NCBI GenBank assembly: GCA_031761405.1
Contig: JASEVX010000114.1
Coordinates: forward strand, 310,001 to 374,000
Length of the DNA stretch: 64,000 nucleotides
Reading direction: 5' to 3'
Source of the DNA: Serripes groenlandicus
Taxonomy: Eukaryota; Mollusca; Bivalvia; Cardiida; Cardiidae
This document shows positions 1 to 64,000 of this stretch, piece by piece; position 1 is the stretch's first letter; every line of letters starts with the position of its first letter. Below the pieces are notes generated by a model, which saw only the letters and a program-made list of their open reading frames with translations, made no database searches and was not told the origin of the DNA. The translations under genes were made by a program, and so were the position numbers.

Positions 1-559
1 TATGACACTTGTGTGTTAAACCATCTATTCACACCTATATAATCTGATAATGGGGTCGAGAATTCTTGGGGTCGAGATATCTGTCTACCCCTAAATTACA
101 CATAATCATATAACAAATCGGTACAAGTCAGGGAAATATGGACTTATTGTCAATGAAACAATAAATAAACTTCATATCTGAATGTCTGTAACACTCGGTT
201 GACGATCAAAGTCGCCGAAAAGAGTAGACGTATCCGTCCTAATACGCAATGTTATGTAGTTATCGTCATGTTGTCAAACATTATGGGCGCTGCCATTTTG
301 TTTGCACAGGAAATATTCTTTGCGCATGCGCAAATACATGAAAACCCGACTCTGCTTAAAAACAAGTTGAAAGTTGAATCGAATCGATACCGCAGAATTT
401 TATCGGATCCTTTTTAGATTATTATTATGAATCGTTATGTAAAGGTCGAGATTTAAGCATATTCTTATTTGAAACGACCCGATAAAAGAAGAATCACATG
501 TCTGCTAGCTACCAGACTCATTATAAAAAGGTTTTCAATGGATCTGCTGTAAATGATAT
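1..559. other. No supported gene
   Basis: I see no feature here. A 72-codon plus-strand open frame at 199-417 begins with TTG, has no recognisable motif and no splice context, and is not called. Confidence 0.5.
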
Positions 560-825
560 GAGCCGTTCCATGAGAAAACCAACATTATAAGCTCTGCGTA
601 ATGTATCGTACCAAATCAGCCTGCGCAATCCATGCAGGCTCATCCGGGCCGACACATTCAGTCTCGGTGTGATAGAGGTATAGAGTAACGATTCCTGAAA
701 CAGAAAATCCGCAGGAGGCGAAAAATGTCTATCCGGGCTAGCCTGCGCGGCATGCCTAGGCTAATTTGGATCAATACTTTAATACGCAGAGTCAATATAA
801 TGTTGGTTTTCTCGTGGGACGGCTC
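560..825. mobile_element. MITE, GAGCCGTTCC family, complete copy
   Basis: The ends are about 30 bp inverted repeats: GAGCCGTTCCATGAGAAAAC on the left and GTTTTCTCGTGGGACGGCTC on the right. The inside holds a second, weaker pair of complementary segments (AGCCTGCGCAATCC and GCCTGCGCGGCATG) and no ORF. A second copy lies at 2173-2595. I recall this end sequence as very abundant in heterodont bivalve DNA, which is knowledge rather than something shown here. No target duplication is clear. Confidence 0.75.
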
Positions 826-1488
826 AATTATCTAAGACATTGCAAATATACTTTAAATATACATTTTATGAATAGTTCATGATCAATTACTCCTTTTCCT
901 ATATTGTTGTTATCTAAGACGTCCGCATAAAGAAAATGATTGACTTCATAGCTGCTAGATTACTCCTTTTTGTTTTATAATGTGAGAAAATCAAGGTGAG
1001 TCCAGGCTCGGATCAAACTACGCAAATAGCAAGTGATCTGAACCTTAAAGTACTACGCAAATGTTCTGTGATTCGATTTCCAGAGACAAATAAAGGAATA
1101 ACAATTAAAAGGGCATGTCAATATAGGCTAACCCTTGCCCATATATAAATCTCTTACCAATTTTCTTATTTCATTCCGTCTCAAAACAAAATGAATTATT
1201 CGAAAAAATTGTAATTATTATTGTTAAATAGCTCTAGTTTATAAAATCTCCATGATATTGTGTTGTGGGTATGTGGGTATACTTTGGTCATTTACAAGTT
1301 GTCTGCTTCGGTTACGATGTATGGGGGAAAGGGTTAAAGAGCACCACATAACTTAAGTTATATTCACTTAAACAAGGAAAACTGATTAAAAGTTAATAAA
1401 ATGTAAGCCTTCGTTTGTCTGATTATTTAAAAGAACAAAACTAAACTGGTCGTGACGTAATTTTTGAATGAAATTTAGAAATACTTAC
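826..1488. other. Gene-free stretch with a MITE end fragment
   Basis: The only recognisable item is at about 1297-1337: a GTCTGCT segment followed by GGGGGAAAGGGTTAA, which matches the right end of the TTAA-flanked MITE family (complete copies at 28944, 58452, 59465). A perfect-looking donor AAG/GTGAGT at 995/996 has no open frame in front of it and is not called as an exon. Confidence 0.4.
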
Positions 1489-1638
1489 CAGTTGATATGC
1501 ACACTTCTGTTCTCTTTGAATTTCAGTCGTTTGGTTTCTTATCCATTGTGATTCTACAATCTCATGGTCAATTTCTTCATCATATTTATAACGGCCGTAA
1601 GGTCCTCGTTTTCGGGATATCCTTGGTTTATCCGCCAT
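1489..1638 (-). CDS. Probable first coding exon of a minus-strand gene, unknown product
   Basis: The exon reads ATG GCG GAT in a good context (ATAATGGCG) at 1638-1636 and runs exactly 50 codons to a canonical donor CTG/GTAAGT whose intron begins at 1488. The peptide starts MADKPRISRKRGPYGRYKYD and is charged and hydrophilic (ten Glu or Asp, ten Lys or Arg), with no signal peptide or membrane segment. I do not recognise the family. The next exon should lie below 1488 on this strand or beyond the window edge; I could not find one. The ATG is about 290 bp from the plus-strand exon at 1925, so the two may share a divergent promoter. The in-frame start, phase-0 length and perfect donor are what I see; that it is an expressed gene is inference. 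Confidence 0.5.
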
Positions 1639-1924
1639 TATAATATAAACTAATTCTTGATCTAAAGGCCCCAACTTTTACAAAGCATAACAATGAAGCG
1701 CAATTGAGGATGTTAGTGGGATAAATATTTACTCGTATTAACACGTTTTGTTAGATTATCATTAATTATCCCGCTGACCGCCCCACGCATTCTTTAGATA
1801 AAACCCCAAGCGCTGTACCTAATATGATATATATAAGCTGTCCCATAAAGCACCGGACGTTTCGTGGCCGTTATAACCGTTGAATCAAGAGTTCAAAAAT
1901 CGCAGATTCTAATAATATCAAAAT
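1639..1924. promoter_or_regulatory. Putative divergent promoter region
   Basis: This 286 bp spacer separates the minus-strand ATG at 1638 from the plus-strand coding frame at 1925. A TATA-like run (GATATATATAAG) at about 1826-1836 is oriented for the plus-strand gene, roughly 90 bp before its first coding sequence. No matching TATA box faces the minus gene. The function is inferred from spacing and this motif only. Confidence 0.3.
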
Positions 1925-2064
1925 GTAGCTTGTGTTTATTGTTTGGAAGACAAGTCACTTTCTGTTTTGGGACAGAAAAGTAAAAAACTCAAACTTCTTG
2001 GATCCTTTGATGTATATGACTTGGTCAAATTTGATTTGCCCTGGGATCATCGTGAAAATTGGTG
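1925..2064 (+). CDS. Probable coding exon, start codon frame-broken
   Basis: An open frame of 46 codons (residues begin VACVYCLEDKSLSVLGQKSK and end LPWDHRENW) plus two bases of a further codon runs to a canonical donor, GGTG/GTAAGT at 2064/2065. The peptide looks like real protein: Lys-rich centre, then an acidic-aromatic end. An ATG sits at 1923-1925 but is one base out of frame, because the reading continues as GTA GCT and not as ATG GTA. Either one base has been lost after the ATG (decay or an assembly indel) or an upstream exon is spliced to an acceptor such as ATGTAG at 1928. Joining the TG left at the donor directly to the exon at 4028 or 4825 (both begin with A) would give a TGA stop, so an intermediate exon is missing or lost. 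I infer, weakly, that this is the N-terminal exon of the gene whose later exons lie at 4028-5673. Confidence 0.45.
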
Positions 2065-2172
2065 GTAAGTACACATTTAATTTTCCAATGAACGTTTTTT
2101 TCTTTTTTATGTAGTCTTATCAATACAAATTCTTGTTTTTTGTCTACGTATGTTTGTAAATTTTAAAAAATA

Positions 2173-2595
2173 AGCCGTTCCGCGAGAAAACCAACATTGT
2201 GGACTGCGTAATGTATCGACGCAGATCAGCCTCACATATACCGTCTCAGGGAGAAAGAGGTAAAGAATAATGATTCCTGAAGATTGATTGATTGGGTTCT
2301 AACACCGTTTTAAACAATTTCTATGTCATATCACGACGGCCAGTTCACCTACTCGTGTATTTCCTGGTTTTCTCACACCAGTACTTAACACAACAATCTT
2401 CCCAAGCAACTGGCTGCTTTTCCAAATAGACTTAGTCCATTGGTGGAAGACAAATGACGCATGTCGCATTTAGGATTCGAACTCACAACCCCAGGATTGA
2501 CAGTTCGCGAAAAGCGTCTGCCCGGATTAGCCTTTGTGGCATGCATGTTTAGGCGGATCCGGGTCGATACTTTACGAAGAGTCGCGGAACGGCTC
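2173..2595. mobile_element. MITE, GAGCCGTTCC family, interrupted copy
   Basis: The left end AGCCGTTCCGCGAGAAAACC and the right end GAGTCGCGGAACGGCTC match the element at 560-825. After the segment ending ATTCCTGA the match stops and a SINE begins; the MITE resumes near 2503 with GTTCGCGAAAAGCGTCTGCC. About 20 bp of MITE seen in the first copy at this point is missing. Confidence 0.7.
2284..2502 (-). mobile_element. SINE (family 1), 5'-truncated, nested in a MITE
   Basis: Read on the minus strand this matches the complete SINE at 27365-27653 from within its tRNA-like head (box B region GGTTGTGAGTTCGAATCC) through the CAATGGACTAAGTC body and the CACGACGGCC region to the tail ending AACCCAATCAATCAA. 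The first part of the head, with box A, is missing. Insertion into the MITE orders the two events: MITE first, SINE second. Confidence 0.75.
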
Positions 2596-3110
2596 AAATA
2601 CTTATTTGGTATGAAGTATGCAAATGTAAAGCCTATATAACAATCGTCAAAACATGTCACTATTGGTACTTTGATTATTTTACTCGTCTGCTAAATTAAA
2701 GATGGCCGACTTAAAGAAAATATGCAACTACCGAACTCAATCACTTGAGCTTATTTTAAAACTATGATAAGTCTTTTACATCACATTCTTCATTTCGATC
2801 ACAGTCTTATATGTTTTATTTAGTTGTATTCGAACGAGCGATTACTTGCTATTGATTCGCCGATCTAATTCGAAATTTCTCGTGAATAAAAATACATCGT
2901 CTGCTAACAAATTAAAACTTGAAATTGAATAGAACAAAACACTTTGTACTTAATTTTAGAAATTATAATGATTTCACTTGAGATGATTAACAACAATTAG
3001 CGCAAATGTCAATGATTCTCCTCAACCATATATTTGATCAATATGATATTTTAGTGGTGAACGAGAATGAACACATTGAAGGAAAAAATACCATAATCTG
3101 AATTACCGGT
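2596..3110. other. No supported gene
   Basis: Low-complexity AT-rich DNA. A short frame starting ATGGCCGACTTAAAG at 2701 has a good start context but stops after about 20 codons without a donor, so it is not called. Confidence 0.4.
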
Positions 3111-3786
3111 CGTATTTTTGTGATCGCCTTTTGTCCGTCGTCCGTCGTCAACATTTGCTTGTTAACACTCTAGAGGTAACATATTGCATCCAATATTTAT
3201 ATAAGTTAAAAAGAACATACATTTCCATCAAAACTAACAAGTTTGAAACCGGGTCATGTGGGGTCAAAAACTAGGTCACTCAGCCAAATTTAAGGAAAAT
3301 CTTGTTAACACTCTGGAAGCCATATTTTTTACCTGAGCATGTTAAAACTTAATCAGAATGTTTGTGTTAGCAATATTTCGAATATAGGTCATGTCGGGTG
3401 AACAATTAGGTCACTAGGCCAAATTTAAAGAAAATCTTGTTAACGCTCTGGAAGCCCCATTTTAAACTTGAGCATGTTGAAACTTTTTCAAAAAGGTTGT
3501 CTTGATAATATCTAGGCCTAGTTCGAATATGGGTCATGTCCAGTCAAAAACTAGGTCACTAGGCCAAATTTAAGGAAAATCTAGTTAACACTCTGGAAGC
3601 CACATTTTAAATTTGGGCATGTTGAAACTTTGTCAGAATATTTGTCTTGATAACATCTAGGCCAAATTTGAATATGGGTCATGTCCGGTCAAAAACTAGG
3701 TCACTATGCCAACTTTAAGGAAAATTTGGTTAACGCTCTGGAAGCCACATTTTAAATTTGGTCATGTAAATAGGGCCCTCTTGTTG
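3111..3786 (+). repeat. Tandem-core element, family P2 (TCACTAGGCCAAATTTAAGG)
   Basis: A GTCCGTCGTCCGTCGTC stretch near 3134 is followed by about four modules of roughly 170 bp, each containing GGTCACTAGGCCAAATTTAA, a CTTGTTAACACTCTGGAAGCC phrase and a GAATATGGGTCATGTC phrase. The right end is TAGGGCCCTCTTGTTG at 3771-3786, the hairpin-plus-CTTGTT end seen in other families. No coding potential. It lies in the putative intron between the exons at 2064 and 4028. Confidence 0.7.
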
Positions 3787-4027
3787 TATCCCTGAGTGTC
3801 TTCACTGATGACACATTGATTACTTCTTAATTAACTCATGTCATCTGCTGCTCAGACTTTCACTCACGGGAATTTTGACAAATGGTTTTTAGTTATGCTA
3901 ATAATGAAGAACCAGTGCATGCATTATTCTAGATAATGCAGAAACATCTCATTTTCAAATAATTTATCCGATTTATGATGAAGGACAATACCCTTTTCTG
4001 AAACAAAATATTTCATTTGAATTGCAG

Positions 4028-4133
4028 ATCCACCAAAAGAAATGCTGACAGTATGTTTAGGTCACTGTTGAATCCAGATGTGCGTCAATATATTATGGCC
4101 TTCTTGGATTTCTATGACTCCCAAAATTTAGAG
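4028..4133 (+). CDS. Internal coding exon, unknown product
   Basis: A good acceptor (TTTGAATTGCAG, ending 4027) opens one base plus 35 codons, starting STKRNADSMFRSLLNPDVRQ and ending DSQNLE, closed by the donor GAG/GTATAT at 4133/4134. The exon ends in phase 0, which fits the exon at 5545 directly. The alternating hydrophobic pattern (RSLLNPDVRQYIMAFLDFY) suggests helices. I do not recognise the family. Splice sites at both ends, frame and composition are what I see; membership in one gene with 1925-2064 and 5545-5673 is inference. Confidence 0.55.
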
Positions 4134-4824
4134 GTATATATTTTGTTTGCACTTTTTATTAGTGACTGTTAATTGAAACAGCAGCAAGGAAGTTGTGTAC
4201 TGTATGGTGTTTATAAGACAATATTTCAGTGTTATCATGGCTTTCCCATGTTGAATTATCAATTGAGAGATAGCTAGTACTTCTACAGTTTATGGTGAAG
4301 TGCACATTTCATCCTGATAATTGAAGTGATTAATTTAACTTTCAATCTAAAAATTATGAAATATCCAACCTCCATTAAGTTTTGATAAACTATAGATACA
4401 TTTCTAAATTTTGAATATAGTTGTTGACATTTTATGACTTATCTGATATGAAATTTTAGAAGCCTTGCTGTGGAAAATAAGGAAGATAAAGTAGCTACTT
4501 CTTGAACAATGTAAGATGTGTATACATAAATGAAATACCACCCAAAAGGTTGTATTAGATGAAAAAAAAATATTCCATAAAATTGTATACAATTACTGTG
4601 AAAATCCCAACATGCATAAAATTTTGTTTCTTGTAGTGACATTAATCAAAAAACTAATTTACACTTCTGTAGTAATCAATGGCAAGGCCTGAAGATGTAT
4701 CCTATTTGGATATGTTATCAGATGTACAGTCACATCATCAAGAAAGTGTTTCAAAAGTCTTTGAACTTGTCAAATAAAATCCAGTTTTCTCAATGAACTA
4801 ATAAATATGATTATTTTTCTTCAG

Positions 4825-5034
4825 AAAGTGTGACTGTTATCTAGTTCTACAATTAAAGTTGAGGCGAGCAACAAAGGTCGCTCTGGGTCTCCCGTTCGAA
4901 AGGGCAACCTTCAAGCTTACTTCAAAGAATCTGTTGGAGGTTTTCACAGTTGAGGAGCTGGCAGCGTCTGCGTTTAAAGAAAGAGGCAGACCTTCGCCCT
5001 GTTTTGGATAGCAATCGTCTGCAAGTTTTAAAAG
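4825..5034 (+). pseudogene. BEN-domain-like exon with a one-base frame break
   Basis: A strong pyrimidine tract and acceptor (TTTTTCTTCAG, ending 4824) opens a frame with one leading base, and the sequence ends in a plausible donor AAAG/GTTTTT at 5034/5035. Residues NLLEVFTVEELAASAF, followed after a one-base slip in an A-rich run near 4978 by DLRPVLDSNRLQVLKG, fit the BEN-domain C-terminal pattern (a helix with VF...EELA, then LD..RL..L). BEN domains bind DNA or chromatin partners. Without the slip the frame stops at a TAG near 5008. Its phases do not match direct splicing to 4133 or 5545, so it may be an alternative, lost or decayed exon. The domain call is by eye. Confidence 0.4.
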
Positions 5035-5544
5035 GTTTTTATTTGCATATTTTAAATTTGGCATTTGTGTGATAATTTAATGTCACTTTAAAATATATTA
5101 CAGCTTATGTGTTCTCATTTCCATTTAATACACATATTTTGAAATCAGGATGAGTGCAAAATTGTTTATACTGAAACAATTTATGATTGAAAGACAATTA
5201 AAGGTTGAATATTTCAAAATGTCATAAACTCATTATAGTGCTCAAATATAAACTGATTCCTTAATTTGCATTGTTTCAAAGTGCTCTATTATTTTAAACA
5301 AAAATGGTCAAACAAATGGAAGTATAATTTGAAAATTGACTAAAAAAATTGTTAATAAAATAGTGCGGTACAAAGTTGAACAAAGATGGTCAAGGCAAAA
5401 ATAAGTACAATGCCTTTCCTATTTATTTACTTAAACTCTAAACCTTATTGGCGACTAAGATGGACAAATATTTTGTTTGAACAACCAATAAGAGTTGTAT
5501 GAATTATAATGATAAATTGATTACATGCATTGTTCTATTTTCAG

Positions 5545-5673
5545 AGTATGTTACAGTCTGGTGTAGAAAAACAGGGAGATCCAAAGGAAAAAGACTTTAA
5601 TGATGCTGTTACTGAACATATCAGCTTTGCCAGGGAAAAAATGAAAGCTTCACTTTCAGCTCCACATAAATAG
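5545..5673 (+). CDS. Terminal coding exon, unknown product
   Basis: The acceptor TGTTCTATTTTCAG (ending 5544) opens in phase 0: SMLQSGVEKQGDPKEKDFND, later EHISFAREKMKASL, ending at TAG 5671-5673. The phase matches the exon at 4028-4133. The peptide is charged and likely helical; I do not recognise it. Part of this exon and its 3' flank recur imperfectly about 130 bp downstream (5745-5800), which suggests a local duplication of the 3' end. Confidence 0.55.
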   Translation, partial: SMLQSGVEKQGDPKEKDFNDAVTEHISFAREKMKASLSAPHK

Positions 5674-5744
5674 TGATACATTATGGACTTAATGTAAAAT
5701 TGTTTTGTTTTTTAAACATGTGCAATTAACTCGTACAGATCAGC

Positions 5745-5800
5745 TATGCCAGGAACAAATGAAGGCTTCCCTTTTAAATAGTGATACATTATGGACCTGA
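5745..5800 (+). repeat. Imperfect copy of the terminal exon 3' end
   Basis: Bases CAGCTATGCCAGGAACAAAT, then GAAGGCTTCCCTTTTAAATAGTGATACATTATGGAC in broken form, repeat the exon end at 5621-5690 (ATCAGCTTTGCCAGGGAAAA and AAATAGTGATACATTATGGA). The copy lacks a good acceptor and is not expected to code. Confidence 0.6.
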
Positions 5801-5997
5801 ATGTATTATTTTTTTTGTTTTTTTAAAGAGACTTTCTTTTAGTAAATCTAGGTGCAAATAGTTGTTGTATGTACTAAAATGTGCAATTAAATTATACAGA
5901 TTGTAATAGATTTTTTTACATCTGAATTTGTCTTACATAACATCATTTTGTATTGGAATTATTGATATTGCCATACAGTTAATTTTAAGATTTTCAG

Positions 5998-6392
5998 CCT
6001 GAGAGTACAATGATTCTGCCTAAAAGTATATTGATCCCACCTAAGATTAGACTGATTCCGCCTAAGAGTAGACAGATTCCTCCTAAGAGTACACGGATTC
6101 CGCCTAAGATTAGACGGATTTCGCCTTAGAATAGACGGATTCCGCCTTAAAGTAGACAGATTCTGCCTAAGAGAATGCGTAATCCGCCTAAGGGTTGCCA
6201 GATTCCGCCTGGAATAAATTTTCCGCCTTAATTTAGAGGGATTCCGCCTATAAGGCGGATTCCGCCTAAGCTCATTTAAATATTTCGTGCCCTATTCCGC
6301 CTAATTCCGCCTAAGAGGCGTAATATATTCTTATTATAGATATTAGGCGGAATCCGCCTAATGGCCTAGACGGATTCCGTCTACAGTCAGGG
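5998..6392. repeat. Minisatellite, about 21 bp unit (GATTCCGCCTAAGAGTAGAC)
   Basis: Roughly 17 degenerate units of GATTCCGCCTAAGAGTAGAC and variants run from 5998. From about 6240 the motif appears in both orientations (GGCGGATTCCGCC and TTAGGCGGAATCCGCCTAA), making short palindromes. The C-terminal end of the 184-codon minus frame at 6311-6865 is read through this repeat. Confidence 0.8.
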
Positions 6393-7801
6393 CGGAATTT
6401 TTCGTACGGGTAATATCCAAATTTAGAAACATGAAATGTTTCTGTTTTAAAACAATATTGACAACAGTCAGTTACAAATGTTTTTAAAAAATTTAATCTA
6501 CGCTTTTCGTTTCTAATCATACGCTTAATTTTTGAATGTTTTTGAGCAACCGTGAATTCTATAGATTGAAGTTTCATGGGTTGTGGCAGTGTCGAATTTT
6601 TAATAAAAGAATGAAAACATTTCATAACATATTCCGATTTTCCTTGAAGGAAATATAATCTTTTGACTATTTTAAAACTATCCTGGTGTTGTTTAAATAT
6701 CAAATGAAGAAATTGTCTATTAAAAGAAGGCATTTGGAAATATTGTATTAAATCTATTAAGAACAATAATGGAATCTGTCTCATCATTGTCAATAAAAGA
6801 AGTTTATGGTGGATTGAACTTTTTTTTGAAAAATAGAAGTCCTCCTGCCCTATAAACATGATCAAATTGATCTAAAAGCTTAAAGAAAATTGTCCCCAAA
6901 ATAATGCGTCTATTTCCTTATACAATGAATCATCATATAAGAATGAAATTTCTACATCGTCACTGGATTTTTTAATTACATGACCCTGCGGTCTGTAAAA
7001 GTGTTTAAAATACTCAAGAGTTAAGAGCCACGCGCGCTAAAACTACCTCTACTATATTATCCATAATTAATATTCTTTAATTTATATCTAGCAATTCGAT
7101 ATCAGAACTTTATTAATTATTAATAATATTTACAGCCGCATAAAGTTCTTCTATCAGAATTGAATAATGTGTTATGTATTTCAATCAAAAAAAAAATATG
7201 CAATGAATAACACAACGCCAAATGCAATACAAAGTAATTTTTCTTTTCTTATTATTCATGTTTTCTTTCTCTCATATTTTGATAACAAGGAGCATAACAA
7301 CTGCTAATTAGAGAGTTAGTCTTTGAATTATCTCCCTTTTCCTCTGTATTACACGAAAACGAGTTTGTGCTTGTTATCATTGTTTATTTTTCCAATACAT
7401 TACACACTGAAGATATTTAAAGAATATATAATTATGCAAGATCATATAAAATGCATTAACAACAATAAATTTGAAATGACATAATATATAAAATATTCCA
7501 CCTTAACCAATGTAAAATATTTTAAGTATAAAGTTAACAATTCAATCATATATATTGCTCGCCAAATAGTTAATTCTGCATGGCGAGGGTAAATAAAACC
7601 AAATAGTTAGTTATATATTTATAATAATTCCCATACCAATTAGCTAAACTATAAAAGCTAATTAATTATACAATCATAACGATCATTGTGACACATAAAA
7701 TAAAACAAGTGTCTCATGATTGTATTAAACCCACTGAAAATACGTAATTAACGTAATTAATGTACCAACACAAAATGCCCCATAACTATGCTTTAACAAC
7801 G
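6393..7801. other. AT-rich region, no supported gene
   Basis: A minus-strand frame at 6311-6865 (184 codons) is open but has no domain I recognise, no splice context and low-complexity composition (many Phe, Ile, Leu, Lys); I treat it as chance or as an undescribed small exon. The rest is AT-rich with no repeat family I recognise. Confidence 0.35.
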
Positions 7802-8124
7802 TTAAAACATTGTACTTTTTATCCCATTATGAATTAGTTCTGTTCTAGAAAAGTACGTTATATTTAACATCTTCTTTAGACGGAACCATGTTAACATACC
7901 GATTTTAATTGAATTTGGGACCGGTAATTTAACTTTTGTCAGTTTATTAACCACTGAAATATGGCTTGTATTAAGTCGTATTTCTGGACGTAAAGCTCCA
8001 ATTAGCTCTTCAATTTGTATAATTGGAAAAGCTCTAATGTCCCATTCTGTCGGACATGACGGAATTTTAATTATTTGTAAATCTATACAGTTTAACCCAT
8101 TTGAAATATGGACATTAATGTAAT
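7802..8124 (-). pseudogene. Probable C-terminal part of the envelope-like ORF
   Basis: Beyond the inserted element at 8125-9575, the minus strand stays open for about 108 codons to a stop at 7802-7804. The residues (for example PTEWDIRAFPIIQIEELIGA) are hydrophilic to mixed and have no membrane segment, as expected for a cytoplasmic tail of the membrane protein encoded at 9576-10960. Same strand, open frame up to the exact element edge and absence of an own start support one original ORF. I infer this; a homologue of the uninterrupted protein would settle it. No restored sequence is given. Confidence 0.45.
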
Positions 8125-9575
8125 TATACCCCCAAAAAACAAAGTTTTGGGGGGGTATATAGGAGTCACTGTGTCGGTCGGTCGGTCGGTCGGTCGGTCG
8201 GTATGTCGGTCGGTATGTCGGTCGGTCGGTCGGTCGGTCGGAAGCCATATTTTGTCCGGACCATATCTTAACAATGCAACATAGGATTTGAACGAAACTT
8301 CATAGGATGATACAACACATTGAGAGGAAGTGCGGTGTACAGGAACCATAACTCTATTTTATCTAAATACAAACTTATTGCCCTTTGTTACTTTTTCTTA
8401 TTCGTAGAGTCTTGTCCGGAGCATAACTTTAAAACTAATTGTTGGAATTCAATAAAACTTCATAGGATGATACAACACATTGAGAGGAAGTGCAGTGTAT
8501 AGGAACCATAACTCTATTTAATCTAAATAAAGAGTTATTGCCCTTTGTTACTTTTCCTTGTCCGGAGAATTACTTAATAACTAACAAATGGAATCTAATA
8601 AAACTGCATACAATGGTAGAGCATAATCAGAGGAAGTGCAGTGTACAAGAACCATAACTCTAATTTACATAATTACAGAGTTATTGCCCTTTGTTACTTT
8701 TTCTTATTCGTAGAGTCTTGTCCAGAGCATAACTTTAAAACTGATTCTTGGAATTTATTAAAACTTCATAGGATGATACCACACATTGAGAGGAAGTGCA
8801 GTGTACAGGAACCATAACTCTATTTAATCTAAATACCGAGTTATTGCCCTTTGTTACTTTTTCTTGTCCGGAGAATTACTTAATAACTAACAGATGGAAT
8901 CTAATAAAACTGCATACAATGGTAGAGCATAATCAGAGGAAGTGCAGTGTACAAGAACCATAACTCTAATTTACATAATTACAGAGTTATTGCCCTTTGT
9001 TACTTTTTCTTATTCGTAGAGTCTTGTCCAGAGCATAACTTTAAAACAAATTGTTGGAATTTATTTAACTTCATAGGATGATACAACACATTGAGAGGAA
9101 GTGCGGTGTACAGGAACCATAACTCTATTTTATCTAAATACAGAGTTATTGCCCTTTGTTACTTTTTCTTGTCCGTAGAATTACTTAATAACTAATAGAT
9201 GGAATCCAATAAAACTACATATAATGGTAGAGCATAATCAGAGGAAGTGCAGTGTACAAGAAACATAACTCTACTTTACATAATGACAGAGTTATTGCCG
9301 TTTGTTACTTTTTCATATTCGTAGAGTCTTGTCCGGAGCATAACTTTAAAACTAATTGTTGGAATTTAATAAAACTTCATAGGATGATACAACACATTGA
9401 GAGAAAGTGCAGTGTACAGAAACCATAACTCTATTTAATCTAAATACAGAGTTATTGCCCTTTGTTACTTTTTCTTGTTTACAGAGTTATGGCCCTTTTG
9501 TTGGTCGGTCGTAAACCATATTTTGAGTCAAGGTGCTGTTTTGGGGGTATTTATCATCTTCAGTGATATTTCTAG
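8125..9575 (+). mobile_element. Tandem-core element, family P3, inserted in the envelope-like ORF
   Basis: The left end is a hairpin of C and G runs (TATACCCCCAAAAAAC then GTTTTGGGGGGGTATATAGG), followed by a (GGTC)n stretch at 8173-8242 and by modules of about 170 bp in two alternating types (combined period about 335 bp) carrying TAACTCTATTT and GAGTTATTGCCCTTTGTTAC. The right end GGGGGTATTTATCATCTTCA, TGATA, then CTAG at 9572-9575 contains a five-pair hairpin (TATCA with TGATA) just before CTAG. A short copy with the same two ends lies at 58886-59375. It has no ORF of its own. A 3' hairpin followed by CTAG and an insertion between two T bases resemble Helitron or Helentron ends (family knowledge; assignment is inference). 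Confidence 0.75.
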
Positions 9576-10960
9576 TTTGATATGTTGCCATTTGTTTGTT
9601 GAACTTTCCTCAAAATCAATGACGCTAGAACAAGATGTATAAATAATATGATCAAAATAAAATGCTCATATTCTAGACTGGTTTTCATATCGTTGAAGAA
9701 TGTCACATACGGACTTACTGTTGTTGTTGTTATGTATTTAAGTTCCATTGCATTAACAGGTCTTATTAACGTAGTTGCTAAGATCAACATATTGAGTTTT
9801 CTATATACTACAAAAATACACAATGTATTTATTATAGTCAATATCACACCACCTATTGATATGATTTTGTATATATAGGAATCATAACTCCAGTTTGATC
9901 CTTCATCAAACATTGATTCGGCTAAATTTGCATATACATATTCGTTCTTCTTTGCTTTTTCCGCAATATGTTTCAATGAGATTTCTATGCGTCTTGACTT
10001 CGCTTGAATTTCTCTTGATTTATGCTCAAACATGAGATACCCTGGTAGCTTTATTCCCTCGGGACTGATTCCCGTCTTATTGCTTATTATTTGGTTTATG
10101 ATTGTGTCATTGAAAAAGTGTTTTAAATACTGCATGTTAATCGGATTTATGACTTGAACTTCGTGAGTTGAAAGTATTTCGCATCGTGAAAAATGCGAAG
10201 CCATAACGTGTGTCGAGGTTCGCAAAGAACATTCACACGGCAGTTTAATTAAACAAAATTTACAATCCGACAGCCGTGATATATTTCGGCCTTTACAATC
10301 TAAACTTATATTAGTTTGTTGATATGCCAGCATTTTATTGAAACTTAAACTTATAAATTTTGGTTTAATCATTTGATTAACCATTTTATGGTCACACAGT
10401 TTATTAACTCTAGTGATATTTTCATAAAGAAACAATTCCAAGTAACAGTTCTCTGTTTTTGGCGATTGTAGTGCTATATTCATCTCGCACAACATAAAAT
10501 TCGCCATTTGCACGCATCCCCTTAGAAATTTGTTATCTGCTAGTGAAAAGTATAGATCTTCTTTATTCATTATAAAATACCGCGGATTTTCTGTTAAAAT
10601 ACTAGCGTATGAATCATTAAATTTATCATTTAAGGGAATAGGGAATTGAAATATATCATATATCTCGAACTTTCCCATACGTACAATTGGAAAACTTATG
10701 CTTATATATATCACATTTTCCTGTCGACCATAAATAAACTTTGCATTCTGGTAATAATACGAGGCGTCTTTCTAAAGTAGTTGATACGAATCAAAGTCGG
10801 TCAATAAAACATTCGAAATGTTATTTAATACCGTCTGTAAACGTTCTGCCGGAATAATGAAAGACGATAGTTTACCAGAATTTAACATTTTCATGCCTTT
10901 TAACAGACTTTTTCTGTATATCGATAAATACTCTTTCTGTTATTTTATGCAAGTGGTCTT
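9576..10960 (-). pseudogene. Envelope-like (errantivirus Env / baculovirus F-like) glycoprotein, decayed
   Basis: The longest open part is 380 codons (10714 down to 9572; its first codon is GTG and the frame is open further upstream). Visible features are a Cys-rich ectodomain, several Asn-X-Ser/Thr sites, a motif CLIKLPCECSL, a strongly hydrophobic segment IISIGGVILTIINTLCIFVV and a second one FILIILFIHLVLASLIL near the end. The upstream pattern (GKLSSFIIPAERL, later FPIPL) fits the fusion-protein-like Env of gypsy-type retroelements. Breaks: a TAG at 10774-10772, a frameshift near 10885-10900, and truncation by the element at 8125-9575, which supplies the TAG stop. No gag, pol or LTR is visible nearby, so it is an orphan remnant. 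The family call is by pattern and no joined protein is written. Confidence 0.5.
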
Positions 10961-12319
10961 CCTTTTCCACTTCCTTTAACATTTCCCCTATGTTTTCTTA
11001 TTGCTCACCATATATTCATCGCTACGCAACACTCCCAGCTGAGAAGTTGTCGCTACACCGAAAAGTGTTGAACCCTAATCGCCTACGAAACCAAGAATTG
11101 GATTTATTTTGGTTGGATTAGCCATGGGACGTATTATATGTAAATAATATTCATTTTTGACAGTTATTGATTATGTGTGAGGTTTATGTGCGAAAATGTG
11201 GTTGTACGTGCGTGTATGTGGGTGTATGAATGTTAATATTATTCTCATTACCATTGAATTGTGAATTTCTTGTATACACATGTGCTTTTGTAAATCTTCA
11301 ATTTATGGAGGAAATAAAGAAATATATAGTAATTATATTTACTTAATGAAACCTCACTGAACAGTTTATCATCTTTTGGTATTTTGAATTTCACCGTATG
11401 CGTCCATTTATTCAACAGGAACTGAACAGTTTTAGCTTGGGAAAATTGAATAACCCATTTGAAAAGAAAAATCTATTTTATTATTATTGTTTTAGTTTAA
11501 ATTCTTTAATTTAAATTTCGAAATTTTAATTTTAATTTTATTTTTTTAAATTCCGAAATTTTAATTTTTAAATTTAAATTGCTTTTGTATTATTTTTAAA
11601 ATTTTCATTAAACCTAAAGTTTCTTGTGATAAAGAATCGCTAGCCGTCTTAAATAGTAAAGTCGACGGTTATTTTTTTTTTGATTAGCTAAATTTGCTCA
11701 ATTAAACTAAACCCGGATTCTCCACCAGTTGTAACAGATCGAATTCCCACTTGTTGCTACAGGATACTTTTGCATTACACTAGATATAGTGTGTGCATAT
11801 ACCCGAATATAATGTTACACATTGTAACAAAGGTAGCAGAAATGTCTAATACCGGGAACGGTATATGTTCAATATAAATGTATATTATAAAATAACATAA
11901 ACACAATACCTTGGCTCCTTCATCTTTATTCCCTCCAAGTTCACATATAACCACATATTAAACAAGTTCACAATGTTACTAAATTATAAATGAGAGATTA
12001 ACTTAACAACGTAAATGCTTTGATCGAAGGCGATCGATACAAAATGACTGACCGACGAACGTTAATGCACGTTATACAAAGATCCAGTACTGGTGCGTGC
12101 TTTGAATCCATCTTATATAGTGGTCTGAATCAGATCGTAGCACCATATTTGTAAATCATGTAACTAACCCATGTAGCCTCGAAATACCACGCAGTACATA
12201 CTTTATTCCCGTAATCTCCACGTGGACTACTTATTGACTTACATGTAAACACTGTGGTCAGCGGAATCTCCGTTAATTGATCCCACACATGTATCGTAGG
12301 GTCATCTAAAAATTGAGTC
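10961..12319. other. AT-rich region, no supported gene
   Basis: Simple AT-rich runs occur near 11500-11600. An AAATAAAG motif near 11313 could be a polyadenylation signal, but no gene in front of it is recognised. No LTR flanking the envelope-like remnant is visible here. Confidence 0.4.
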
Positions 12320-13293
12320 TTACATCAGCCCCGCCCCCTGGCGGCCATAGTTTCCGACCAATCAACTTGGCTTGAAGGAATCTGATAGAGGGTCACTCTA
12401 GGAACATTTCTACAAACTTATTTGAAAATCAGCCTGACACTTTTGGAGGAGAAGATTTTTTAAGTTTTCACTATAGCCATATAAGGCAAAATAGCCCTGT
12501 CCACTGGCGGCCATGTTTTTTGACCAATCAACATGGCTTGAAGGAATCTGAAAATGGGTCACTTAAGGAACATTTCTACAAAATTATTTGAAAATCCGCC
12601 TGACACTTTCGGAGAAGAAGATTTTTTAAGTTTTCGACCAAACAACATGGCTTAAAGGAATCTGATAGAGGGTCACACTAGGAACATTTCTACAAAATTA
12701 TTTGAAAATTGGCCCGACACTTTCGGAGAAGAAGATTTTTTAAGTTTTCACTATAGCCATATAAGGCAAAATAGCCCCGCCCCCCTGGTGGCCATGTTTT
12801 TTTACCAATCAACATGGCTTGAAGGAATCTGATAGAGGGTCATCTAAGGAACATTTCTACAAAATCATTTGAAAATCGGCCAGACACTTTCGGAGACGAA
12901 GATTTTTTAAGTTTTCACTATAGCCATATAAGGCAAAATAGCCCCGCACCCCCCCCCCCCCCTGGCGGCCATGTTTTTTGACCAATCAACATGGCTTGAA
13001 GGAATCTTATAGAGGATCATCCAATGAACATTTCTACAAAATTATTTGATAATCTGCCAACCAGTTTGGGAGAAGAAGAATTTTGAAGTTTTTTCATTTC
13101 GTTGCCATGGAAACCAGAATTCTGCATGTATCCCAAACATTTGAAGGAAATCTGGTGAGGTCATTGAGAGGATGCTTTCTGTGAAGTTTTATCCCAATTG
13201 ACCCACTGGTTACTGAGGAGACGAAGTTGACGCACGATGGACAAAAGGCGAATACAATAACTCACCTTGAGCAGAGCTCAGGTGAGCTAAAAA
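12320..13293 (-). repeat. Tandem-core element, family P1 (GGCGGCCATG... AACATGGCTTGAAGG)
   Basis: About five modules of roughly 155-170 bp contain CCTGGCGGCCATGTTTTT, CCAATCAACATGGCTTGAAG, GGAACATTTCTACAAAATTA and TTTTCACTATAGCCATATAA. The end at 13255-13293 is the hairpin CTCACCTTGAGCAGAGCTCAGGTGAG. GACGCACGATGGAC before it is the P1 form of the GTCC low-complexity stretch on the other strand. Other copies: 24480-24960, 49535-50450, 52762-53340, 53598-54545, 62680-63540. Confidence 0.75.
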
Positions 13294-14002
13294 CGGCCTG
13301 ACCCATTCGGAGGATAAGATTGTTTAAGTTTTCACTATAGCCATATAAGGCAAAATAGCCCTATCCCCTGGCGGCTTTGCTTTTCCACATGACCTGTAGG
13401 ACCATTAAGGAACATTTCTCCAAAATTATTTGAAAATCGGCCTGACACTTTCGTCGGAGAAGATTTGTTTAAGTCGTAAAAGGCAAAGTAGCACCCCCCC
13501 CCCCCCCCCCCCCCCCCCTGGCGGCCATGTTTTTCGACCAATCAATATGGCTTGAAGGAATCTGATAGAGGGTCATCCAAGGAACATTCCTACAAATTTA
13601 TTTGAAAAGCTGCCAACCAGTTTGGGAGAAGAAAACCAGAATTCTGCATGGATCCCAAGCATTTGAAGGAATTCTGGTGAGAACATTATGAGGGTGCTTT
13701 CTGTGAAGTTTCATCCAAATTGACCCTCTGGTTACTGAGGAGAAGATACTGACGGACGCACGGCGGACGCTTGACAGAAGGCGATCACAATAACTCACAT
13801 TGAGCATTTAACCTTATATGGCCCTGTTTCGAAATTGTCCATGATGTGATGGAGATGAATGTTCTGATAAACTTTCATGAAATTTGGATACAAAATATAG
13901 CCTGTAGAGCGTTAACAAGGCAATTGTTGACGAAAGACGGACGCCGGACAAAATGTGATCACAATATCTCACCTTGAGCAATTCACGCACAGGTGAGCTA
14001 AA
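13294..14002 (-). repeat. P1 fragment followed by P2 hairpin end
   Basis: A second P1 stretch with a 25-30 bp poly-C run at 13494-13518 ends near 13810. From about 13814 P2-type sequence (GGCCCTGTTTCGAAATTGTC, AACAAGGCAATTGTTGACGA) runs to the hairpin CTCACCTTGAGCAATTCACG with CAGGTGAGC at 13970-14000. Several short open frames read through here are repeat shadows. Confidence 0.6.
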
Positions 14003-14359
14003 CATAAAATAAACACATTAATTGGATATAAAAGAGGGATGTATGAAACAGATTGATATATGAATCCATTTGTTAAATCTATAAAAGTTAAGCTGGGTAA
14101 AAACACTTCTGTTAACTGTCGATGGCTCAAACTGGCAAATAATAACGAAATTTTACCTTAACCAGTACAGAAAAACCTAATATATTACAAGAACTTTGAT
14201 TCGTTAAAATTTCTTCCAAAAATAAAACACAAATTGCCAGCCTTTCATTCGGATATTCTAAAAATATGGATAGAAAATAACTAATGTAAACAAAAATAAA
14301 ATAAAAAATGTCATGACATAAGAAATCAATTATTATAATAAAATCTTGATTGTTCATAA

Positions 14360-14966
14360 ATGGATCAACTCTGGCATACTGTTCAAAGACAACATTACTT
14401 CGCACAGCGGTTGTCTCTGCGAAACAAAAGTATTCAAAAAATAAAAGACAAAAGTGACCGGATCAGAGAAATAATCATAAAGTCATCTTTATCTAACACA
14501 TTGAAACGAATATTAAAGTTTGACATTTCCCTAAAACCCACCAAACAATTTGGCAGACACCTACTGTTCTATTAAATAAAACTGCAAAAACAGCAGGAAC
14601 GAGCAGTTTATATATAAATAGAAACTCAACACAATTGCTGCAAAGGATAATCTAAGAAAACGATCTATGCTCTGTTTGTGTTGATACGAAAAACATAGAA
14701 CATGTTTACTACAGTGTAACAGTATTGCTCAATTCTGGCAACAAATTCAACATTTGGGTTCATCAATTAGATACGATAATGTAATTAGTTTAAAATGTCT
14801 TGTCACAGGCTACAAACCCAAAGCCAGAACAAATTATGATATCAATTATAATACTAAACATTATTTCATTCACAATCTTCACATCCTACTACACATACAT
14901 ACTGAAAATACACGTTATAGCAAAACACATTTGAAAACATTGATTGATCGAATGAACTTTATATGA
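14360..14966 (+). pseudogene. LINE ORF2 C-terminal remnant
   Basis: Broken plus-strand frames fit the end of a non-LTR retrotransposon polyprotein. The first frame has a basic helical stretch (SIQKIKDKSDRIREIII). After gaps, ENDLCSVCVDTKNIEHVYY follows, which is the Cys-x2-Cys...His pattern of the zinc-binding region behind many reverse transcriptases. Then AQFWQQIQHLG comes in another frame, running to a TGA at 14964-14966. At least two frameshifts and one stop interrupt it. The catalytic domain is not visible. The clade (L1/Tx1-like) is a guess from the FW and Cys pattern. Confidence 0.5.
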
Positions 14967-15787
14967 TTTTGTTTTAACTTTGCTACTATTTCCTAACTTT
15001 CTTTTAATCACAGAATATTCCCTGGTAAACTCTTGGTGTTCGTATTTGTTTTATTTGTGTTTGTTTTCGCCGTTTCGAACAAGTATTCGTATAGGGACTC
15101 CTATCACATATCAGTGCAATACTGTAATTGACAATATTGCAAACAGTGTAGATCCAAATCAAACAATGCACAACTCAGTTTGATATTTTCCCCCAATGAT
15201 TGCATATTAATAATACGTTTCCGAACCGTTATGTAGTATCAAACACGTTAGTACAAAGCCAAAAGGAAGAAAGGAAAAAAAGCATTTCATTTCCACACAG
15301 TCAGGTTACATCTTATCAGTAACGATGTTTTTCGTAAATTCTTTATAGTATGTATACATTATGTTTTGTAACTTACAACCAATCTATGTATTATGTAAAT
15401 TAAATTTAAAAAAATTGCAAAATACAAACCTATTAAATAAAACATTGTAGTAAAAGAAAAGTTGCTCATTGATAAAATTTCTCCTTTTTTACCACAATGT
15501 TTTCAAACATCTTACAATAAACAATAGATGAACACTGCCCATATTCCTCAACTTACACAGGTTAGCCTACTTGTAAAATTTCCTAATACTGTTAGACTTT
15601 GCATTAACGAGCTTTAACTGTATAGCATGTATCTTTATACTGATATTCAGCTGCTGCAAGGTATAAGGGAGGCTGGCCACGACCTCTCATTTCATAAGGA
15701 CGTGGCTAATACAGTGTAGAAAAAAAACCAAGAAGATCTAAAGAAATCAGGGTTTTCTTCTTAAGCCAAATAAACAGCATATTAAAT
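14967..15787. other. No gene; MITE core fragment
   Basis: At about 15463-15512 there is half of the MITE core palindrome (GCTCATTGATAAAATTTCTC, then CCACAATGTTTTCAAA). A short frame ending IANSVDPNQTMHNSV looks like a widespread repeat-encoded peptide and not a gene. The rest is unrecognised. Confidence 0.35.
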
Positions 15788-16545
15788 CATACCAGTCATC
15801 TAAACACACTGTGCATGGATTATACCAGTCATCCAAACACACACTGTGCATAGTTGATACCAGTCATCTAAACACACACTGTGCATGGATGATACCAGTT
15901 ATCTAAACACACACTGTGCATGGTTGATACCAGGAATCTTAACACACAATGTGCATAGTTGATACCAGTCATCTAAACACACACTGTGTATGGATGATAC
16001 CAGTCATCTAAACACACACTGTGCATGGTTGATACCAGGAATCTTAACACACACTGCGCATAGTTGATACCATTCATCTAAACACACACTTGGCATCGTG
16101 GACACCAGTCATCTAAACACACACTGTGTATGGATGATACAAGTCATCTAAACACACACTGTGCATGTTTGATATCAGGTATCTTAACACACACTGTGCA
16201 TGTTTGATACCAGGCATTTTAACACACACACTGTGCATTATTGGTACCAGTCATCAAAACACACACTGTGCATGTTTGATACCAGGCATTTTAACACACA
16301 CTGTGCATTATTGATACCAGTCATCTAAACACACACTGTGCATGTTTGATACCAGGCATTTTAACACACACTGTGCATTATTGATACCAGTCATCTAAAC
16401 ACACACTGTGTGCATGGTTGATACCAGACATATAAACACTGTGTGCATGGTTGATACCAGTTAACTAAACACACACTGTGCAGGGTTGACACTAGTCATC
16501 TAAACAGACACTGTGCATGGCTGATCAATACCAGTCATCTTATGA
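15788..16545. repeat. Minisatellite block 1, 35 bp unit
   Basis: About 20 head-to-tail units of ATACCAGTCATCTAAACACA followed by CACTGTGCATGGTTG, with substitutions and small length changes. The units abut with no unique spacers, so this is not a CRISPR array. The unit is the same as in 17236-19848. Confidence 0.95.
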
Positions 16546-17235
16546 ATGTAGTGTTTATGGCGCATCGACAGCTAAGGTCATATAGCGCGCATTAACATTT
16601 AAATGAGTAGTACATGTAGTGTTATATAATAAGATTTTTTTTTTTCAATTTAGCCATATAAGCCCCACTCGAATTTAAAGATTTTTTCCGTTTCGTTTCT
16701 ATTGAAACCAGAATTCTGCATGGATCCCAACAATTTGAAGGAATTCTGGTGAAATCATTGAAGGACACACCACGCACGACGGACACCGGACAAAAGGCGA
16801 TCACAATAATTCACCTTGATCACTGTGTGCTCAGGTGAGCTAAAAATGAATATTTTTGATAGAACTATATAGTGGGAAATGATGGAAGTAGAAACAAGTT
16901 CTAGGTAATGGAGAAAAGAAGTATGATGTAATATACATAGGGGTGAATATATGTATATGAGATGGTCATACAAGAAAATCTCCCAACAACAGGAGGCAAT
17001 ATACGAAATTTGTTGTACCAAAGATAAACACTGATTGTGACTGAATGAATGTTTATCTATGTAATTGGAATGTAATTTAGTATGTTATATAAATAAGAGT
17101 ATATATATTTGGACAGATAAAAAAGTATCACAACTTATAGTAAAGTACAATATCCTTTAAGAAAGAAATTGCAGCATGTATTGGGACAGTGTCGAATGGC
17201 GTTATGTGACTATCGACACTGTAATAATTAGCACG
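16546..17235. repeat. Insertion between the two minisatellite blocks
   Basis: It contains a SINE tail fragment (TATGGCGCATCGACAGCTAA, 16554-16595), a P1-type fragment from about 16620 with GGAATTCTGGTGAAATCATT, and the hairpin end TTCACCTTGATCACTGTGTG with CTCAGGTGAGC at 16811-16840. The remainder to 17235 is unrecognised apart from a short inverted repeat, AGTGTCGA and TCGACACT, near 17190-17221. Confidence 0.6.
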
Positions 17236-19848
17236 ACCAGTCATCTAAACACACACTGTGAATGGTTGAAACAAGTCATCTAAACACACACTGTGTATGG
17301 TTTATACCAGTCATCTAAACACACACAGTGCATGCTTGATACCAGTCAGATATGTTAATACCATTCATCTAAACACACACTATGCGCATTGTTGATACCA
17401 AATATAAACACACGCTGTGTGTATGGTTGATACCAGTCAGCTAAACACACACTGTGTGCATAATTGCTACCAGAAAACTTAACACACACTATGCATGGTT
17501 GATACTAGTCATCTAAACACACAATATGCATGATTGATACCTGTCATCTAAACTCACACTGTGCATGGTTGATACCAGTCATCTGAACACACACTGTGTG
17601 CATAATTGCTACCAGACATCTTAACACACACTTTGCATGGTTGATACTAGTCATCTAAACACACACTGTGCATGGTTGATATCAGACATCTTAACACACA
17701 CTTTGCATGGTTGATACCAGTCATCTGAACACACACTGTGTGCATAATTGCTACCAGACATCTTAACACACACTATGCATGGTTGATACTAGTCATCTAA
17801 ACACACACTGTGCATGGTTGATATCAGTCATCTAAACACACACTATGCATGATTGATACCAGTCATCTGAACACACACTGTGTGCATAATTGCTACCAGA
17901 CATCTTAACACACACTATGCATGGTTGATACTAGTCATCTAAACACACACTGTGCATGATATATACCAGTCATCTAAACACACACTGTGTATGGTTGATA
18001 TCAGTCATCTAAACACACACTGTGCATGGTTGATATCAGTCATCTCAACACACAATGTGCATGGTTGATACCAGAAATATAAACACACACTGTGTATGGA
18101 TGATATCAGTCAGCTAAACACACACTGTGCATGATTGATACCAGTCATCTAAACACACACTGTGCATGGTTGATACCAGCCATATAAACACACTGTACAT
18201 GGTTGATATCAGTCATCTAAACACACACTGTGCATGGTTGATATCAGTCATCTCAACACACAATGTGCATGGTTGATACCAGAAATATAAACACACACTG
18301 TGTATGGATGATATCAGTCAGCTAAACACACACTGTGCATGATTGATACCAGTCATCTAAACACACACTGTGCATGGTTGATACCAGCCATATAAACACA
18401 CTGTACATGGTTGATATCAGTCATCTAAACATACACTGTGCATGTTTGATGTTGATACCAGTCATCTACACACACACTGTGCATGGTTGATACCCGTCAT
18501 CTAAACACAAATTGTGTATGGTTGATATCAGTCATCTAAACATACACTGTGCATGTTTGATGTTGATACCAGTCATCTAAACACACACTGTGCATGGTTG
18601 ATACCTGTCATTTAAACACACACTGTACATGGTTGATACCAGTCATCTAAACACACTGTGTATGGTTGAAATCAATCATCTAAACAGACACAGTGCATGG
18701 TTGATACCGTTCATTTAAACACACACTGTGCATGGATGATACCAGTCCTCTACACATACACTGTGCATGATTGATATCAGTCATCTAAACACACACTATG
18801 CATGGTTGATGTTAATACCTGTAATCTAAACACACACTGTGCATGGTTGATACCAGTCATCTACACATACACTGTGCATGGTTGATACCAGACATGTAAA
18901 CACACACTGTGCATGGTTGATGTAAATACCTGTCATCTAAACACACACTGTGCATGGTTGATACCATTTATCTAAACACACACTGTGCATGGTTAATACC
19001 AGACATATACACACACACTGTGCATGGTTGATATCAGTCATCTAAACACACACTGTGCATGGTTGATGTTAATACCTGTCATCTAAACACACACTGTGCA
19101 TGGTTGATACCAGTCATCTTAACACACACTGTGCATGGTTGATATCAGCCATATAAACACACTGTGCATGGTTGATATCAGTCATCTAAACATACACTGC
19201 ATGTTTGATGTTGATACCAGTCATCTAAACACACACTGTGCATGGTTGATACCCTCCATTTAAACACACACTGTACATGGTTGATACCAGTCATCTAAAC
19301 ACACACTGTGCATGGATGATACCAGTCATCTAAACACAAACTGTGTATGGTTGATACCTGTCATCTAAACACACACTGTGCATGGTTGATGCCAGTCATC
19401 GAAACACACACTGTGTATGGTTGATTCCAGTCATATAAACACACACTGTGTATCGTTGATGCCAGTCATCTAAACACAAACTGTGCATAGTTTATGCAAG
19501 TCATCTAAATACACACTGTGCATGGTTGATATCAGTCATCTAAACACACACTGTGCTTGGTTGATACCAGTCATCTTAACACACACTGTGCATGGTTTAT
19601 ACCAGTCAGTCATCTAAACACACTGTGCATGGTTGATACCGGTTATCTAAACACACACTGTTCCTGGTTGATACCAGTCATCTAAACACACTGTTCATGG
19701 TTGATAACAGTCATCTAAACACACACTGTGCATGGTTGATACAAGTCATCTAAACGCACACTGTGCATGGTTGATGTTGATACAAGTCATCTAAACACAC
19801 ACTGTTCATGTTGATACCAGTCATCTAAACACACATTGTTCATACTTG
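17236..19848. repeat. Minisatellite block 2, 35 bp unit with higher-order repeats
   Basis: About 70 units of the same 35 bp motif. Variant units recur in blocks: a run of about 200 bp at 18041-18240 is repeated nearly exactly at 18246-18440, and a run with ATAATTGCTACCAGACATCT recurs several times between 17455 and 17915. The last unit ends about 10 bp before the stop codon of the minus-strand zinc-finger gene, so that gene's 3' UTR must lie in this array. Confidence 0.95.
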
Positions 19849-19854
19849 TGGTTT

Positions 19855-20724
19855 CTAATTCAAGTGTGCTTTAATGTGTTTAATTAATACACACTTAGTA
19901 ATACACTCGAATCCACAAAGGTCACATTGATAAGGTTGTTTGTCCAAATGTTTTCGACTGAATTTAAATTCACTAATATCACATTCTAAACGTTTCTCTC
20001 CAGTATGTATCTTTTTGTGTCTCATCAAATACTGTTTTCGTGTACATTTATATCCACATACATCACATTTGAAAGGTTTCTCTCCTATATGTATTCGTCT
20101 GTGTTCTATCAAATGATGTTTTCGGTTAAATTTATATTCACATAAATCACATTTGAAAGGTTTCTCTCCAGTATGTATTCTCATGTGGTCAATCAAATGA
20201 TGTTTTCGCTTAAATGTATGTCCACAAACATCACATTCGAAAGGTTTCTCACCAGTATGTATCCTTTTATGTTCTATCAAATGCTCTTTTCGTTTACATG
20301 CATATCCACAAACATCACATTCAAAAGGTTTCTCTCCAGTTTGTATCATCTTGAAAAGTTTCTTTCCAGTATGTATCCTCTTATGTTTCATTAAACAACG
20401 TTTTTCTCCAGTATGTATTCTCATGTGGTCAATCAAATGATGTTTTCGTTTAAATGTATGTCCACAAACATCACATTCGAATGGTTTCTCACCAGTATGT
20501 ATAATTTTGTGTTCTATCAAATTATCTTTTCGTTTACATGCATATCCACAAACATCACATTCGAAAGGTTTCTCTCCAGTTTCGAAAGGTTTCTCTCCAG
20601 TTTGTATCCTCTTGAAAGGTTTCTCTCCAGTGTGTATCTTCTTATGTTCCATTAAACGACGTTTTCCATTACATGCATACAAACAAACATCACATGTATC
20701 AAGTTTCTTATCAGCCCGTTTCAT
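19855..20724 (-). CDS. C2H2 zinc-finger protein, eight intact fingers
   Basis: The first ATG of the open frame is at 20724 (residues MKRADKKLDTCDVC); the frame is open a few codons upstream without another ATG. The stop TAG is at 19857-19855. Eight complete fingers of the form C-x2-C-x12-H-x3-H are visible, most joined by HTGEKPF-type linkers, so sequence-specific nuclear DNA binding is expected. Oddities: after finger 1 only linker pieces remain (FKRIQTGEKPFETGEKPF); a half finger RCLMKHKRIH lacks its Cys pair; near the C terminus CDISEFKF has Ser for the second Cys and no His pair. The pair CDVCGYACKRK... plus CDVCGHTFKRKHHLIDHMRIH occurs twice. No other domain (KRAB, BTB, ZAD) is visible. 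Coding in one exon; upstream exons unknown. The minisatellite abuts its 3' end. Confidence 0.8.
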   Translation of the reverse strand: MKRADKKLDTCDVCLYACNGKRRLMEHKKIHTGEKPFKRIQTGEKPFETGEKPFECDVCGYACKRKDNLIEHKIIHTGEKPFECDVCGHTFKRKHHLIDHMRIHTGEKRCLMKHKRIHTGKKLFKMIQTGEKPFECDVCGYACKRKEHLIEHKRIHTGEKPFECDVCGHTFKRKHHLIDHMRIHTGEKPFKCDLCEYKFNRKHHLIEHRRIHIGEKPFKCDVCGYKCTRKQYLMRHKKIHTGEKRLECDISEFKFSRKHLDKQPYQCDLCGFECITKCVLIKHIKAHLN

Positions 20725-21604
20725 AGTGTGCACAGTACATATACTTAATTTCTAGGTTATGTTATTACAGAATATATCAGATTAAATTGATATGCGCATA
20801 CATTATATATTTATTCTCTCAATATGTACCCTCTTGCTATAGTTAAATTGCTACTTAGTTTTGCAGGATTTCTTAACAGAATATATAATAGATTGTTTGC
20901 TGTTAGATTTTCTCACTGTTGACATGTAGGGCTACAAATAACGTTTGGGTGAATCAGGAATGTTAACTTAATTGTTTATCAGACAATTTCTTTTTCTTTT
21001 TATTGAGGGACAGGAATAGTTTTACCCCATGTTTTGTTTAATGTTTTATTTAGATAGAGTTGAAATCATTATGCCAAAACGAGATATTACTCATAATGAG
21101 CAGATTCTCATTTTCCTACAATGTTTTCGCCGGTCGTAATTATTAAAGTGGTCTCATACTATACGGTCTATTTTTATTTGCTTTTCTGCATGCATCATTT
21201 AAAATTAAATTACCTTTTTATCATTTTTTTTAAAAGCAAATATGCTGTTTATCTGTAGCCCTGACCATCTAGAAACTTGATTCCCTATTGTTAAGTTAGA
21301 ATAAAAATATAATGTTGAATTATTCTTAAGTAAACATTTCCTTAAAGACACTATCACAGTTGTATACATTCAGGTAATCTAAATGACATGACTAGATACT
21401 CTCATTTGGAAAAAGAAATATAATATATATGTTGTCTTTTTTCCTTGTTGGCATGAGATCATACTAAGTCTGCTGTTTGTGTTGTTGCTGTACTTTTTAT
21501 TTTCATCTTTATCAACTTGTTAGGAACAACTGGTAGATTGTATGTGAAACGTAACACATGTGTGGCTCTCTGAAAAGAAAAAAAATACGAAATACAAGAG
21601 CTGT
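20725..21604. other. Upstream of the finger gene; no further gene
   Basis: A diverged copy of the MITE core (CGAGATATTACTCATAATGA, then CATTTTCCTACAATGTTTTC) is at about 21060-21135. No exon with clear splice sites is seen for the minus-strand gene. Confidence 0.35.
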
Positions 21605-21665
21605 GTTAATTCAATTCAATTCTTTATTTCTGTATTTCAGGCCACCGGCCCATATACAATAATAT
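21605..21665 (-). mobile_element. Non-LTR retrotransposon 3' tail
   Basis: On the minus strand this reads GGGCCGGTGGCCTGAAATAC, then AGAAATAAAGAATTGAATTG: a GC palindrome, an AATAAA signal and a short (AATTG)n tail, as at LINE 3' ends. No coding part is found beside it. Confidence 0.45.
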
Positions 21666-22112
21666 ATACAATACATAAAGTACAATGATAGGAATGATAG
21701 TTATATAATAGTGTTGCCTTACAATTAGTCCAATTCAACCAACCATGATATGCCTAAAAAACTGTATTATGATATACAAGTAATTATATTTTGAGTCAAT
21801 TTAGATGGAAAATGATTTAAAATATATAACGTAATTCATCTAAACTCACCCAAAATATTTCCTTTTAATTTTGTATTTACTGTCTCTGCATATTAAAATT
21901 GGTTTATCATATTAGCAATGGTATACAGGACAATCCAACCACATAGTCAAACTCAATAAGTCAATTAACGGTCAGTTAAGATAATATTAGAGTGTCCACA
22001 AGTTTAGTCTAGTGACCTAGCTTATGGCTCGTCATGACCCATATGCAAACTTCAAAGTCTAGATATCATCAGGACAAATAATATTCTGACAAAGTTTCAA
22101 TATGATGAAATA

Positions 22113-24115
22113 AACAAGAGGGCCATGATGGCCCTAGATCGCTCACCTGAAATATTCCATGTGATTTCTAATGCAAAACACATCAAGACAATTATTCTAA
22201 CACCGATTCAAAATGCAACCTCTAGAGTGTTTACAATATTTTCATTCTTAAAGTTGAGTGACCTATTTTTTGTTATCTGATAAGACCAATATTCGAACAT
22301 GGACTAGATATCATAAAGACAAACATTCTGACAAAGTTTCAACTTACTCAAAGTAAAAATATGGTCTCCAGAGTTTTAACAATATTTTCCTAAAATTTGG
22401 CCAAGTGACCTTGTTTTAACCCAATATGACCCATTACAAACTTGGCCTAGATATCACTTAGACAAACATTATGACCAAATGTGAATATGCTGAAGCAAAA
22501 CATAAAGCTTCTACATTGTTAGCGAGATTTTCCTTCAATTTGGCCTAGTGCCCTAGTTTTTGAACAGACATGAACAATTTTCGAACTTGGCCTACATATC
22601 ATCAAGACAAACATTCTGATAAAGTTTCAACATGCTCAAGTTAACAAGGCAGCCTCACGAAAGTAAACAATATTTCCCTACATTTGAACTTGACCTAGAT
22701 ATCAATCAGACAAACATTCTGACAAAATGTCAAGCTGCTGAAGCAAAAAATGCGGCCTCCAGAGTGTTAACAGGGTTTTCTTCAATTTGGTCTAATGACA
22801 TGACCCGTATTCGAACTTGGCCTAGATATCATTAAGATAGACAATCTGACCAAATATTAAGCTGCTGAAGTTAACAAGAGCTGTCCATAAGACAGCATGC
22901 TTGACTACCGGTATTTGCCATTTGATTCTATAGTAAACAGGGCTTAATGAGATAAGTGCATGAAAGTACCTTGCATGCCAAACTTTAACCAAATTGTCAA
23001 AGTCAAACAAGGGCCATAATGTGTACTGTATTCATACTTGAGTGATCTATAACTTGACTGTCTGACACCCCTGAAGACATGAATGAAGTTTCAAGTCAAT
23101 ATCATTAGTGGTTACTGAGATATGTCCATGATAGTATCTTGCATGCACAACTTTAACCACAATTTCTTAGTCCAAAAAGGGTCATAATTGAGTCAAAATC
23201 TGTCAAATAAGTGTGTGAAGTTTCAAAGCAATAGCACCTGTGGTTTGTAAGAAAAAGCCTTGCATGAAAAACTTTAATCAACATTTCTAAGTCCAAGAAG
23301 GGGCATACTTGTGTCAAAACCTGATTTAGAGTTTTTGGACTTGTCCTGCAAGGTCACAACTTTAACCACAATTTCCTAGTCCAAAAAGGGTCATAATTGA
23401 GTCAAAATCTGTCAAATAAGTGTGTGAAGTTTCAAAGCAATAGCATCTGTGGTTTGTGAGAAAAAGCCTTGCATGCAAAACTTTAACCAAAATTTGTAAG
23501 ACCAAAAAGGGGTATAATTGTGTCAAAATCTGATAAACAGCTTTTGGATTTGCAACCAAAGTTGCAACGCCAACTCACAAGTGAGTGAACTCACTGTAAT
23601 AGCTCTCCATATTCTTTGAATAGTCTAGCTAAAAATGCAACCTCCAGAGTGTTAACAAGATTTCCCCTCAATTTGGCCTAGTGACCTAGTTTAAACTGCT
23701 AAAGAAAAAATTGCAGCCTCTAGAGGGTAACAAGATTTTCCTTCAATTATAGTGACCTCCTTTGTGATCCATGATTACCCATATTCGAACTTAGCCTACA
23801 TATCATCAAGAAAAACAGTCTGATACAATTTCAACATGAACAAGTTAAAAATGCGGCCTCCAGAGTGTTAACAATGTGTTCATTCAATTTGTTCTAGTGA
23901 CCTAGTTTTTGACCTCATATGGCCCAGTTTCAAACTTGTCCAAGAGTTAATCGAAATGAATCTTATGATAAACTTTCATGAAGATTGGATGCAAAATGTA
24001 GCCTGTAGATTGTTAACAAGGCAATTATTGACAACGCACAACGCACAACGGACGCCAGACAAAATGTGATCACAATAGCTCACCTGGAGCACTTCGTGCA
24101 CAGGTGAGCTAAAAA
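22113..24115 (-). mobile_element. Tandem-core element, family P2, with nested P5
   Basis: The left edge AACAAGAGGGCCATGATGGC is the GGCC hairpin plus CTTGTT end on the minus strand. Modules of about 170 bp follow, with GAACTTGGCCTAGATATCA, GACAAACATTCTGACAAA and GCGGCCTCCAGAGTGTTAAC. The right edge is GACGCCAGACAAAATGTGAT followed by the hairpin AGCTCACCTGGAGCACTTCG with TGCACAGGTGAGCT at 24080-24112. It is interrupted at 22873-23628 by a P5 element. No ORF. Confidence 0.7.
22873..23628 (-). mobile_element. Tandem-core element, family P5, nested
   Basis: The left edge AACAAGAGCTGTCCATAAGA with CAGC is a hairpin plus CTTGTT end. Modules contain TTGCATGCAAAACTTTAACC and AGTTTCAAAGCAATAGCA. The right edge carries ACTCACAAGTGAGTGAACTC and CTCTCCATATTCTTTGAATA. 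The opposite-strand copy is at 48003-49172. P2 modules resume at 23629 with GCTAAAAATGCAACCTCCAG. Confidence 0.65.
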
Positions 24116-24965
24116 TACGGCTTCCAGAGTGTTAACTTGACTGTGCTTCAATTTGGTCTAATGAACTAGATTACGAGCTGACAAGACTGTTTCAAGCTGA
24201 TAAAGTAAGAAGAATTTGGTTTCTTTAGTGGAAAAATGTTCCCCAAATTTGACCTAGTGACATAGTTTTTTACCAGACATTTTACCCCGTTTCTGATGCC
24301 GCCTGGCATCTATCTTTTTCAACCAATCAATATAGCTTTCAAGAACAAATAATGTACAGTGTCACTAAAGGAACATTTCTGCTAAACCATCTCGAAACTA
24401 AACAAGAAGCTTTTAAGACACAGTCTAATGACAATGTTTTACAACCAATCAATATGGCTCGAACAAATTGTGTCAACATGGCTTGAAGGAATCTGATAGT
24501 GGCTCACTTAAGAAACATTTCTACAAAATCATTTGGAAATCGGACTGACACTTTCGGAGAAGATAGTTTTTTTTTAAGTTTTAACTATAGCCATATTATG
24601 CAAAATAGCCGCGCCCCCTGGCGGCCATGTTTTTCGACCAATCAACATGGCTTGTCAAAATCTGATAGAGGGAACATTTCATTAAGGAACATTTCTACAA
24701 AATTATTTGAAATCTGCCAACCAGTTTGGGAGAAGAAATTTTTTATAGATTTTTTTGTTTCATTGCCATGGAAACCAGAATTCTGCATGGATTCCAAAAA
24801 TTTGAAGGAATTCTGGTGAGGTCATTCAGATACTTTCTGTGAAGCTTGATCCCAATTGACCCACTGGTTACTGAGGAGAAGATGTTGACGGATGCACAAC
24901 AGACACCGGACAAAAGGCGATCACAATAACTCACATGTATTGAGAACTTCGTGCTCAGGTTAGCT
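24116..24965 (-). repeat. P2 and P1 module fragments
   Basis: P2-type phrases up to about 24290, then P1-type modules (CCCCCTGGCGGCCATGTTTT, CCAATCAACATGGCTTG) ending in TCACATGTATTGAGAACTTC and GTGCTCAGGTTAGC at 24932-24965. No coding sequence. Confidence 0.6.
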
Positions 24966-25552
24966 GTAATTTGCATTTGTAGCAACAATCTGAGGTCAGA
25001 TAGCTCTATCATTTGCTATTTATGTAAAACAAGTTTTATTTGGTATATATACTATAGATGAATTTTCACTATTTGCAAATTTATATCCTCGCAAATTCAG
25101 TATCCTTGCGAATAATGTCCAATATTTTTACTCATCCAAAAATATGCTATTTTTGCACATTTTATGATTAAAAGTATTTTATACTTATACATTAACGGTT
25201 TTAACAGATTTATAATGGCCTTACGGTTGACTGCACTGTACCTTGAGCAGTGACAACTTTGTACAAACCTGTGAGTTATGTATTATAGTAGAGATCTTCA
25301 CACTTAGTTTCGAGTTAATAAGTCTTTTTGAAAAATCTAGCTTGTAAATGCATTGTAACTTTCCATTGAGTGTGCATTCAACCTGTGTGATGACAATGTT
25401 GCACCCTTTCCTGTTTGTGACAAAGCAGCTGATGTCTCGAATTCCAAAAGTTTAACCGTTTTTCAAGTCAGAGTTGTTCATTTACATCGCGGACAATACA
25501 AATTCCCTTGCAGTCATTTTGTATAAATGTATGACACCTATCATAAGTGCAA
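24966..25552. other. No supported feature
   Basis: AT-rich unique-looking sequence; I see no gene, repeat family or structure. Confidence 0.4.
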
Positions 25553-26790
25553 CTAAACCTCTACCCTCATTTACTCTATAGTATCAGTTGGACTAAACCT
25601 CTACTCCAATTTACTCTGTAGTATCAGTTAGACTAAACCTCTACCCCCATTTACTCTATAGTATCAGTTAGATTAAACCTCTAACCCCCTTTTACTATAT
25701 AGTATCAGTTAGACTAAATCTCTACTCCCATTTACTATGTAGTATCAGTTAGACTTAACCTCTACCCCATTCACTCTATAGTATCAGTTAGACTAAATCT
25801 CTACTCCCATTTACTATATAGTATCAGTTAGACTAAACCTCTAGTCCAATCGATTATGTAGTATCAGTTAGACTAAACCTCTACCTCCATTTACTCTGTA
25901 GTATCAGTTAAACTAAATTTCTATTCCAATTTATACTAAACATATACCCCCATTTACTCTATAATATCAGTTAGACTAAACCTCTACACCCATTTACTCT
26001 ATAGTATCAGTTAGACTAAATCTCTACTCCCATGTACTATATAGTATCAGTTAGACTAAACCTCTACTCCCATTTACTCTATAGTATCAGTTAGACTAAA
26101 TCTCTACTCCCATTTACTATATAGTATCAGTTAGACTTAACCTCTACCTCCATTTACTCTGTAGTATCAGTTAAACTAAATGTCTATTCCAATTTATACT
26201 AAACATCTACCCCCATTTACTCTATAATATCAGTTAGACTAAACCTCTACACCCAGTTACTCTATAGTATCAGTTAGACTAAATCTCTACTCCCATTTAC
26301 TATATAGTATCAGTTAGACTAAACCTCTACACCCATTTACTATATAGTATCAGTTAGACTAAATCTCTACTCCCATTTACTATATAGTATCAGTTGGACT
26401 TAACCTCTACACCCATTTACTCCGTAGTATCAGTTAAACTAAATTTCTACTCCCATTTACTATGTAATATCACTTAGACTAAACCTCTACTCCCATTTAC
26501 TATGTAATATCACTTAGACTAAACCTCTACTCCCATTTACTATGTAATATCACTTAGACTAAACCTCTACTACCATTTACTCTGTAGTATCAGTTAAGAC
26601 TAAACCTCTATTCCCATTTACTCCGTAGTATCAGTTAGACTGAACCTCTACTCCTATTTACACTATCATCTATAGTATCAGTCAGACTAAACTTCTACTC
26701 CTATTTACTATGTAGTATCAGTTATAGACTAAAACTATACTCCCATGTACTCTATAGTATCATTTAAACTGAACCTCTACTCCCATTTCA
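25553..26790. repeat. Minisatellite, 40 bp unit
   Basis: About 31 units of ACTAAACCTCTACTCCCATT followed by TACTCTATAGTATCAGTTAG. Some longer blocks recur: the segment around 25900-26060 is largely repeated at 26160-26320, and three nearly identical units with GTAATATCACTTAGAC follow each other at 26460-26570. No ORF spans it. Confidence 0.95.
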
Positions 26791-27255
26791 TTACTACCAA
26801 AAAATATCGCCGCAGTGGTCAATTCCGAATACAACACCGAGTAGTCTCAATATATATCGCCGTTACATATATAGGATGCAAAGAGTCAAATATCACATTC
26901 CTAGTAAAGAAACCTGGACTAAACACCTTTTTTTCAACAAACGTATCATTTTTAAACAATTAATTCTACTATATCAAATGTTAAATAATTTTTAATAGGT
27001 TACGAATTCACTTATACCAAGGTACAAATTCACTTACACCAGGTTACACCAGGTTACGAATTCACCAAAATATACAGGTTATGAATTCCCAAGGTTACAA
27101 ATGCACTGCACTCTATAAGAACACTTTTGTGAGTCTAAACTTCGAAAAAATATATATAGAAAAAATAGACCGAATAAGAGCAGGTCGATAAAGTGACTGG
27201 GCCGAAAAAGACATTCATTATTCGGCCTATACAACCGGATTCTCCTAAGAGGAGC
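26791..27255. other. Short degenerate repeats, no gene
   Basis: At 26998-27105 a motif GGTTACGAATTCACTTACAC recurs about five times in degenerate form. A 72-codon frame at 26745-26963 starts in the minisatellite and has no recognisable content. Confidence 0.4.
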
Positions 27256-27364
27256 CAGTAACTTCGTACCCTAGTAATTTTGTACCCAATATATTTTGGT
27301 AAGTTCCTACCCTAGTAATTTTGTACCCTAGTGTCGTTTATTTTGTGAACTCAGATTGCATTGA

Positions 27365-27653
27365 GCCGAGCCCCGGTAGCTCAGTTGGTAGTGACGCGGG
27401 TTGTCAATCCAGAGGTTGTGAGTTCCAATCCCGGCTCAGCCAACTTTCTATCCGACGATTGACAAAAGTCAATGTGACATGCGTCATTCGTCTTCCACCA
27501 ATGGGCTAAGTCTATGTGGAAAAGCAGCCAGTTGCTTGGGAAGATTGTTGTGTGGAGTACTGGTGTGAGAAAACCAGGAAATGCATGAGTAGGTGAACTG
27601 GCCACCGTGATATAACTGAGAAATTCTTAAAAAACGCGTTAAACCCCAATCAA
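27365..27653 (+). mobile_element. SINE family 1, complete, with 14 bp target duplication
   Basis: It has a tRNA-like head with box A (TAGCTCAGTTGGTAG) and box B (GAGTTCCAATCC), a body with CAATGGGCTAAGTC, and the tail CCACCGTGATATAACTGAG, then GCGTTAAACCCCAATCAA. The direct repeats TCAGATTGCATTGA at 27351-27364 and 27654-27667 are the target duplication. The tail plus right duplication is tandemly repeated at 27668-27735. Family 1 copies: 2284-2502 and fragment 31177-31262. Confidence 0.85.
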
Positions 27654-27667
27654 TCAGATTGCATTGA

Positions 27668-27735
27668 TGAAAATATAACTGAGAAATTCTTAAAAACCGC
27701 GTTAAACCCCAATCAATCAGATTGCATTGATGAAA
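27668..27735 (+). repeat. Tandem copy of the SINE tail plus target duplication
   Basis: The 60-odd bases from TATAACTGAGAAATTCTT through CAGATTGCATTGATGAAAAT at 27610-27672 are repeated almost exactly here. Confidence 0.85.
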
Positions 27736-28488
27736 ATATTACTATTCTCCTCAACTTAAATACTTAGGAATCAATATAATTAAGATACAATTAATTAAAT
27801 ATGCGGTGCATCAAATAAAGTGATAAAGGCAATTTTCACAGTTAGTAAGACATTCCGATAAAAATTAAGGGTTTTTGCAAACTGTTAAAAAAGAATACCA
27901 ACTTTAACTGATTACGTGGAGCATGGGTTTTTTCATTATCATTGATTATTTCACTTCAAACATCAAATGCAATAATATTAATTTCCCAAATCATGGGGGA
28001 CTACTATTTGCTGGGACCGGGATCTGCCGGGACCTGTTGCTATGGTGATGTAGTTTAGATAGTCTGCAGGGGTGGCGAAAGCCATTGTCTGTATTGCCCA
28101 GCTTGTCCCAGAGCCTGTACGGACAAGTGAAATTTTGTAGGGATTTACTATATAAATATCATACGGACAAGTGCAACATACCATTTTGAAAAAAACAGAC
28201 AAGTAAGTCAAAATCATATTTCGCCACCCCTGGTCTGTATTATTGATGTCATCTTGATTGTTAATTCGGCGAGCTATTTTACGATCAGATGTCTTCATAA
28301 TTGAAAACAGGGATGTTTTGATATAAATATTGCGTTATATCTATCATAAAGTATATGTATATATGTATCTGTCAAAATATTATTAGATCATTATCAAATA
28401 TATAATTTTCTATTGTTCAAAATGTAGATTTGAAATATGTAATTTCATTTTGGTTTATATCAGATTTAATGAAGATAACATCAAAACT

Positions 28489-28650
28489 AGGCTCTCGACA
28501 TGTTTGCATTAGGTGAAAGGGAAAAAGGAAAAGGAGCACGCAACTTATAATAATTATTTTAATTTAGTTCTTTTTACCCCCCCCCCCCCCCCCCTTTCAA
28601 TTGAAGGCGAAACTGTTTCACACATGTCACTTAATAAACAATTTCTTAAT
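28489..28650 (+). repeat. Direct repeat A, first part
   Basis: AGGCTCTCGACATGTTTGCA through a poly-C run (28577-28594) to CACACATGTCACTTAATAAA matches 29830-29985. The continuation of the second copy (GCACTGTCAGACACGATTGT) is found for the first copy only at 29655-29730, so copy A is split by about 980 bp. The short repeat TAAACAATTTCTTA flanks the split at 28635-28648 and 29631-29644. Confidence 0.7.
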
Positions 28651-28943
28651 AATAACTGTTATCCCCTCCCCCCCCCCCCCCCCCCCCACCCCACACACAA
28701 CAACAAAAATCCATACAAACAATAACAAATGTGAAAATGTCGGAATAACAACAGTAAATCACACATTACAATTGAATTAAGGTTGACAATTTCCCTTCAG
28801 ACACAATGTTGTAGCAAACAACATACACAATAAAATTGCAAAACATTGTTTGGAAAGGAGAAAATACTAATTATGAGTAATCTTTTTTCCCTACGATGTT
28901 TTCAAAATTTGTCTGCTATATTAAAGCCACCTGCTCCGATTAA

Positions 28944-29174
28944 TTAACCCTTTCCCTCATATAGACGCTTTCAGACGTCTCTGCAGCAGACTGCTTTTTT
29001 AAAACATAGTGTCTAAAGAAGAAATTGCTCAAAACAAGCAATTTCTCCTTTTGCCACAATGTTTTCCGCTTTTAGTCATAGGGTTATCCATTCAGTTTTA
29101 GGGATTTTCTATTTTTTGACAAAATATGTTCAAAGTCGTCTGCTGCAGAATTGTCGAATGAGGGAAAGGGTTAA
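28944..29174. mobile_element. TTAA-flanked MITE (piggyBac-like), complete
   Basis: TTAA at both ends (28944-28947, 29171-29174) encloses CCCTTTCCCTCATATAGACG ... CGAATGAGGGAAAGGG. The centre is a palindrome: AAGAAGAAATTGCTC, short loop, AGCAATTTCTCCTTTTG, then CCACAATGTTTTC facing AAAACATAGTG. TTAA duplication and ends starting CCC fit piggyBac-type elements (family knowledge); no transposase present. Confidence 0.8.
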
Positions 29175-29369
29175 CTGCAGTATCAAATTGCTGGTAACAT
29201 ATACAATAAAATTGCAAAATATTGTTGGAAAAGGGAAAAAAAATGCTAATTATGAGCAATCTTCATGGGTAAAATGTTTGCGATGTAAATTGTTGTCCTG
29301 CAATGAATAGATTTTATTATTATGACCTGAACATAATTTGTAATCATGTATGGACAAGAAACTTCTTGT

Positions 29370-29593
29370 TTAACCCTTTCCCTCATATAGATGCTTTCTG
29401 ACACCTCTGCAGCAGACGGCTTTTTGAAAACATAGTGACAAAAGAAGAAATTGCACACAACGTGCAATTTCTCCTTTTGTCACAATGTTTTCCACTTTTA
29501 GTCATAGGTTATCCATTCAATTATAGAGATTTTCCATTATTTGACAAAATATGTTCATCTGCTGCAGAATTGTCGTATGAGGGAAAGGGTTAT
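29370..29593. mobile_element. TTAA-flanked MITE, second copy
   Basis: TTAA at 29370-29373, then CCCTTTCCCTCATATAGATG; the right end GAGGGAAAGGG is followed by TTAT. The core palindrome AGAAATTGCACACAACGTGC, AATTTCTCC is present with changed loop bases. Confidence 0.8.
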
Positions 29594-29829
29594 GTCAAAA
29601 TAAAAGTTGTGGTGCTCTGTTCTGTTCTTATTAAACAATTTCTTATCTTATCATACATGCACTGTCAGACACGATTGTCACATGGATACCAATTAGAGGA
29701 TCAAACCCTACATTTTCAATCAATGAGGGTTTGACATACAAAATGAATTTCCCTGTCTTTATGTCAGATATATAACAAATTAAAAAAAATAGATTACCTA
29801 TTTCAATTTGGGAAAGTGATAATTGTTAG

Positions 29830-30065
29830 GCTCTCGACATGTTTTCATTAAGCGAAAGGGAAAAAGAAAAAGGAACACACAACTTAAAATAATTATTTTA
29901 ATTTAGTTCTATTTACCCCCCCCCCCCCCCCCCCCTTTCAATTGAAGGCGAAACTGTCACACATGTCACTTAATAATCAATTTCTTATGTCATGTTACAC
30001 GCACTGTCAGACACGATTGTCACATGGATACCAATTAGAGGATCAAACCCTGCATTTTCAATCTA
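29830..30065 (+). repeat. Direct repeat A, second copy (unsplit)
   Basis: It matches 28489-28650 and then 29655-29730 without interruption, including the poly-C tract at 29917-29936 and GATACCAATTAGAGGATCAA. Confidence 0.7.
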
Positions 30066-30270
30066 GTATTATAATAATTCATTCGTAATTATTAAAAAGC
30101 CCTAATCTAATTCTAACTGGTTTCACACTTACACAAATCAATTAATCAGGTTCAATAATGACAAAACTGGTAGTTGGAGTCATATTTAATTACCGTCTTA
30201 ATTATGGGATTATACTTTATTTTTTACCGAAATATACCGGGTACAAAATTACTAGGGTACGAAATTACTG

Positions 30271-31176
30271 TATTATTCCTTCTTGAGTGGCACATGTATC
30301 TCAAACTTTGAGGAGAGTGTTTCTTAGAAATCCAGATAGAATAGTGTGTTCTTTATATTAAGAAAGTGTTACTTACCTATGTCAGATTGCTCAGATATAA
30401 TGAAGAGATTATGAGAAAAGCGACAAAGCATGACTTGTGGCCAAGAGAACAAAGACGAAATGTGGTATTACAAATGGCGGATTTGTTTTCTATCATGGGA
30501 AGTAACTCTTTCTTACCAAATAATATCGCCACTTTTCGCTACCATTATCAACCGAACAAATTACGTGAATGTTACCGAATTAAGGATATTTCCCCTAAAT
30601 GTTAATCATATTTACGCTCATCAAAACCGATCTTATGAAAGAATAAGGTACGTATCTTTAGAAAGACAGATATTTGATAGTTAGTCCTTTGTGCAGCAAA
30701 TTAAATATGCTTGTTGTTTAATAGGAATTGTCCCCGATATTAAAATCTGAGATTTATTCTTAAAAATAATTATTGGCTACGTATGTGATATATACATGTT
30801 ATCAATGTATTATTCTCTTTGAATGAAACATGTGCAATACAACTAGTGGCAACGTTCTTAGCTGAAGCTCTTTTTAAATCTGAAATAATACATTTTGGAA
30901 ATCATGGTCTTAAAAATAGTTATATTAATTTAAATATCTTTTGATATTTTCTTGATTGTGATTACTATGCAGAGGCCTAATTAAATATTTGATAACAATT
31001 TTTTTTTTGAAAACATTGCTGAAAAATGTATTTCCATTTGTATCATGACCTTTCAATAGCTCCAAAAAAGGAAACACATACATGTATCGTATTATGGGTT
31101 AAATTCAAAGGGTAGCTTTTGTTGCGAACAGTTGTCTAAACAAGCCAGTTAGCGAGGTATTTCCACACACAGTGGA
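30271..31176. other. Possible 5' exon on the minus strand; otherwise no gene
   Basis: On the minus strand CTGACATAG/GTAAGTAACA gives a canonical donor at 30377/30376. An ATG about 54 bases before it opens a short frame (MLCRFSHNLFIISEQSDI). The region 30420-30600 is GC-richer than its surroundings. No second exon is recognised, so it is noted only. The plus-strand frames at 30366-30684 show nothing recognisable. Confidence 0.25.
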
Positions 31177-31262
31177 TTTGTTTCATTGGTGTTAAACACG
31201 GTTTTCAACAATTATTCAGTCATATCACGGCGGCCTTTCCAAGCAACTGGCTGCTTTTCCTC
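31177..31262 (-). mobile_element. SINE fragment (family 1 tail)
   Basis: TTGGTGTTAAACACGGTTTT, CATATCACGGCGGCC and CCAAGCAACTGGCTGCTTTT match the tail and late body of family 1 in reverse. Confidence 0.6.
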
Positions 31263-31909
31263 AAACAGCGGGACGGTGCTCGATTAACTGTTGTGCGCTT
31301 AAAAAATGTTGTTCCTTAATTATTCTTTTGTCATACTGTTTGAGCTGAAATGTGTAAACAAGAATTTCGATCATCAGTTAAATGATCAAATATCGATACT
31401 CCTGTCTGCCCCCGGAAGCAATGTAGGACTATTCGTTAATCTCCGTAAGGTTCCGTGATTTACCGATAATTGATCACACTGTAAAACAATAAACGCCTAG
31501 GGTATAGTCTAGACTAGTCGTGTAGAAACAACTACACCCGGTTAAAGCTTTAAATGGTTAGAATAATGAAGATCGTAATTTAGTGATACACGCTCCAAAT
31601 AAACTCGATTTGCACATATAGAAGAAGAAATCATTTATTATAGTGACTTGAGCATAAGTTAAAACAAATACGAAGAAAAATTACAATACAATTGGTCACA
31701 CCCGACCCAAAGGGCCTATAAGTCAGCTGCAGATAAATACTAACACAATGAATATATACATATAAATATCATAGAAATATATATACATATAAATATCATA
31801 GAAATATATATACAAATATTTGAGTGGTGGTCTATGACGGCTGGTTATATAAGGAATTCCGGCGTTTTAAGAAAGCTTTTACAATATATCTGGCTACCTC
31901 GTGTGTATT

Positions 31910-32540
31910 TAACCGTTTTGACAACATTGTGGAAAAAGGTGAAATTTCGCATAATGAGCAATTAAGTTTCTCCTTTTTTCCACAATGTTTTCAACCTAAT
32001 TCAATAATTTAATTTCATATATAGAGATTTTTCATATATCCGCCTAAATGCGTTTGAAAGTCGTCTGCTGCGGATTTGTTGTCTGTGGGAAAGGATTGTA
32101 GGATAAAAAGAAACATGATAAAAGAATAACAGGACAAAAAGCAACGTACCTTCTCGATATTATAATGATTTTTTTTCCTATATGTTGTTGTGTTATATAC
32201 CTTAATATACCCGGATTAAACTATTTACAAGCTTACAATTATATGTAAATCAAACTTCTTATATTTCTTTCACTTTGCAATGTTATTTTATATCATGCAT
32301 GTATGTGTGAAGATGTTTGAAAAAGCGGAATGAAAACATTGTTGAAGAAGAGATTGCTCATAAGTAGCAATTACTCCTTTTAATGCAATAATATCTTCTG
32401 TCAACAAAAATATTAGAACTGTTGCTAAACTTCTATCAGATGTTTAAAAAAAGTTGAAAAGAAAACATTATGGGAAAAGGAGAAATTGCTTATTATGAGC
32501 AATTTCTCCTTTGCACGCGATTGTTTTTTCTGTCAGATGT
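31910..32540. mobile_element. Three degenerate copies of the TTAA-type MITE
   Basis: Core palindromes occur at about 31921-31992, 32330-32395 and 32460-32530 (for example GGAGAAATTGCTTATTATGA, GCAATTTCTCC). The first keeps a right end with AGTCGTCTGCTGCGGATTTG and TGTGGGAAAGG; the other two have lost their ends. Confidence 0.65.
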
Positions 32541-33384
32541 TTGAAAAAGATTTCTTTTTAAAGTAACAAAGACTTCATAGAAAGCCTAACTAAGTTGTTC
32601 AACATTGAAGATTACCGTGTAAGAATCGTGTATAAGATTATTCGGATTATGACCCCTGGAGATACAAATTTACTTTATGAGGGTCATACAACTTCGGATC
32701 GATTATAAGTGAAGGGGTACTTTTATTTTGTTCTTTGTTTATATGAAATTGACAACCTAAAAATAGACAATCTAAATCATTTTTTTCTCGAAAAATAAAA
32801 TATGCTTGTTAAAGATAGATAATTATTTATTGTGAAGCACCTTAGCGATACCTTCATTGATAAAAGCGTTATAGCGCGTTAAATTTACGACTCCTCTTTA
32901 TTTCTATATATGGTAAATTAACCCCGATAGCAAATGCCGGGTGAAATAACCTTATTGGTAAAGCGGGAAAATACAAAGAAATGTCTGATGCGTTGTTAAT
33001 ATATTTCATATGTCAGCACAATTTCGGAAACAAAGGCAGGCGAGAAAAGCCATTTCCGTACTTAACTAGCCAAACTGTCATACATGTATATCACCTCTCA
33101 GACATTTCAATTAAACAAGTTTAACAATGGAACTTATTTGCGCGGGTGCCTCAGCACTAGTGCATATATTGGTTGTGTTTAGAACTATCACTGGTGCAAT
33201 ATGGCATTGGGATTGCGCATGCGCCGTATTTTAACGTCAGCTCTTGGATATTTCCGTAGCAGTTCGTCACTAGACTGGTTCTCGTTCGAGTTTGCAATAG
33301 AAGATTAAGATTAGTGAACCAGTCTATTTATATGCGAGTAGGTTTTTTTCATAATTAAAATGTAAATTAAAACCATAATGTAAC
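32541..33384. other. No supported gene
   Basis: I see no gene or repeat family. TATTTCCGTAGCAG and nearby GC-richer sequence at 33200-33310 have no clear exon. Confidence 0.35.
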
Positions 33385-33485
33385 GTGTACCGGCGTTAAG
33401 CCATCGCGGGTCACCCATCCAGGCACTTAAACCGCGATGGACGTTGCTTAACGTTGCTTAACTTTACGAAAAGGTCCACCACTCT
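33385..33485 (-). ncRNA. 5S rRNA-related sequence (3' half), probable 5S-derived repeat
   Basis: Read on the minus strand, AAAGTTAAGCAACG, a direct repeat of TTAAGCAACG, then GGTTTAAGTGCCTGGATGGG and TGACC resemble the internal-control region and 3' half of animal 5S rRNA (AAGTTAAGCAACG...GGTTAGTACTTGGATGGGTGACC is the usual pattern). The 5' half and the terminal stem do not match, so it is not an intact 5S gene. A 5S-headed SINE or a 5S pseudogene is the likely origin. It lies immediately outside the large inverted repeat. Confidence 0.45.
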
Positions 33486-33518
33486 ACCAACGTCGCTATA
33501 AAAGCCGGCTTCCACAGC

Positions 33519-34070
33519 AAGGAGAAATTTATCATGATGATCAATTTCTCCTTTTGCCACAATGTTTTCAAACATAATCAATTATTAAACGGTTTTTTTG
33601 TGTAGCATTTTCCATATGTTAACCTAGATGTTTTTAAATTTCGTCTGTTGCAAATTGTTCATATTTGGGAAAAAGGTTAGCTTCATTCCAGGATTCTTTG
33701 AAAATACATAGATACGGTAATATGTCATGTTGTTAAAGTTTATTGGCATTAGATTGTTTTAAAACCCTCATATAAAATGTATATCAATGTTTCTGTTTTA
33801 GAAAACAAATACACGGATCAACTCAATTGTGAAACATTTCTTACATGTCACACGTATGTCCGTCCCCCTCTTGCATTTACGCCAATGTGCCATAATTGAG
33901 CCACGACGTAAGAATGTGTTGTAATTAATTACAATTACAATACTTTTACCATCATATTCTGTTCACAACTGTCCTCTAGGATGATTGTAGGACAAAATGG
34001 CGAACACTCCAGATCAGACTGCGCGAATGCTCCCGAACAGTATGTTTCGTCACTGGTCGAAGAGTCCCGA
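33519..34070 (+). repeat. Large inverted repeat, left arm (552 bp)
   Basis: This arm pairs base for base with 34775-35327: paired positions keep a constant sum of about 68845, so almost no gaps exist. It contains a MITE core (TCAATTTCTCCTTTTGCCAC), CCGTCCCCCTCTTGCATTTA and GCTCCCGAACAGTATGTTTC. A short frame starting ATGGCGAACACTCCAGATCA is present in both arms. No transposase. Confidence 0.9.
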
Positions 34071-34506
34071 ACACAACACTTTGAAGGGGTTAAGTATATA
34101 GTTGTGTTGTTATTTTAGTCTAATAGCTCTCGTAAATCCAATTCAAGACTATGTGTATGTCAACTATAAACAGATCTGCATCCGTGGAATCTAATCCGAG
34201 TTCTTAGGATACTATAAGACTTCCCTTTAAAAGTTTCTTTATCTAATGGAACATGCAGTACATAATTGGATCAAACTATGCGGATACCAAGAGTGATCTG
34301 AATCTGTACTACGCCATAGACCTAAAATAACAGTCTTTATGATTTTCGGTTTCTGACTGCGCAGTGTTTTGTGATTCGATTTCCTGCTAAAACAGTAATT
34401 TACTGAACGGAATTACAATTAGCTTAATGTGTTGTTAGATTGTGTATGGCTATATCTAAACAAGCGATGTTTTTACTAAAAGCTGTCCTGAAGGAGGTTT
34501 ATAAAT

Positions 34507-34735
34507 TTATTTATTTATTTATTGGGGTTTTACGCCGCTTTCAACATTATTTCAGTTATATCACGGCGGCAGTTCACTTATTCATGATCCCTGGGTAAAC
34601 AAACCAGTACTAGGCTAGAAAATGTGCCTTGCCCAAGGGCACTCAACCATGACCGTAGTGCCGCGACTGGGGATCGAACCCGGGACTAATGGTTTCGAAC
34701 TCCCCGACGCTAACCTCTCGACCACAGCGGATTCC
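34507..34735 (-). mobile_element. SINE family 2 (GTGGTCGAGAGG head), complete
   Basis: On the minus strand: a tRNA-like head CGCTGTGGTCGAGAGGTTAG with box B GGGTTCGATCCC, body GCCCTTGGGCAAGGCACATT, tail CCGCCGTGATATAACTGAAA and GCGGCGTAAAACCCC with an (AAAT)n end. Target duplications GAGGTTTATAAAT (34494-34506) and GAGGTTTGTAAAT (34736-34748) differ at one base. It sits in the loop of the large inverted repeat. A copy with the same head but another tail is at 49289-49517. Confidence 0.85.
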
Positions 34736-34774
34736 GAGGTTTGTAAATGAGTCACGCTATGCAATAATCGACCT

Positions 34775-35327
34775 TCGGGACTCTTCGACCAGTGACGAAA
34801 CATACTGTTCGGGAGCATTCGCGCAGTCTGATCTGGAGTGTTCGCCATTTTGTCCTACAATCATCCTAGAGGACAGTTATGAACAGAATATGATGGTAAA
34901 AGTATCGTAATTGTAATTAATTACAACACATTCTTACGTCGTGGCTCAATTATGGCACATTGGCGTAAATGCAAGAGGGGGACGGACATACGTGTGACAT
35001 GTAAGAAATGTTTCACAATTGAGTTGATCCGTGTATTTGTTTTCTAAAACAGAAACATTGATATACATTTTATATGAGGTTTTTAAAACACTCTAATGCC
35101 AATAAACTTTAACAACATGACATATTACCGTATCTATGTATTTTCAAAGAATCCTGGAATGAAGCTAACCCTTTTCCCAAATATGAACAATTTGCAACAG
35201 ACGAAATTTAAAAACATCAAGGTTAACATATGGAAAATGCTACACAAAAAAAATAAATTAATAATTGATTATGTTTGAAAACATTGTGGCAAAAGGAGAA
35301 ATTGCTCATCATGATAAATTTCTCCTT
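34775..35327 (-). repeat. Large inverted repeat, right arm
   Basis: Reverse complement of 33519-34070 with few differences visible by eye. The loop between the arms is about 704 bp, of which about 240 bp is the SINE plus its duplication. Short ORFs in both arms are mirror images and not independent genes. Confidence 0.9.
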
Positions 35328-35782
35328 TGGTCAATATGTTTTCGAAATGTAATGTCGTCTGCTGCAGATGCTTTAAAATGTGTTTACATATAGATCTACA
35401 TGTTGGAGAATCTACAATCTGTCTTTGCACACAATCTTGCGTTACTGGCGCCCTTGCCTAGTCCTTTCCACAAACTTGCGCGCTAAATGACCTTAGCTGT
35501 CGATGCGCCATAACACAATATACATTCATTCATTCAAACAACACATTTACTGCAGATGAAAACATGTAGGCACCAATATGGAAAGTATTGATACAATTAA
35601 CGTATACTTATTGTAAAGAGTTGAATGAAAACATTGTGGCAAAGGATTGAATGGGCACAATGTTTTCATAAGTCGTCTACTGCAGATGCTTCTAAATGCG
35701 ACAGCATAAGGGAAAGGGTTATGTTCTGCCATATGTTTGGGAAGTATTTGTCTATAAAACAACAAGATGTCCTTGTTGACGT
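35328..35782. repeat. SINE tail and MITE fragments
   Basis: A SINE tail fragment (GCGCGCTAAATGACCTTAGC, TGTCGATGCGCCATAA) is at about 35468-35515 with an ATTC run behind it. A deleted TTAA-type MITE copy is at about 35623-35723 (GAAAACATTGTGGCAAAGGA, GTCGTCTACTGCAGATG, AAGGGAAAGGGTTA). Confidence 0.6.
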
Positions 35783-36817
35783 CCCAGCAAATACATGATG
35801 TTGGATCAACGTCGGATATACGTTGGATTTAGGTCGCGACTTCGGCGACTTTTAAGTATCAACGTCGAAATTACGATGTCAGTTCGACGTCCCAATTAGA
35901 CGTCAAACCGACGTTGTGTTTTGATCATAGTTTGTAATAAGTCGTATTTTATCAAGTTTATACATTTTATACACATGATGTGACAAAAAGTTGGTCAATA
36001 ATCGTGATACTGCTGCAAATGAATACTAAAACTCGATTATTTATTCAAGTTGCTTCACTTGCTTGTGCCCTTGGTTTCTGAAATTGGAATTTCCACGTGG
36101 TGTCGCATTTTTTTTTGGACTTTTTCCTTCCTTTTAAAATATTTTGTTTGAATTCATCTTGTTGAACAAGCATTTGCAGAAATATTTATAAAGATAGCTT
36201 CTTATCATGCATTTCGATAATTCCGAAACAAAAATCATGTTTACTTTCCTAAAAATAGATCGACGCGCGCCGCTTTTGAACCAATTTTGACTGCCATTTT
36301 TCTAACCGGGTGCAAGAGAGAAAGATTCAATTACAGCTTTACTGTTCATATTTAAAATAATACAACTAAGTTAGTTGATGCAATGTATGTTTAAATGTAT
36401 ATAGCACTCATGTTCTGTTGTTTTACACGGCTGTTTCAATGAAAACTTAGCGTAAAGTTCCTTGCACAATTCAACCCGATTCGTACCATTTTGTTCGAGA
36501 AAACAATTTTTCTCTTAAATAAGCCATAACATCTCTATCTAGAGATAAATATTAGTCTTGTTTGTTATATAATGAATGTAGTAAATCCTGTACTAATTAC
36601 AGTCTGGGATACTGTCCAGATATAGGAAATAACTTAATAAGACCGTGCGGATAATTCCTTATTACATGATGCCTGTTTGGTATGCATGTTTATACGTTGT
36701 TCTAACGTCGGAGTCGGACGTCTAACAAACTTTCATTTTCAACCAATATACAACGTCTATCCAACGTTAGTTTCTGACGTTGTTACAACGTCTATCCAAC
36801 GTCAATTGTTTGCTGGG
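35783..36817. mobile_element. Non-autonomous DNA element with CCCAGCAAA ends
   Basis: The left end CCCAGCAAATACATGATG and the right end CAATTGTTTGCTGGG are inverted. Both sub-ends are rich in an ACGTTGGAT / ATCCAACGT motif (for example GGATCAACGTCGGATATACG left; CTATCCAACGTTAG and CTATCCAACGTCAA right). About 1 kb with no ORF. The superfamily is not assigned. Confidence 0.6.
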
Positions 36818-36825
36818 GTTGTTTA

Positions 36826-37020
36826 CCCTCGCGCTCGACAATATTGCCATTTGGCGAGCAGATACTATTTCAGAGTCATCATCATAATTATGTGTTTGTC
36901 TACCCTAGTCTTTCGGCATAAAGCCATTTGGCGAGCTTATTTCAGAGTGTGGGCTGGGGGTTTTAACCCTCGCCTTTCGGCATAATGCCATTTGGCGAGC
37001 ATTATTTAAGAGTTACGCCA
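36826..37020 (+). repeat. Three tandem copies of a GCCATTTGGCGAGC motif
   Basis: Units with CCCTCGCGCTCGACAATATT, GCCATTTGGCGAGC and TTTCAGAGT recur at about 36826, 36903 and 36967. No coding meaning recognised. Confidence 0.6.
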
Positions 37021-37276
37021 GGTATGACTATATAGGAAAGGACAGTGAAATACCAAATTTGTGTTTGCATTGCTGACCAATCAAATAGTATGGTCAATCA
37101 GCGTATGATCAAATGGATTCGGTTAATAAATTAATTCTAGCCACGCCAATTACTGTTTAAACAGCTCAAGGCGACATATGGCAGTGACAAGAAAAAAGAG
37201 GGAGAAATGTAACGGGAACGGGGTATATGTATATCACACAAAAGGATACATACTAACCTTTTAAATGGGATGAATG

Positions 37277-38263
37277 TGAATGTTCTTAGTCTCGGAATGA
37301 GCATTTGATTCGTCATAAGAGAATGCACACTGGAGAGAAACATTATGAATGTGACGTTTGTGATTATAGCAGCAGTTGTAAACACCATTTAAATTTTAAC
37401 CATACACTCGAGGAGACATACTGGAAAGAAAATGTATAAATGTGATGCATGCGAATATGCTTGCATACAGAAAAGCGTTTTAGATAGACACAAGATAAAA
37501 CATACTGAGGATGAAGAATATGTATATGTACTGTGATGTGTGCGGTTACCAGTCATTACAAAAGACAATTGGTATTACACAGGAGAAAACACACTGATGA
37601 TAAAGAATATACATAATATGTATTGTGGTGTGTGCATTTACTAGTCCTTACCAAAGATAATTGGTATTACCCAGGAGAAAACACTCTGAGGATAAATAAT
37701 ATGTATATGTACTGTGATGTGTGCATTTACTAGTTCTTACAAATGACAAAATTAATGGTATGTAAAAAAAGAAAACTCACTGATTACAAAGAATATGTAT
37801 ATATGTACTGTGATGTGTGCATTTATTAGTCCTTACAAAGGAGAAAACACACTGAGGATAAAGAATATGTACATATGTACTGTGATGTGTGCATTTACTA
37901 GTCCTTAATTACACAAGAGAAAACACACTGATTACAAAGAATATGTATATAAATTATGTACATGTACTGTGATGTGTGCATTTACTAGTCTGTACAAATG
38001 ACAATTGGTATTACAAAGGAGAAAACACACTCAGGATAAAGAATATGTATATATGTACTGTGGTATGTGCATTTACTAGTCCTTAGAAAAGACAGTTGGT
38101 ATTACACAGGAGAAAACACACTGATTACAAAGAATGTGTATATACATTTTGTACTGTGATGTGTGCATTTACTTGTCCTTACAACAGACAATTTGTATTA
38201 CCCAGGAGAAAACACACTGAGGATAAAGAGTATATATTCATATATATGTACTGTGATCTAGGT
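37277..38263 (+). pseudogene. C2H2 zinc-finger pseudogene turned into a tandem repeat
   Basis: At 37299-37380 a finger remnant reads EHLIRHKRMHTGEK then YECDVCDYSSSCKHHL. After a frameshift HTGKKMYKCDACEYACIQKS and VLDRHKIKHT follow. The next finger (MYCDVCGYQSLQKT) already ends in TGA. From about 37515 a unit of roughly 95 bp (ACTGTGATGTGTGCATTTAC, TAGTCCTTACAAAAGACAAT, GGAGAAAACACACTGA) repeats seven or eight times. Each unit is recognisably one finger repeat (CDVC, then the HRRKHT region) with a TAG fixed after CDVCIY. So a finger gene lost its frame and the finger-sized unit then kept amplifying. No minimal ORF survives. Relatives: 19855-20724 and 55820-56737. Confidence 0.75.
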
Positions 38264-38553
38264 CACTAGGCTATATTGTAGAAATATCTTGTTAACACTA
38301 TAGAGATGACACTTTTTACTTGAACAACTTGAAACTTTGTCAGAAAGTTTATCTTGATGATATCTAGGCCAGGTTTGAATATGAGTCATATCAGGTCAAG
38401 GATTAGGTCACGAGGTTGCATTTTTGACTTGAGCATCTTAAAATTTTGTCAGAAAGTTTGTCTTGATGATATTGCCATTGACGCTGAAAGAGTTAAGTCT
38501 TAAAAAGCCCATTCTCAGGTGAGCGATGCCAGGGCCTCATGGCCCTCTTGTTA
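38264..38553 (+). repeat. P2 module with hairpin end
   Basis: It starts with CTAGGTCACTAGGCTATATT, carries ATCTTGATGATATCTAGGCC and ends with the hairpin AGGGCCTCATGGCCCTCTTG plus TTA at 38531-38553, abutting the finger-derived array without a gap. Confidence 0.7.
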
Positions 38554-40079
38554 TATTTATTATTTGATTTTGATTACGTCTTGTCAATTTAAGTTTAGGT
38601 TTAAATCGTTTGAGGGATATATGAGACAATTTGATTATTTGCATGGTTCATTGGAATGTTTCTACTCTTAAGAATTTCAAAATCTCATGTACATTCACAT
38701 GCTGTATGTTTTTATCCTGTTTTGTTAATTTTCCTTCAAATTTCTTCAGTTTAGCTCCACTGGCTTTCAGCAAGTCGTGCTTTTGTCATGGCGCATTGTC
38801 TATGGTTTTTCTTTTCTTTTTGCTTCAAACGACTGCCTCTCTGTTACCACATGGCCAAATGTAAATATACTTCATTCGGAGCATCATTTTCCATGTTCTG
38901 CTCTAACATACATTCTACATAATTCTTTCCCACATAAAAAAAGGCCCAGTAGAAGACAACAATGAAAACATCTAAGGGAAAATATGGAAAATCTCTCTAA
39001 ATGAAAGTAAAATACATAAATGATACAATACAGTCTGGGAAAGGCAGATATTGTTATCATGATGAATTTCTCATTTTCCCATTATGTTTTCAGTGGTTTG
39101 CTGATAATGCATCAAAATGTGTCTGCATGTGGGAAAGGGTAGCATATCAATCATTTTACTACCAAGTTTAAATGTGACCAAAGGGTACATGTGTTCTTAA
39201 CCAGTTTCCCAAATGCAGATAAAGTTTGGTGCTTTTTGAGCAGACTACTTTTGAAAACATCGAAGAAAAGAGGAAATTGTACAAGTACTAAGCAACTTCT
39301 CTTTATGTCACAAAGATTTCAAAGCTGCTATAATAAAACTTCCATTTATTGAGATTTTCCATATATTTCCTTAATGTTTTCAGTCATCATCTGCAGATTC
39401 ACTGGAAAAAGTCATTGCATAGGTGTACAACAACACATCATATTACATTCTTAAAGTGGAAGCATGTATATCAAATGTTCAAGACACGTCGCAGGACTAG
39501 ATAAGGTGGAATAAACTGTTCTTTTACCCTCAATATCCCTCTTATAACTGGTATTCAGTTCTTTTGAGTAGCTTAATATAGGGTTTGAGTGTCAAATAAG
39601 GGTTTTATAACACGAAAACTTCCTTTTATGTCTTATGCGATGTGACAGGTTTTTTTTTTGTCATTTTATAGCCGGTAATCGGTCATGTTCCAAATGGCAA
39701 ATAGTATGTTTTTTCCCGTTCTTTTTCAATAAAAATTCCCAATCAGAAGTTAAAAAAAAAAAGGAGAAAAAAAAGGAGAAAAAAAAGGAAACAAAGAAGA
39801 AAATATAAACAAAACTGTTATTTCCCTTATATGCAGGCGTCTATTCACAAATACATACAATCCAGGTTTAATATTCAGGTACCATATAAGAAAATTATTT
39901 ATAAAAAAGTTCCCAATTTTGCCAAAAATAGACGCAAAAATTCCCAATTCCATGGGTATAGGTCATATTCCCAAAATTACCCAAAATAACCTGTGTGAGA
40001 ATGGTGCAGAGACATAAATAGGCTTTTAAAGAAACAAAGTAGACCCCTAGAACATATATAGCCTTCACAAACGTCTAGA
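38554..40079. repeat. P1 5' fragment and two MITE fragments; no gene
   Basis: TTTAGCTCCACTGGCTTTCA with TTTTGTCATGGCGCATTGTC at 38750-38800 is a P1 5' end fragment. Degenerate TTAA-type MITEs are at about 39034-39140 (TGGGAAAGGCAGATATTG ... GTGGGAAAGGGTAG) and 39200-39420 (CAGTTTCCCAAATGCAGA ... CATCTGCAGATTCACTGG). Minus-strand poly-T near 39750 gives a spurious Phe-rich frame. Confidence 0.5.
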
Positions 40080-42700
40080 TATAGAGTTAACTGGAACAAT
40101 AATTATCCCCCTTATTTCTTAATTAGAGACCTAAGAAATCCAATTCTCTGCCATGCCTTGTTGATCTTTAACGATATGTGAGATATTCATTTGCCATCTG
40201 AAGAGAAGGTTACCCCAAGATGTCTATGGGTGCTGACTTGAGATAAAGGAATGATATCGAGATAAAGGGAGGGTTGATTTGGTTACTGATGCTTACGAGA
40301 ACAAGCAAATTCATGAAATTTATATCCCCCGCTTGCAGGAAATATTGTAGGAATAAAATCCGCCGAAAGTGACGATCGAACTTGGCCTAGCTGTTAAGGC
40401 ATTTAACCTTGTAACAAAGTTTGGACAAAAATCCGGTTCACATTTGTGGCAGTAATTGCACGGAAACAGCAACAAACGACATTTTTTGTTAAGCAAGGGG
40501 CCATAATTCCACCGAATAAAGTCCGCCGAAAGCGACGATCGAACTTGGCCTAGCCCTTAAGCCATTTAACGTTGTTACCAAGTTTGAAAAAAAAACGTTC
40601 ACATATGTGGCAGTGATTGCATGGAAACAGCAAAAAACGACATTTTTTTGTTAAATAAGGGGCCATAACTACACCGAATAAAGTCCACCGAAAGTGATGA
40701 TCGAACTTGGCCTAGCCCTTAAGACATTTAACCTTGTTACCAAGTTTGAAAAAAAAATGGTTCACATTTGTGGCACTTATTGCACGGAAACAGTTAGAAA
40801 CGTCATTTTCTGTTAAATAAGGGGCCATAACTCCACCAAATAAAGTCCGCCGAAAGTGACGATCGAACTTGGTCTAGCCATTAAGGCATTTAACCTTGTT
40901 ACCAAGTTTGAAAAAAAAAGATTCACACTTGTGGGAGTTATTGTACGGAAACAGCAACAAAGGACATTTTTTGTTAATTAAGAGGCCATAACTCCACCGA
41001 ATAAAGTCCGCCGAAAGTGAGGATCGAACTTGGCCTAGGTTGTTACCAAGTTTTGAAAAAAAAAACGGTTTACATTTATGGTAGTTATTGCACGGAAACA
41101 GCAACAAACGACATTTTTGGCCTAGGCCTTAAGGCATTTAACCTTGTTACCAAGTTTTAAAAAAAAAGTTCACATTTGTGGCAGTTATTGCACGGAAACA
41201 GCAACAAGCGACATTTTTTGTTAAATAAGGGGCCATAACTACACCGAATAAAGTCCACCGAAAGTGACGATCGAACTTGGCCTAGCCCTTAAGGCATTTA
41301 ACCTTGTTACCAAGTTTGAAAAAAAAAAGGTTTACATTTGTGGCAGTTATTGCACGGAAACAGCAACAAACGACATTTTTTGTTAAATAAGGGGCCATAA
41401 CTCCACCAAATAAAGTCCGCCGAAAGTAAGGATCGAACTTGGCCTAGCCCTTAAGGCATTTAACCTTGTTACCAAGTTTGAAAAAAAAAGTTTACATTTG
41501 TGGCAGTTATTGCACGGAAACAGCAACAAGCGACATTTTTTGTTAAATAAGGGGCCATAACTCCACCAAATAAAGTCCGCCGAAAGTAAGGATCGAACTT
41601 GGCCTAGCCCTTAGGGCATTTAACCTTGTTACCAAGTTTGACAAAAACCGGTTAACATTTGTTGCAGTTATTGCACGGAAACGAAGTGTGACAGACGGAC
41701 AGACAGACGGACAAACCCAAATTAACAACCCCCCCTTTTTTCTTCGAAAAAGCGGGGGATAAAAAAGAACAGATTCAGTCTAAGATGGATTAAAAGTAAA
41801 CAGCCATTTCTTCGACCAAGAGGATATATGTGACAGATCATGGTTGAGGACAGCTGCTGAAGTTACAGGATCTTCGACGATAATGTAAATACTGGTGTCA
41901 TCTGGCGAATGTTTGTCTCGATGTCATTGACAATGTCATTAATGAAGATGAGGAAGAGTAATGTCCAATGATAGATCCTTGAGGAACACCAGCGTTGAAA
42001 GTGGGGATTCTTGAAGCAAAGTTTGATAAGACTACCCGTTGTTTGCGATCAGAAAGATAAGAGGAGAGCCAATGGAGAAGGGGACCACTTATACCGAAGG
42101 ATGACAGCTTATGGATGAGACCTTGAGGCCAAACTCGATCGAACGCCTTTGATACATCACAAAAGACAGCCCGTACTTCTTTCCCTTCATATAAGGCTTT
42201 GCTGACGTCATTGTGCAAGAAAGCTAGCTGATTGACGCTAGAATCACCTTTGATGAAACCAGATTGGAAGGGTGTAAGAAGTCTATTCGACATGGCGTAA
42301 TTGTAGAGGTATTTGTGGATGCAGCGCTGCATAGGTTTGCCAAGACAACTTAGAAGCGATATTGGTCTATAATTGCAAGGTTTGGAAGGGTCAGATGTTT
42401 TAAAAATGGGACAGACGTTCGCCAACTTCCAGGGAGAAGGGAAAGTAGAGTTTGTAAGCAATTTGTTAAAATAATTTGAGAGGGTTAATGCAAGTTCTTC
42501 TTTGCCTTCTTTGAGTTTAGGACTAACCTAGTCAGGACCACATGCTTTACTATGATCCATACAGTAAATTGCGTCTCGGACTTCCTGACTCGTCAAAGAT
42601 ATTTCTGAAAGGAAAAAGGATGGAACGTTCTCATCTGTAAGGAGAGGATGTAGCTGGGTATCTATGGTTGATTGTTTGCTAAAGTACGAGTTTAGAAGGT
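40080..42700 (-). pseudogene. LINE reverse transcriptase (CR1/jockey-like), decayed and split
   Basis: On the minus strand, from about 42700: DHSKACGPD then a TAG at 42530-42528, then PSPWKLANVCPIFK, NYRPISLLSCLGKP, the catalytic motif FCDVSKAFDRVW, and AGVPQGS. Near 41960 and 41915 frameshifts follow, with the FADD motif in the next frame, then SHISSWSKKWLFTFN up to 41762. The element at 40323-41761 interrupts. Reading resumes below 40322 with HRHLGVTFSSDGK, an expected downstream RT motif, and INKAWQRIGFLRSL to about 40090. The order of RT motifs is right and the two sides fit together. The endonuclease and 5' part are absent. This is a reverse transcriptase for target-primed integration, non-functional here. 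Confidence 0.8.
40323..41761 (-). mobile_element. Tandem-core element, family P4, inserted in the RT
   Basis: The edges are TATCCCCCGCTT on the left and AGCGGGGGATA on the right. About eight modules of roughly 160 bp contain GGCCATAACTCCACCGAATA, AAGTCCGCCGAAAGTGACGA, TCGAACTTGGCCTAGCCC and CACGGAAACAGCAACAAACG. At the right edge GTGACAGACGGACAGACAGA is the GTCC stretch on the other strand, followed by a C-run / G-run hairpin. No ORF. Confidence 0.8.
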
Positions 42701-42719
42701 AAATTACCAGTACTCAGGT

Positions 42720-42915
42720 CCATACCAGCGAGTCAGTCATAATGTTAACCATATACTTTATATAGGCCAACTGCGGTCGCTGTGCTAACACAATGGGGGA
42801 ATACCATTAATGTAATTTACTACCACGTCTTTGGTAAAACCCGTCGGTAATCGAACTCGCCAACTCAGGCGCCCGACGCGGACACTCTACCTAAACCAGC
42901 GAGGTGGTAAGGACA
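42720..42915 (-). mobile_element. SINE family 4 (tRNA-like head)
   Basis: On the minus strand CCTCGCTGGTTTAGGTAGAG looks like a box A region and GAGTTCGATTACC like box B, 35-40 bases apart; the body has CCAAAGACGTGGTAGTAAAT and CAGCGACCGCAGTTGG. The end and target duplications are not clear. Only one copy in the window. Confidence 0.5.
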
Positions 42916-43740
42916 GCTTGAACAACAACTTCGGGTTCTGTTTAATAACAGTTGAGTATTTTGCGTTACATCTATTCCTATCGTTCATCGTTAGAACTTG
43001 CATCTAAACACATCTAGACGCAGGCTGGTATTCATCAGCGTTCACAAATGATACGACGTCTATCATAAATAGAAAGTGTCCATATTTTTGCCAAGAGCTT
43101 TTTAAAGGTGTCTGCTGCAGATTTTGTTGCATGTGGGAAAGGGTTACAATTGACAATTGTACATGTAAAACCATTAGCATTAATGGATGCTCTTAGATCT
43201 TTACACTCATTAAACACAGGTCTCTGTTAAAAGTGTTTCTTGAGACATTTCAGGATTACATGTACATCTATCAGCCCACACGATACAACAGAGGGGCGAG
43301 TGCTTACTTAGCATAATACTATGAGTATGTATTGCGGCTACCTATTTTGGGCTGAACCGTTATACAGGGTGTCAATAACCATGCAAAAAGACTAATGTAC
43401 GAGATAAAGTTTATAGTTAAATATTATCAAAACGCTGTCAATTAGTTTACCCGTATTACTTAAACTTTGAAGTTTTCCGATTTGTAGGGAACTAGACCCC
43501 GATATTTTACAAGTGTATTAAGTAGTTACCTCCCTTACCAAAATAACCGCCATTTTCTTGATCCAATTTCTGATTTTTGCTCGTTTTCTTTAATTACAGA
43601 ATTAAAGGTATGGATTTAAAATAAGAAGTTTTAGTTGTTATATTCACGTTTCAGAAACTGAAATCGGATTGAACCTCTTTAAAATTGTAATACTCTCCCG
43701 TTTTGATTTTGAATTTATATCCTAATGATCTTGATCTTTA
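42916..43740. repeat. MITE fragment; otherwise unrecognised
   Basis: A right-half TTAA-type MITE fragment lies at about 43078-43150 (TTTTTGCCAAGAGC, GTGTCTGCTGCAGATTTTGT, GTGGGAAAGGGTTA). The rest shows no gene. Confidence 0.4.
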
Positions 43741-43945
43741 TCGATGGCTTGGCGTGAAACGGTTGGAATTAAAAACCTATTTCGAAAACTCTGGTTTAGT
43801 GGCAATTGTGACCCCTTTGTAACGAATGAAAATTTAGTTTTCCAAGAAAAATGATTTAATGCTTATAAAGACTTTATGGCGAGGTGATTAACCTTGGTAA
43901 CAAAATACAAATTTTAGTTACAACCGTTTCACGCCAAGCCCTCGA
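43741..43945. mobile_element. MITE with GGCTTGGCGTGAAAC ends, copy 1
   Basis: The left end TCGATGGCTTGGCGTGAAAC and the right end GTTTCACGCCAAGCCCTCGA are inverted over about 28 bp. Inside: GACCCCTTTGTAACGAATGA and CAAGAAAAATGATTTAATGC. A second copy at 59988-60233 matches throughout but has an extra hairpin in the middle. Confidence 0.8.
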
Positions 43946-44260
43946 TATATAGGCATGATTCTCGTTGATTTATTTTTATCTACGGTAATCAAATGCATTT
44001 AACTTGATGTCCTTTTTCTTGTCAAAATGTATTTACTTTCTAAAGACACTCATTTTTTCGTGCAGAAATTCTCAAAAAGAAAAATGTCCCTGTAAAGGGG
44101 AGCCAGTAACTTCGTACCCTAGTAATTTTGTACCCGGTATATTTTGGTAATTTCGTACCCTTTTGTTAGTTATTTAGTACCCATGTGTCAGTTATTTTGT
44201 AACCGCCTTTGTAACCAACAATAAGTTACAGATAAATTAATTTGAATCATATTATATATG

Positions 44261-44496
44261 TTTAAACCACAGGTGCCCGGCGCACAAGACCCTAAAACAT
44301 ATTATTTTCATTTTATGTTATCATATTATCATCAATAAATTGGTTTTAGAAAAAAAATTTTTTTTATAATAATAACATTATATATAATGTTATTAATATA
44401 TAAAAAATTTTTTTTTTATAAAATGATTTTTTTGATGATTTTATGATAAAATAATATGTTTAAAGGGTCTTGTGCGCCGACCACCTGTGGTTTAAA
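44261..44496. mobile_element. Foldback MITE with TTTAAACCACAGGTG ends
   Basis: The left arm TTTAAACCACAGGTGCCCGG, CGCACAAGACCCT and the right arm AGGGTCTTGTGCGCCGACCA, CCTGTGGTTTAAA pair over nearly 50 bp. The centre is almost only A and T, with its own short palindromes (ATATAATGTTATTAATAT). Confidence 0.8.
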
Positions 44497-45073
44497 CTAT
44501 GTATTTCAAAATATCCTACCTCCTACATAAATCTGCGTATTTCATTGGTCAAGCGACGTCACGCGGTGACGGTGTATAATCCATACACGGTCACCGGGAG
44601 CCTAATCATTTTTGGTTGAATTGACGTCATTGGAACGTGCATGACATAATATAAGGATATGACAAAAGTGACGTAGTGATCTAGACGAAACTAAAAAAAA
44701 AAGGTCATGTGGTATGTACCGACCAATGAAAATCATGATGCAAAGGAAATTTTATTGCGAACCCAATAATCTATTTTTAGACTTTCAGGGGTGTAACATC
44801 ATGATGTTACATAGGTAACATCAATTTTTGTTCACCGATGCGGTATGGAAATTTTATATAGGGAAAAACACGTGAGGTACTATAATAATAGTATTTACCT
44901 GATGTATTGTATTGAAACTTTCTACAACCATGCCCACTACCACACCTATGTAGATTATCAAGTTAGATAACTCTATATATATGCATATTTTATCCAGAAC
45001 ATTTTCCATAAAAAGAAACTACATGTACATATCAATCAGCAATGTTGATCAAGATAGTCGGTAGGATATATTC

Positions 45074-45212
45074 GTTACACAGTGTGCTAGTGACCTAATA
45101 CGGTATATACGGTGTCAGTAAATTTCATATGGGGCGAGAGCACAGCTCGAGCCCCATAGGAAATTTACTGACACCGTATATACCGTATTAGGTCACTAGC
45201 ACACTGTGTAAC
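45074..45212. repeat. Near-perfect hairpin, about 60 bp arms
   Basis: The left arm begins GTTACACAGTGTGCTAGTGA and the right arm ends TCACTAGCACACTGTGTAAC. Only about 15 bp (GAGAGCACAGCTCGA) lies between, itself partly self-complementary. One or two mismatches near ATATGGGGC / GCCCCATAG. No ORF. Confidence 0.9.
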
Positions 45213-45732
45213 TAATAATATTTTTTTTTATGTCATTTCGTAACCGTTAACGAGTGAGTGAGGCTGAGGCTGAGCTTTTGTTTTAGTTAACAAGGTGTTA
45301 TCACTAAATATCAGATTGGCGTGCAATTTTTTCTCAGCATGCCTTTTTGTAAATCATGTCTGATGAAATCTTCGCTTGCTCATATATATAGTTAGATATA
45401 TACACATGTGTGTGTATGTATGCAAATTATTTTAAACACAATCTCATTTAATCAAAATGTCTTTTGCAGTATTAGGTGAGGTTCATTTCTAGACTTGAAG
45501 GTTATATCCACAGTGACAGACACCCTGCCAGACGATACTCCTATTTTGGTGTTACTGGAATGTCCACAAACAGGAAATTTAAAACAGTACTTTTCTGAGG
45601 ATGAAAGAATTCAATCCTAGGTAAAGTTGCAACTCTTTTGATAAACTCACTCTTTCAGTTCAATTTCATCTACGTTTTGCTATTGATTTGATTATGTATC
45701 AATCAATGATATCATATCTATGGTTCATCCTG

Positions 45733-45846
45733 TTCAACCCTTTCCCAAATATAGATACTTAATTACGCCTCTGCAGCAGACGACTTTTGAAAACATTGTG
45801 GCAAGTGGAGAAATTGTTATCATGATCGTATGTGGGAAAGGGTTAA
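45733..45846. mobile_element. TTAA-type MITE, internally deleted
   Basis: CAACCCTTTCCCAAATATAG and CTCTGCAGCAGACGACTTTT on the left; ATCATGATCGTATGTGGGAA and AGGGTTAA on the right. The right half of the core and the long right arm are missing. Confidence 0.7.
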
Positions 45847-46224
45847 AGAATCAGTATTTATAATTAAGATACAATTTTAAAATTAAATATGCGGCGCATC
45901 ACATAAAGGCATCTTTCACAGTTAATAAGACATTCCGATAAAAATAAAGGTTGTTTGCAAACTGTTAGAAACAAATACTAACTTTAATTGATTAATTGGA
46001 GCATGCATTCTTAATAATCATTGATTAACATACTTCAAAAATCAAAATGCAATAATATTATTTGCCATAATCATGTAGTTCATATTCCACCTATAACCTT
46101 TTATAACATGAAATGGATATACGAAGTGAAGTTTTAATCTTTAATGTGTTGGATTTATAAACATTATGTTATTATGTTATATCAAATATTTCGATGGAAT
46201 GAATGTTCAAGGTCAGTTTTTATT

Positions 46225-46680
46225 TTTAGCTAGACTTTTCAAAGTAAAGACTAGCTATACTACTCGCCTCGGCGTGGGCGTCTGCGTCGGTGTCACACCT
46301 TGGTTAAGTTTTTTGTACCAAATCACTTTTTTGTCAAAACCATTACAGATATTGCTGTGAAACTTACAACACTTATTCACCATCAACCGACAAGAGTACA
46401 TAACTCTGTCCATGTTTTTTAACAATTATGACGCTTTTTCGACTTAAAATTTTGGTTAAGTTTTTTTCTTAACCATCATTACCTCCATCAGAAGACTAGA
46501 GTACATAACTCTGTCAATTTTTTTTTTAAAGAATTATGGCCCTTTCTCAATTTAGAATTAAAGTTATTCATACCAAATCAAATTTTTCAAAACGATTAGA
46601 GATATAGCTTAAACACTTCCAAAAATCTTTTTACCATCATTACCTCCACCAACAGCCAAGAGTGCATAATTCACAAACAA
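46225..46680 (+). repeat. Tandem-core element, family P8
   Basis: It begins with the hairpin-like AGCTAGACTTTTCAAAGTAA, AGACTAGCT, then CTCGGCGTGGGCGTCTGCGT, then modules with GAGTACATAACTCTGTC and TTACCATCATTACCTCCA. The 64-codon frame here is a repeat shadow. Confidence 0.55.
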
Positions 46681-46926
46681 TCTTCCCATTATAAGCCTAC
46701 CTGCTTTTCTCCCATATCAATCGCATAAAGTACACATGCACTAAAACAAGTTACGGGTTACATTTTTTTAGACAAATGCAAGATTTGTAGGAATTCTTCC
46801 AAGGAATAATGTTGGTTATAAAGGTGGTTATGAAATAACTGGTACTAGGGTATGAAATAACTTAGAAAAGGGTACGGAATTACCGAAATATACCGGGTAC
46901 AAAATTACTAGGGTACGAAATTACTG

Positions 46927-48002
46927 TATTCCGTGGTAAAGATTTAAGATGTATACTGAGATGTTTTTTAGAACTGTACTGATTCATAGAATTTAATTGT
47001 TGTTACTCTTCCACACGCACTTTGAAACAGTGTTTTCTCCAGAGCCCAGTTCCTGCGTTTTTGACTCAGAAAAATTACAAATAGAGAAAAAACAAATTCA
47101 GTCGGTTGTTGACGTTAACGATAAGACTCGGGGACGAACCAACTTAAATATGAGGCTTGCCTTTCAATTCTCAGCTACAAAATCATGCCACCTAAAATGA
47201 TTGAAATCGACAATGAATCGGATACAAAAATATATTGTTTAAAATCACATGACCAACAGAGATGATGTGAGCTGTTTATAAATGGCCAATCATTGCATGG
47301 TTCATTATCAAAACGATTGCGATTTTGGTTTATGGTTTGGCTTTGAAAGCAAGTGGACAAAGTTAAAAAGAATTTAAGTAGCCTTTTCTGAAGTTTAGAT
47401 ATTGAAATAAAAGTTAATGTCCACTAAAAAAGCTCTTAGTCATAATAAAGTCCTATCACTATTGAAAATCTAAAATGTCATCAGATAGAACTCGCGTTAA
47501 AATTGATCTCGACGTATTAGATGTATATATTTCTTCTTTCTTTTTTTTATCAAAGTGAAGTAAAAGAAATTTGATAGTCAAGTAACTTGTGATAGTTCGA
47601 TAGAAATAAATGATTTCTTAGTTTCAATTGAGCATGACAGGAACTAAAACTGTTGGAATGAATACTTAAATATGGCATTTACTATTTGTAATGTAAATAT
47701 TATTTCCATCTCAACATAGGTTATGATATGAACTGAACAAAATTAGAGCAAAATCCGACCAAGTCATGGATGTTGTGATAAGCAGTCACCTGTCTTAAGC
47801 AGCCTGTTTTATGATTTTCCTTGGTTGGCTGCTGATTGCAAGTTTGGTTGTAATCACTTAACTTGAAAGCAGACTTCCATGTGAAGATCTGCGTAGAAAC
47901 TTTCAATTAATTTCAAAGTCTAGTCATCATGTTCTGCTCATTAACTCTCAGTTATAGCAAGTTGTTATAAAAGGAAAAAAATAGAATACACATGTAATTT
48001 TA
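46927..48002. other. No supported gene
   Basis: No recognisable exon or repeat family. Frames of about 60 codons on both strands lack splice context. CAAAGTCTAGTCATCATG near 47915 resembles the P8 end motif. Confidence 0.35.
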
Positions 48003-49172
48003 GGTTGACTATTCGAAAAATATGAGAGCTTTTACAGTCACTTGTGTGTCGGCGTTGCAACTTTGTTTAAAGTTTTGCATGCAAGGCTTTTTCTCACAAA
48101 CCTCAGATGCTATTGCTTTAAAACTTCACACACTTATTGGACATCATCAAATAACCTTGCAGGACATGTCCCAAAACTCTATATCAGATTTTGACACAAA
48201 AATGCCCCGTTTTTGACTTATAAATTCTGTTTAAAGTTTTGCGTGCAACTACATTAAGAGTCCATATCTCTGTATTTACTTCATGCATTGCATTAAAACT
48301 TTATACAACCCTTCCCAACCATCACACTTATGTAGATTATCAAGTTAGATATCTCTATCCTGCATTTATTGCAAGTTATAGCCCTTTTTTGACTTAGATA
48401 TTCTGGTTAAAGTTGTGCGTGCAACGACATGAAGAGTCCATATATCCTAGTAACTACTTGATGCATTGCATTGAAACTTTATACAACCCTTCCCAACCAT
48501 CACCGCTATATAAACAATCAAGTTTGATAACTCTTTCCAGCATTTAATGCAAATTATGGCCCTTTTTTACTTAGAAATTCTGGTTTAAGTTTTGCATGCA
48601 AGGTACTTTCATGGATATATGTCAGTAACCACTAATAATATTCAGGTTTGTCAGACAGTCAAAGCCAGGAAAACATGGGTAGGTGCACTGACCGCCGTGA
48701 TATGACCAAAGCTGTTGAAAGCGGCGTTAAACCCCAAACAAACAAACAAACAGACAGTCAAGTTAGATAACTCTTGTATGAATTTAGTACAAATTATGGC
48801 CCTTGTTTGACATTGAAAATTTGGTTAAAGTTTTGCATGCATGGTACTATCATGCACATATCTAAGTAACCACTCAGGGATTGATTTAAAACTTCCATAT
48901 AGTCTGTCTTTAAAGGTATCAAACAATCAGGTAAGTTAACTCCTGACTGAATTTATTATAAATTATGGCCCTTTTTGAAGTTAGAAATTGGTTTAAGTTT
49001 TGCATGCAAGGCCTTTTCTCACAAACAGCAGATGCTGTCCAAACAAAACTTATCCAAAATGATTTATAGTTCTATACTATCAAGCCACTATCTCAGTAAC
49101 AACAGTTACTGTTGTCTATAGTAACAAATGGCCAAATAGTCGAGCATGCTGTCTTGCGGACAGTTCTTGTTT
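48003..49172 (+). mobile_element. Tandem-core element, family P5
   Basis: GTGTGTCGGCGTTGCAACTT at the left, modules of about 170 bp with TTTTGCATGCAAGGTACTTT, CAAGTTAGATAACTCT and TTATGGCCCTTTTTTGACTT, and the right end CATGCTGTCTTGCGGACAGT, TCTTGTTTA (hairpin CTGT/ACAG plus CTTGTT). Opposite orientation to the copy at 22873-23628. A truncated SINE is inserted at 48663-48750. Confidence 0.7.
48663..48750 (+). mobile_element. SINE family 5, tail only, with target duplication
   Basis: GGAAAACATGGGTAGGTGCA, CCGCCGTGATATGACCAAAG, GCGGCGTTAAACCCC and an (AAAC)n tail match the end of the SINE at 51401-51670. CAGACAGTCAA occurs at 48652-48662 and 48751-48761, so the 5' truncation happened during insertion. 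Confidence 0.8.
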
Positions 49173-49288
49173 ATATTTTTTTAAAGTTAATGAAACTCAT
49201 GTGACCCCCCCAACATTTTCAAATAACCCCCTAAATTTCAAGTTGTGGGTCATATAATTATGACCCTTAAACATTTTGAGCTGGAGAA
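49173..49288. other. Short unassigned stretch
   Basis: It contains the left target duplication (TTGAGCTGGAGAA, 49276-49288) of the following SINE; nothing else recognised. Confidence 0.4.
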
Positions 49289-49517
49289 TAAATAAATGAA
49301 TGTATATTGTTTTATGGCGCATCGACAGCTAAGGTCATTTAGCGCGCAAGTAAATTTAATTATTCATGATCCCTTGGAAAACAAACCAGTACTAGGCTAG
49401 AAAATGTGCCTTGCCCAAGGGCACTCCACCATGACCGTAGTGCCGCGACTGGGGATCGAACCCGGGACATATGGTTTCGAAATCCCCGACGCTAACCACT
49501 CGACCACAGCGGATTCC
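49289..49517 (-). mobile_element. SINE family 2 head with a different tail
   Basis: The head and body match 34507-34735 (GTGGTCGAGTGGTTAGCGTC, GGGTTCGATCCCC, GCCCTTGGGCAAGGCACATT), but the tail is GCGCGCTAAATGACCTTAGC, TGTCGATGCGCCATAA with CATTCATTTATT. TTGAGCTGGAGAA at 49276-49288 and 49518-49530 is the target duplication. Confidence 0.85.
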
Positions 49518-49530
49518 TTGAGCTGGAGAA

Positions 49531-50076
49531 AACACTGCTTTGAAAACATTGTGGTTATTGAAGAAGCAAATAAATGATATTGCTTATAAAGCGTGCGTGC
49601 GTCAACTTTTTGCTTCAAACAACTTCTCCTCCCTAACGACTTGGCCATTTAGAATGAAACTTCATAGGAAGCATCCTCTCAATGTCCTCTCCTAATTTCC
49701 TTCAGATCTTTTAGATCCAAGAAAAAGTCTAGTTTCCATGGCAACCGAAAGAGAAAACTTTAAAATTCTTCTCCTAAACTGGTTGGCCGATTTTCAAATA
49801 ACTTTGTAGAAATATTAATGTTCCATGGATGACCCTCTATCAGTTTCCTTCAAGCTATATTGATTGGTCAGAAAACATGGCCCCCAGGGGGCGGGTCTAT
49901 TTTGCCTTATATGGCTTAAGCAAAAACTTAAAAAACTTCACCTCCGAGAGTGTCTGGCCGATTTTCAAATAGTTTTTTAGAAATGTCCCTTGGGTGACCC
50001 TCTATCAGGTTCCTTCAAGCCATGTTGATAGGTCGAAAAACATGGCCGCCAGAGAGCGGGGCTATTTTGCCTTGTA
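49531..50076 (+). repeat. P1 modules
   Basis: GCGTGCGTGCGTCAACTTTT, GAAACTTCATAGGAAGCATC, CTTCAAGCTATATTGATTGG and CATGGCCCCCAGGGGGCGGG mark P1 in plus orientation. It resumes after the MITE at 50316. Confidence 0.65.
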
Positions 50077-50315
50077 CAGTTAAGAACATCATGAAATAGA
50101 CAAATTTAACATTACACTCATACAGTTAAGAACATCATGAAATAGACAAATTTGACCAAAGCATTCATGTGATTGGATTTTTTCATTCATTATGATTGTT
50201 TTGTTCAAAGCACAAAATTCCGTTCCGCTCTTAAAGCTCTTCAACCTCGTCCCAATCGTGCTCATGATCCAATCACGTTCCGCTCAGATTGTGAATTTCA
50301 TGATGTTCTTAACTG
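50077..50315. mobile_element. Tc1/mariner-like MITE with TA duplication
   Basis: The left end CAGTTAAGAACATCATGAAA and the right end TTTCATGATGTTCTTAACTG are perfect inverted repeats flanked by TA (50075-50076, 50316-50317). The left end is present twice (50077 and 50122). The P1 module continues on both sides (GCCTTG, then TATGGCTAAAGTG), confirming insertion. Related copies: about 50480-50790 and 52602-52761. Confidence 0.8.
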
Positions 50316-50792
50316 TATGGCTAAAGTGATACTTAAAAAATCTTCTCCACCGAGAGTGTCGAACCGATTTTCAAATTATTTTGTAGAAATATTCCCGAGG
50401 TGACCCTCTATCAGATTACTTCAAGCCATTTTTATGTCAAAAATACGTTACCAGTCATTTAATACCTGATATTTAAGCCCCTCATACAGTTAAGAACATC
50501 ATGAAATAGACAAATTTAACATTCCACTCAACTGCGTTCCGTTCAGTTTCCCATGCTCATGTTCCAAACCGCTCTTAAAGCGCTCAGTCGTTCAAATCAT
50601 TGTAAATTTCTTTTTACAAATGAGTGAAGCATACATGTGATTGGATTTTTTCATTCATTACGATTGTTTCATTCAGAGCACAAAATTCAGTTCTGCTCAT
50701 AAAGCCTTCCAATCATACTAAGATCCAATCACATTCTGCTCAAATTGTCAATTTCACTCACGTTCAGTCATTCAAATCATTGTGATTGCTTA
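50316..50792 (+). repeat. P1 remainder and second MITE-like copy
   Basis: P1 sequence to about 50445. From about 50480 CAGTTAAGAACATCATGAAA and then CATGTGATTGGATTTTTTCA, CAAAATTCAGTTCTGCTC give a rearranged copy of the MITE without a clear right end. Confidence 0.55.
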
Positions 50793-52494
50793 TTAGATCA
50801 CCTAGAGCCAAAGGCTCAAGGTGAGCTATTCTGATCACTTTTTGTCCGTCGTCCGTCGTCTGTCCGTCGTCGTTAACTTTTAGCTTTAAACATCATCTCC
50901 TCCTGAACCACATAACCAATTGCATCCAAACTTCACAGGAATGTTCCTTTGGGGGCCCTCTTTCAAAATTGTTCAAAGATTTAAATTCCATTGAGAACTT
51001 TGATTGCTGCGGCATCAGAAAGGGGGCAAAATGTCCGAACTTTAAAAATCTTCTCCTCTGAATCTGCATGTCAGATTCCAATATAGTTTGGTACAAATGT
51101 TCTTTGGGTGACCCTCTACAAAGATTGTTCAAGGCATACTGTTTGGTTGAAAAACATGGCAGTCAGGAAGCATCAGAAAAGGGGCAAAATCATCTCGTTA
51201 ACTTTTAGCTTTAACCATCATCTCTTCCTAAACCACAGGACCAATTTCATCCAAATTTCACAGGAATGTTCCTTTGGTGGCCCTCTTTCAAAATTGTTCT
51301 AAGATTTAAATTCCATTGAGAACTTTGGTTGCTGTGGCATCAGAAAGGGGGCAAAATGTCCAAACTTTAAAAATCTTCCCCTCTGAATCTGCATGTCAGA
51401 AGACCCGGCCGGGTAGCTCAATGGGTAGCGTATCTGACTCGTGATCTGGAGGTCACGGGTTCGATACCCGGTTGCGGCGACATTCTTTCGGGCGATGTTT
51501 TCCATTGCCTCTCACCTCTGATCTATGTGAGAAAGCAGTCAGTGGCTTCGAAAGAATGTTATGTAAGTACTGGTGTGGGAAAGCCAGGAAAACATGGGTA
51601 GGTGCACTGACCGCCGTGATATGACCAAAGCTGTTGAAAGCGGCGTTAAACTCCAAACAAACAAAACAAACTGCATGTCAGATTCCAATATAGTTTAGTA
51701 GAAATGTTCCTTGGGTGACCCTCTACAACGATTGTTCAAGGCATATAGTTTGGTTGGAAAACATGGCAGTCAGGAGGCATCAGAAAAGGGGCAAAATGAC
51801 AAAATTTGGAAATTCCATTTTTTTTTTAAGTCCTTGTCTGATATTAAGAAAATTGAAAAGGAATCTTACTTCAGTGATCCTCTACTTGATTTTTACAAGC
51901 CGTATTGATTGATTACAAAATCATAGCAACCTCGCGTCATCACAAAAGGGGTAAATTGACCTTTTAGCTACAAATGACAACTCCCACCATTCCACTCGAC
52001 CAATTTCAATGTTACTTCACAGGAATGTTCCTTTGATGGTCCTCTTTCAAAATTGTTCAAAGACTTACATTCTATGTAGAACTTTTGTTTCTGCGGCATC
52101 AGAAATTGAGAAAAATACCCAAATTTTAAAAACCTCCATCTCCATAATCCATTTGTCAGATTCCAAGATAATTTGGCAGAAATGTTCTTTGAGTGACTCT
52201 CTACAAAAACTGTTCAAGCCATATTGATTTCGTTCACAAACAGGGCAGCAAAGCCGCATCAGGAAAGTTGCAAAATGACAAAACTTTATAATTCCATTCT
52301 TATTAAAGTTCTTGTTAGATTTCAAGATACAAATGGCTTTTACTGATAAACTATTTCTTTTACTGAGTGTCCACTCCTTGCAGTTTTATTTGAACTCCTG
52401 ATTAAATTTTCACAGATATTTGCAGTTAAATATTTGCTTCTAATTTACTATCATTCAGGTGATCGATTTATGGCCATCTTGGCCCTCTTGTTTA
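50793..52494 (+). mobile_element. Tandem-core element, family P6
   Basis: The left hairpin TAGATCACCTAGAGCCAAAG, GCTCAAGGTGAGCTA is followed by GTCCGTCGTCCGTCGTCTGT and modules with CACAGGAATGTTCCTTTGG, CCTCTTTCAAAATTGTTCAA, GACCCTCTACAAAGATTGTT. The right end TGGCCATCTTGGCCCTCTTG, TTT is the GGCC hairpin plus CTTGTT. A SINE is inserted at 51401-51670. Several frames of 60-85 codons here are repeat shadows. Confidence 0.75.
51401..51670 (+). mobile_element. SINE family 5, complete, with 12 bp target duplication
   Basis: A well-preserved tRNA-like head: box A TAGCTCAATGGGTAG, anticodon-like arm, box B GGTTCGATACC (51458-51468); body with GAGAAAGCAGTCAGTGGCTT; tail CCGCCGTGATATGACCAAAG, GCGGCGTTAAACTCC and (AAAC)n. 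CTGCATGTCAGA at 51389-51400 and 51671-51682 is the target duplication. Confidence 0.9.
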
Positions 52495-52601
52495 AGTTTG
52501 GATTAAAATTATCCCTTTTATATCCTCACTAGCAACGCTTTTTTTCGATCGAAAGTAGTTTTGTAAAATAATTATTGAGTAAATTGTTGAAACCGCTCAA
52601 T

Positions 52602-52761
52602 GACCAAAGCCTTCATGTGATCGGATTTTTTCATTCGTTATGATTGTTTTGTTCAAAGCACAAAATTCCGTTCCGCTCTTAACGCTCTTCAACCTCGTTC
52701 CAATCGCGCTCATGATCCAATCACGTTCCGCTCAGATTGTCAATTTCATGATGTTCTTAAC
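52602..52761. mobile_element. Tc1/mariner-like MITE, left end missing
   Basis: CATGTGATCGGATTTTTTCA, AAGCACAAAATTCCGTTCCG and the right end TTTCATGATGTTCTTAAC match the MITE at 50077-50315; P1 sequence (CACCGAGAGTGTCAGACTG) follows directly. Confidence 0.7.
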
Positions 52762-53137
52762 ACCGAGAGTGTCAGACTGATTTTCAAATTATTTTGTAGA
52801 AATATTCCTGAGGTTACCCTCTATCAGATTACTTCAAGCCATGTATTGCTCAAAAACTATTGCTGCCAGGGGGCTGGGCTATTTTGCCTTATATCACCAT
52901 GGCTATAATGAAAACTTAAAATATCTTCTCGGACGAAAGTATTTGGCAGATTTTAAATAATTTTGTAAAAATGTTCCTTGGGTTACCATCTATCAGATTC
53001 CACCAGATTGGTTGAAAAATATGGCTGCCAGGGGGCAGGGCTGTTTTGCCTAACATGGCTTTCTGCATGCAAATGTTCCTTGGGTGCCTCTCTATCAGAT
53101 TCCACCAAGCCATGTTGATTGGTCTAAATATGGTTGC

Positions 53138-53169
<32 letters not shown>

Positions 53170-53597
53170 CTGTTAGCCTTATTTAAATTGGCTTTCAAGT
53201 GAAAACTTTAAAAATCTTCTCCTCCCAAACTATTTGGCCGATTTTCAAATACTTTTGCAGAAATGTTCCTTGGGTGACACTACAAAATTCCTTCAAATCA
53301 TGGCCACCAGGGGGCGGGCTGTTTGGAGATTTAATTTTTGGAGCGATACTGTTATTGCCCTTTTAATTTCTATATTTATAAATTATAATATGACATAGGA
53401 AAATTTTTGTCCAGGCTATTTCTCAGCAAACACTGACTTGAAATCGATGAAACCATTTGAAAAACTTTCAACAAGAGGAGATATGCATATTATTTCCATG
53501 TTCTGTTATGATGATTTTTAACAGAGTTTCAATTTCTAAATAATATAACATAGGAAAAGTTTGTCCAGTCTATTTCTCATCAACTACTACTGATTTT
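52762..53597 (+). repeat. P1 modules with a 30 bp G run
   Basis: Degenerate P1 modules (TTTTCAAATTATTTTGTAGA, GGTTACCCTCTATCAGATTC). The position that is usually CCAGGGGGCGGGG is expanded to about 30 G at 53139-53168. From about 53340 GTTTGTCCAGTCTATTTCTC type sequence repeats twice. Confidence 0.6.
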
Positions 53598-54545
53598 TAG
53601 CTCCACTGGCTGAAAGCCAGTCGAGCTTATGTCATGGCGAATTGTCCGTCGTGCGTGCGCGCGCGCGTGCGTGCGTGCGTAAACTTTTTCCTTTAAACAA
53701 CTTCTTCTCACTAACCACTTGGCCAATTTGGTTGAAACTTCATAGGAAGCATCCTCTCAATGTCCTCTCTTAAATTCCTTCAAATTTGTTTGATCCATCC
53801 ATAATTCTGGTTTCCATGGCAACCAAAAGAAAAAAATAGTGAAAACTTAAAAAATCTTCTTCTCTGAAAGTGTCAGGCTGATTTTCAAATAATTTTGTAG
53901 AAATGTTCCTTGGGTGACCCTTTATTAGATTCCTTCAAGAAATGTTGATTGGTCGAAAAACATGGTCACCAGAGGGCGGGGCTATTTTGCCTTATATGAC
54001 CATAGTGAAAACTTAAAAAATCTTCTTCTCCGAAAGTGTTCAGCCGATTTTCAAATAATTTTGTAGAAATGTTCATTGGGTGACCCTCTATCAGATTTCT
54101 TCAAGCCATGTTGATTGGTCGAAAAATATGGCCGCCAGAGGGCGGGGCTATTTTGCTCTATATGACCATAGTGAAAATTTAAAAAATCTTCTTCTCCGAA
54201 AGTGTTGAGCAGATTTTCAAATAATTTTGTAGAAATGTTCTTTGGGTGACCCTCTATCAGATTCCTTCAAGCCATGTTGATTGGTTCAAAAATATGGCCG
54301 CCATGGGGTGGGGCTATTTTGCCTTATATGGCTATTGTGAAAACTTAAAAAATCTTCTCCTCCGAAAGTGTTTGGCTGATTTTCAAATAATTTTGCAGAA
54401 ACATTCCTTGGGTGACACTCTACAAGATTCCTTTAAGCCATGGTGGTTGGTAAAAAATATGGCCACTAGGGGGCAGGGCTGTTTGGAGATTTGATTTTTG
54501 CCTTATGGCCGTGGAGCGATACTGGCCCTCTTGGGCCTCTTGTTT
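53598..54545 (+). mobile_element. Tandem-core element, family P1, most complete copy
   Basis: The left hairpin TAGCTCCACTGGCTGAAAGC, CAGTCGAGCTTATG is followed by GTCCGTCGTGCGTGCGCGCG and CGTGCGTGCG, then GAAACTTCATAGGAAGCATC and about four modules of roughly 170 bp (CATGTTGATTGGTCGAAAAA, GGCCGCCAGAGGGCGGGGCT). The right end is ACTGGCCCTCTTGGGCCTCT, TGTTTA: GGCC hairpin plus CTTGTT. No ORF. Confidence 0.75.
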
Positions 54546-54680
54546 ACAGAATTATTGGCCTTTTAATTTCTATATTATATGACATAGGAAAATTCCTTTT
54601 TGCTTTTGTCCAGGCTATTTCACAGCCATGCACTCATGACTTGAATTCAACGTTTGACAAAGTCACTGATTGAAAATAAC

Positions 54681-55345
54681 TAGGGATGGCAACGATTAAT
54701 CGGTTACCCGGTTAACCGTACGTTTTCCGATTAATCGGTTAGTAATTTCGGTAACCGAGTACTCGGAAGAAAAGATAAAATATATACACAGTTGTGTTTC
54801 ACCTTTTGTTCTTTTCAATTTGTCACACATATATGACATGAGAGGTTAATTATTCACACCTCGATCGGCCAGTGTTTACATTACTGCGATAACAGCCGCA
54901 CTCGATTTTATTGATGATCGTTTGTTTGTGTAATTGTCAATTAAAGGACGCTTTGTTTCTTTTTAAAAAAGTTTGATGTATAATAAAGGCAGAAATTATA
55001 AGATAATGACTTATTAGTTATATTCGGCGTTTGTTTTGATAATATAGCTAATTGGAGTGAGTGTGATACATTTGAATTGTTGTTTTTGTAAATTATTATT
55101 TACCAACACGATTGGAAGAGTAATTTGAAGTTTGTAACACATTTTCCCCCGAGTTGGTACAAAGTCAGGTGCAGTTTTTGTGGTAATGAACTGTCTTGGA
55201 CTGGTGGAACCAGTAACATGCGCAACCATATTCGACTAAAACAGTGGATATTTATTGTCTATGAATCTACACGGTTAACCGGGTAACCGGTTACAAAATT
55301 GTACGAGTAACCGGTTAGTAATATCGGTAACCGTTGCCATCCCTA
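54681..55345 (+). mobile_element. hAT-type element remnant with 8 bp target duplication
   Basis: The ends TAGGGATGGCAACGATTAAT and GGTAACCGTTGCCATCCCTA are inverted; sub-terminal GGTTAACCGGGTAACCGG motifs recur at both ends. AAAATAAC at 54673-54680 and 55346-55353 is a perfect 8 bp target duplication, the hAT signature. Inside, a BED-finger fragment remains at 55155-55244; the transposase catalytic region is gone. Confidence 0.9.
55155..55244 (+). pseudogene. BED zinc-finger fragment of a hAT transposase
   Basis: Thirty codons read WYKVRCSFCGNELSWTGGTS, NMRNHIRLKQ: the C-x2-C, the TSNM helix start and the first His of a BED finger; the expected last His is Gln. It lies inside the hAT element in the sense direction. 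Not functional alone. Confidence 0.65.
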
Positions 55346-55379
55346 AAAATAACCCATTCTCACATACAACAATTCTGCA

Positions 55380-55556
55380 GCAGGCCGTTTTAATGAAATC
55401 ACGCCCAAATTTCTTTATAAATGAAAGTATAATAATTGAATATACATGTAGTTGAAAACATTGCGGGTGAAGGAAAAAAAATCTTTTAAGGCAATGTTTT
55501 TAAAAGTCTTCTACTGAACAGCCATCAGAAAGCGTCTCGATTTGGAAAAGGATTAA
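55380..55556. mobile_element. TTAA-type MITE, degenerate copy
   Basis: CATACAACAATTCTGCAGCA at the left, TTGAAAACATTGCGGGTGAA with TTTAAGGCAATGTTTTTAAA as the core, and GAAAAGGATTAA at the right. Confidence 0.5.
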
Positions 55557-55657
55557 CATAAATAAAAACATAAGTGTGTAAATCAGAATTATAATCCAAT
55601 GAAATTGTAACGATATAAAGATATTTAAATTGAAATTTTCATCTCTGTATATTTCAG

Positions 55658-55819
55658 ATTGTCAATGCTGATGCTTGAAATTACATGATAATGGTTAGAA
55701 ATCATAGGAAGCTGTATTTTGTTGAAGGATTGAAATATTTGAATGCTTGTACAGTCACAATTTGAAAGTTGAATACATTAAAGCTGTATCCAACACATGC
55801 AAAAGTTGTTTTTGTCGTG
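55658..55819 (+). other. Probable 5' untranslated part of the terminal exon
   Basis: A good acceptor (CTGTATATTTCAG, ending 55657) precedes the finger gene by about 160 bp. The frame is open from 55769 without an ATG until 55820. A noncoding exon start here is inferred. Confidence 0.4.
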
Positions 55820-56737
55820 ATGACAGAACAGTATGTGAATGTGAGTGAACAAATTGTTGCCAAACCATATCACTGTGACGTCTGCGGATATTCATGTCGA
55901 CGATATCTTCAATTGCTCGCACATCTTAGAAATCATACAGGAGAGAAACCTTTTAAATGTGATCTATGTGGGAAAGCATTTCAAGTCAAGCTAAGTTTAC
56001 AATTACACAATAGAACACATACTGGTGAGAAAGCCTACAAACCCTACAAATGTGATGTTTGTAGATATGCATGTGCTAAAAGAGGTGATTTAAACAAACA
56101 CAAGAGAATACACACTGGAGAGAAACCTTATAAATGTGATGTGTGTGAATATACATGCAAGCAAAAAGGCCAATTAGTCATACACAGTAGTGTGCATACA
56201 GGTGAATATAAATATAGATGTGACATTTGTCAATTTGTATGTAATGCTAAACGTAGCTTTATTGTTCACAAGAGAGTACATACATACGAGAAAAGGTATC
56301 AATGTGATGTTTGTGGATATGCATGTGTCTTAAAGAGTTCTTTCACAAGACACAAGCAAGCACATCATGTACAAGGTGACAGGAACATATTTAAATGTGA
56401 TCATTGTGAATATACATGCCTAACAAAATTATGTTATATAGAACACAAACTAAAGCATTTAAATGATTCCACTCAAAATACAGATGATGGTAGTTCTGTG
56501 ACTAGTGAAACAACTTTACCGAATACAAAAAACAAGAACAACTTCACATGTGATGTTTGTGGATTTACTCCTGTTAGTTTGAGTGCCTTGATCATACATA
56601 ACAGAACACATACTGGTGAGAAACCATTTATTTGCAATTATTGTGAGTTTGCAACCAATAGGAAGCATGCCCTAAAGATACACCACAAAAGAAAACATTC
56701 CGATGAAAAGCCTGACCAATGTGACGATACTGAATAA
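55820..56737 (+). CDS. C2H2 zinc-finger protein, nine fingers
   Basis: The first ATG of the frame is at 55820 (MTEQYVNVSEQIVAKPYHCD) and the stop TAA at 56735-56737, giving 305 residues. Nine C-x2-C-x12-H-x3/4-H fingers run from about residue 18 to the C terminus: six in close array with HTGEKPF or related linkers, finger 7 after a short gap, a Ser/Thr/Asn-rich spacer (DSTQNTDDGSSVTSETT), then fingers 8 and 9. All nine keep both Cys and both His. There is no KRAB, BTB or ZAD domain. It is expected to be a nuclear DNA-binding regulator; targets are unknown. Downstream lie further, broken finger units in nearly the same register (56738-57032, 57793-58020), so the array was once longer or a second gene followed. 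A hAT element ends about 470 bp upstream of the ATG. It is the best-preserved gene in the window. Confidence 0.85.
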   Translation: MTEQYVNVSEQIVAKPYHCDVCGYSCRRYLQLLAHLRNHTGEKPFKCDLCGKAFQVKLSLQLHNRTHTGEKAYKPYKCDVCRYACAKRGDLNKHKRIHTGEKPYKCDVCEYTCKQKGQLVIHSSVHTGEYKYRCDICQFVCNAKRSFIVHKRVHTYEKRYQCDVCGYACVLKSSFTRHKQAHHVQGDRNIFKCDHCEYTCLTKLCYIEHKLKHLNDSTQNTDDGSSVTSETTLPNTKNKNNFTCDVCGFTPVSLSALIIHNRTHTGEKPFICNYCEFATNRKHALKIHHKRKHSDEKPDQCDDTE

Positions 56738-57032
56738 TCATTCAGTGAGAAATGTAAAACATCCGAATACAAGAAGCCTGTTCCTTGTGACAAACCTTTC
56801 CAATGCAGTTTGTGTGAATATTGTGGCAGACACAATGGCAAACTCAATGTACACAGTCATGGTAACACACACTGGAGAGTGAAAACACATATGTCATGTT
56901 TGTAGATTTACATTTGGAAGGAAAGAGTCTTTAGACCATCATATGAAAGGCAAACATACTGATGAGGAATCGTTTAAATAAGATGTTTGTGGATATAGTT
57001 GCATTCAGAAATCTTCTCTGATAATACACAAG
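56738..57032 (+). pseudogene. Broken C2H2 finger units, part 1
   Basis: Three finger units are readable in shifting frames: FQCSLCEYCGRHNGKLNVH; then ICHVCRFTFGRKESLDHHMK with KGKHTDEESFK and a TAA; then DVCGYSCIQKSSLIIHK, where the sequence stops at the inserted element. At least two frameshifts and one stop. Confidence 0.75.
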
Positions 57033-57792
57033 ACAAGAGGCCCATGCGGGCCTATGCTCTACTGGTATGGTTCTTTGGTCATTTTCAATCCAGAGCATGT
57101 ATGTATGGTGAAGATCGGATAGTAAATGGAGGCTCTTTTGTTTTCACAAGCTGTATTATAGTAATTTTTACAGTTTCATGGGCCATAATCCAGTCTTGCA
57201 TTGGCGGATCTGGCTGGTTTTCAAAAGGAACCAAGCTCTAATCAGTATTTAACTACTATCTAAGTTTGGTGAATATCAGATAGTAAATGGAGCCTCTATT
57301 GTGTTCACATGCTCAATTATAGCAATTTTGACCATTTCAAGGGCCATAATCCAGTCTTGCATGGGCGGATCTGGCTGGTTTTCGAAAGGAACCAAGCTCT
57401 CATGGATATCTAACTACTGTATAAGTTTGGTTGAGATACAATCAAAAGTGAAGACTGTATCGTGTTAACAAGCTCTTTTATAGCAATTTTGACCATTTCA
57501 AGGGCCATAATCCAGTCATACATGGGCGGATCTGGCTGGTTTTCGAAAGGAACCGGGCTCTCATGAATATCTAACTACTGTATAATAAGTTTGGTTGAGA
57601 TACAATCAAAGGTGAAGACTGTATCGTGTTAACAAGCTCTTTTATAGCAATTTTGACCATTTCAAGGGCCATAATCCAGTCATGCATGGGCGGAAGACTG
57701 TATCGTGTTAACAAGAAATTGTTTACGGACGCACGCACGCACGGACAAATCGCCACGACATAAGCCCTTCTGGCCTCTGGCCAGTAGAGCTA
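57033..57792 (-). mobile_element. Tandem-core element, family P7, with 5 bp duplication
   Basis: The left edge ACAAGAGGCCCATGCGGGCC is the GGCC hairpin plus CTTGT end on the minus strand. Four modules of about 155 bp share GGGCCATAATCCAGTCTTGC, GGCGGATCTGGCTGGTTTTC and AGCAATTTTGACCATTTCAA. At the right edge GGACGCACGCACGCACGGAC is followed by the hairpin CTGGCCTCTGGCCAGTAGAG. ACAAG at 57028-57032 and 57793-57797 flanks it. The finger reading (CAC AAG / AGA AAA CAT) continues exactly across. No ORF. Confidence 0.8.
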
Positions 57793-58020
57793 ACAAGAGA
57801 AAACATACTGGCAAGAAGCCATTCAAATGTGATTTTTGTGGATATGGATTTTCTGTTAAAGGTTCAAAACTTCTTTAATTAGCAACACACAATATAATAC
57901 ATACTAGGGAAAAGGCTTATAAATGAGATATATGTGCAAGTGCATTTCGTAACAAAATTGGTTTACTTCGACACAAATCATAACATACAACATGAATGGC
58001 CAACCTTTTAAACGCGATTA
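57793..58020 (+). pseudogene. Broken C2H2 finger units, part 2
   Basis: It continues the unit cut at 57032: KRKHTGKKPFKCDFCGYGFS then VKGSKLL and a TAA; next HNIIHTREKAYK, a TGA, then DICASAFRNKIGLLRHKS and a stop at about 57982. The same register as part 1 shows they were one array before the insertion. Confidence 0.75.
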
Positions 58021-58154
58021 AATTTAAAGCAGCTGCTGCGAGCAATTATTCTGACCACTTTATTTGACACTGTGATAAACATGGGAGATGTTTGTGAATT
58101 TACACCAAATAAGAAATTTCTAAAATATAAGAGTCATACCAAAGACTTTACAAC

Positions 58155-58320
58155 TGGTAGAAATGGCAGTCCTCCTTGGCGTTTAGGGTTGCGACGTTAG
58201 AATTACGGCTGACTGGCTGGTGTCCGGATAAATGGACCAGTAGAACTGGTAACTTGCCCAGGAAACGCTGTGATATAACTGGAAACATGTTTCAAGCGAT
58301 GTAAAACACAAAACAATGAA
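58155..58320 (+). mobile_element. SINE family 3 fragment
   Basis: TTACGGCTGACTGGCTGGTG, GGATAAATGG, CGCTGTGATATAACTGG and a tail ACAATGAATCAACCAA match 62541-62662 and the split copy at 59830-60310. Confidence 0.6.
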
Positions 58321-58451
58321 TCAACCAATCCAAAAGATAATATATTGAATCATAGAAACATGTATCATGAGGTGTTTTGTGGATATGCTTGAAACCAGAG
58401 AAGTACTAACATGCAATGATTGTCGATATGCCCGGTACCAGAGATGTGATT

Positions 58452-58680
58452 TAACCCTTTCCCTCATACAGACGCTTTCTGACGCCTCTGCAGCAGACAA
58501 CTTTTTGAAAACATAGTGATAAAAGAAGAAATTGCTCAAAACGAGAACTTTTCCCTTTTGCCACAATGTTTTCCACTTTTAGTCATAGGTTATCAATTCA
58601 ATTAATGAGACTTTCTATTTTTTGACAAAATATGTTCAAAGTTGTCTGCTGCAGAATTGTCGTATGAGGGAATGGGTTAA
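58452..58680. mobile_element. TTAA-flanked MITE, complete
   Basis: TTAA at 58452-58455 and 58677-58680; ends CCCTTTCCCTCATACAGACG and CGTATGAGGGAATGGG; core AGAAGAAATTGCTCAAAACG, then CTTTTGCCACAATGTTTTCC. Confidence 0.85.
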
Positions 58681-58885
58681 TTAAGAATATATATTTAAGA
58701 AATCTCACAGTAAAGAGAATTCCTACACATGTTATATTTATGGAAATGTATGTTACTGGAATGAGATAGACACATGGTTTTACGATTACACCAGGGAACT
58801 AATAGCAAAGAGAAACAGATGTGAGCTAAACAAATTAAATAAAGAGCTAAAGAAAAGAAATGTATATGTATCATGTTTCAATTTT

Positions 58886-59375
58886 TATACTCCCATCGAA
58901 GAAGAGGGGGTATATAGGAGTCACTGTATCGGGCTGTCTGTCGGTCGGTCGGAAGCCATATTTTGTCCGGCCTATTTCTTACAAACTACTGGGTGGAATT
59001 CAATAAATAAAGCTATCGGACATCGATAAACAATGCTGGTACTCGCTACACGCGTTGACTGATAAAGCTGTATCGCTGAATGCGGGAACCAGTCAAAATG
59101 ACCGACTCGTTTGGATCGAAAGTTGATGTAAATAGGTTGGCGTCAGCCATTTTCGCCGAATCTTTTTTTCTAGCGCCATTGGCGCCGTTTACGAAGCCCA
59201 GCGTGAACCCTGAAATTTTTACATGAAGCTTCTATACCAAGAGGAGATGTGCATATGCTAAAGGGGTTTTAATTGCATGTTATTTTACAGAGTTATGGCC
59301 CTTTTACTTATTAAGTTATGGTATAGGTCATGGTGCTGTTTAGGGGGTATTTATCATCTTCAGTGATAGTTCTAG
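58886..59375 (+). mobile_element. Tandem-core element, family P3, short copy
   Basis: Same ends as 8125-9575 (TATACTCCC ... GGGGGTATATAGGAGTCACT at left; TTATCATCTTCAGTGATAGT, TCTAG at right) with only about one module. An unrelated GC-richer segment at about 59012-59210 (GGTACTCGCTACACGCGTTG) is absent from the long copy. Confidence 0.7.
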
Positions 59376-59464
59376 TTTTATTTCGCTCTGTATACATGTA
59401 CCTTTACTTATGATACACAAAAGAGTCTCATTGAACCAATTCTTTTCAGTACCCACAATATTGA

Positions 59465-59687
59465 TTAACCCTTTCCCTCATATAGACGCTTAATGGCGCC
59501 TCTGCAGCAGATGGCTTTTTGAAAACATAGTGACAAAAGAAGAAATTGCTCAAAACGAGCAATTTCTCCTTTTGCCACAATGTTTTCCACTTTTAGTCAT
59601 AGGTTATCCATTCAATTATAGAGATTTTCCATTTTTTGACAAATGTCGTCTGCTGCAGAATTGTCATATAATGAGGGAAAGGGTTAA
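59465..59687. mobile_element. TTAA-flanked MITE, complete
   Basis: TTAA at 59465-59468 and 59684-59687; core palindrome AGAAATTGCTCAAAACGAGC, AATTTCTCC, the least diverged in the window. Confidence 0.85.
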
Positions 59688-59829
59688 GGACTCTGCGACC
59701 AACGGAGAAAAGACCAGCCTGCGCGTCAGATCATGATTGTTCCTGATCACCATCTTGTCGTACAAGTATCCTGAAAGCTTAGAATTTGATTGTTATTTTC
59801 CATGATTTCAAAACCCCTGAACAGCCTCT

Positions 59830-60310
59830 GTGGTCTATTGATTGGAGTTCCACTTCGAGAGCGCGAGACCATTGTTTGATCCCTGGGCAGGTAAAATGTT
59901 AGAAGTAGACAACCACCCCGGGAGCTCAGGTCTGCAAGAATATCATTATGATGGATGAGCTGGTGTCAGGAATAGCTTACCAGAAATCGAGGGCTTGGCG
60001 TGAAACAGTTGTAACTAAAAACCTGTTTTGAAAACCCTGGTTTAGGGGCAATTTTGACCCCTTTGTAAACAATGCAAATTTAGGTGCCATTGCTCAGAAC
60101 GAGCAATGGCACCTAAATTTCCATTGTTTACCAAGAAAAATGATTTAACGCTTATAAAGACTTCATTTCGATGTGATTAACCTTGGTAAAAAAATACCAA
60201 TTTGAGTTACAACCGTTTCACGCCAAGCCCTCGAAATACTGGTAATTTACCCAGGACACTATGTGATATATCTTATTGGGAAATAAATCTCATAATACCA
60301 GGAAATGACG
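59830..60310 (+). mobile_element. SINE family 3, split by a MITE
   Basis: A tRNA-like head GGTCTATTGATTGGAGTTCC with a box B-like GTTTGATCCC, then GATGAGCTGGTGTCAGGAAT up to 59987; it continues at 60234 with ACTGGTAATTTACCCAGGAC and CTATGTGATATA. The MITE at 59988-60233 lies between. Confidence 0.65.
59988..60233. mobile_element. MITE with GGCTTGGCGTGAAAC ends, copy 2, extra hairpin
   Basis: The ends CGAGGGCTTGGCGTGAAACA and TTTCACGCCAAGCCCTCG match copy 1 at 43741-43945. AAAT at 59984-59987 and 60234-60237 may be the target duplication. The centre (60065-60131) is a hairpin with perfect 20 bp arms (AAATTTAGGTGCCATTGCTC) around AGAAC, not present in copy 1. Confidence 0.8.
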
Positions 60311-60394
60311 TCATTCAGGAGGAATGTTATTATATTATGAATCAAGCTGACAGGGAAAAGTTGATATTGTTGAGAAACATCAATGTGGTATCAT

Positions 60395-60545
60395 CTAGTC
60401 TTTTTGAAACATTGTAACAAAACAAGAGCAATTTATCCTTTTGCCACAACAATTTCATTTAACGACGATTTTCAATATTTTTGCACGACAGTTTTCAAAG
60501 TCGTCTGCTGCAGACTTGTTATATGTGGAAAAGGGCTAAATACTT
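60395..60545. mobile_element. TTAA-type MITE, right half
   Basis: GAGCAATTTATCCTTTTGCC, CAAAGTCGTCTGCTGCAGAC and ATGTGGAAAAGGGCTAA; the left arm is lost. Confidence 0.6.
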
Positions 60546-60602
60546 TTTAATTGGAAATGCGAGATATTTTTTATAAATAGAAATATGTCAAAATAAGATG
60601 AC

Positions 60603-60750
60603 AATCTATATTTTGACGCGCTTAGATCGTATTTCATCTATATTTTGGGGGCTTGTTTAATGACCGCTTCGATCATATTTCATCTATATTTTAGGGGCTA
60701 GTTTAATGACCGCTCAATCATATTTCATATATATCTCGGGTAGAAGATCA
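60603..60750 (+). repeat. Three tandem copies, about 55 bp
   Basis: Units with GATCATATTTCATCTATATT, TTGGGGGC and TTTAATGACCGCT at about 60624, 60683 and 60717. Confidence 0.6.
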
Positions 60751-61074
60751 ATCTCGGGTCTTGTTACAAGGTTTTGGCTTGAGGGAATCGCAAGATTTGA
60801 TGAAACTCATAAAAGGGCGATTTTCTTGTTACACTTCTAATGTATAGGCTAACAGAACGGATATTGTGAAAAATCTTCTTACATAAATAATAAGAGCAAT
60901 ATGACATTAACACATTAAATTATGGATAACATTCTGCAGGTAACGTGGCAATTGCTTGTAATGATACACTTTTATCCAACTACGTTAAGGCGTTTTAATA
61001 TACATCAGGGGTATACAAAACAGGCAATAATAAAGATTACAATGCCCTTTTTGCGTCACCTGCGTAGCATGGTA

Positions 61075-61330
61075 GGCACTTGGAGATTACTTTTTTTTTT
61101 GTCCGGCGTCTGTCTGTCCGCTGTCTGTCGTCACGTTTTCAAATAACTTTTTTTCTACTCAATGGATTGGATTGAAACTTCTGACAAATATTTATATCAA
61201 TCTTTGTGATGAGTTCACAAAAGGGGGATAATCCAAATATTTTTTATATCAGAGTTATCGCCCCTTTTCTGTCAAAAATTGAAATTTTCTGACAAGGCGC
61301 CGGCAGGTGACACACGTGCTCCGGGGAGCA
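61075..61330 (+). repeat. Tandem-core element, family P10, single module
   Basis: GTCCGGCGTCTGTCTGTCCG, CTGTCTGTCGTCACG, then TTGGATTGAAACTTCTGACA and GAGTTATCGCCCC; the end has GGTGACACACGTGCTCCGGG, GAGCACTCC with a GTGCTCC/GGAGCAC hairpin. Confidence 0.5.
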
Positions 61331-61539
61331 CTCCATTCTAGTATTACCTCTTTCTGTATTAAAGATACTTAATAAATCCTATTAAAATAATTAAATGTAT
61401 CACAAGTTCCATTAAAATATAAAAGAAACATAAGACAGTAATAAAACACGTTAAATCGTTGAAATGAGATTCCCCATCCAAAAAAAACCCTTGGACCACC
61501 ATGGTAAACCAATTCATTAAACAAAACATATATGAAAAG

Positions 61540-62080
61540 GGGGTATCACTTTGGGTATTTTACTGGTGGTTCATTTTTCTCCTTGATATCTGTCTGTCCG
61601 TCTGTCCCAAATCGTGTCCGCTCCATGTCTCCAAGACGGCTTAAAAGATTTTCATGAAACTTGGGTCACATGTTCACCTTATCAAGCGATGTGCAGAACC
61701 CATGTCTCGACCATACCGGTTCAAGGTCACACTTGAAGGTCAAAGGTTTGTGGCTTTATTTCGTGTCCGCTCCATATCTCCAAGACAGCTTGAAGGATTT
61801 TCATGAAACTTAGGTCACATGTTCACCTCATCAAGGTCAAAGGCCATATATCGTGTCCAAGATGCTGCGAAGGATTTCACTGAAGTTGTCACATGTTCAT
61901 ATCATTAATATGATGTGCAGAACTTGTGTCCCGACCCTTCAGGTTCAAGGTCAAGGTCAAATGTTTGAGCCCTGATTTCGAGGCTGCTTCAGCTTGATAA
62001 TTCGAAGTGTCTTCAAAATAATTTAGTCTATTTTTCCTACCCTTCTAGTTCAAGGTTTCAAACCTTTTACATATGCAGGT
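61540..62080 (+). repeat. Tandem-core element, family P9
   Basis: GATATCTGTCTGTCCGTCTG, then about three modules with CGTGTCCGCTCCATGTCTCC, AAGGATTTTCATGAAACTTA, GGTCACATGTTCACC and GGTTCAAGGTCA. No ORF. Confidence 0.55.
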
Positions 62081-62540
62081 AGCCAACTCAGTATGGTTTG
62101 TGAAAATGTCATAATGATAATTGATGATATCAATTTATCAGAAGCAACATTTTTAGTTTTTATTTGCCATTGCTTATGTTTAGCAACTGTTTTGAGGAAT
62201 ACAGTCTTGAATGTTACAGCTGCAGTAAAAAGATGTGTTATTGTAAACTATTTGCTATCATGTCCACCTTGTACAAGGTCAAGATAAAATTAGTAATTAA
62301 AAGTTGAATACTGTCCAACTTGGCCAAATCTTTGTCTGCTTTACAGGTTGGAATGTTTTGAGAGATTTTGACAGATATTTGAGGGGGAGATATGTTTTTG
62401 TGTCAAAAACAATTCTAGTTGATGTATTGTCCCTACACAATTTGACTAAGAATTGAAGCAATGTGACCTCTATTGTGTTCACAAAGGGTTTTGTTTACAA
62501 TTGACCTGGTTGTTTAAAGACCTCAAAATGGTAGTAACGG

Positions 62541-62662
62541 CTGCCCTCCAAGGAGCTCCTGGTTGCGTGGTTAGCATTACGACTGACTGGCTGGTGTCAG
62601 GATAAATGGGCATAGTACTGATGAATTACCCAGAAAACATCGTGATAAAACTGAACAAGAGA
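62541..62662 (+). mobile_element. SINE family 3 fragment
   Basis: TTACGACTGACTGGCTGGTG, CAGGATAAATGGGCATAGTA, AATTACCCAGAAAACATCGT and GATAAAACTGAACAAGAG match the other family 3 copies. Confidence 0.6.
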
Positions 62663-62679
62663 TGCAAAAGGTCCAGTAT

Positions 62680-63540
62680 AGCTCCACTGCATTGGTCAAC
62701 AAGGAACATTTCTAAAAAATTATTTTAAAATCTTTCGCATACTTTCGGAGATGAAGATTTTTAAAGTATTCCCTATAGCGATATATAAGGCAAAACATCG
62801 CCGCCCCTGGTAGCCATGTTTTTAAACCAATCAACATGGCTTGAAGGAATCTGAAAGAGTCATCCAAGGAACATTCCTACACAATTATTTGTAAATCGGC
62901 AAGTTGCTTCCGGAGACGATTTTTAAAGTATTCACTTTAGCCATATAATGCAAAACAGCCCCACCCCCCTGGTGGCCATTTTTAAGACTAATCATGATGG
63001 CTTGAAGGAACCTGATAAAGGGTCACCAAATTTAAAATGATTTGGAAAATGGACAGATACTTTTGGAGAAGAAGATTTTTAAAGTTTTCACTATAGCCAC
63101 TATAGCCAAATAATGCAAAACAGCCCCACCTCCCGGTGGTCATGTTTTTCAACAAATCAACGTTGCTTGAAGGAAAATGATAGAGGGTCAAACAAGGAAC
63201 ACCCAAACAAAACTGTTTGGAAATTTGTAAGAAACTTTCGGCGAAGAATATATCCGTATACGGTAAAACAGTCCCGTCATTTTTTACGACCAATCATGAT
63301 GGCTTGAAGGAATCTTATAGAGGGTCACACAAGGAACATTTCAACAACATTATTTGGTAATCGGCCAACAGGTTTGGGAGGTGAACATTTTTTCTTTTCT
63401 TTTTCTATTGGTTGCCATGGAAACTAGAATTTGTGCATGGATGCTTTCTGTGAAGTTTCAACCCAATTGACCAACTGGTTACAGAGGAGAAGATGTTGAC
63501 GCACACAAACACGATGGACAATTCGCTAGTGGAGATAAAA
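62680..63540 (-). repeat. P1 modules, minus orientation
   Basis: About four modules (CCAATCAACATGGCTTGAAG, GGAACATTTC, TTCACTTTAGCCATATAATG) ending near TTGACGCACACAAACACGAT at 63497; the terminal hairpin is not preserved. Confidence 0.65.
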
Positions 63541-64000
63541 CATGATAAAAACAGAGTAAGAAACTAAGCAATAAATCAATCACCACATTTGACCCAGTCT
63601 CGAATTCGAACTGTATATGATTGGTATAAATTTATGTTCCTATGATTTTTCATAAAGATTGGATAAAATATGTGGTCCCCCGTCTGTTTATAATGTTGGT
63701 ATCATTTCCCCTTAAAATAAGTTATAATCAACTAGTTTTTGATCCAATGTGATGCAGTTTTGAACTTGACCGGAATTTGATATCGATGAGTGTTCCATAG
63801 TTTATGATATCACTTGTCTCAATTTGGAACTTGACCGGAGTTTGACATAGACAAATGTTCTGATGAACCATTAATATTATTTAATGATCAATAATGCCTC
63901 TCAAGTGTTAACAAGGTTTAATCTTAAATCTGACCTAATATTTGACCCCACGTGACTGAGTTTCGCATTTCATCGGATGTTTATGGACATGAATGTTCTG
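63541..64000 (-). repeat. P2-like modules at the window edge
   Basis: AACTTGACCGGAATTTGATA, GTGTTAACAAGGTTTAATCT and GACCCCACGTGACTGAGTTT resemble P2 modules; cut by the window end. Confidence 0.5.

What the first reader, a model, noticed from the sequence alone, without database searches (positions are those of the whole stretch)
53598..54545. Many sequence-unrelated tandem-core families share one end-to-end plan
Seen: P1 (53598-54545), P2 (22113-24115, 38264-38553, 3111-3786), P5 (48003-49172, 22873-23628), P6 (50793-52494) and P7 (57033-57792) have different modules, but each ends in a short hairpin, usually GGCC-type, followed by CTTGTT (AGGGCCTCATGGCCCTCTTG, TGGCCATCTTGGCCCTCTTG, GGCCCTCTTGGGCCTCTTGT, CTGTCTTGCGGACAGTTCTTG). 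At the other end a hairpin is followed by a GTCCGTC/GTGCGTGC stretch. P3, P4, P8, P9 and P10 share the GTCC or GTCG stretch. Module size is about 150-170 bp throughout. One mobilisation machinery acting on many different cores, with the hairpin and CTTGTT as recognition, would explain this. Pearl/HINE (Helentron-derived) elements of bivalves have tandem cores; whether these belong there is inference.
Basis: partly seen in the sequence, partly recalled or inferred. Interest (0 to 1): 0.75.

Follow-up and report, generated by a model that had tools for sequence, protein, structure and literature searches.

The report
Jumping DNA with swappable cores
These repeats are short, gene-less jumping elements of a kind already known from oysters; in this genome their two ends mostly match each other while a repeated middle can be shared between different end pairs.

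Summary
The shared plan is real. P1 and seven other complete elements of the window carry a short repeat inside the left end, its complement inside the right end, a right-end hairpin and a tail, usually CTTG, next to T. This is the published layout of HINEs (non-autonomous Helentrons); oyster Cg_HINEs have the same plan. One pattern for right ends of four types finds 39,787 exact places genome-wide (reversed control 0). Paralogous empty sites show no target duplication and a gain of exactly two bases, nearly always T, in 12 of 20 cases. Two results go beyond the finding. Besides hairpin and CTTGTT there is a family-specific inner repeat that matches at both ends (31 of 36 typed pairs; shuffles at most 24), while the 5' hairpin arm often does not match it. 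And one core rides in two end pairs (6,457 and 2,957 places), with 5' and 3' ends of one type in 19 of 20 typed pairs, 9 of 29 being untyped. Oyster work reported each core with one end pair. Rep-helicase-endonuclease genes exist in the genome, but no gene-bearing element with these ends was found. Known kind of element; new families and a modest new rule.

The parts
53598..54543 (+). P1, complete element, 946 bp counting one T at each end
   Evidence: 40 of 40 scored genome copies share both boundaries; sequence
53599..53627 (+). P1 5' subTIR (AGCTCCACTGGCT) and its inverted arm, forming the 5' hairpin
   Evidence: folds at -10.6 kcal/mol, z -3.75
53644..53680 (+). P1 GTCC/GTGCGTGC microsatellite
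   Evidence: sequence
53836..54484 (+). P1 tandem core, 166-bp modules, 3.9 copies
   Evidence: TRF
54507..54518 (+). P1 3' subTIR (GGCCGTGGAGCG)
   Evidence: 9 of 11 positions complementary to the 5' subTIR
54524..54543 (+). P1 3' hairpin GGCCC/GGGCC and tail TCTTG+T
   Evidence: 31-base end exact at 5,805 places
22114..24111 (-). P2, complete element with A-type ends (AGCTCACCTG...CAGGTGAGCG), interrupted by P5a
22874..23631 (-). P5a, complete element nested in P2; the P2 module is its empty site
   Evidence: 40 spanning hits, 37 with exactly 2 bases fewer, 3 with 1
48001..49170 (+). P5b, second P5-type element
50794..52491 (+). P6, complete element with B-type ends (AGATCACCT...AGGTGATCGAT); carries an inserted SINE-like repeat
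57033..57792 (-). P7, complete element with D-type ends (AGCTCTACTGG...CCAGTAGAGCA)
40301..41761 (-). P3, complete element: subTIR ATCCCCCGCTT/AAGCGGGGGAT, AT-rich hairpin, tail GCTTG
   Evidence: hairpin by eye, not folded
8125..9576 (+). P8, complete element: subTIR ATACCCCCAAAA/TTTTGGGGGTAT, GTCG repeats, hairpin TATCA/TGATA, tail TTTCTAG
   Evidence: hairpin by eye, not folded
12327..13288 (-). P1-type core behind an A-type 5' end; 3' end lost
   Evidence: 82% identical to the C446b element over 1,035 bp and 78-81% to P1 in the core
13290..13999 (-). chimera: P2-type 5' leader (about 193 bp) joined to a second leader and P1-type core; 3' end lost
16660..16841 (-). A-type 5' end with a short remnant of core
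38264..38553 (+). truncated P2-type copy, 3' end only
3111..3786 (+). decayed P2-type copy without 5' hairpin
46228..46300 (+). P5-like 5' end (AGCTAGACTTTTC); its 3' end was not identified
62655..62690 (-). decayed P1-type 3' end

Best explanation
They are HINEs: short non-coding elements moved by Helentron-type proteins (Rep nuclease, PIF1-like helicase, endonuclease). Shown here: each complete element has a repeat of about 10-12 bp just inside its 5' end and the complement just inside its 3' end, a 5' arm, usually a microsatellite, a core mostly of about 160-bp modules, and a 3' hairpin plus a tail that is usually CTTG; it sits in oligo-T with no target duplication and, in the typical case, a net gain of two bases; the two inner repeats mostly match family by family; the core is not tied to one end pair. 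Inferred: the endonuclease opens target and donor in T runs, Rep copies one strand from the 5' end, the hairpin and tail stop copying at the 3' end, and the two inner repeats pair with each other on the single strand, which is why they must match each other but may be any sequence. The core is a passenger and can be exchanged between end pairs.
For: Sharp shared ends in 40 of 40 scored P1 copies. Empty sites: 57 pairs of a 3' end with the nearest 5' end upstream, flanks joined; 21 have a held sequence running across the join (at least 74% identity over 80 columns), and the best one lacks exactly 2 bases in 13, or 12 of 20 after dropping e6, a mispaired join; the clearest case is C335 against H1b, 97% over 121 bp. 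T runs: exactly five T before AG in 10 of 10 P1 and 29 of 39 P7 5' ends; 0.55% of window positions follow five or more T. End matching: 7 window families, 67 of 77 positions, the best of 5,040 pairings; 70 typed 3' ends on C1, 36 paired with a typed 5' end, 31 same type, 20,000 label shuffles mean 13.4 and maximum 24. The 5' arm is not what is matched: 4,792 of 8,286 GATC-type 5' ends have the mismatched arm AGGTGAGC. Core sharing: P1-type core joined to A-type 3' end at 6,457 places, to P1-type 3' end at 2,957, controls 0; their 5' ends are A-type in 12 of 17 (none found in 5) and P1-type in 7 of 12 (A-type 1, none 4). Helentron genes: 133 Helitron_like_N matches (150 of 168 candidates scored); two open frames without a stop, scanned in two pieces each, carry Rep, PIF1 and Exo_endo_phos, the last at 35.8 bits in H1a but 23.2 in H1b, just under its cut-off of 24.5. 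Paralogous copies of the H1b locus have a separate OB-fold frame downstream. Longest stop-free stretch in the eight complete elements is 106 codons.
Against: No gene-bearing element with these ends was found: nothing that looked like an end lay within 1.5 kb of 30 Rep domains, and the 3' end of the H1b-type Helentron was not reached. Of 21 spanning sequences 8 did not show a 2-base difference as best hit: 1, 3, 3, 5, 5, 5 and two noise cases. 5 of 36 typed pairs disagree and 34 of 70 3' ends found no typed partner, 7 of them because the P7-type 5' pattern did not complete. P1's 5' repeat fits P7's 3' repeat as well as its own (9 of 11), and P5a's 8 of 11 is reached by 504 of 20,000 random pairs. 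Of 67 P1-type 3' ends on C1 up to 24.2 Mb, 28 have no exact P1-type 5' end within 2.6 kb. The counts are copies, not independent events: the GCTC/GATC difference may have arisen once. P8 has the tail CTAG. Rolling-circle copying and end pairing were not observed.
Confidence: 0.88

Rival explanations
1. Same class (HINE), other mechanism: the ends are read as specific binding sites by several Helentron proteins, one per family; matching of the two ends reflects one protein binding both, not pairing of DNA with DNA. The confidence is for this version of the mechanism within the HINE reading.
For: Rep matches in the genome are many and diverse in score and extent. Families differ in the inner repeat, and related families share similar ones.
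Against: A one-base difference (GCTC against GATC) is present at both ends of the same copies, which suits pairing; but nothing here separates a changed protein from direct pairing.
Confidence: 0.5
2. Canonical Helitrons (5' TC, 3' CTRR, A/T target).
For: 3' hairpin, no target duplication, and P8 ends in CTAG.
Against: No 5' TC; tail CTTG is not CTRR; target is oligo-T.
Confidence: 0.05
3. MITEs, moved by a cut-and-paste transposase.
For: Short, non-coding, inverted repeats near the ends; Pearl was first called a MITE (PMC7492417, passage).
Against: Inverted repeats are subterminal, no target duplication in the empty sites, the two ends are built differently.
Confidence: 0.03
4. Satellite arrays that happen to share flanks through segmental duplication.
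For: Cores are tandem arrays of satellite-like length.
Against: Empty sites, thousands of dispersed copies with the same boundary.
Confidence: 0.01

Closest known systems
Cg_HINE elements of the oyster Crassostrea gigas (PMC7492417; outline with abstract, passages, section 8, and part 1 of 2 of the Discussion seen)
   Same: 5' subTIR, inverted arm, GTCC-type microsatellite, 140-180 bp tandem core, 3' subTIR, palindrome, T-rich site, no target duplication; unrelated cores under related flanks; partner not found.
   Different: There a given core was consistently found with a specific pair of flanks; here one core is found with two end pairs at thousands of places each. Sequences were not compared.
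HINE/DINE-1 and Helentrons (PMC4067079; passages seen)
   Same: subTIRs, 3' stem-loop, TT preference with a variable number of T, empty sites without modification, families defined by the subTIR.
   Different: There autonomous partners share the ends; here none was linked.
Pearl elements of bivalves (CvA, CvE, CvG, DTC84; seen only as described in PMC7492417, PMC11136912 and PMC5139131 passages)
   Same: Short modular elements with up to six core repeats of about 160 bp.
   Different: Sequence relation not tested.
Oyster Helitrons with subTIRs (PMC7992393, passages seen)
   Same: 3' hairpin and, in 257 of 751, subTIRs.
   Different: They have TC at the 5' end, CTAG at the 3' end and mostly sit between A and T; only P8 here has CTAG.

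Membership tests
HINE (non-autonomous Helentron) | matched subterminal inverted repeats | tested here: met
   the classification in PMC4067079 asks for 11 identical bases, met exactly only by P3 and P8 (others 8-10 of 11)
HINE (non-autonomous Helentron) | short palindrome near the 3' end | tested here: met
HINE (non-autonomous Helentron) | inverted arm and microsatellite at the 5' side (DINE-1/Cg_HINE form) | tested here: met
   P5 lacks the GTCC microsatellite
HINE (non-autonomous Helentron) | oligo-T insertion without target duplication, shown by empty sites | tested here: met
HINE (non-autonomous Helentron) | no long coding sequence | tested here: met
   at most 106 codons without a stop
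HINE (non-autonomous Helentron) | shares termini with an autonomous Helentron | tested here: inconclusive
HINE (non-autonomous Helentron) | rolling-circle transposition | not testable with these tools
   no experiment
Canonical Helitron | 5' TC and 3' CTRR | tested here: not met
   5' is T-AG, 3' is CTTG; P8 alone has CTAG
Canonical Helitron | insertion between A and T | tested here: not met
MITE | terminal inverted repeats with target duplication | tested here: not met
Pearl | sequence similarity to CvA/CvE/CvG or DTC84 | not tested
   no Pearl sequence was at hand
Helentron (the H1a and H1b genes) | Rep, PIF1 helicase and endonuclease in one open frame | tested here: met
   endonuclease in H1b just under the curated cut-off

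The most novel reading that the evidence does not exclude
The two inner repeats pair with each other on a single-stranded intermediate, so an end pair works with any sequence as long as its halves match. An end pair is then a free-standing envelope, cores are interchangeable cargo, and one machinery that reads only the shared hairpin and tail could move families with different end pairs.
Probability: 0.3. Interest if true: 0.65.

Novelty: new member of a known kind. Interest (0 to 1): 0.42.

Why it matters
How HINEs come to carry so many unrelated satellite-like cores is left open in the oyster work. Here the question can be put in numbers: the two ends mostly change together, one core is found in two end pairs, and the 5' hairpin arm often does not follow. 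That gives a direct test of whether the ends pair with each other.

Tried and rejected
Autonomous partner: three 13-14 kb stretches around Rep genes were read. H446 (C446) shows no endonuclease domain at E 0.001. H1a and H1b are Helentrons by domains, but a search for identical 12-mers in inverted orientation on the two sides of the reading frames gave only chance or unrelated repeats. The P2 copy beside H1b is an insertion, not its end. Reading on at the C446 copy reached an OB-fold reading frame, with introns by my reading, and a local duplication, not the end. Nothing that looked like an end lay within 1.5 kb of 30 Rep domains; that is my judgement of the printed matches.

The automatic 5'-partner search failed for P5-type and truncated copies. 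In one search element e6 joins the left flank of P5a to the right flank of P2 and should be dropped; four cases with 3 or 5 bases are neighbouring elements, not empty sites, and one is a simple repeat. The species was not settled: among the 120 listed relatives of the H1b protein the nearest with a species name are bivalves, Ruditapes at 54-59% and Mercenaria at 47% identity. Papers on the theme were sought with six searches; none of the passages seen reports one core with two matched end pairs, but only seven papers were opened and none was read whole.

Head-to-tail joints: 5 of 58 3' ends found by a regular expression are followed, with only T between, by a 5' end on the same strand; two of the five join different end types (P7 to A-type in L012, B-type to P7 in L035); two expressions for inverted joints found none. 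They need no special mechanism: the T run at an element's own end is a target of fixed orientation.

Full report
What was checked. The window lies in a 1.76-Gb genome; among the 120 listed relatives of a transposon protein of that genome the nearest with species names are bivalves. P1 at 53598-54545 is a sharply bounded repeat: the 40 copies scored, of 3,745 candidates and counting the window's own, match the query from base 1 to base 947 or 948 at 97-100% identity. Its last 31 bases are found without a mismatch at 5,805 places, and the same pattern read backwards at none.

Anatomy. Read in one orientation, each complete element begins next to T with a repeat of about 10-12 bases (P1 AGCTCCACTGGC; P7 AGCTCTACTGG; P2 AGCTCACCTG; P6 AGATCACCT; P5 AGCTAGACTATT; P3 ATCCCCCGCTT; P8 ATACCCCCAAAA), followed by an inverted arm and usually a GTCC- or GTCG-rich stretch, then the core, then the complement of the first repeat, a hairpin and a tail. 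The tail is CTTG in all but P8, which has CTAG. Eight complete elements cover 9,485 bases of the window, 14.8%, and none has a stop-free stretch above 106 codons. Eight end hairpins were folded, from P1, P2, P5b, P6 and P7: z from -2.47 to -4.30, at most 3 of 200 shuffles as stable. Those of P3 and P8 were seen by eye only.

Exceptions to the finding. 38264-38553 has a right end only; 3111-3786 lacks the left hairpin; P5 lacks the GTCC stretch; the window's P7 copy ends CTTGTC. P1 and P6 cores are weakly related, 65-69% over 190-330 bp, so not every pair of cores is unrelated. Module length is 143-178 bp in most arrays, 209 in P5a, and P6 is not called as an array.

Insertion. P5a sits inside P2, and other P2 modules are its empty site: 40 spanning hits, 37 with two bases fewer and 3 with one. 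One of the 13 is a mispaired join, so 12 of 20 is the fair figure. The two bases are T in nearly all the alignments printed. The rest were 1 (one case), 3 (two), 5 (three) and two noise cases; four of the 3s and 5s are neighbouring elements and one a simple repeat. The clearest case is a P2 element near a Helentron at C1: the paralogous copy at C335 has seven T where the filled copy has six before AG and three after CTTG. So the typical element brings two T, and nothing of the target is duplicated. P1 copies are preceded by exactly five T in 10 of 10, P7 in 29 of 39.

Matching ends. For seven families of the window the 5' repeat and the complement of the 3' repeat agree at 67 of 77 positions, the best of all 5,040 ways of pairing them (an earlier test with five families was best of 120). 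The score does not separate P1 from P7: P1's 5' repeat fits both 3' repeats at 9 of 11. Random pairs from the window reach 9 or more in 55 of 20,000 and 8 or more in 504. Genome-wide, 3' ends of four types with hairpins of the GGCC kind number 39,787, 5' ends 32,657 (GCTCACCT), 8,286 (GATCACCT) and 6,895 (GCTCCACTGG), against controls of 305, 138 and 1. On the first 1.7 Mb of contig C1, 70 typed 3' ends were set against these 5' ends by coordinates: 36 had one upstream on the same strand within 2.6 kb, and 31 of the 36 were of the same type; 20,000 shuffles of the labels averaged 13.4 and never passed 24. Of the 34 without partner, seven are of the P7 type, whose 5' pattern did not complete. 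These are copies and not independent events. Of 67 P1-type 3' ends on C1 up to 24.2 Mb, 39 have an exact P1-type 5' end 757 to 2,215 bp away and 28 have none.

The 5' arm. In the window's P6 both inner repeats read GATC but the 5' arm still reads GAGC. Of the 8,286 GATC-type 5' ends, 4,792 carry the arm AGGTGAGC exactly; among four in held sequence three have GAGC and none GATC. What is kept equal is therefore the pair of ends, more than the 5' hairpin. The count of AGGTGATC arms was not made.

Cores and ends are separable. The element found at C446 has a core 83% identical to that of P1 over 666 bp and 85% over 478 bp in another register, but ends that are those of P2, 81% over 80 bases at the 5' side and 95% over 38 at the 3' side. 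In the window, 12327-13288 has the same core behind an A-type 5' end. Genome-wide the end of the P1-type core is joined to the A-type 3' end at 6,457 places and to the P1-type 3' end at 2,957, controls 0. On the first 2.9 Mb of C1, the first kind has an A-type 5' end in 12 of 17 (none found in 5), the second a P1-type 5' end in 7 of 12 (A-type in 1, none in 4); for the 20 typed pairs the chance of so clean a table is 13 in 125,970 by my own arithmetic. The P1 and P7 5' ends are 82% alike over 61 bases, and no other stretch of the two elements aligns. The window also holds a chimera, 13290-13999, of a P2-type leader and a P1-type-core element.

Machinery. The genome has at least 133 Helitron_like_N matches, 150 of 168 candidates scored, many in long open frames. 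Two frames without a stop, scanned in two pieces each, have DUF6570, Rep, PIF1 and an endonuclease domain, the last clear in H1a (35.8 bits) and just below its cut-off in H1b (23.2 against 24.5). Downstream of the C335 and C446 copies of the H1b locus there is a separate frame; in the C335 copy it has an OB fold (PF21669 above cut-off; single-strand-binding proteins in the structure bank at E 0.001). Such parts are those of a Helentron as described in PMC4067079 (passages). None could be tied to the ends studied here.

Comparison with what is known. Cg_HINE elements of the oyster have the same layout down to the GTCC microsatellite, T-rich site and absence of duplication, with 13 core clusters in 11 elements (PMC7492417; outline with abstract, passages, section 8 and part 1 of 2 of the Discussion). 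The authors found the association of a core with a specific pair of flanks consistent, but related flanks with unrelated cores, and could not relate the elements to an autonomous Helentron. The present families therefore belong to a known kind. New here are the families, the genome-wide numbers, and the core that is shared by two matched end pairs.

Mechanism. From the literature: Helentrons are thought to move a single strand by rolling-circle copying and to insert in TT (PMC4067079 passages). Inferred here: the endonuclease opens T runs, copying starts at the 5' T and stops at the 3' hairpin and tail, and the inner repeats pair with each other. The last step would explain why any sequence will do if its halves match, why the 5' arm may drift, and why cores can change hands. 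A rival of equal or better standing is that each family has its own protein reading both ends.

Verdict.

Noticed in passing
window 15789-16525 and 17236-19843: Long minisatellite of 35-bp units (ATACCAGTCATCTAAACACACACTGTGCATGGTTG), about 94 units by TRF.
   Followed up: no
window 25552-26788: Array of 40-bp units (ACTAAACCTCTACCCCCATTTACTCTATAGTATCAGTTAG) with longer periods of 143 and 263 bp also called.
   Followed up: no
window about 51400-51680 and 48661-48751: SINE-like insertion with a tRNA-like head by eye inside P6, and a piece inside P5b that is 98% identical to it over 92 bp; ARAGORN calls no tRNA in the window. The name is from memory.
   Followed up: partly
window 19948-20643 and on both sides of P7 (56950-57032, 57793-57900): C2H2 zinc-finger-like tandem repeats by eye; repeats at 20212-20325 and 20452-20556 run across the joined flanks of P7 at 71-73% (below the filter).
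   Followed up: partly
window 33780-35080: Inverted repeat with near-identical outer arms by eye; perhaps another transposon.
   Followed up: no
L012, L016, L035: Head-to-tail elements joined only by TTT or TTTTT, also between different end types (P7 to A-type, B-type to P7).
   Followed up: partly
L071-L072 (C1:27.26 Mb): Helentron reading frame of 3,135 aa with a 1,357-bp internal duplication at 98.9% and a tract that repeats at multiples of about 63 bp.
   Followed up: no
L077-L078 (C446:31.33 Mb): Tandem duplication of about 1.4 kb covering the last exon-like piece of the OB-fold gene.
   Followed up: no
window 8125-9576: P8 combines Helentron-like subTIRs with a Helitron-like CTAG tail; may be an intermediate type.
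   Followed up: partly
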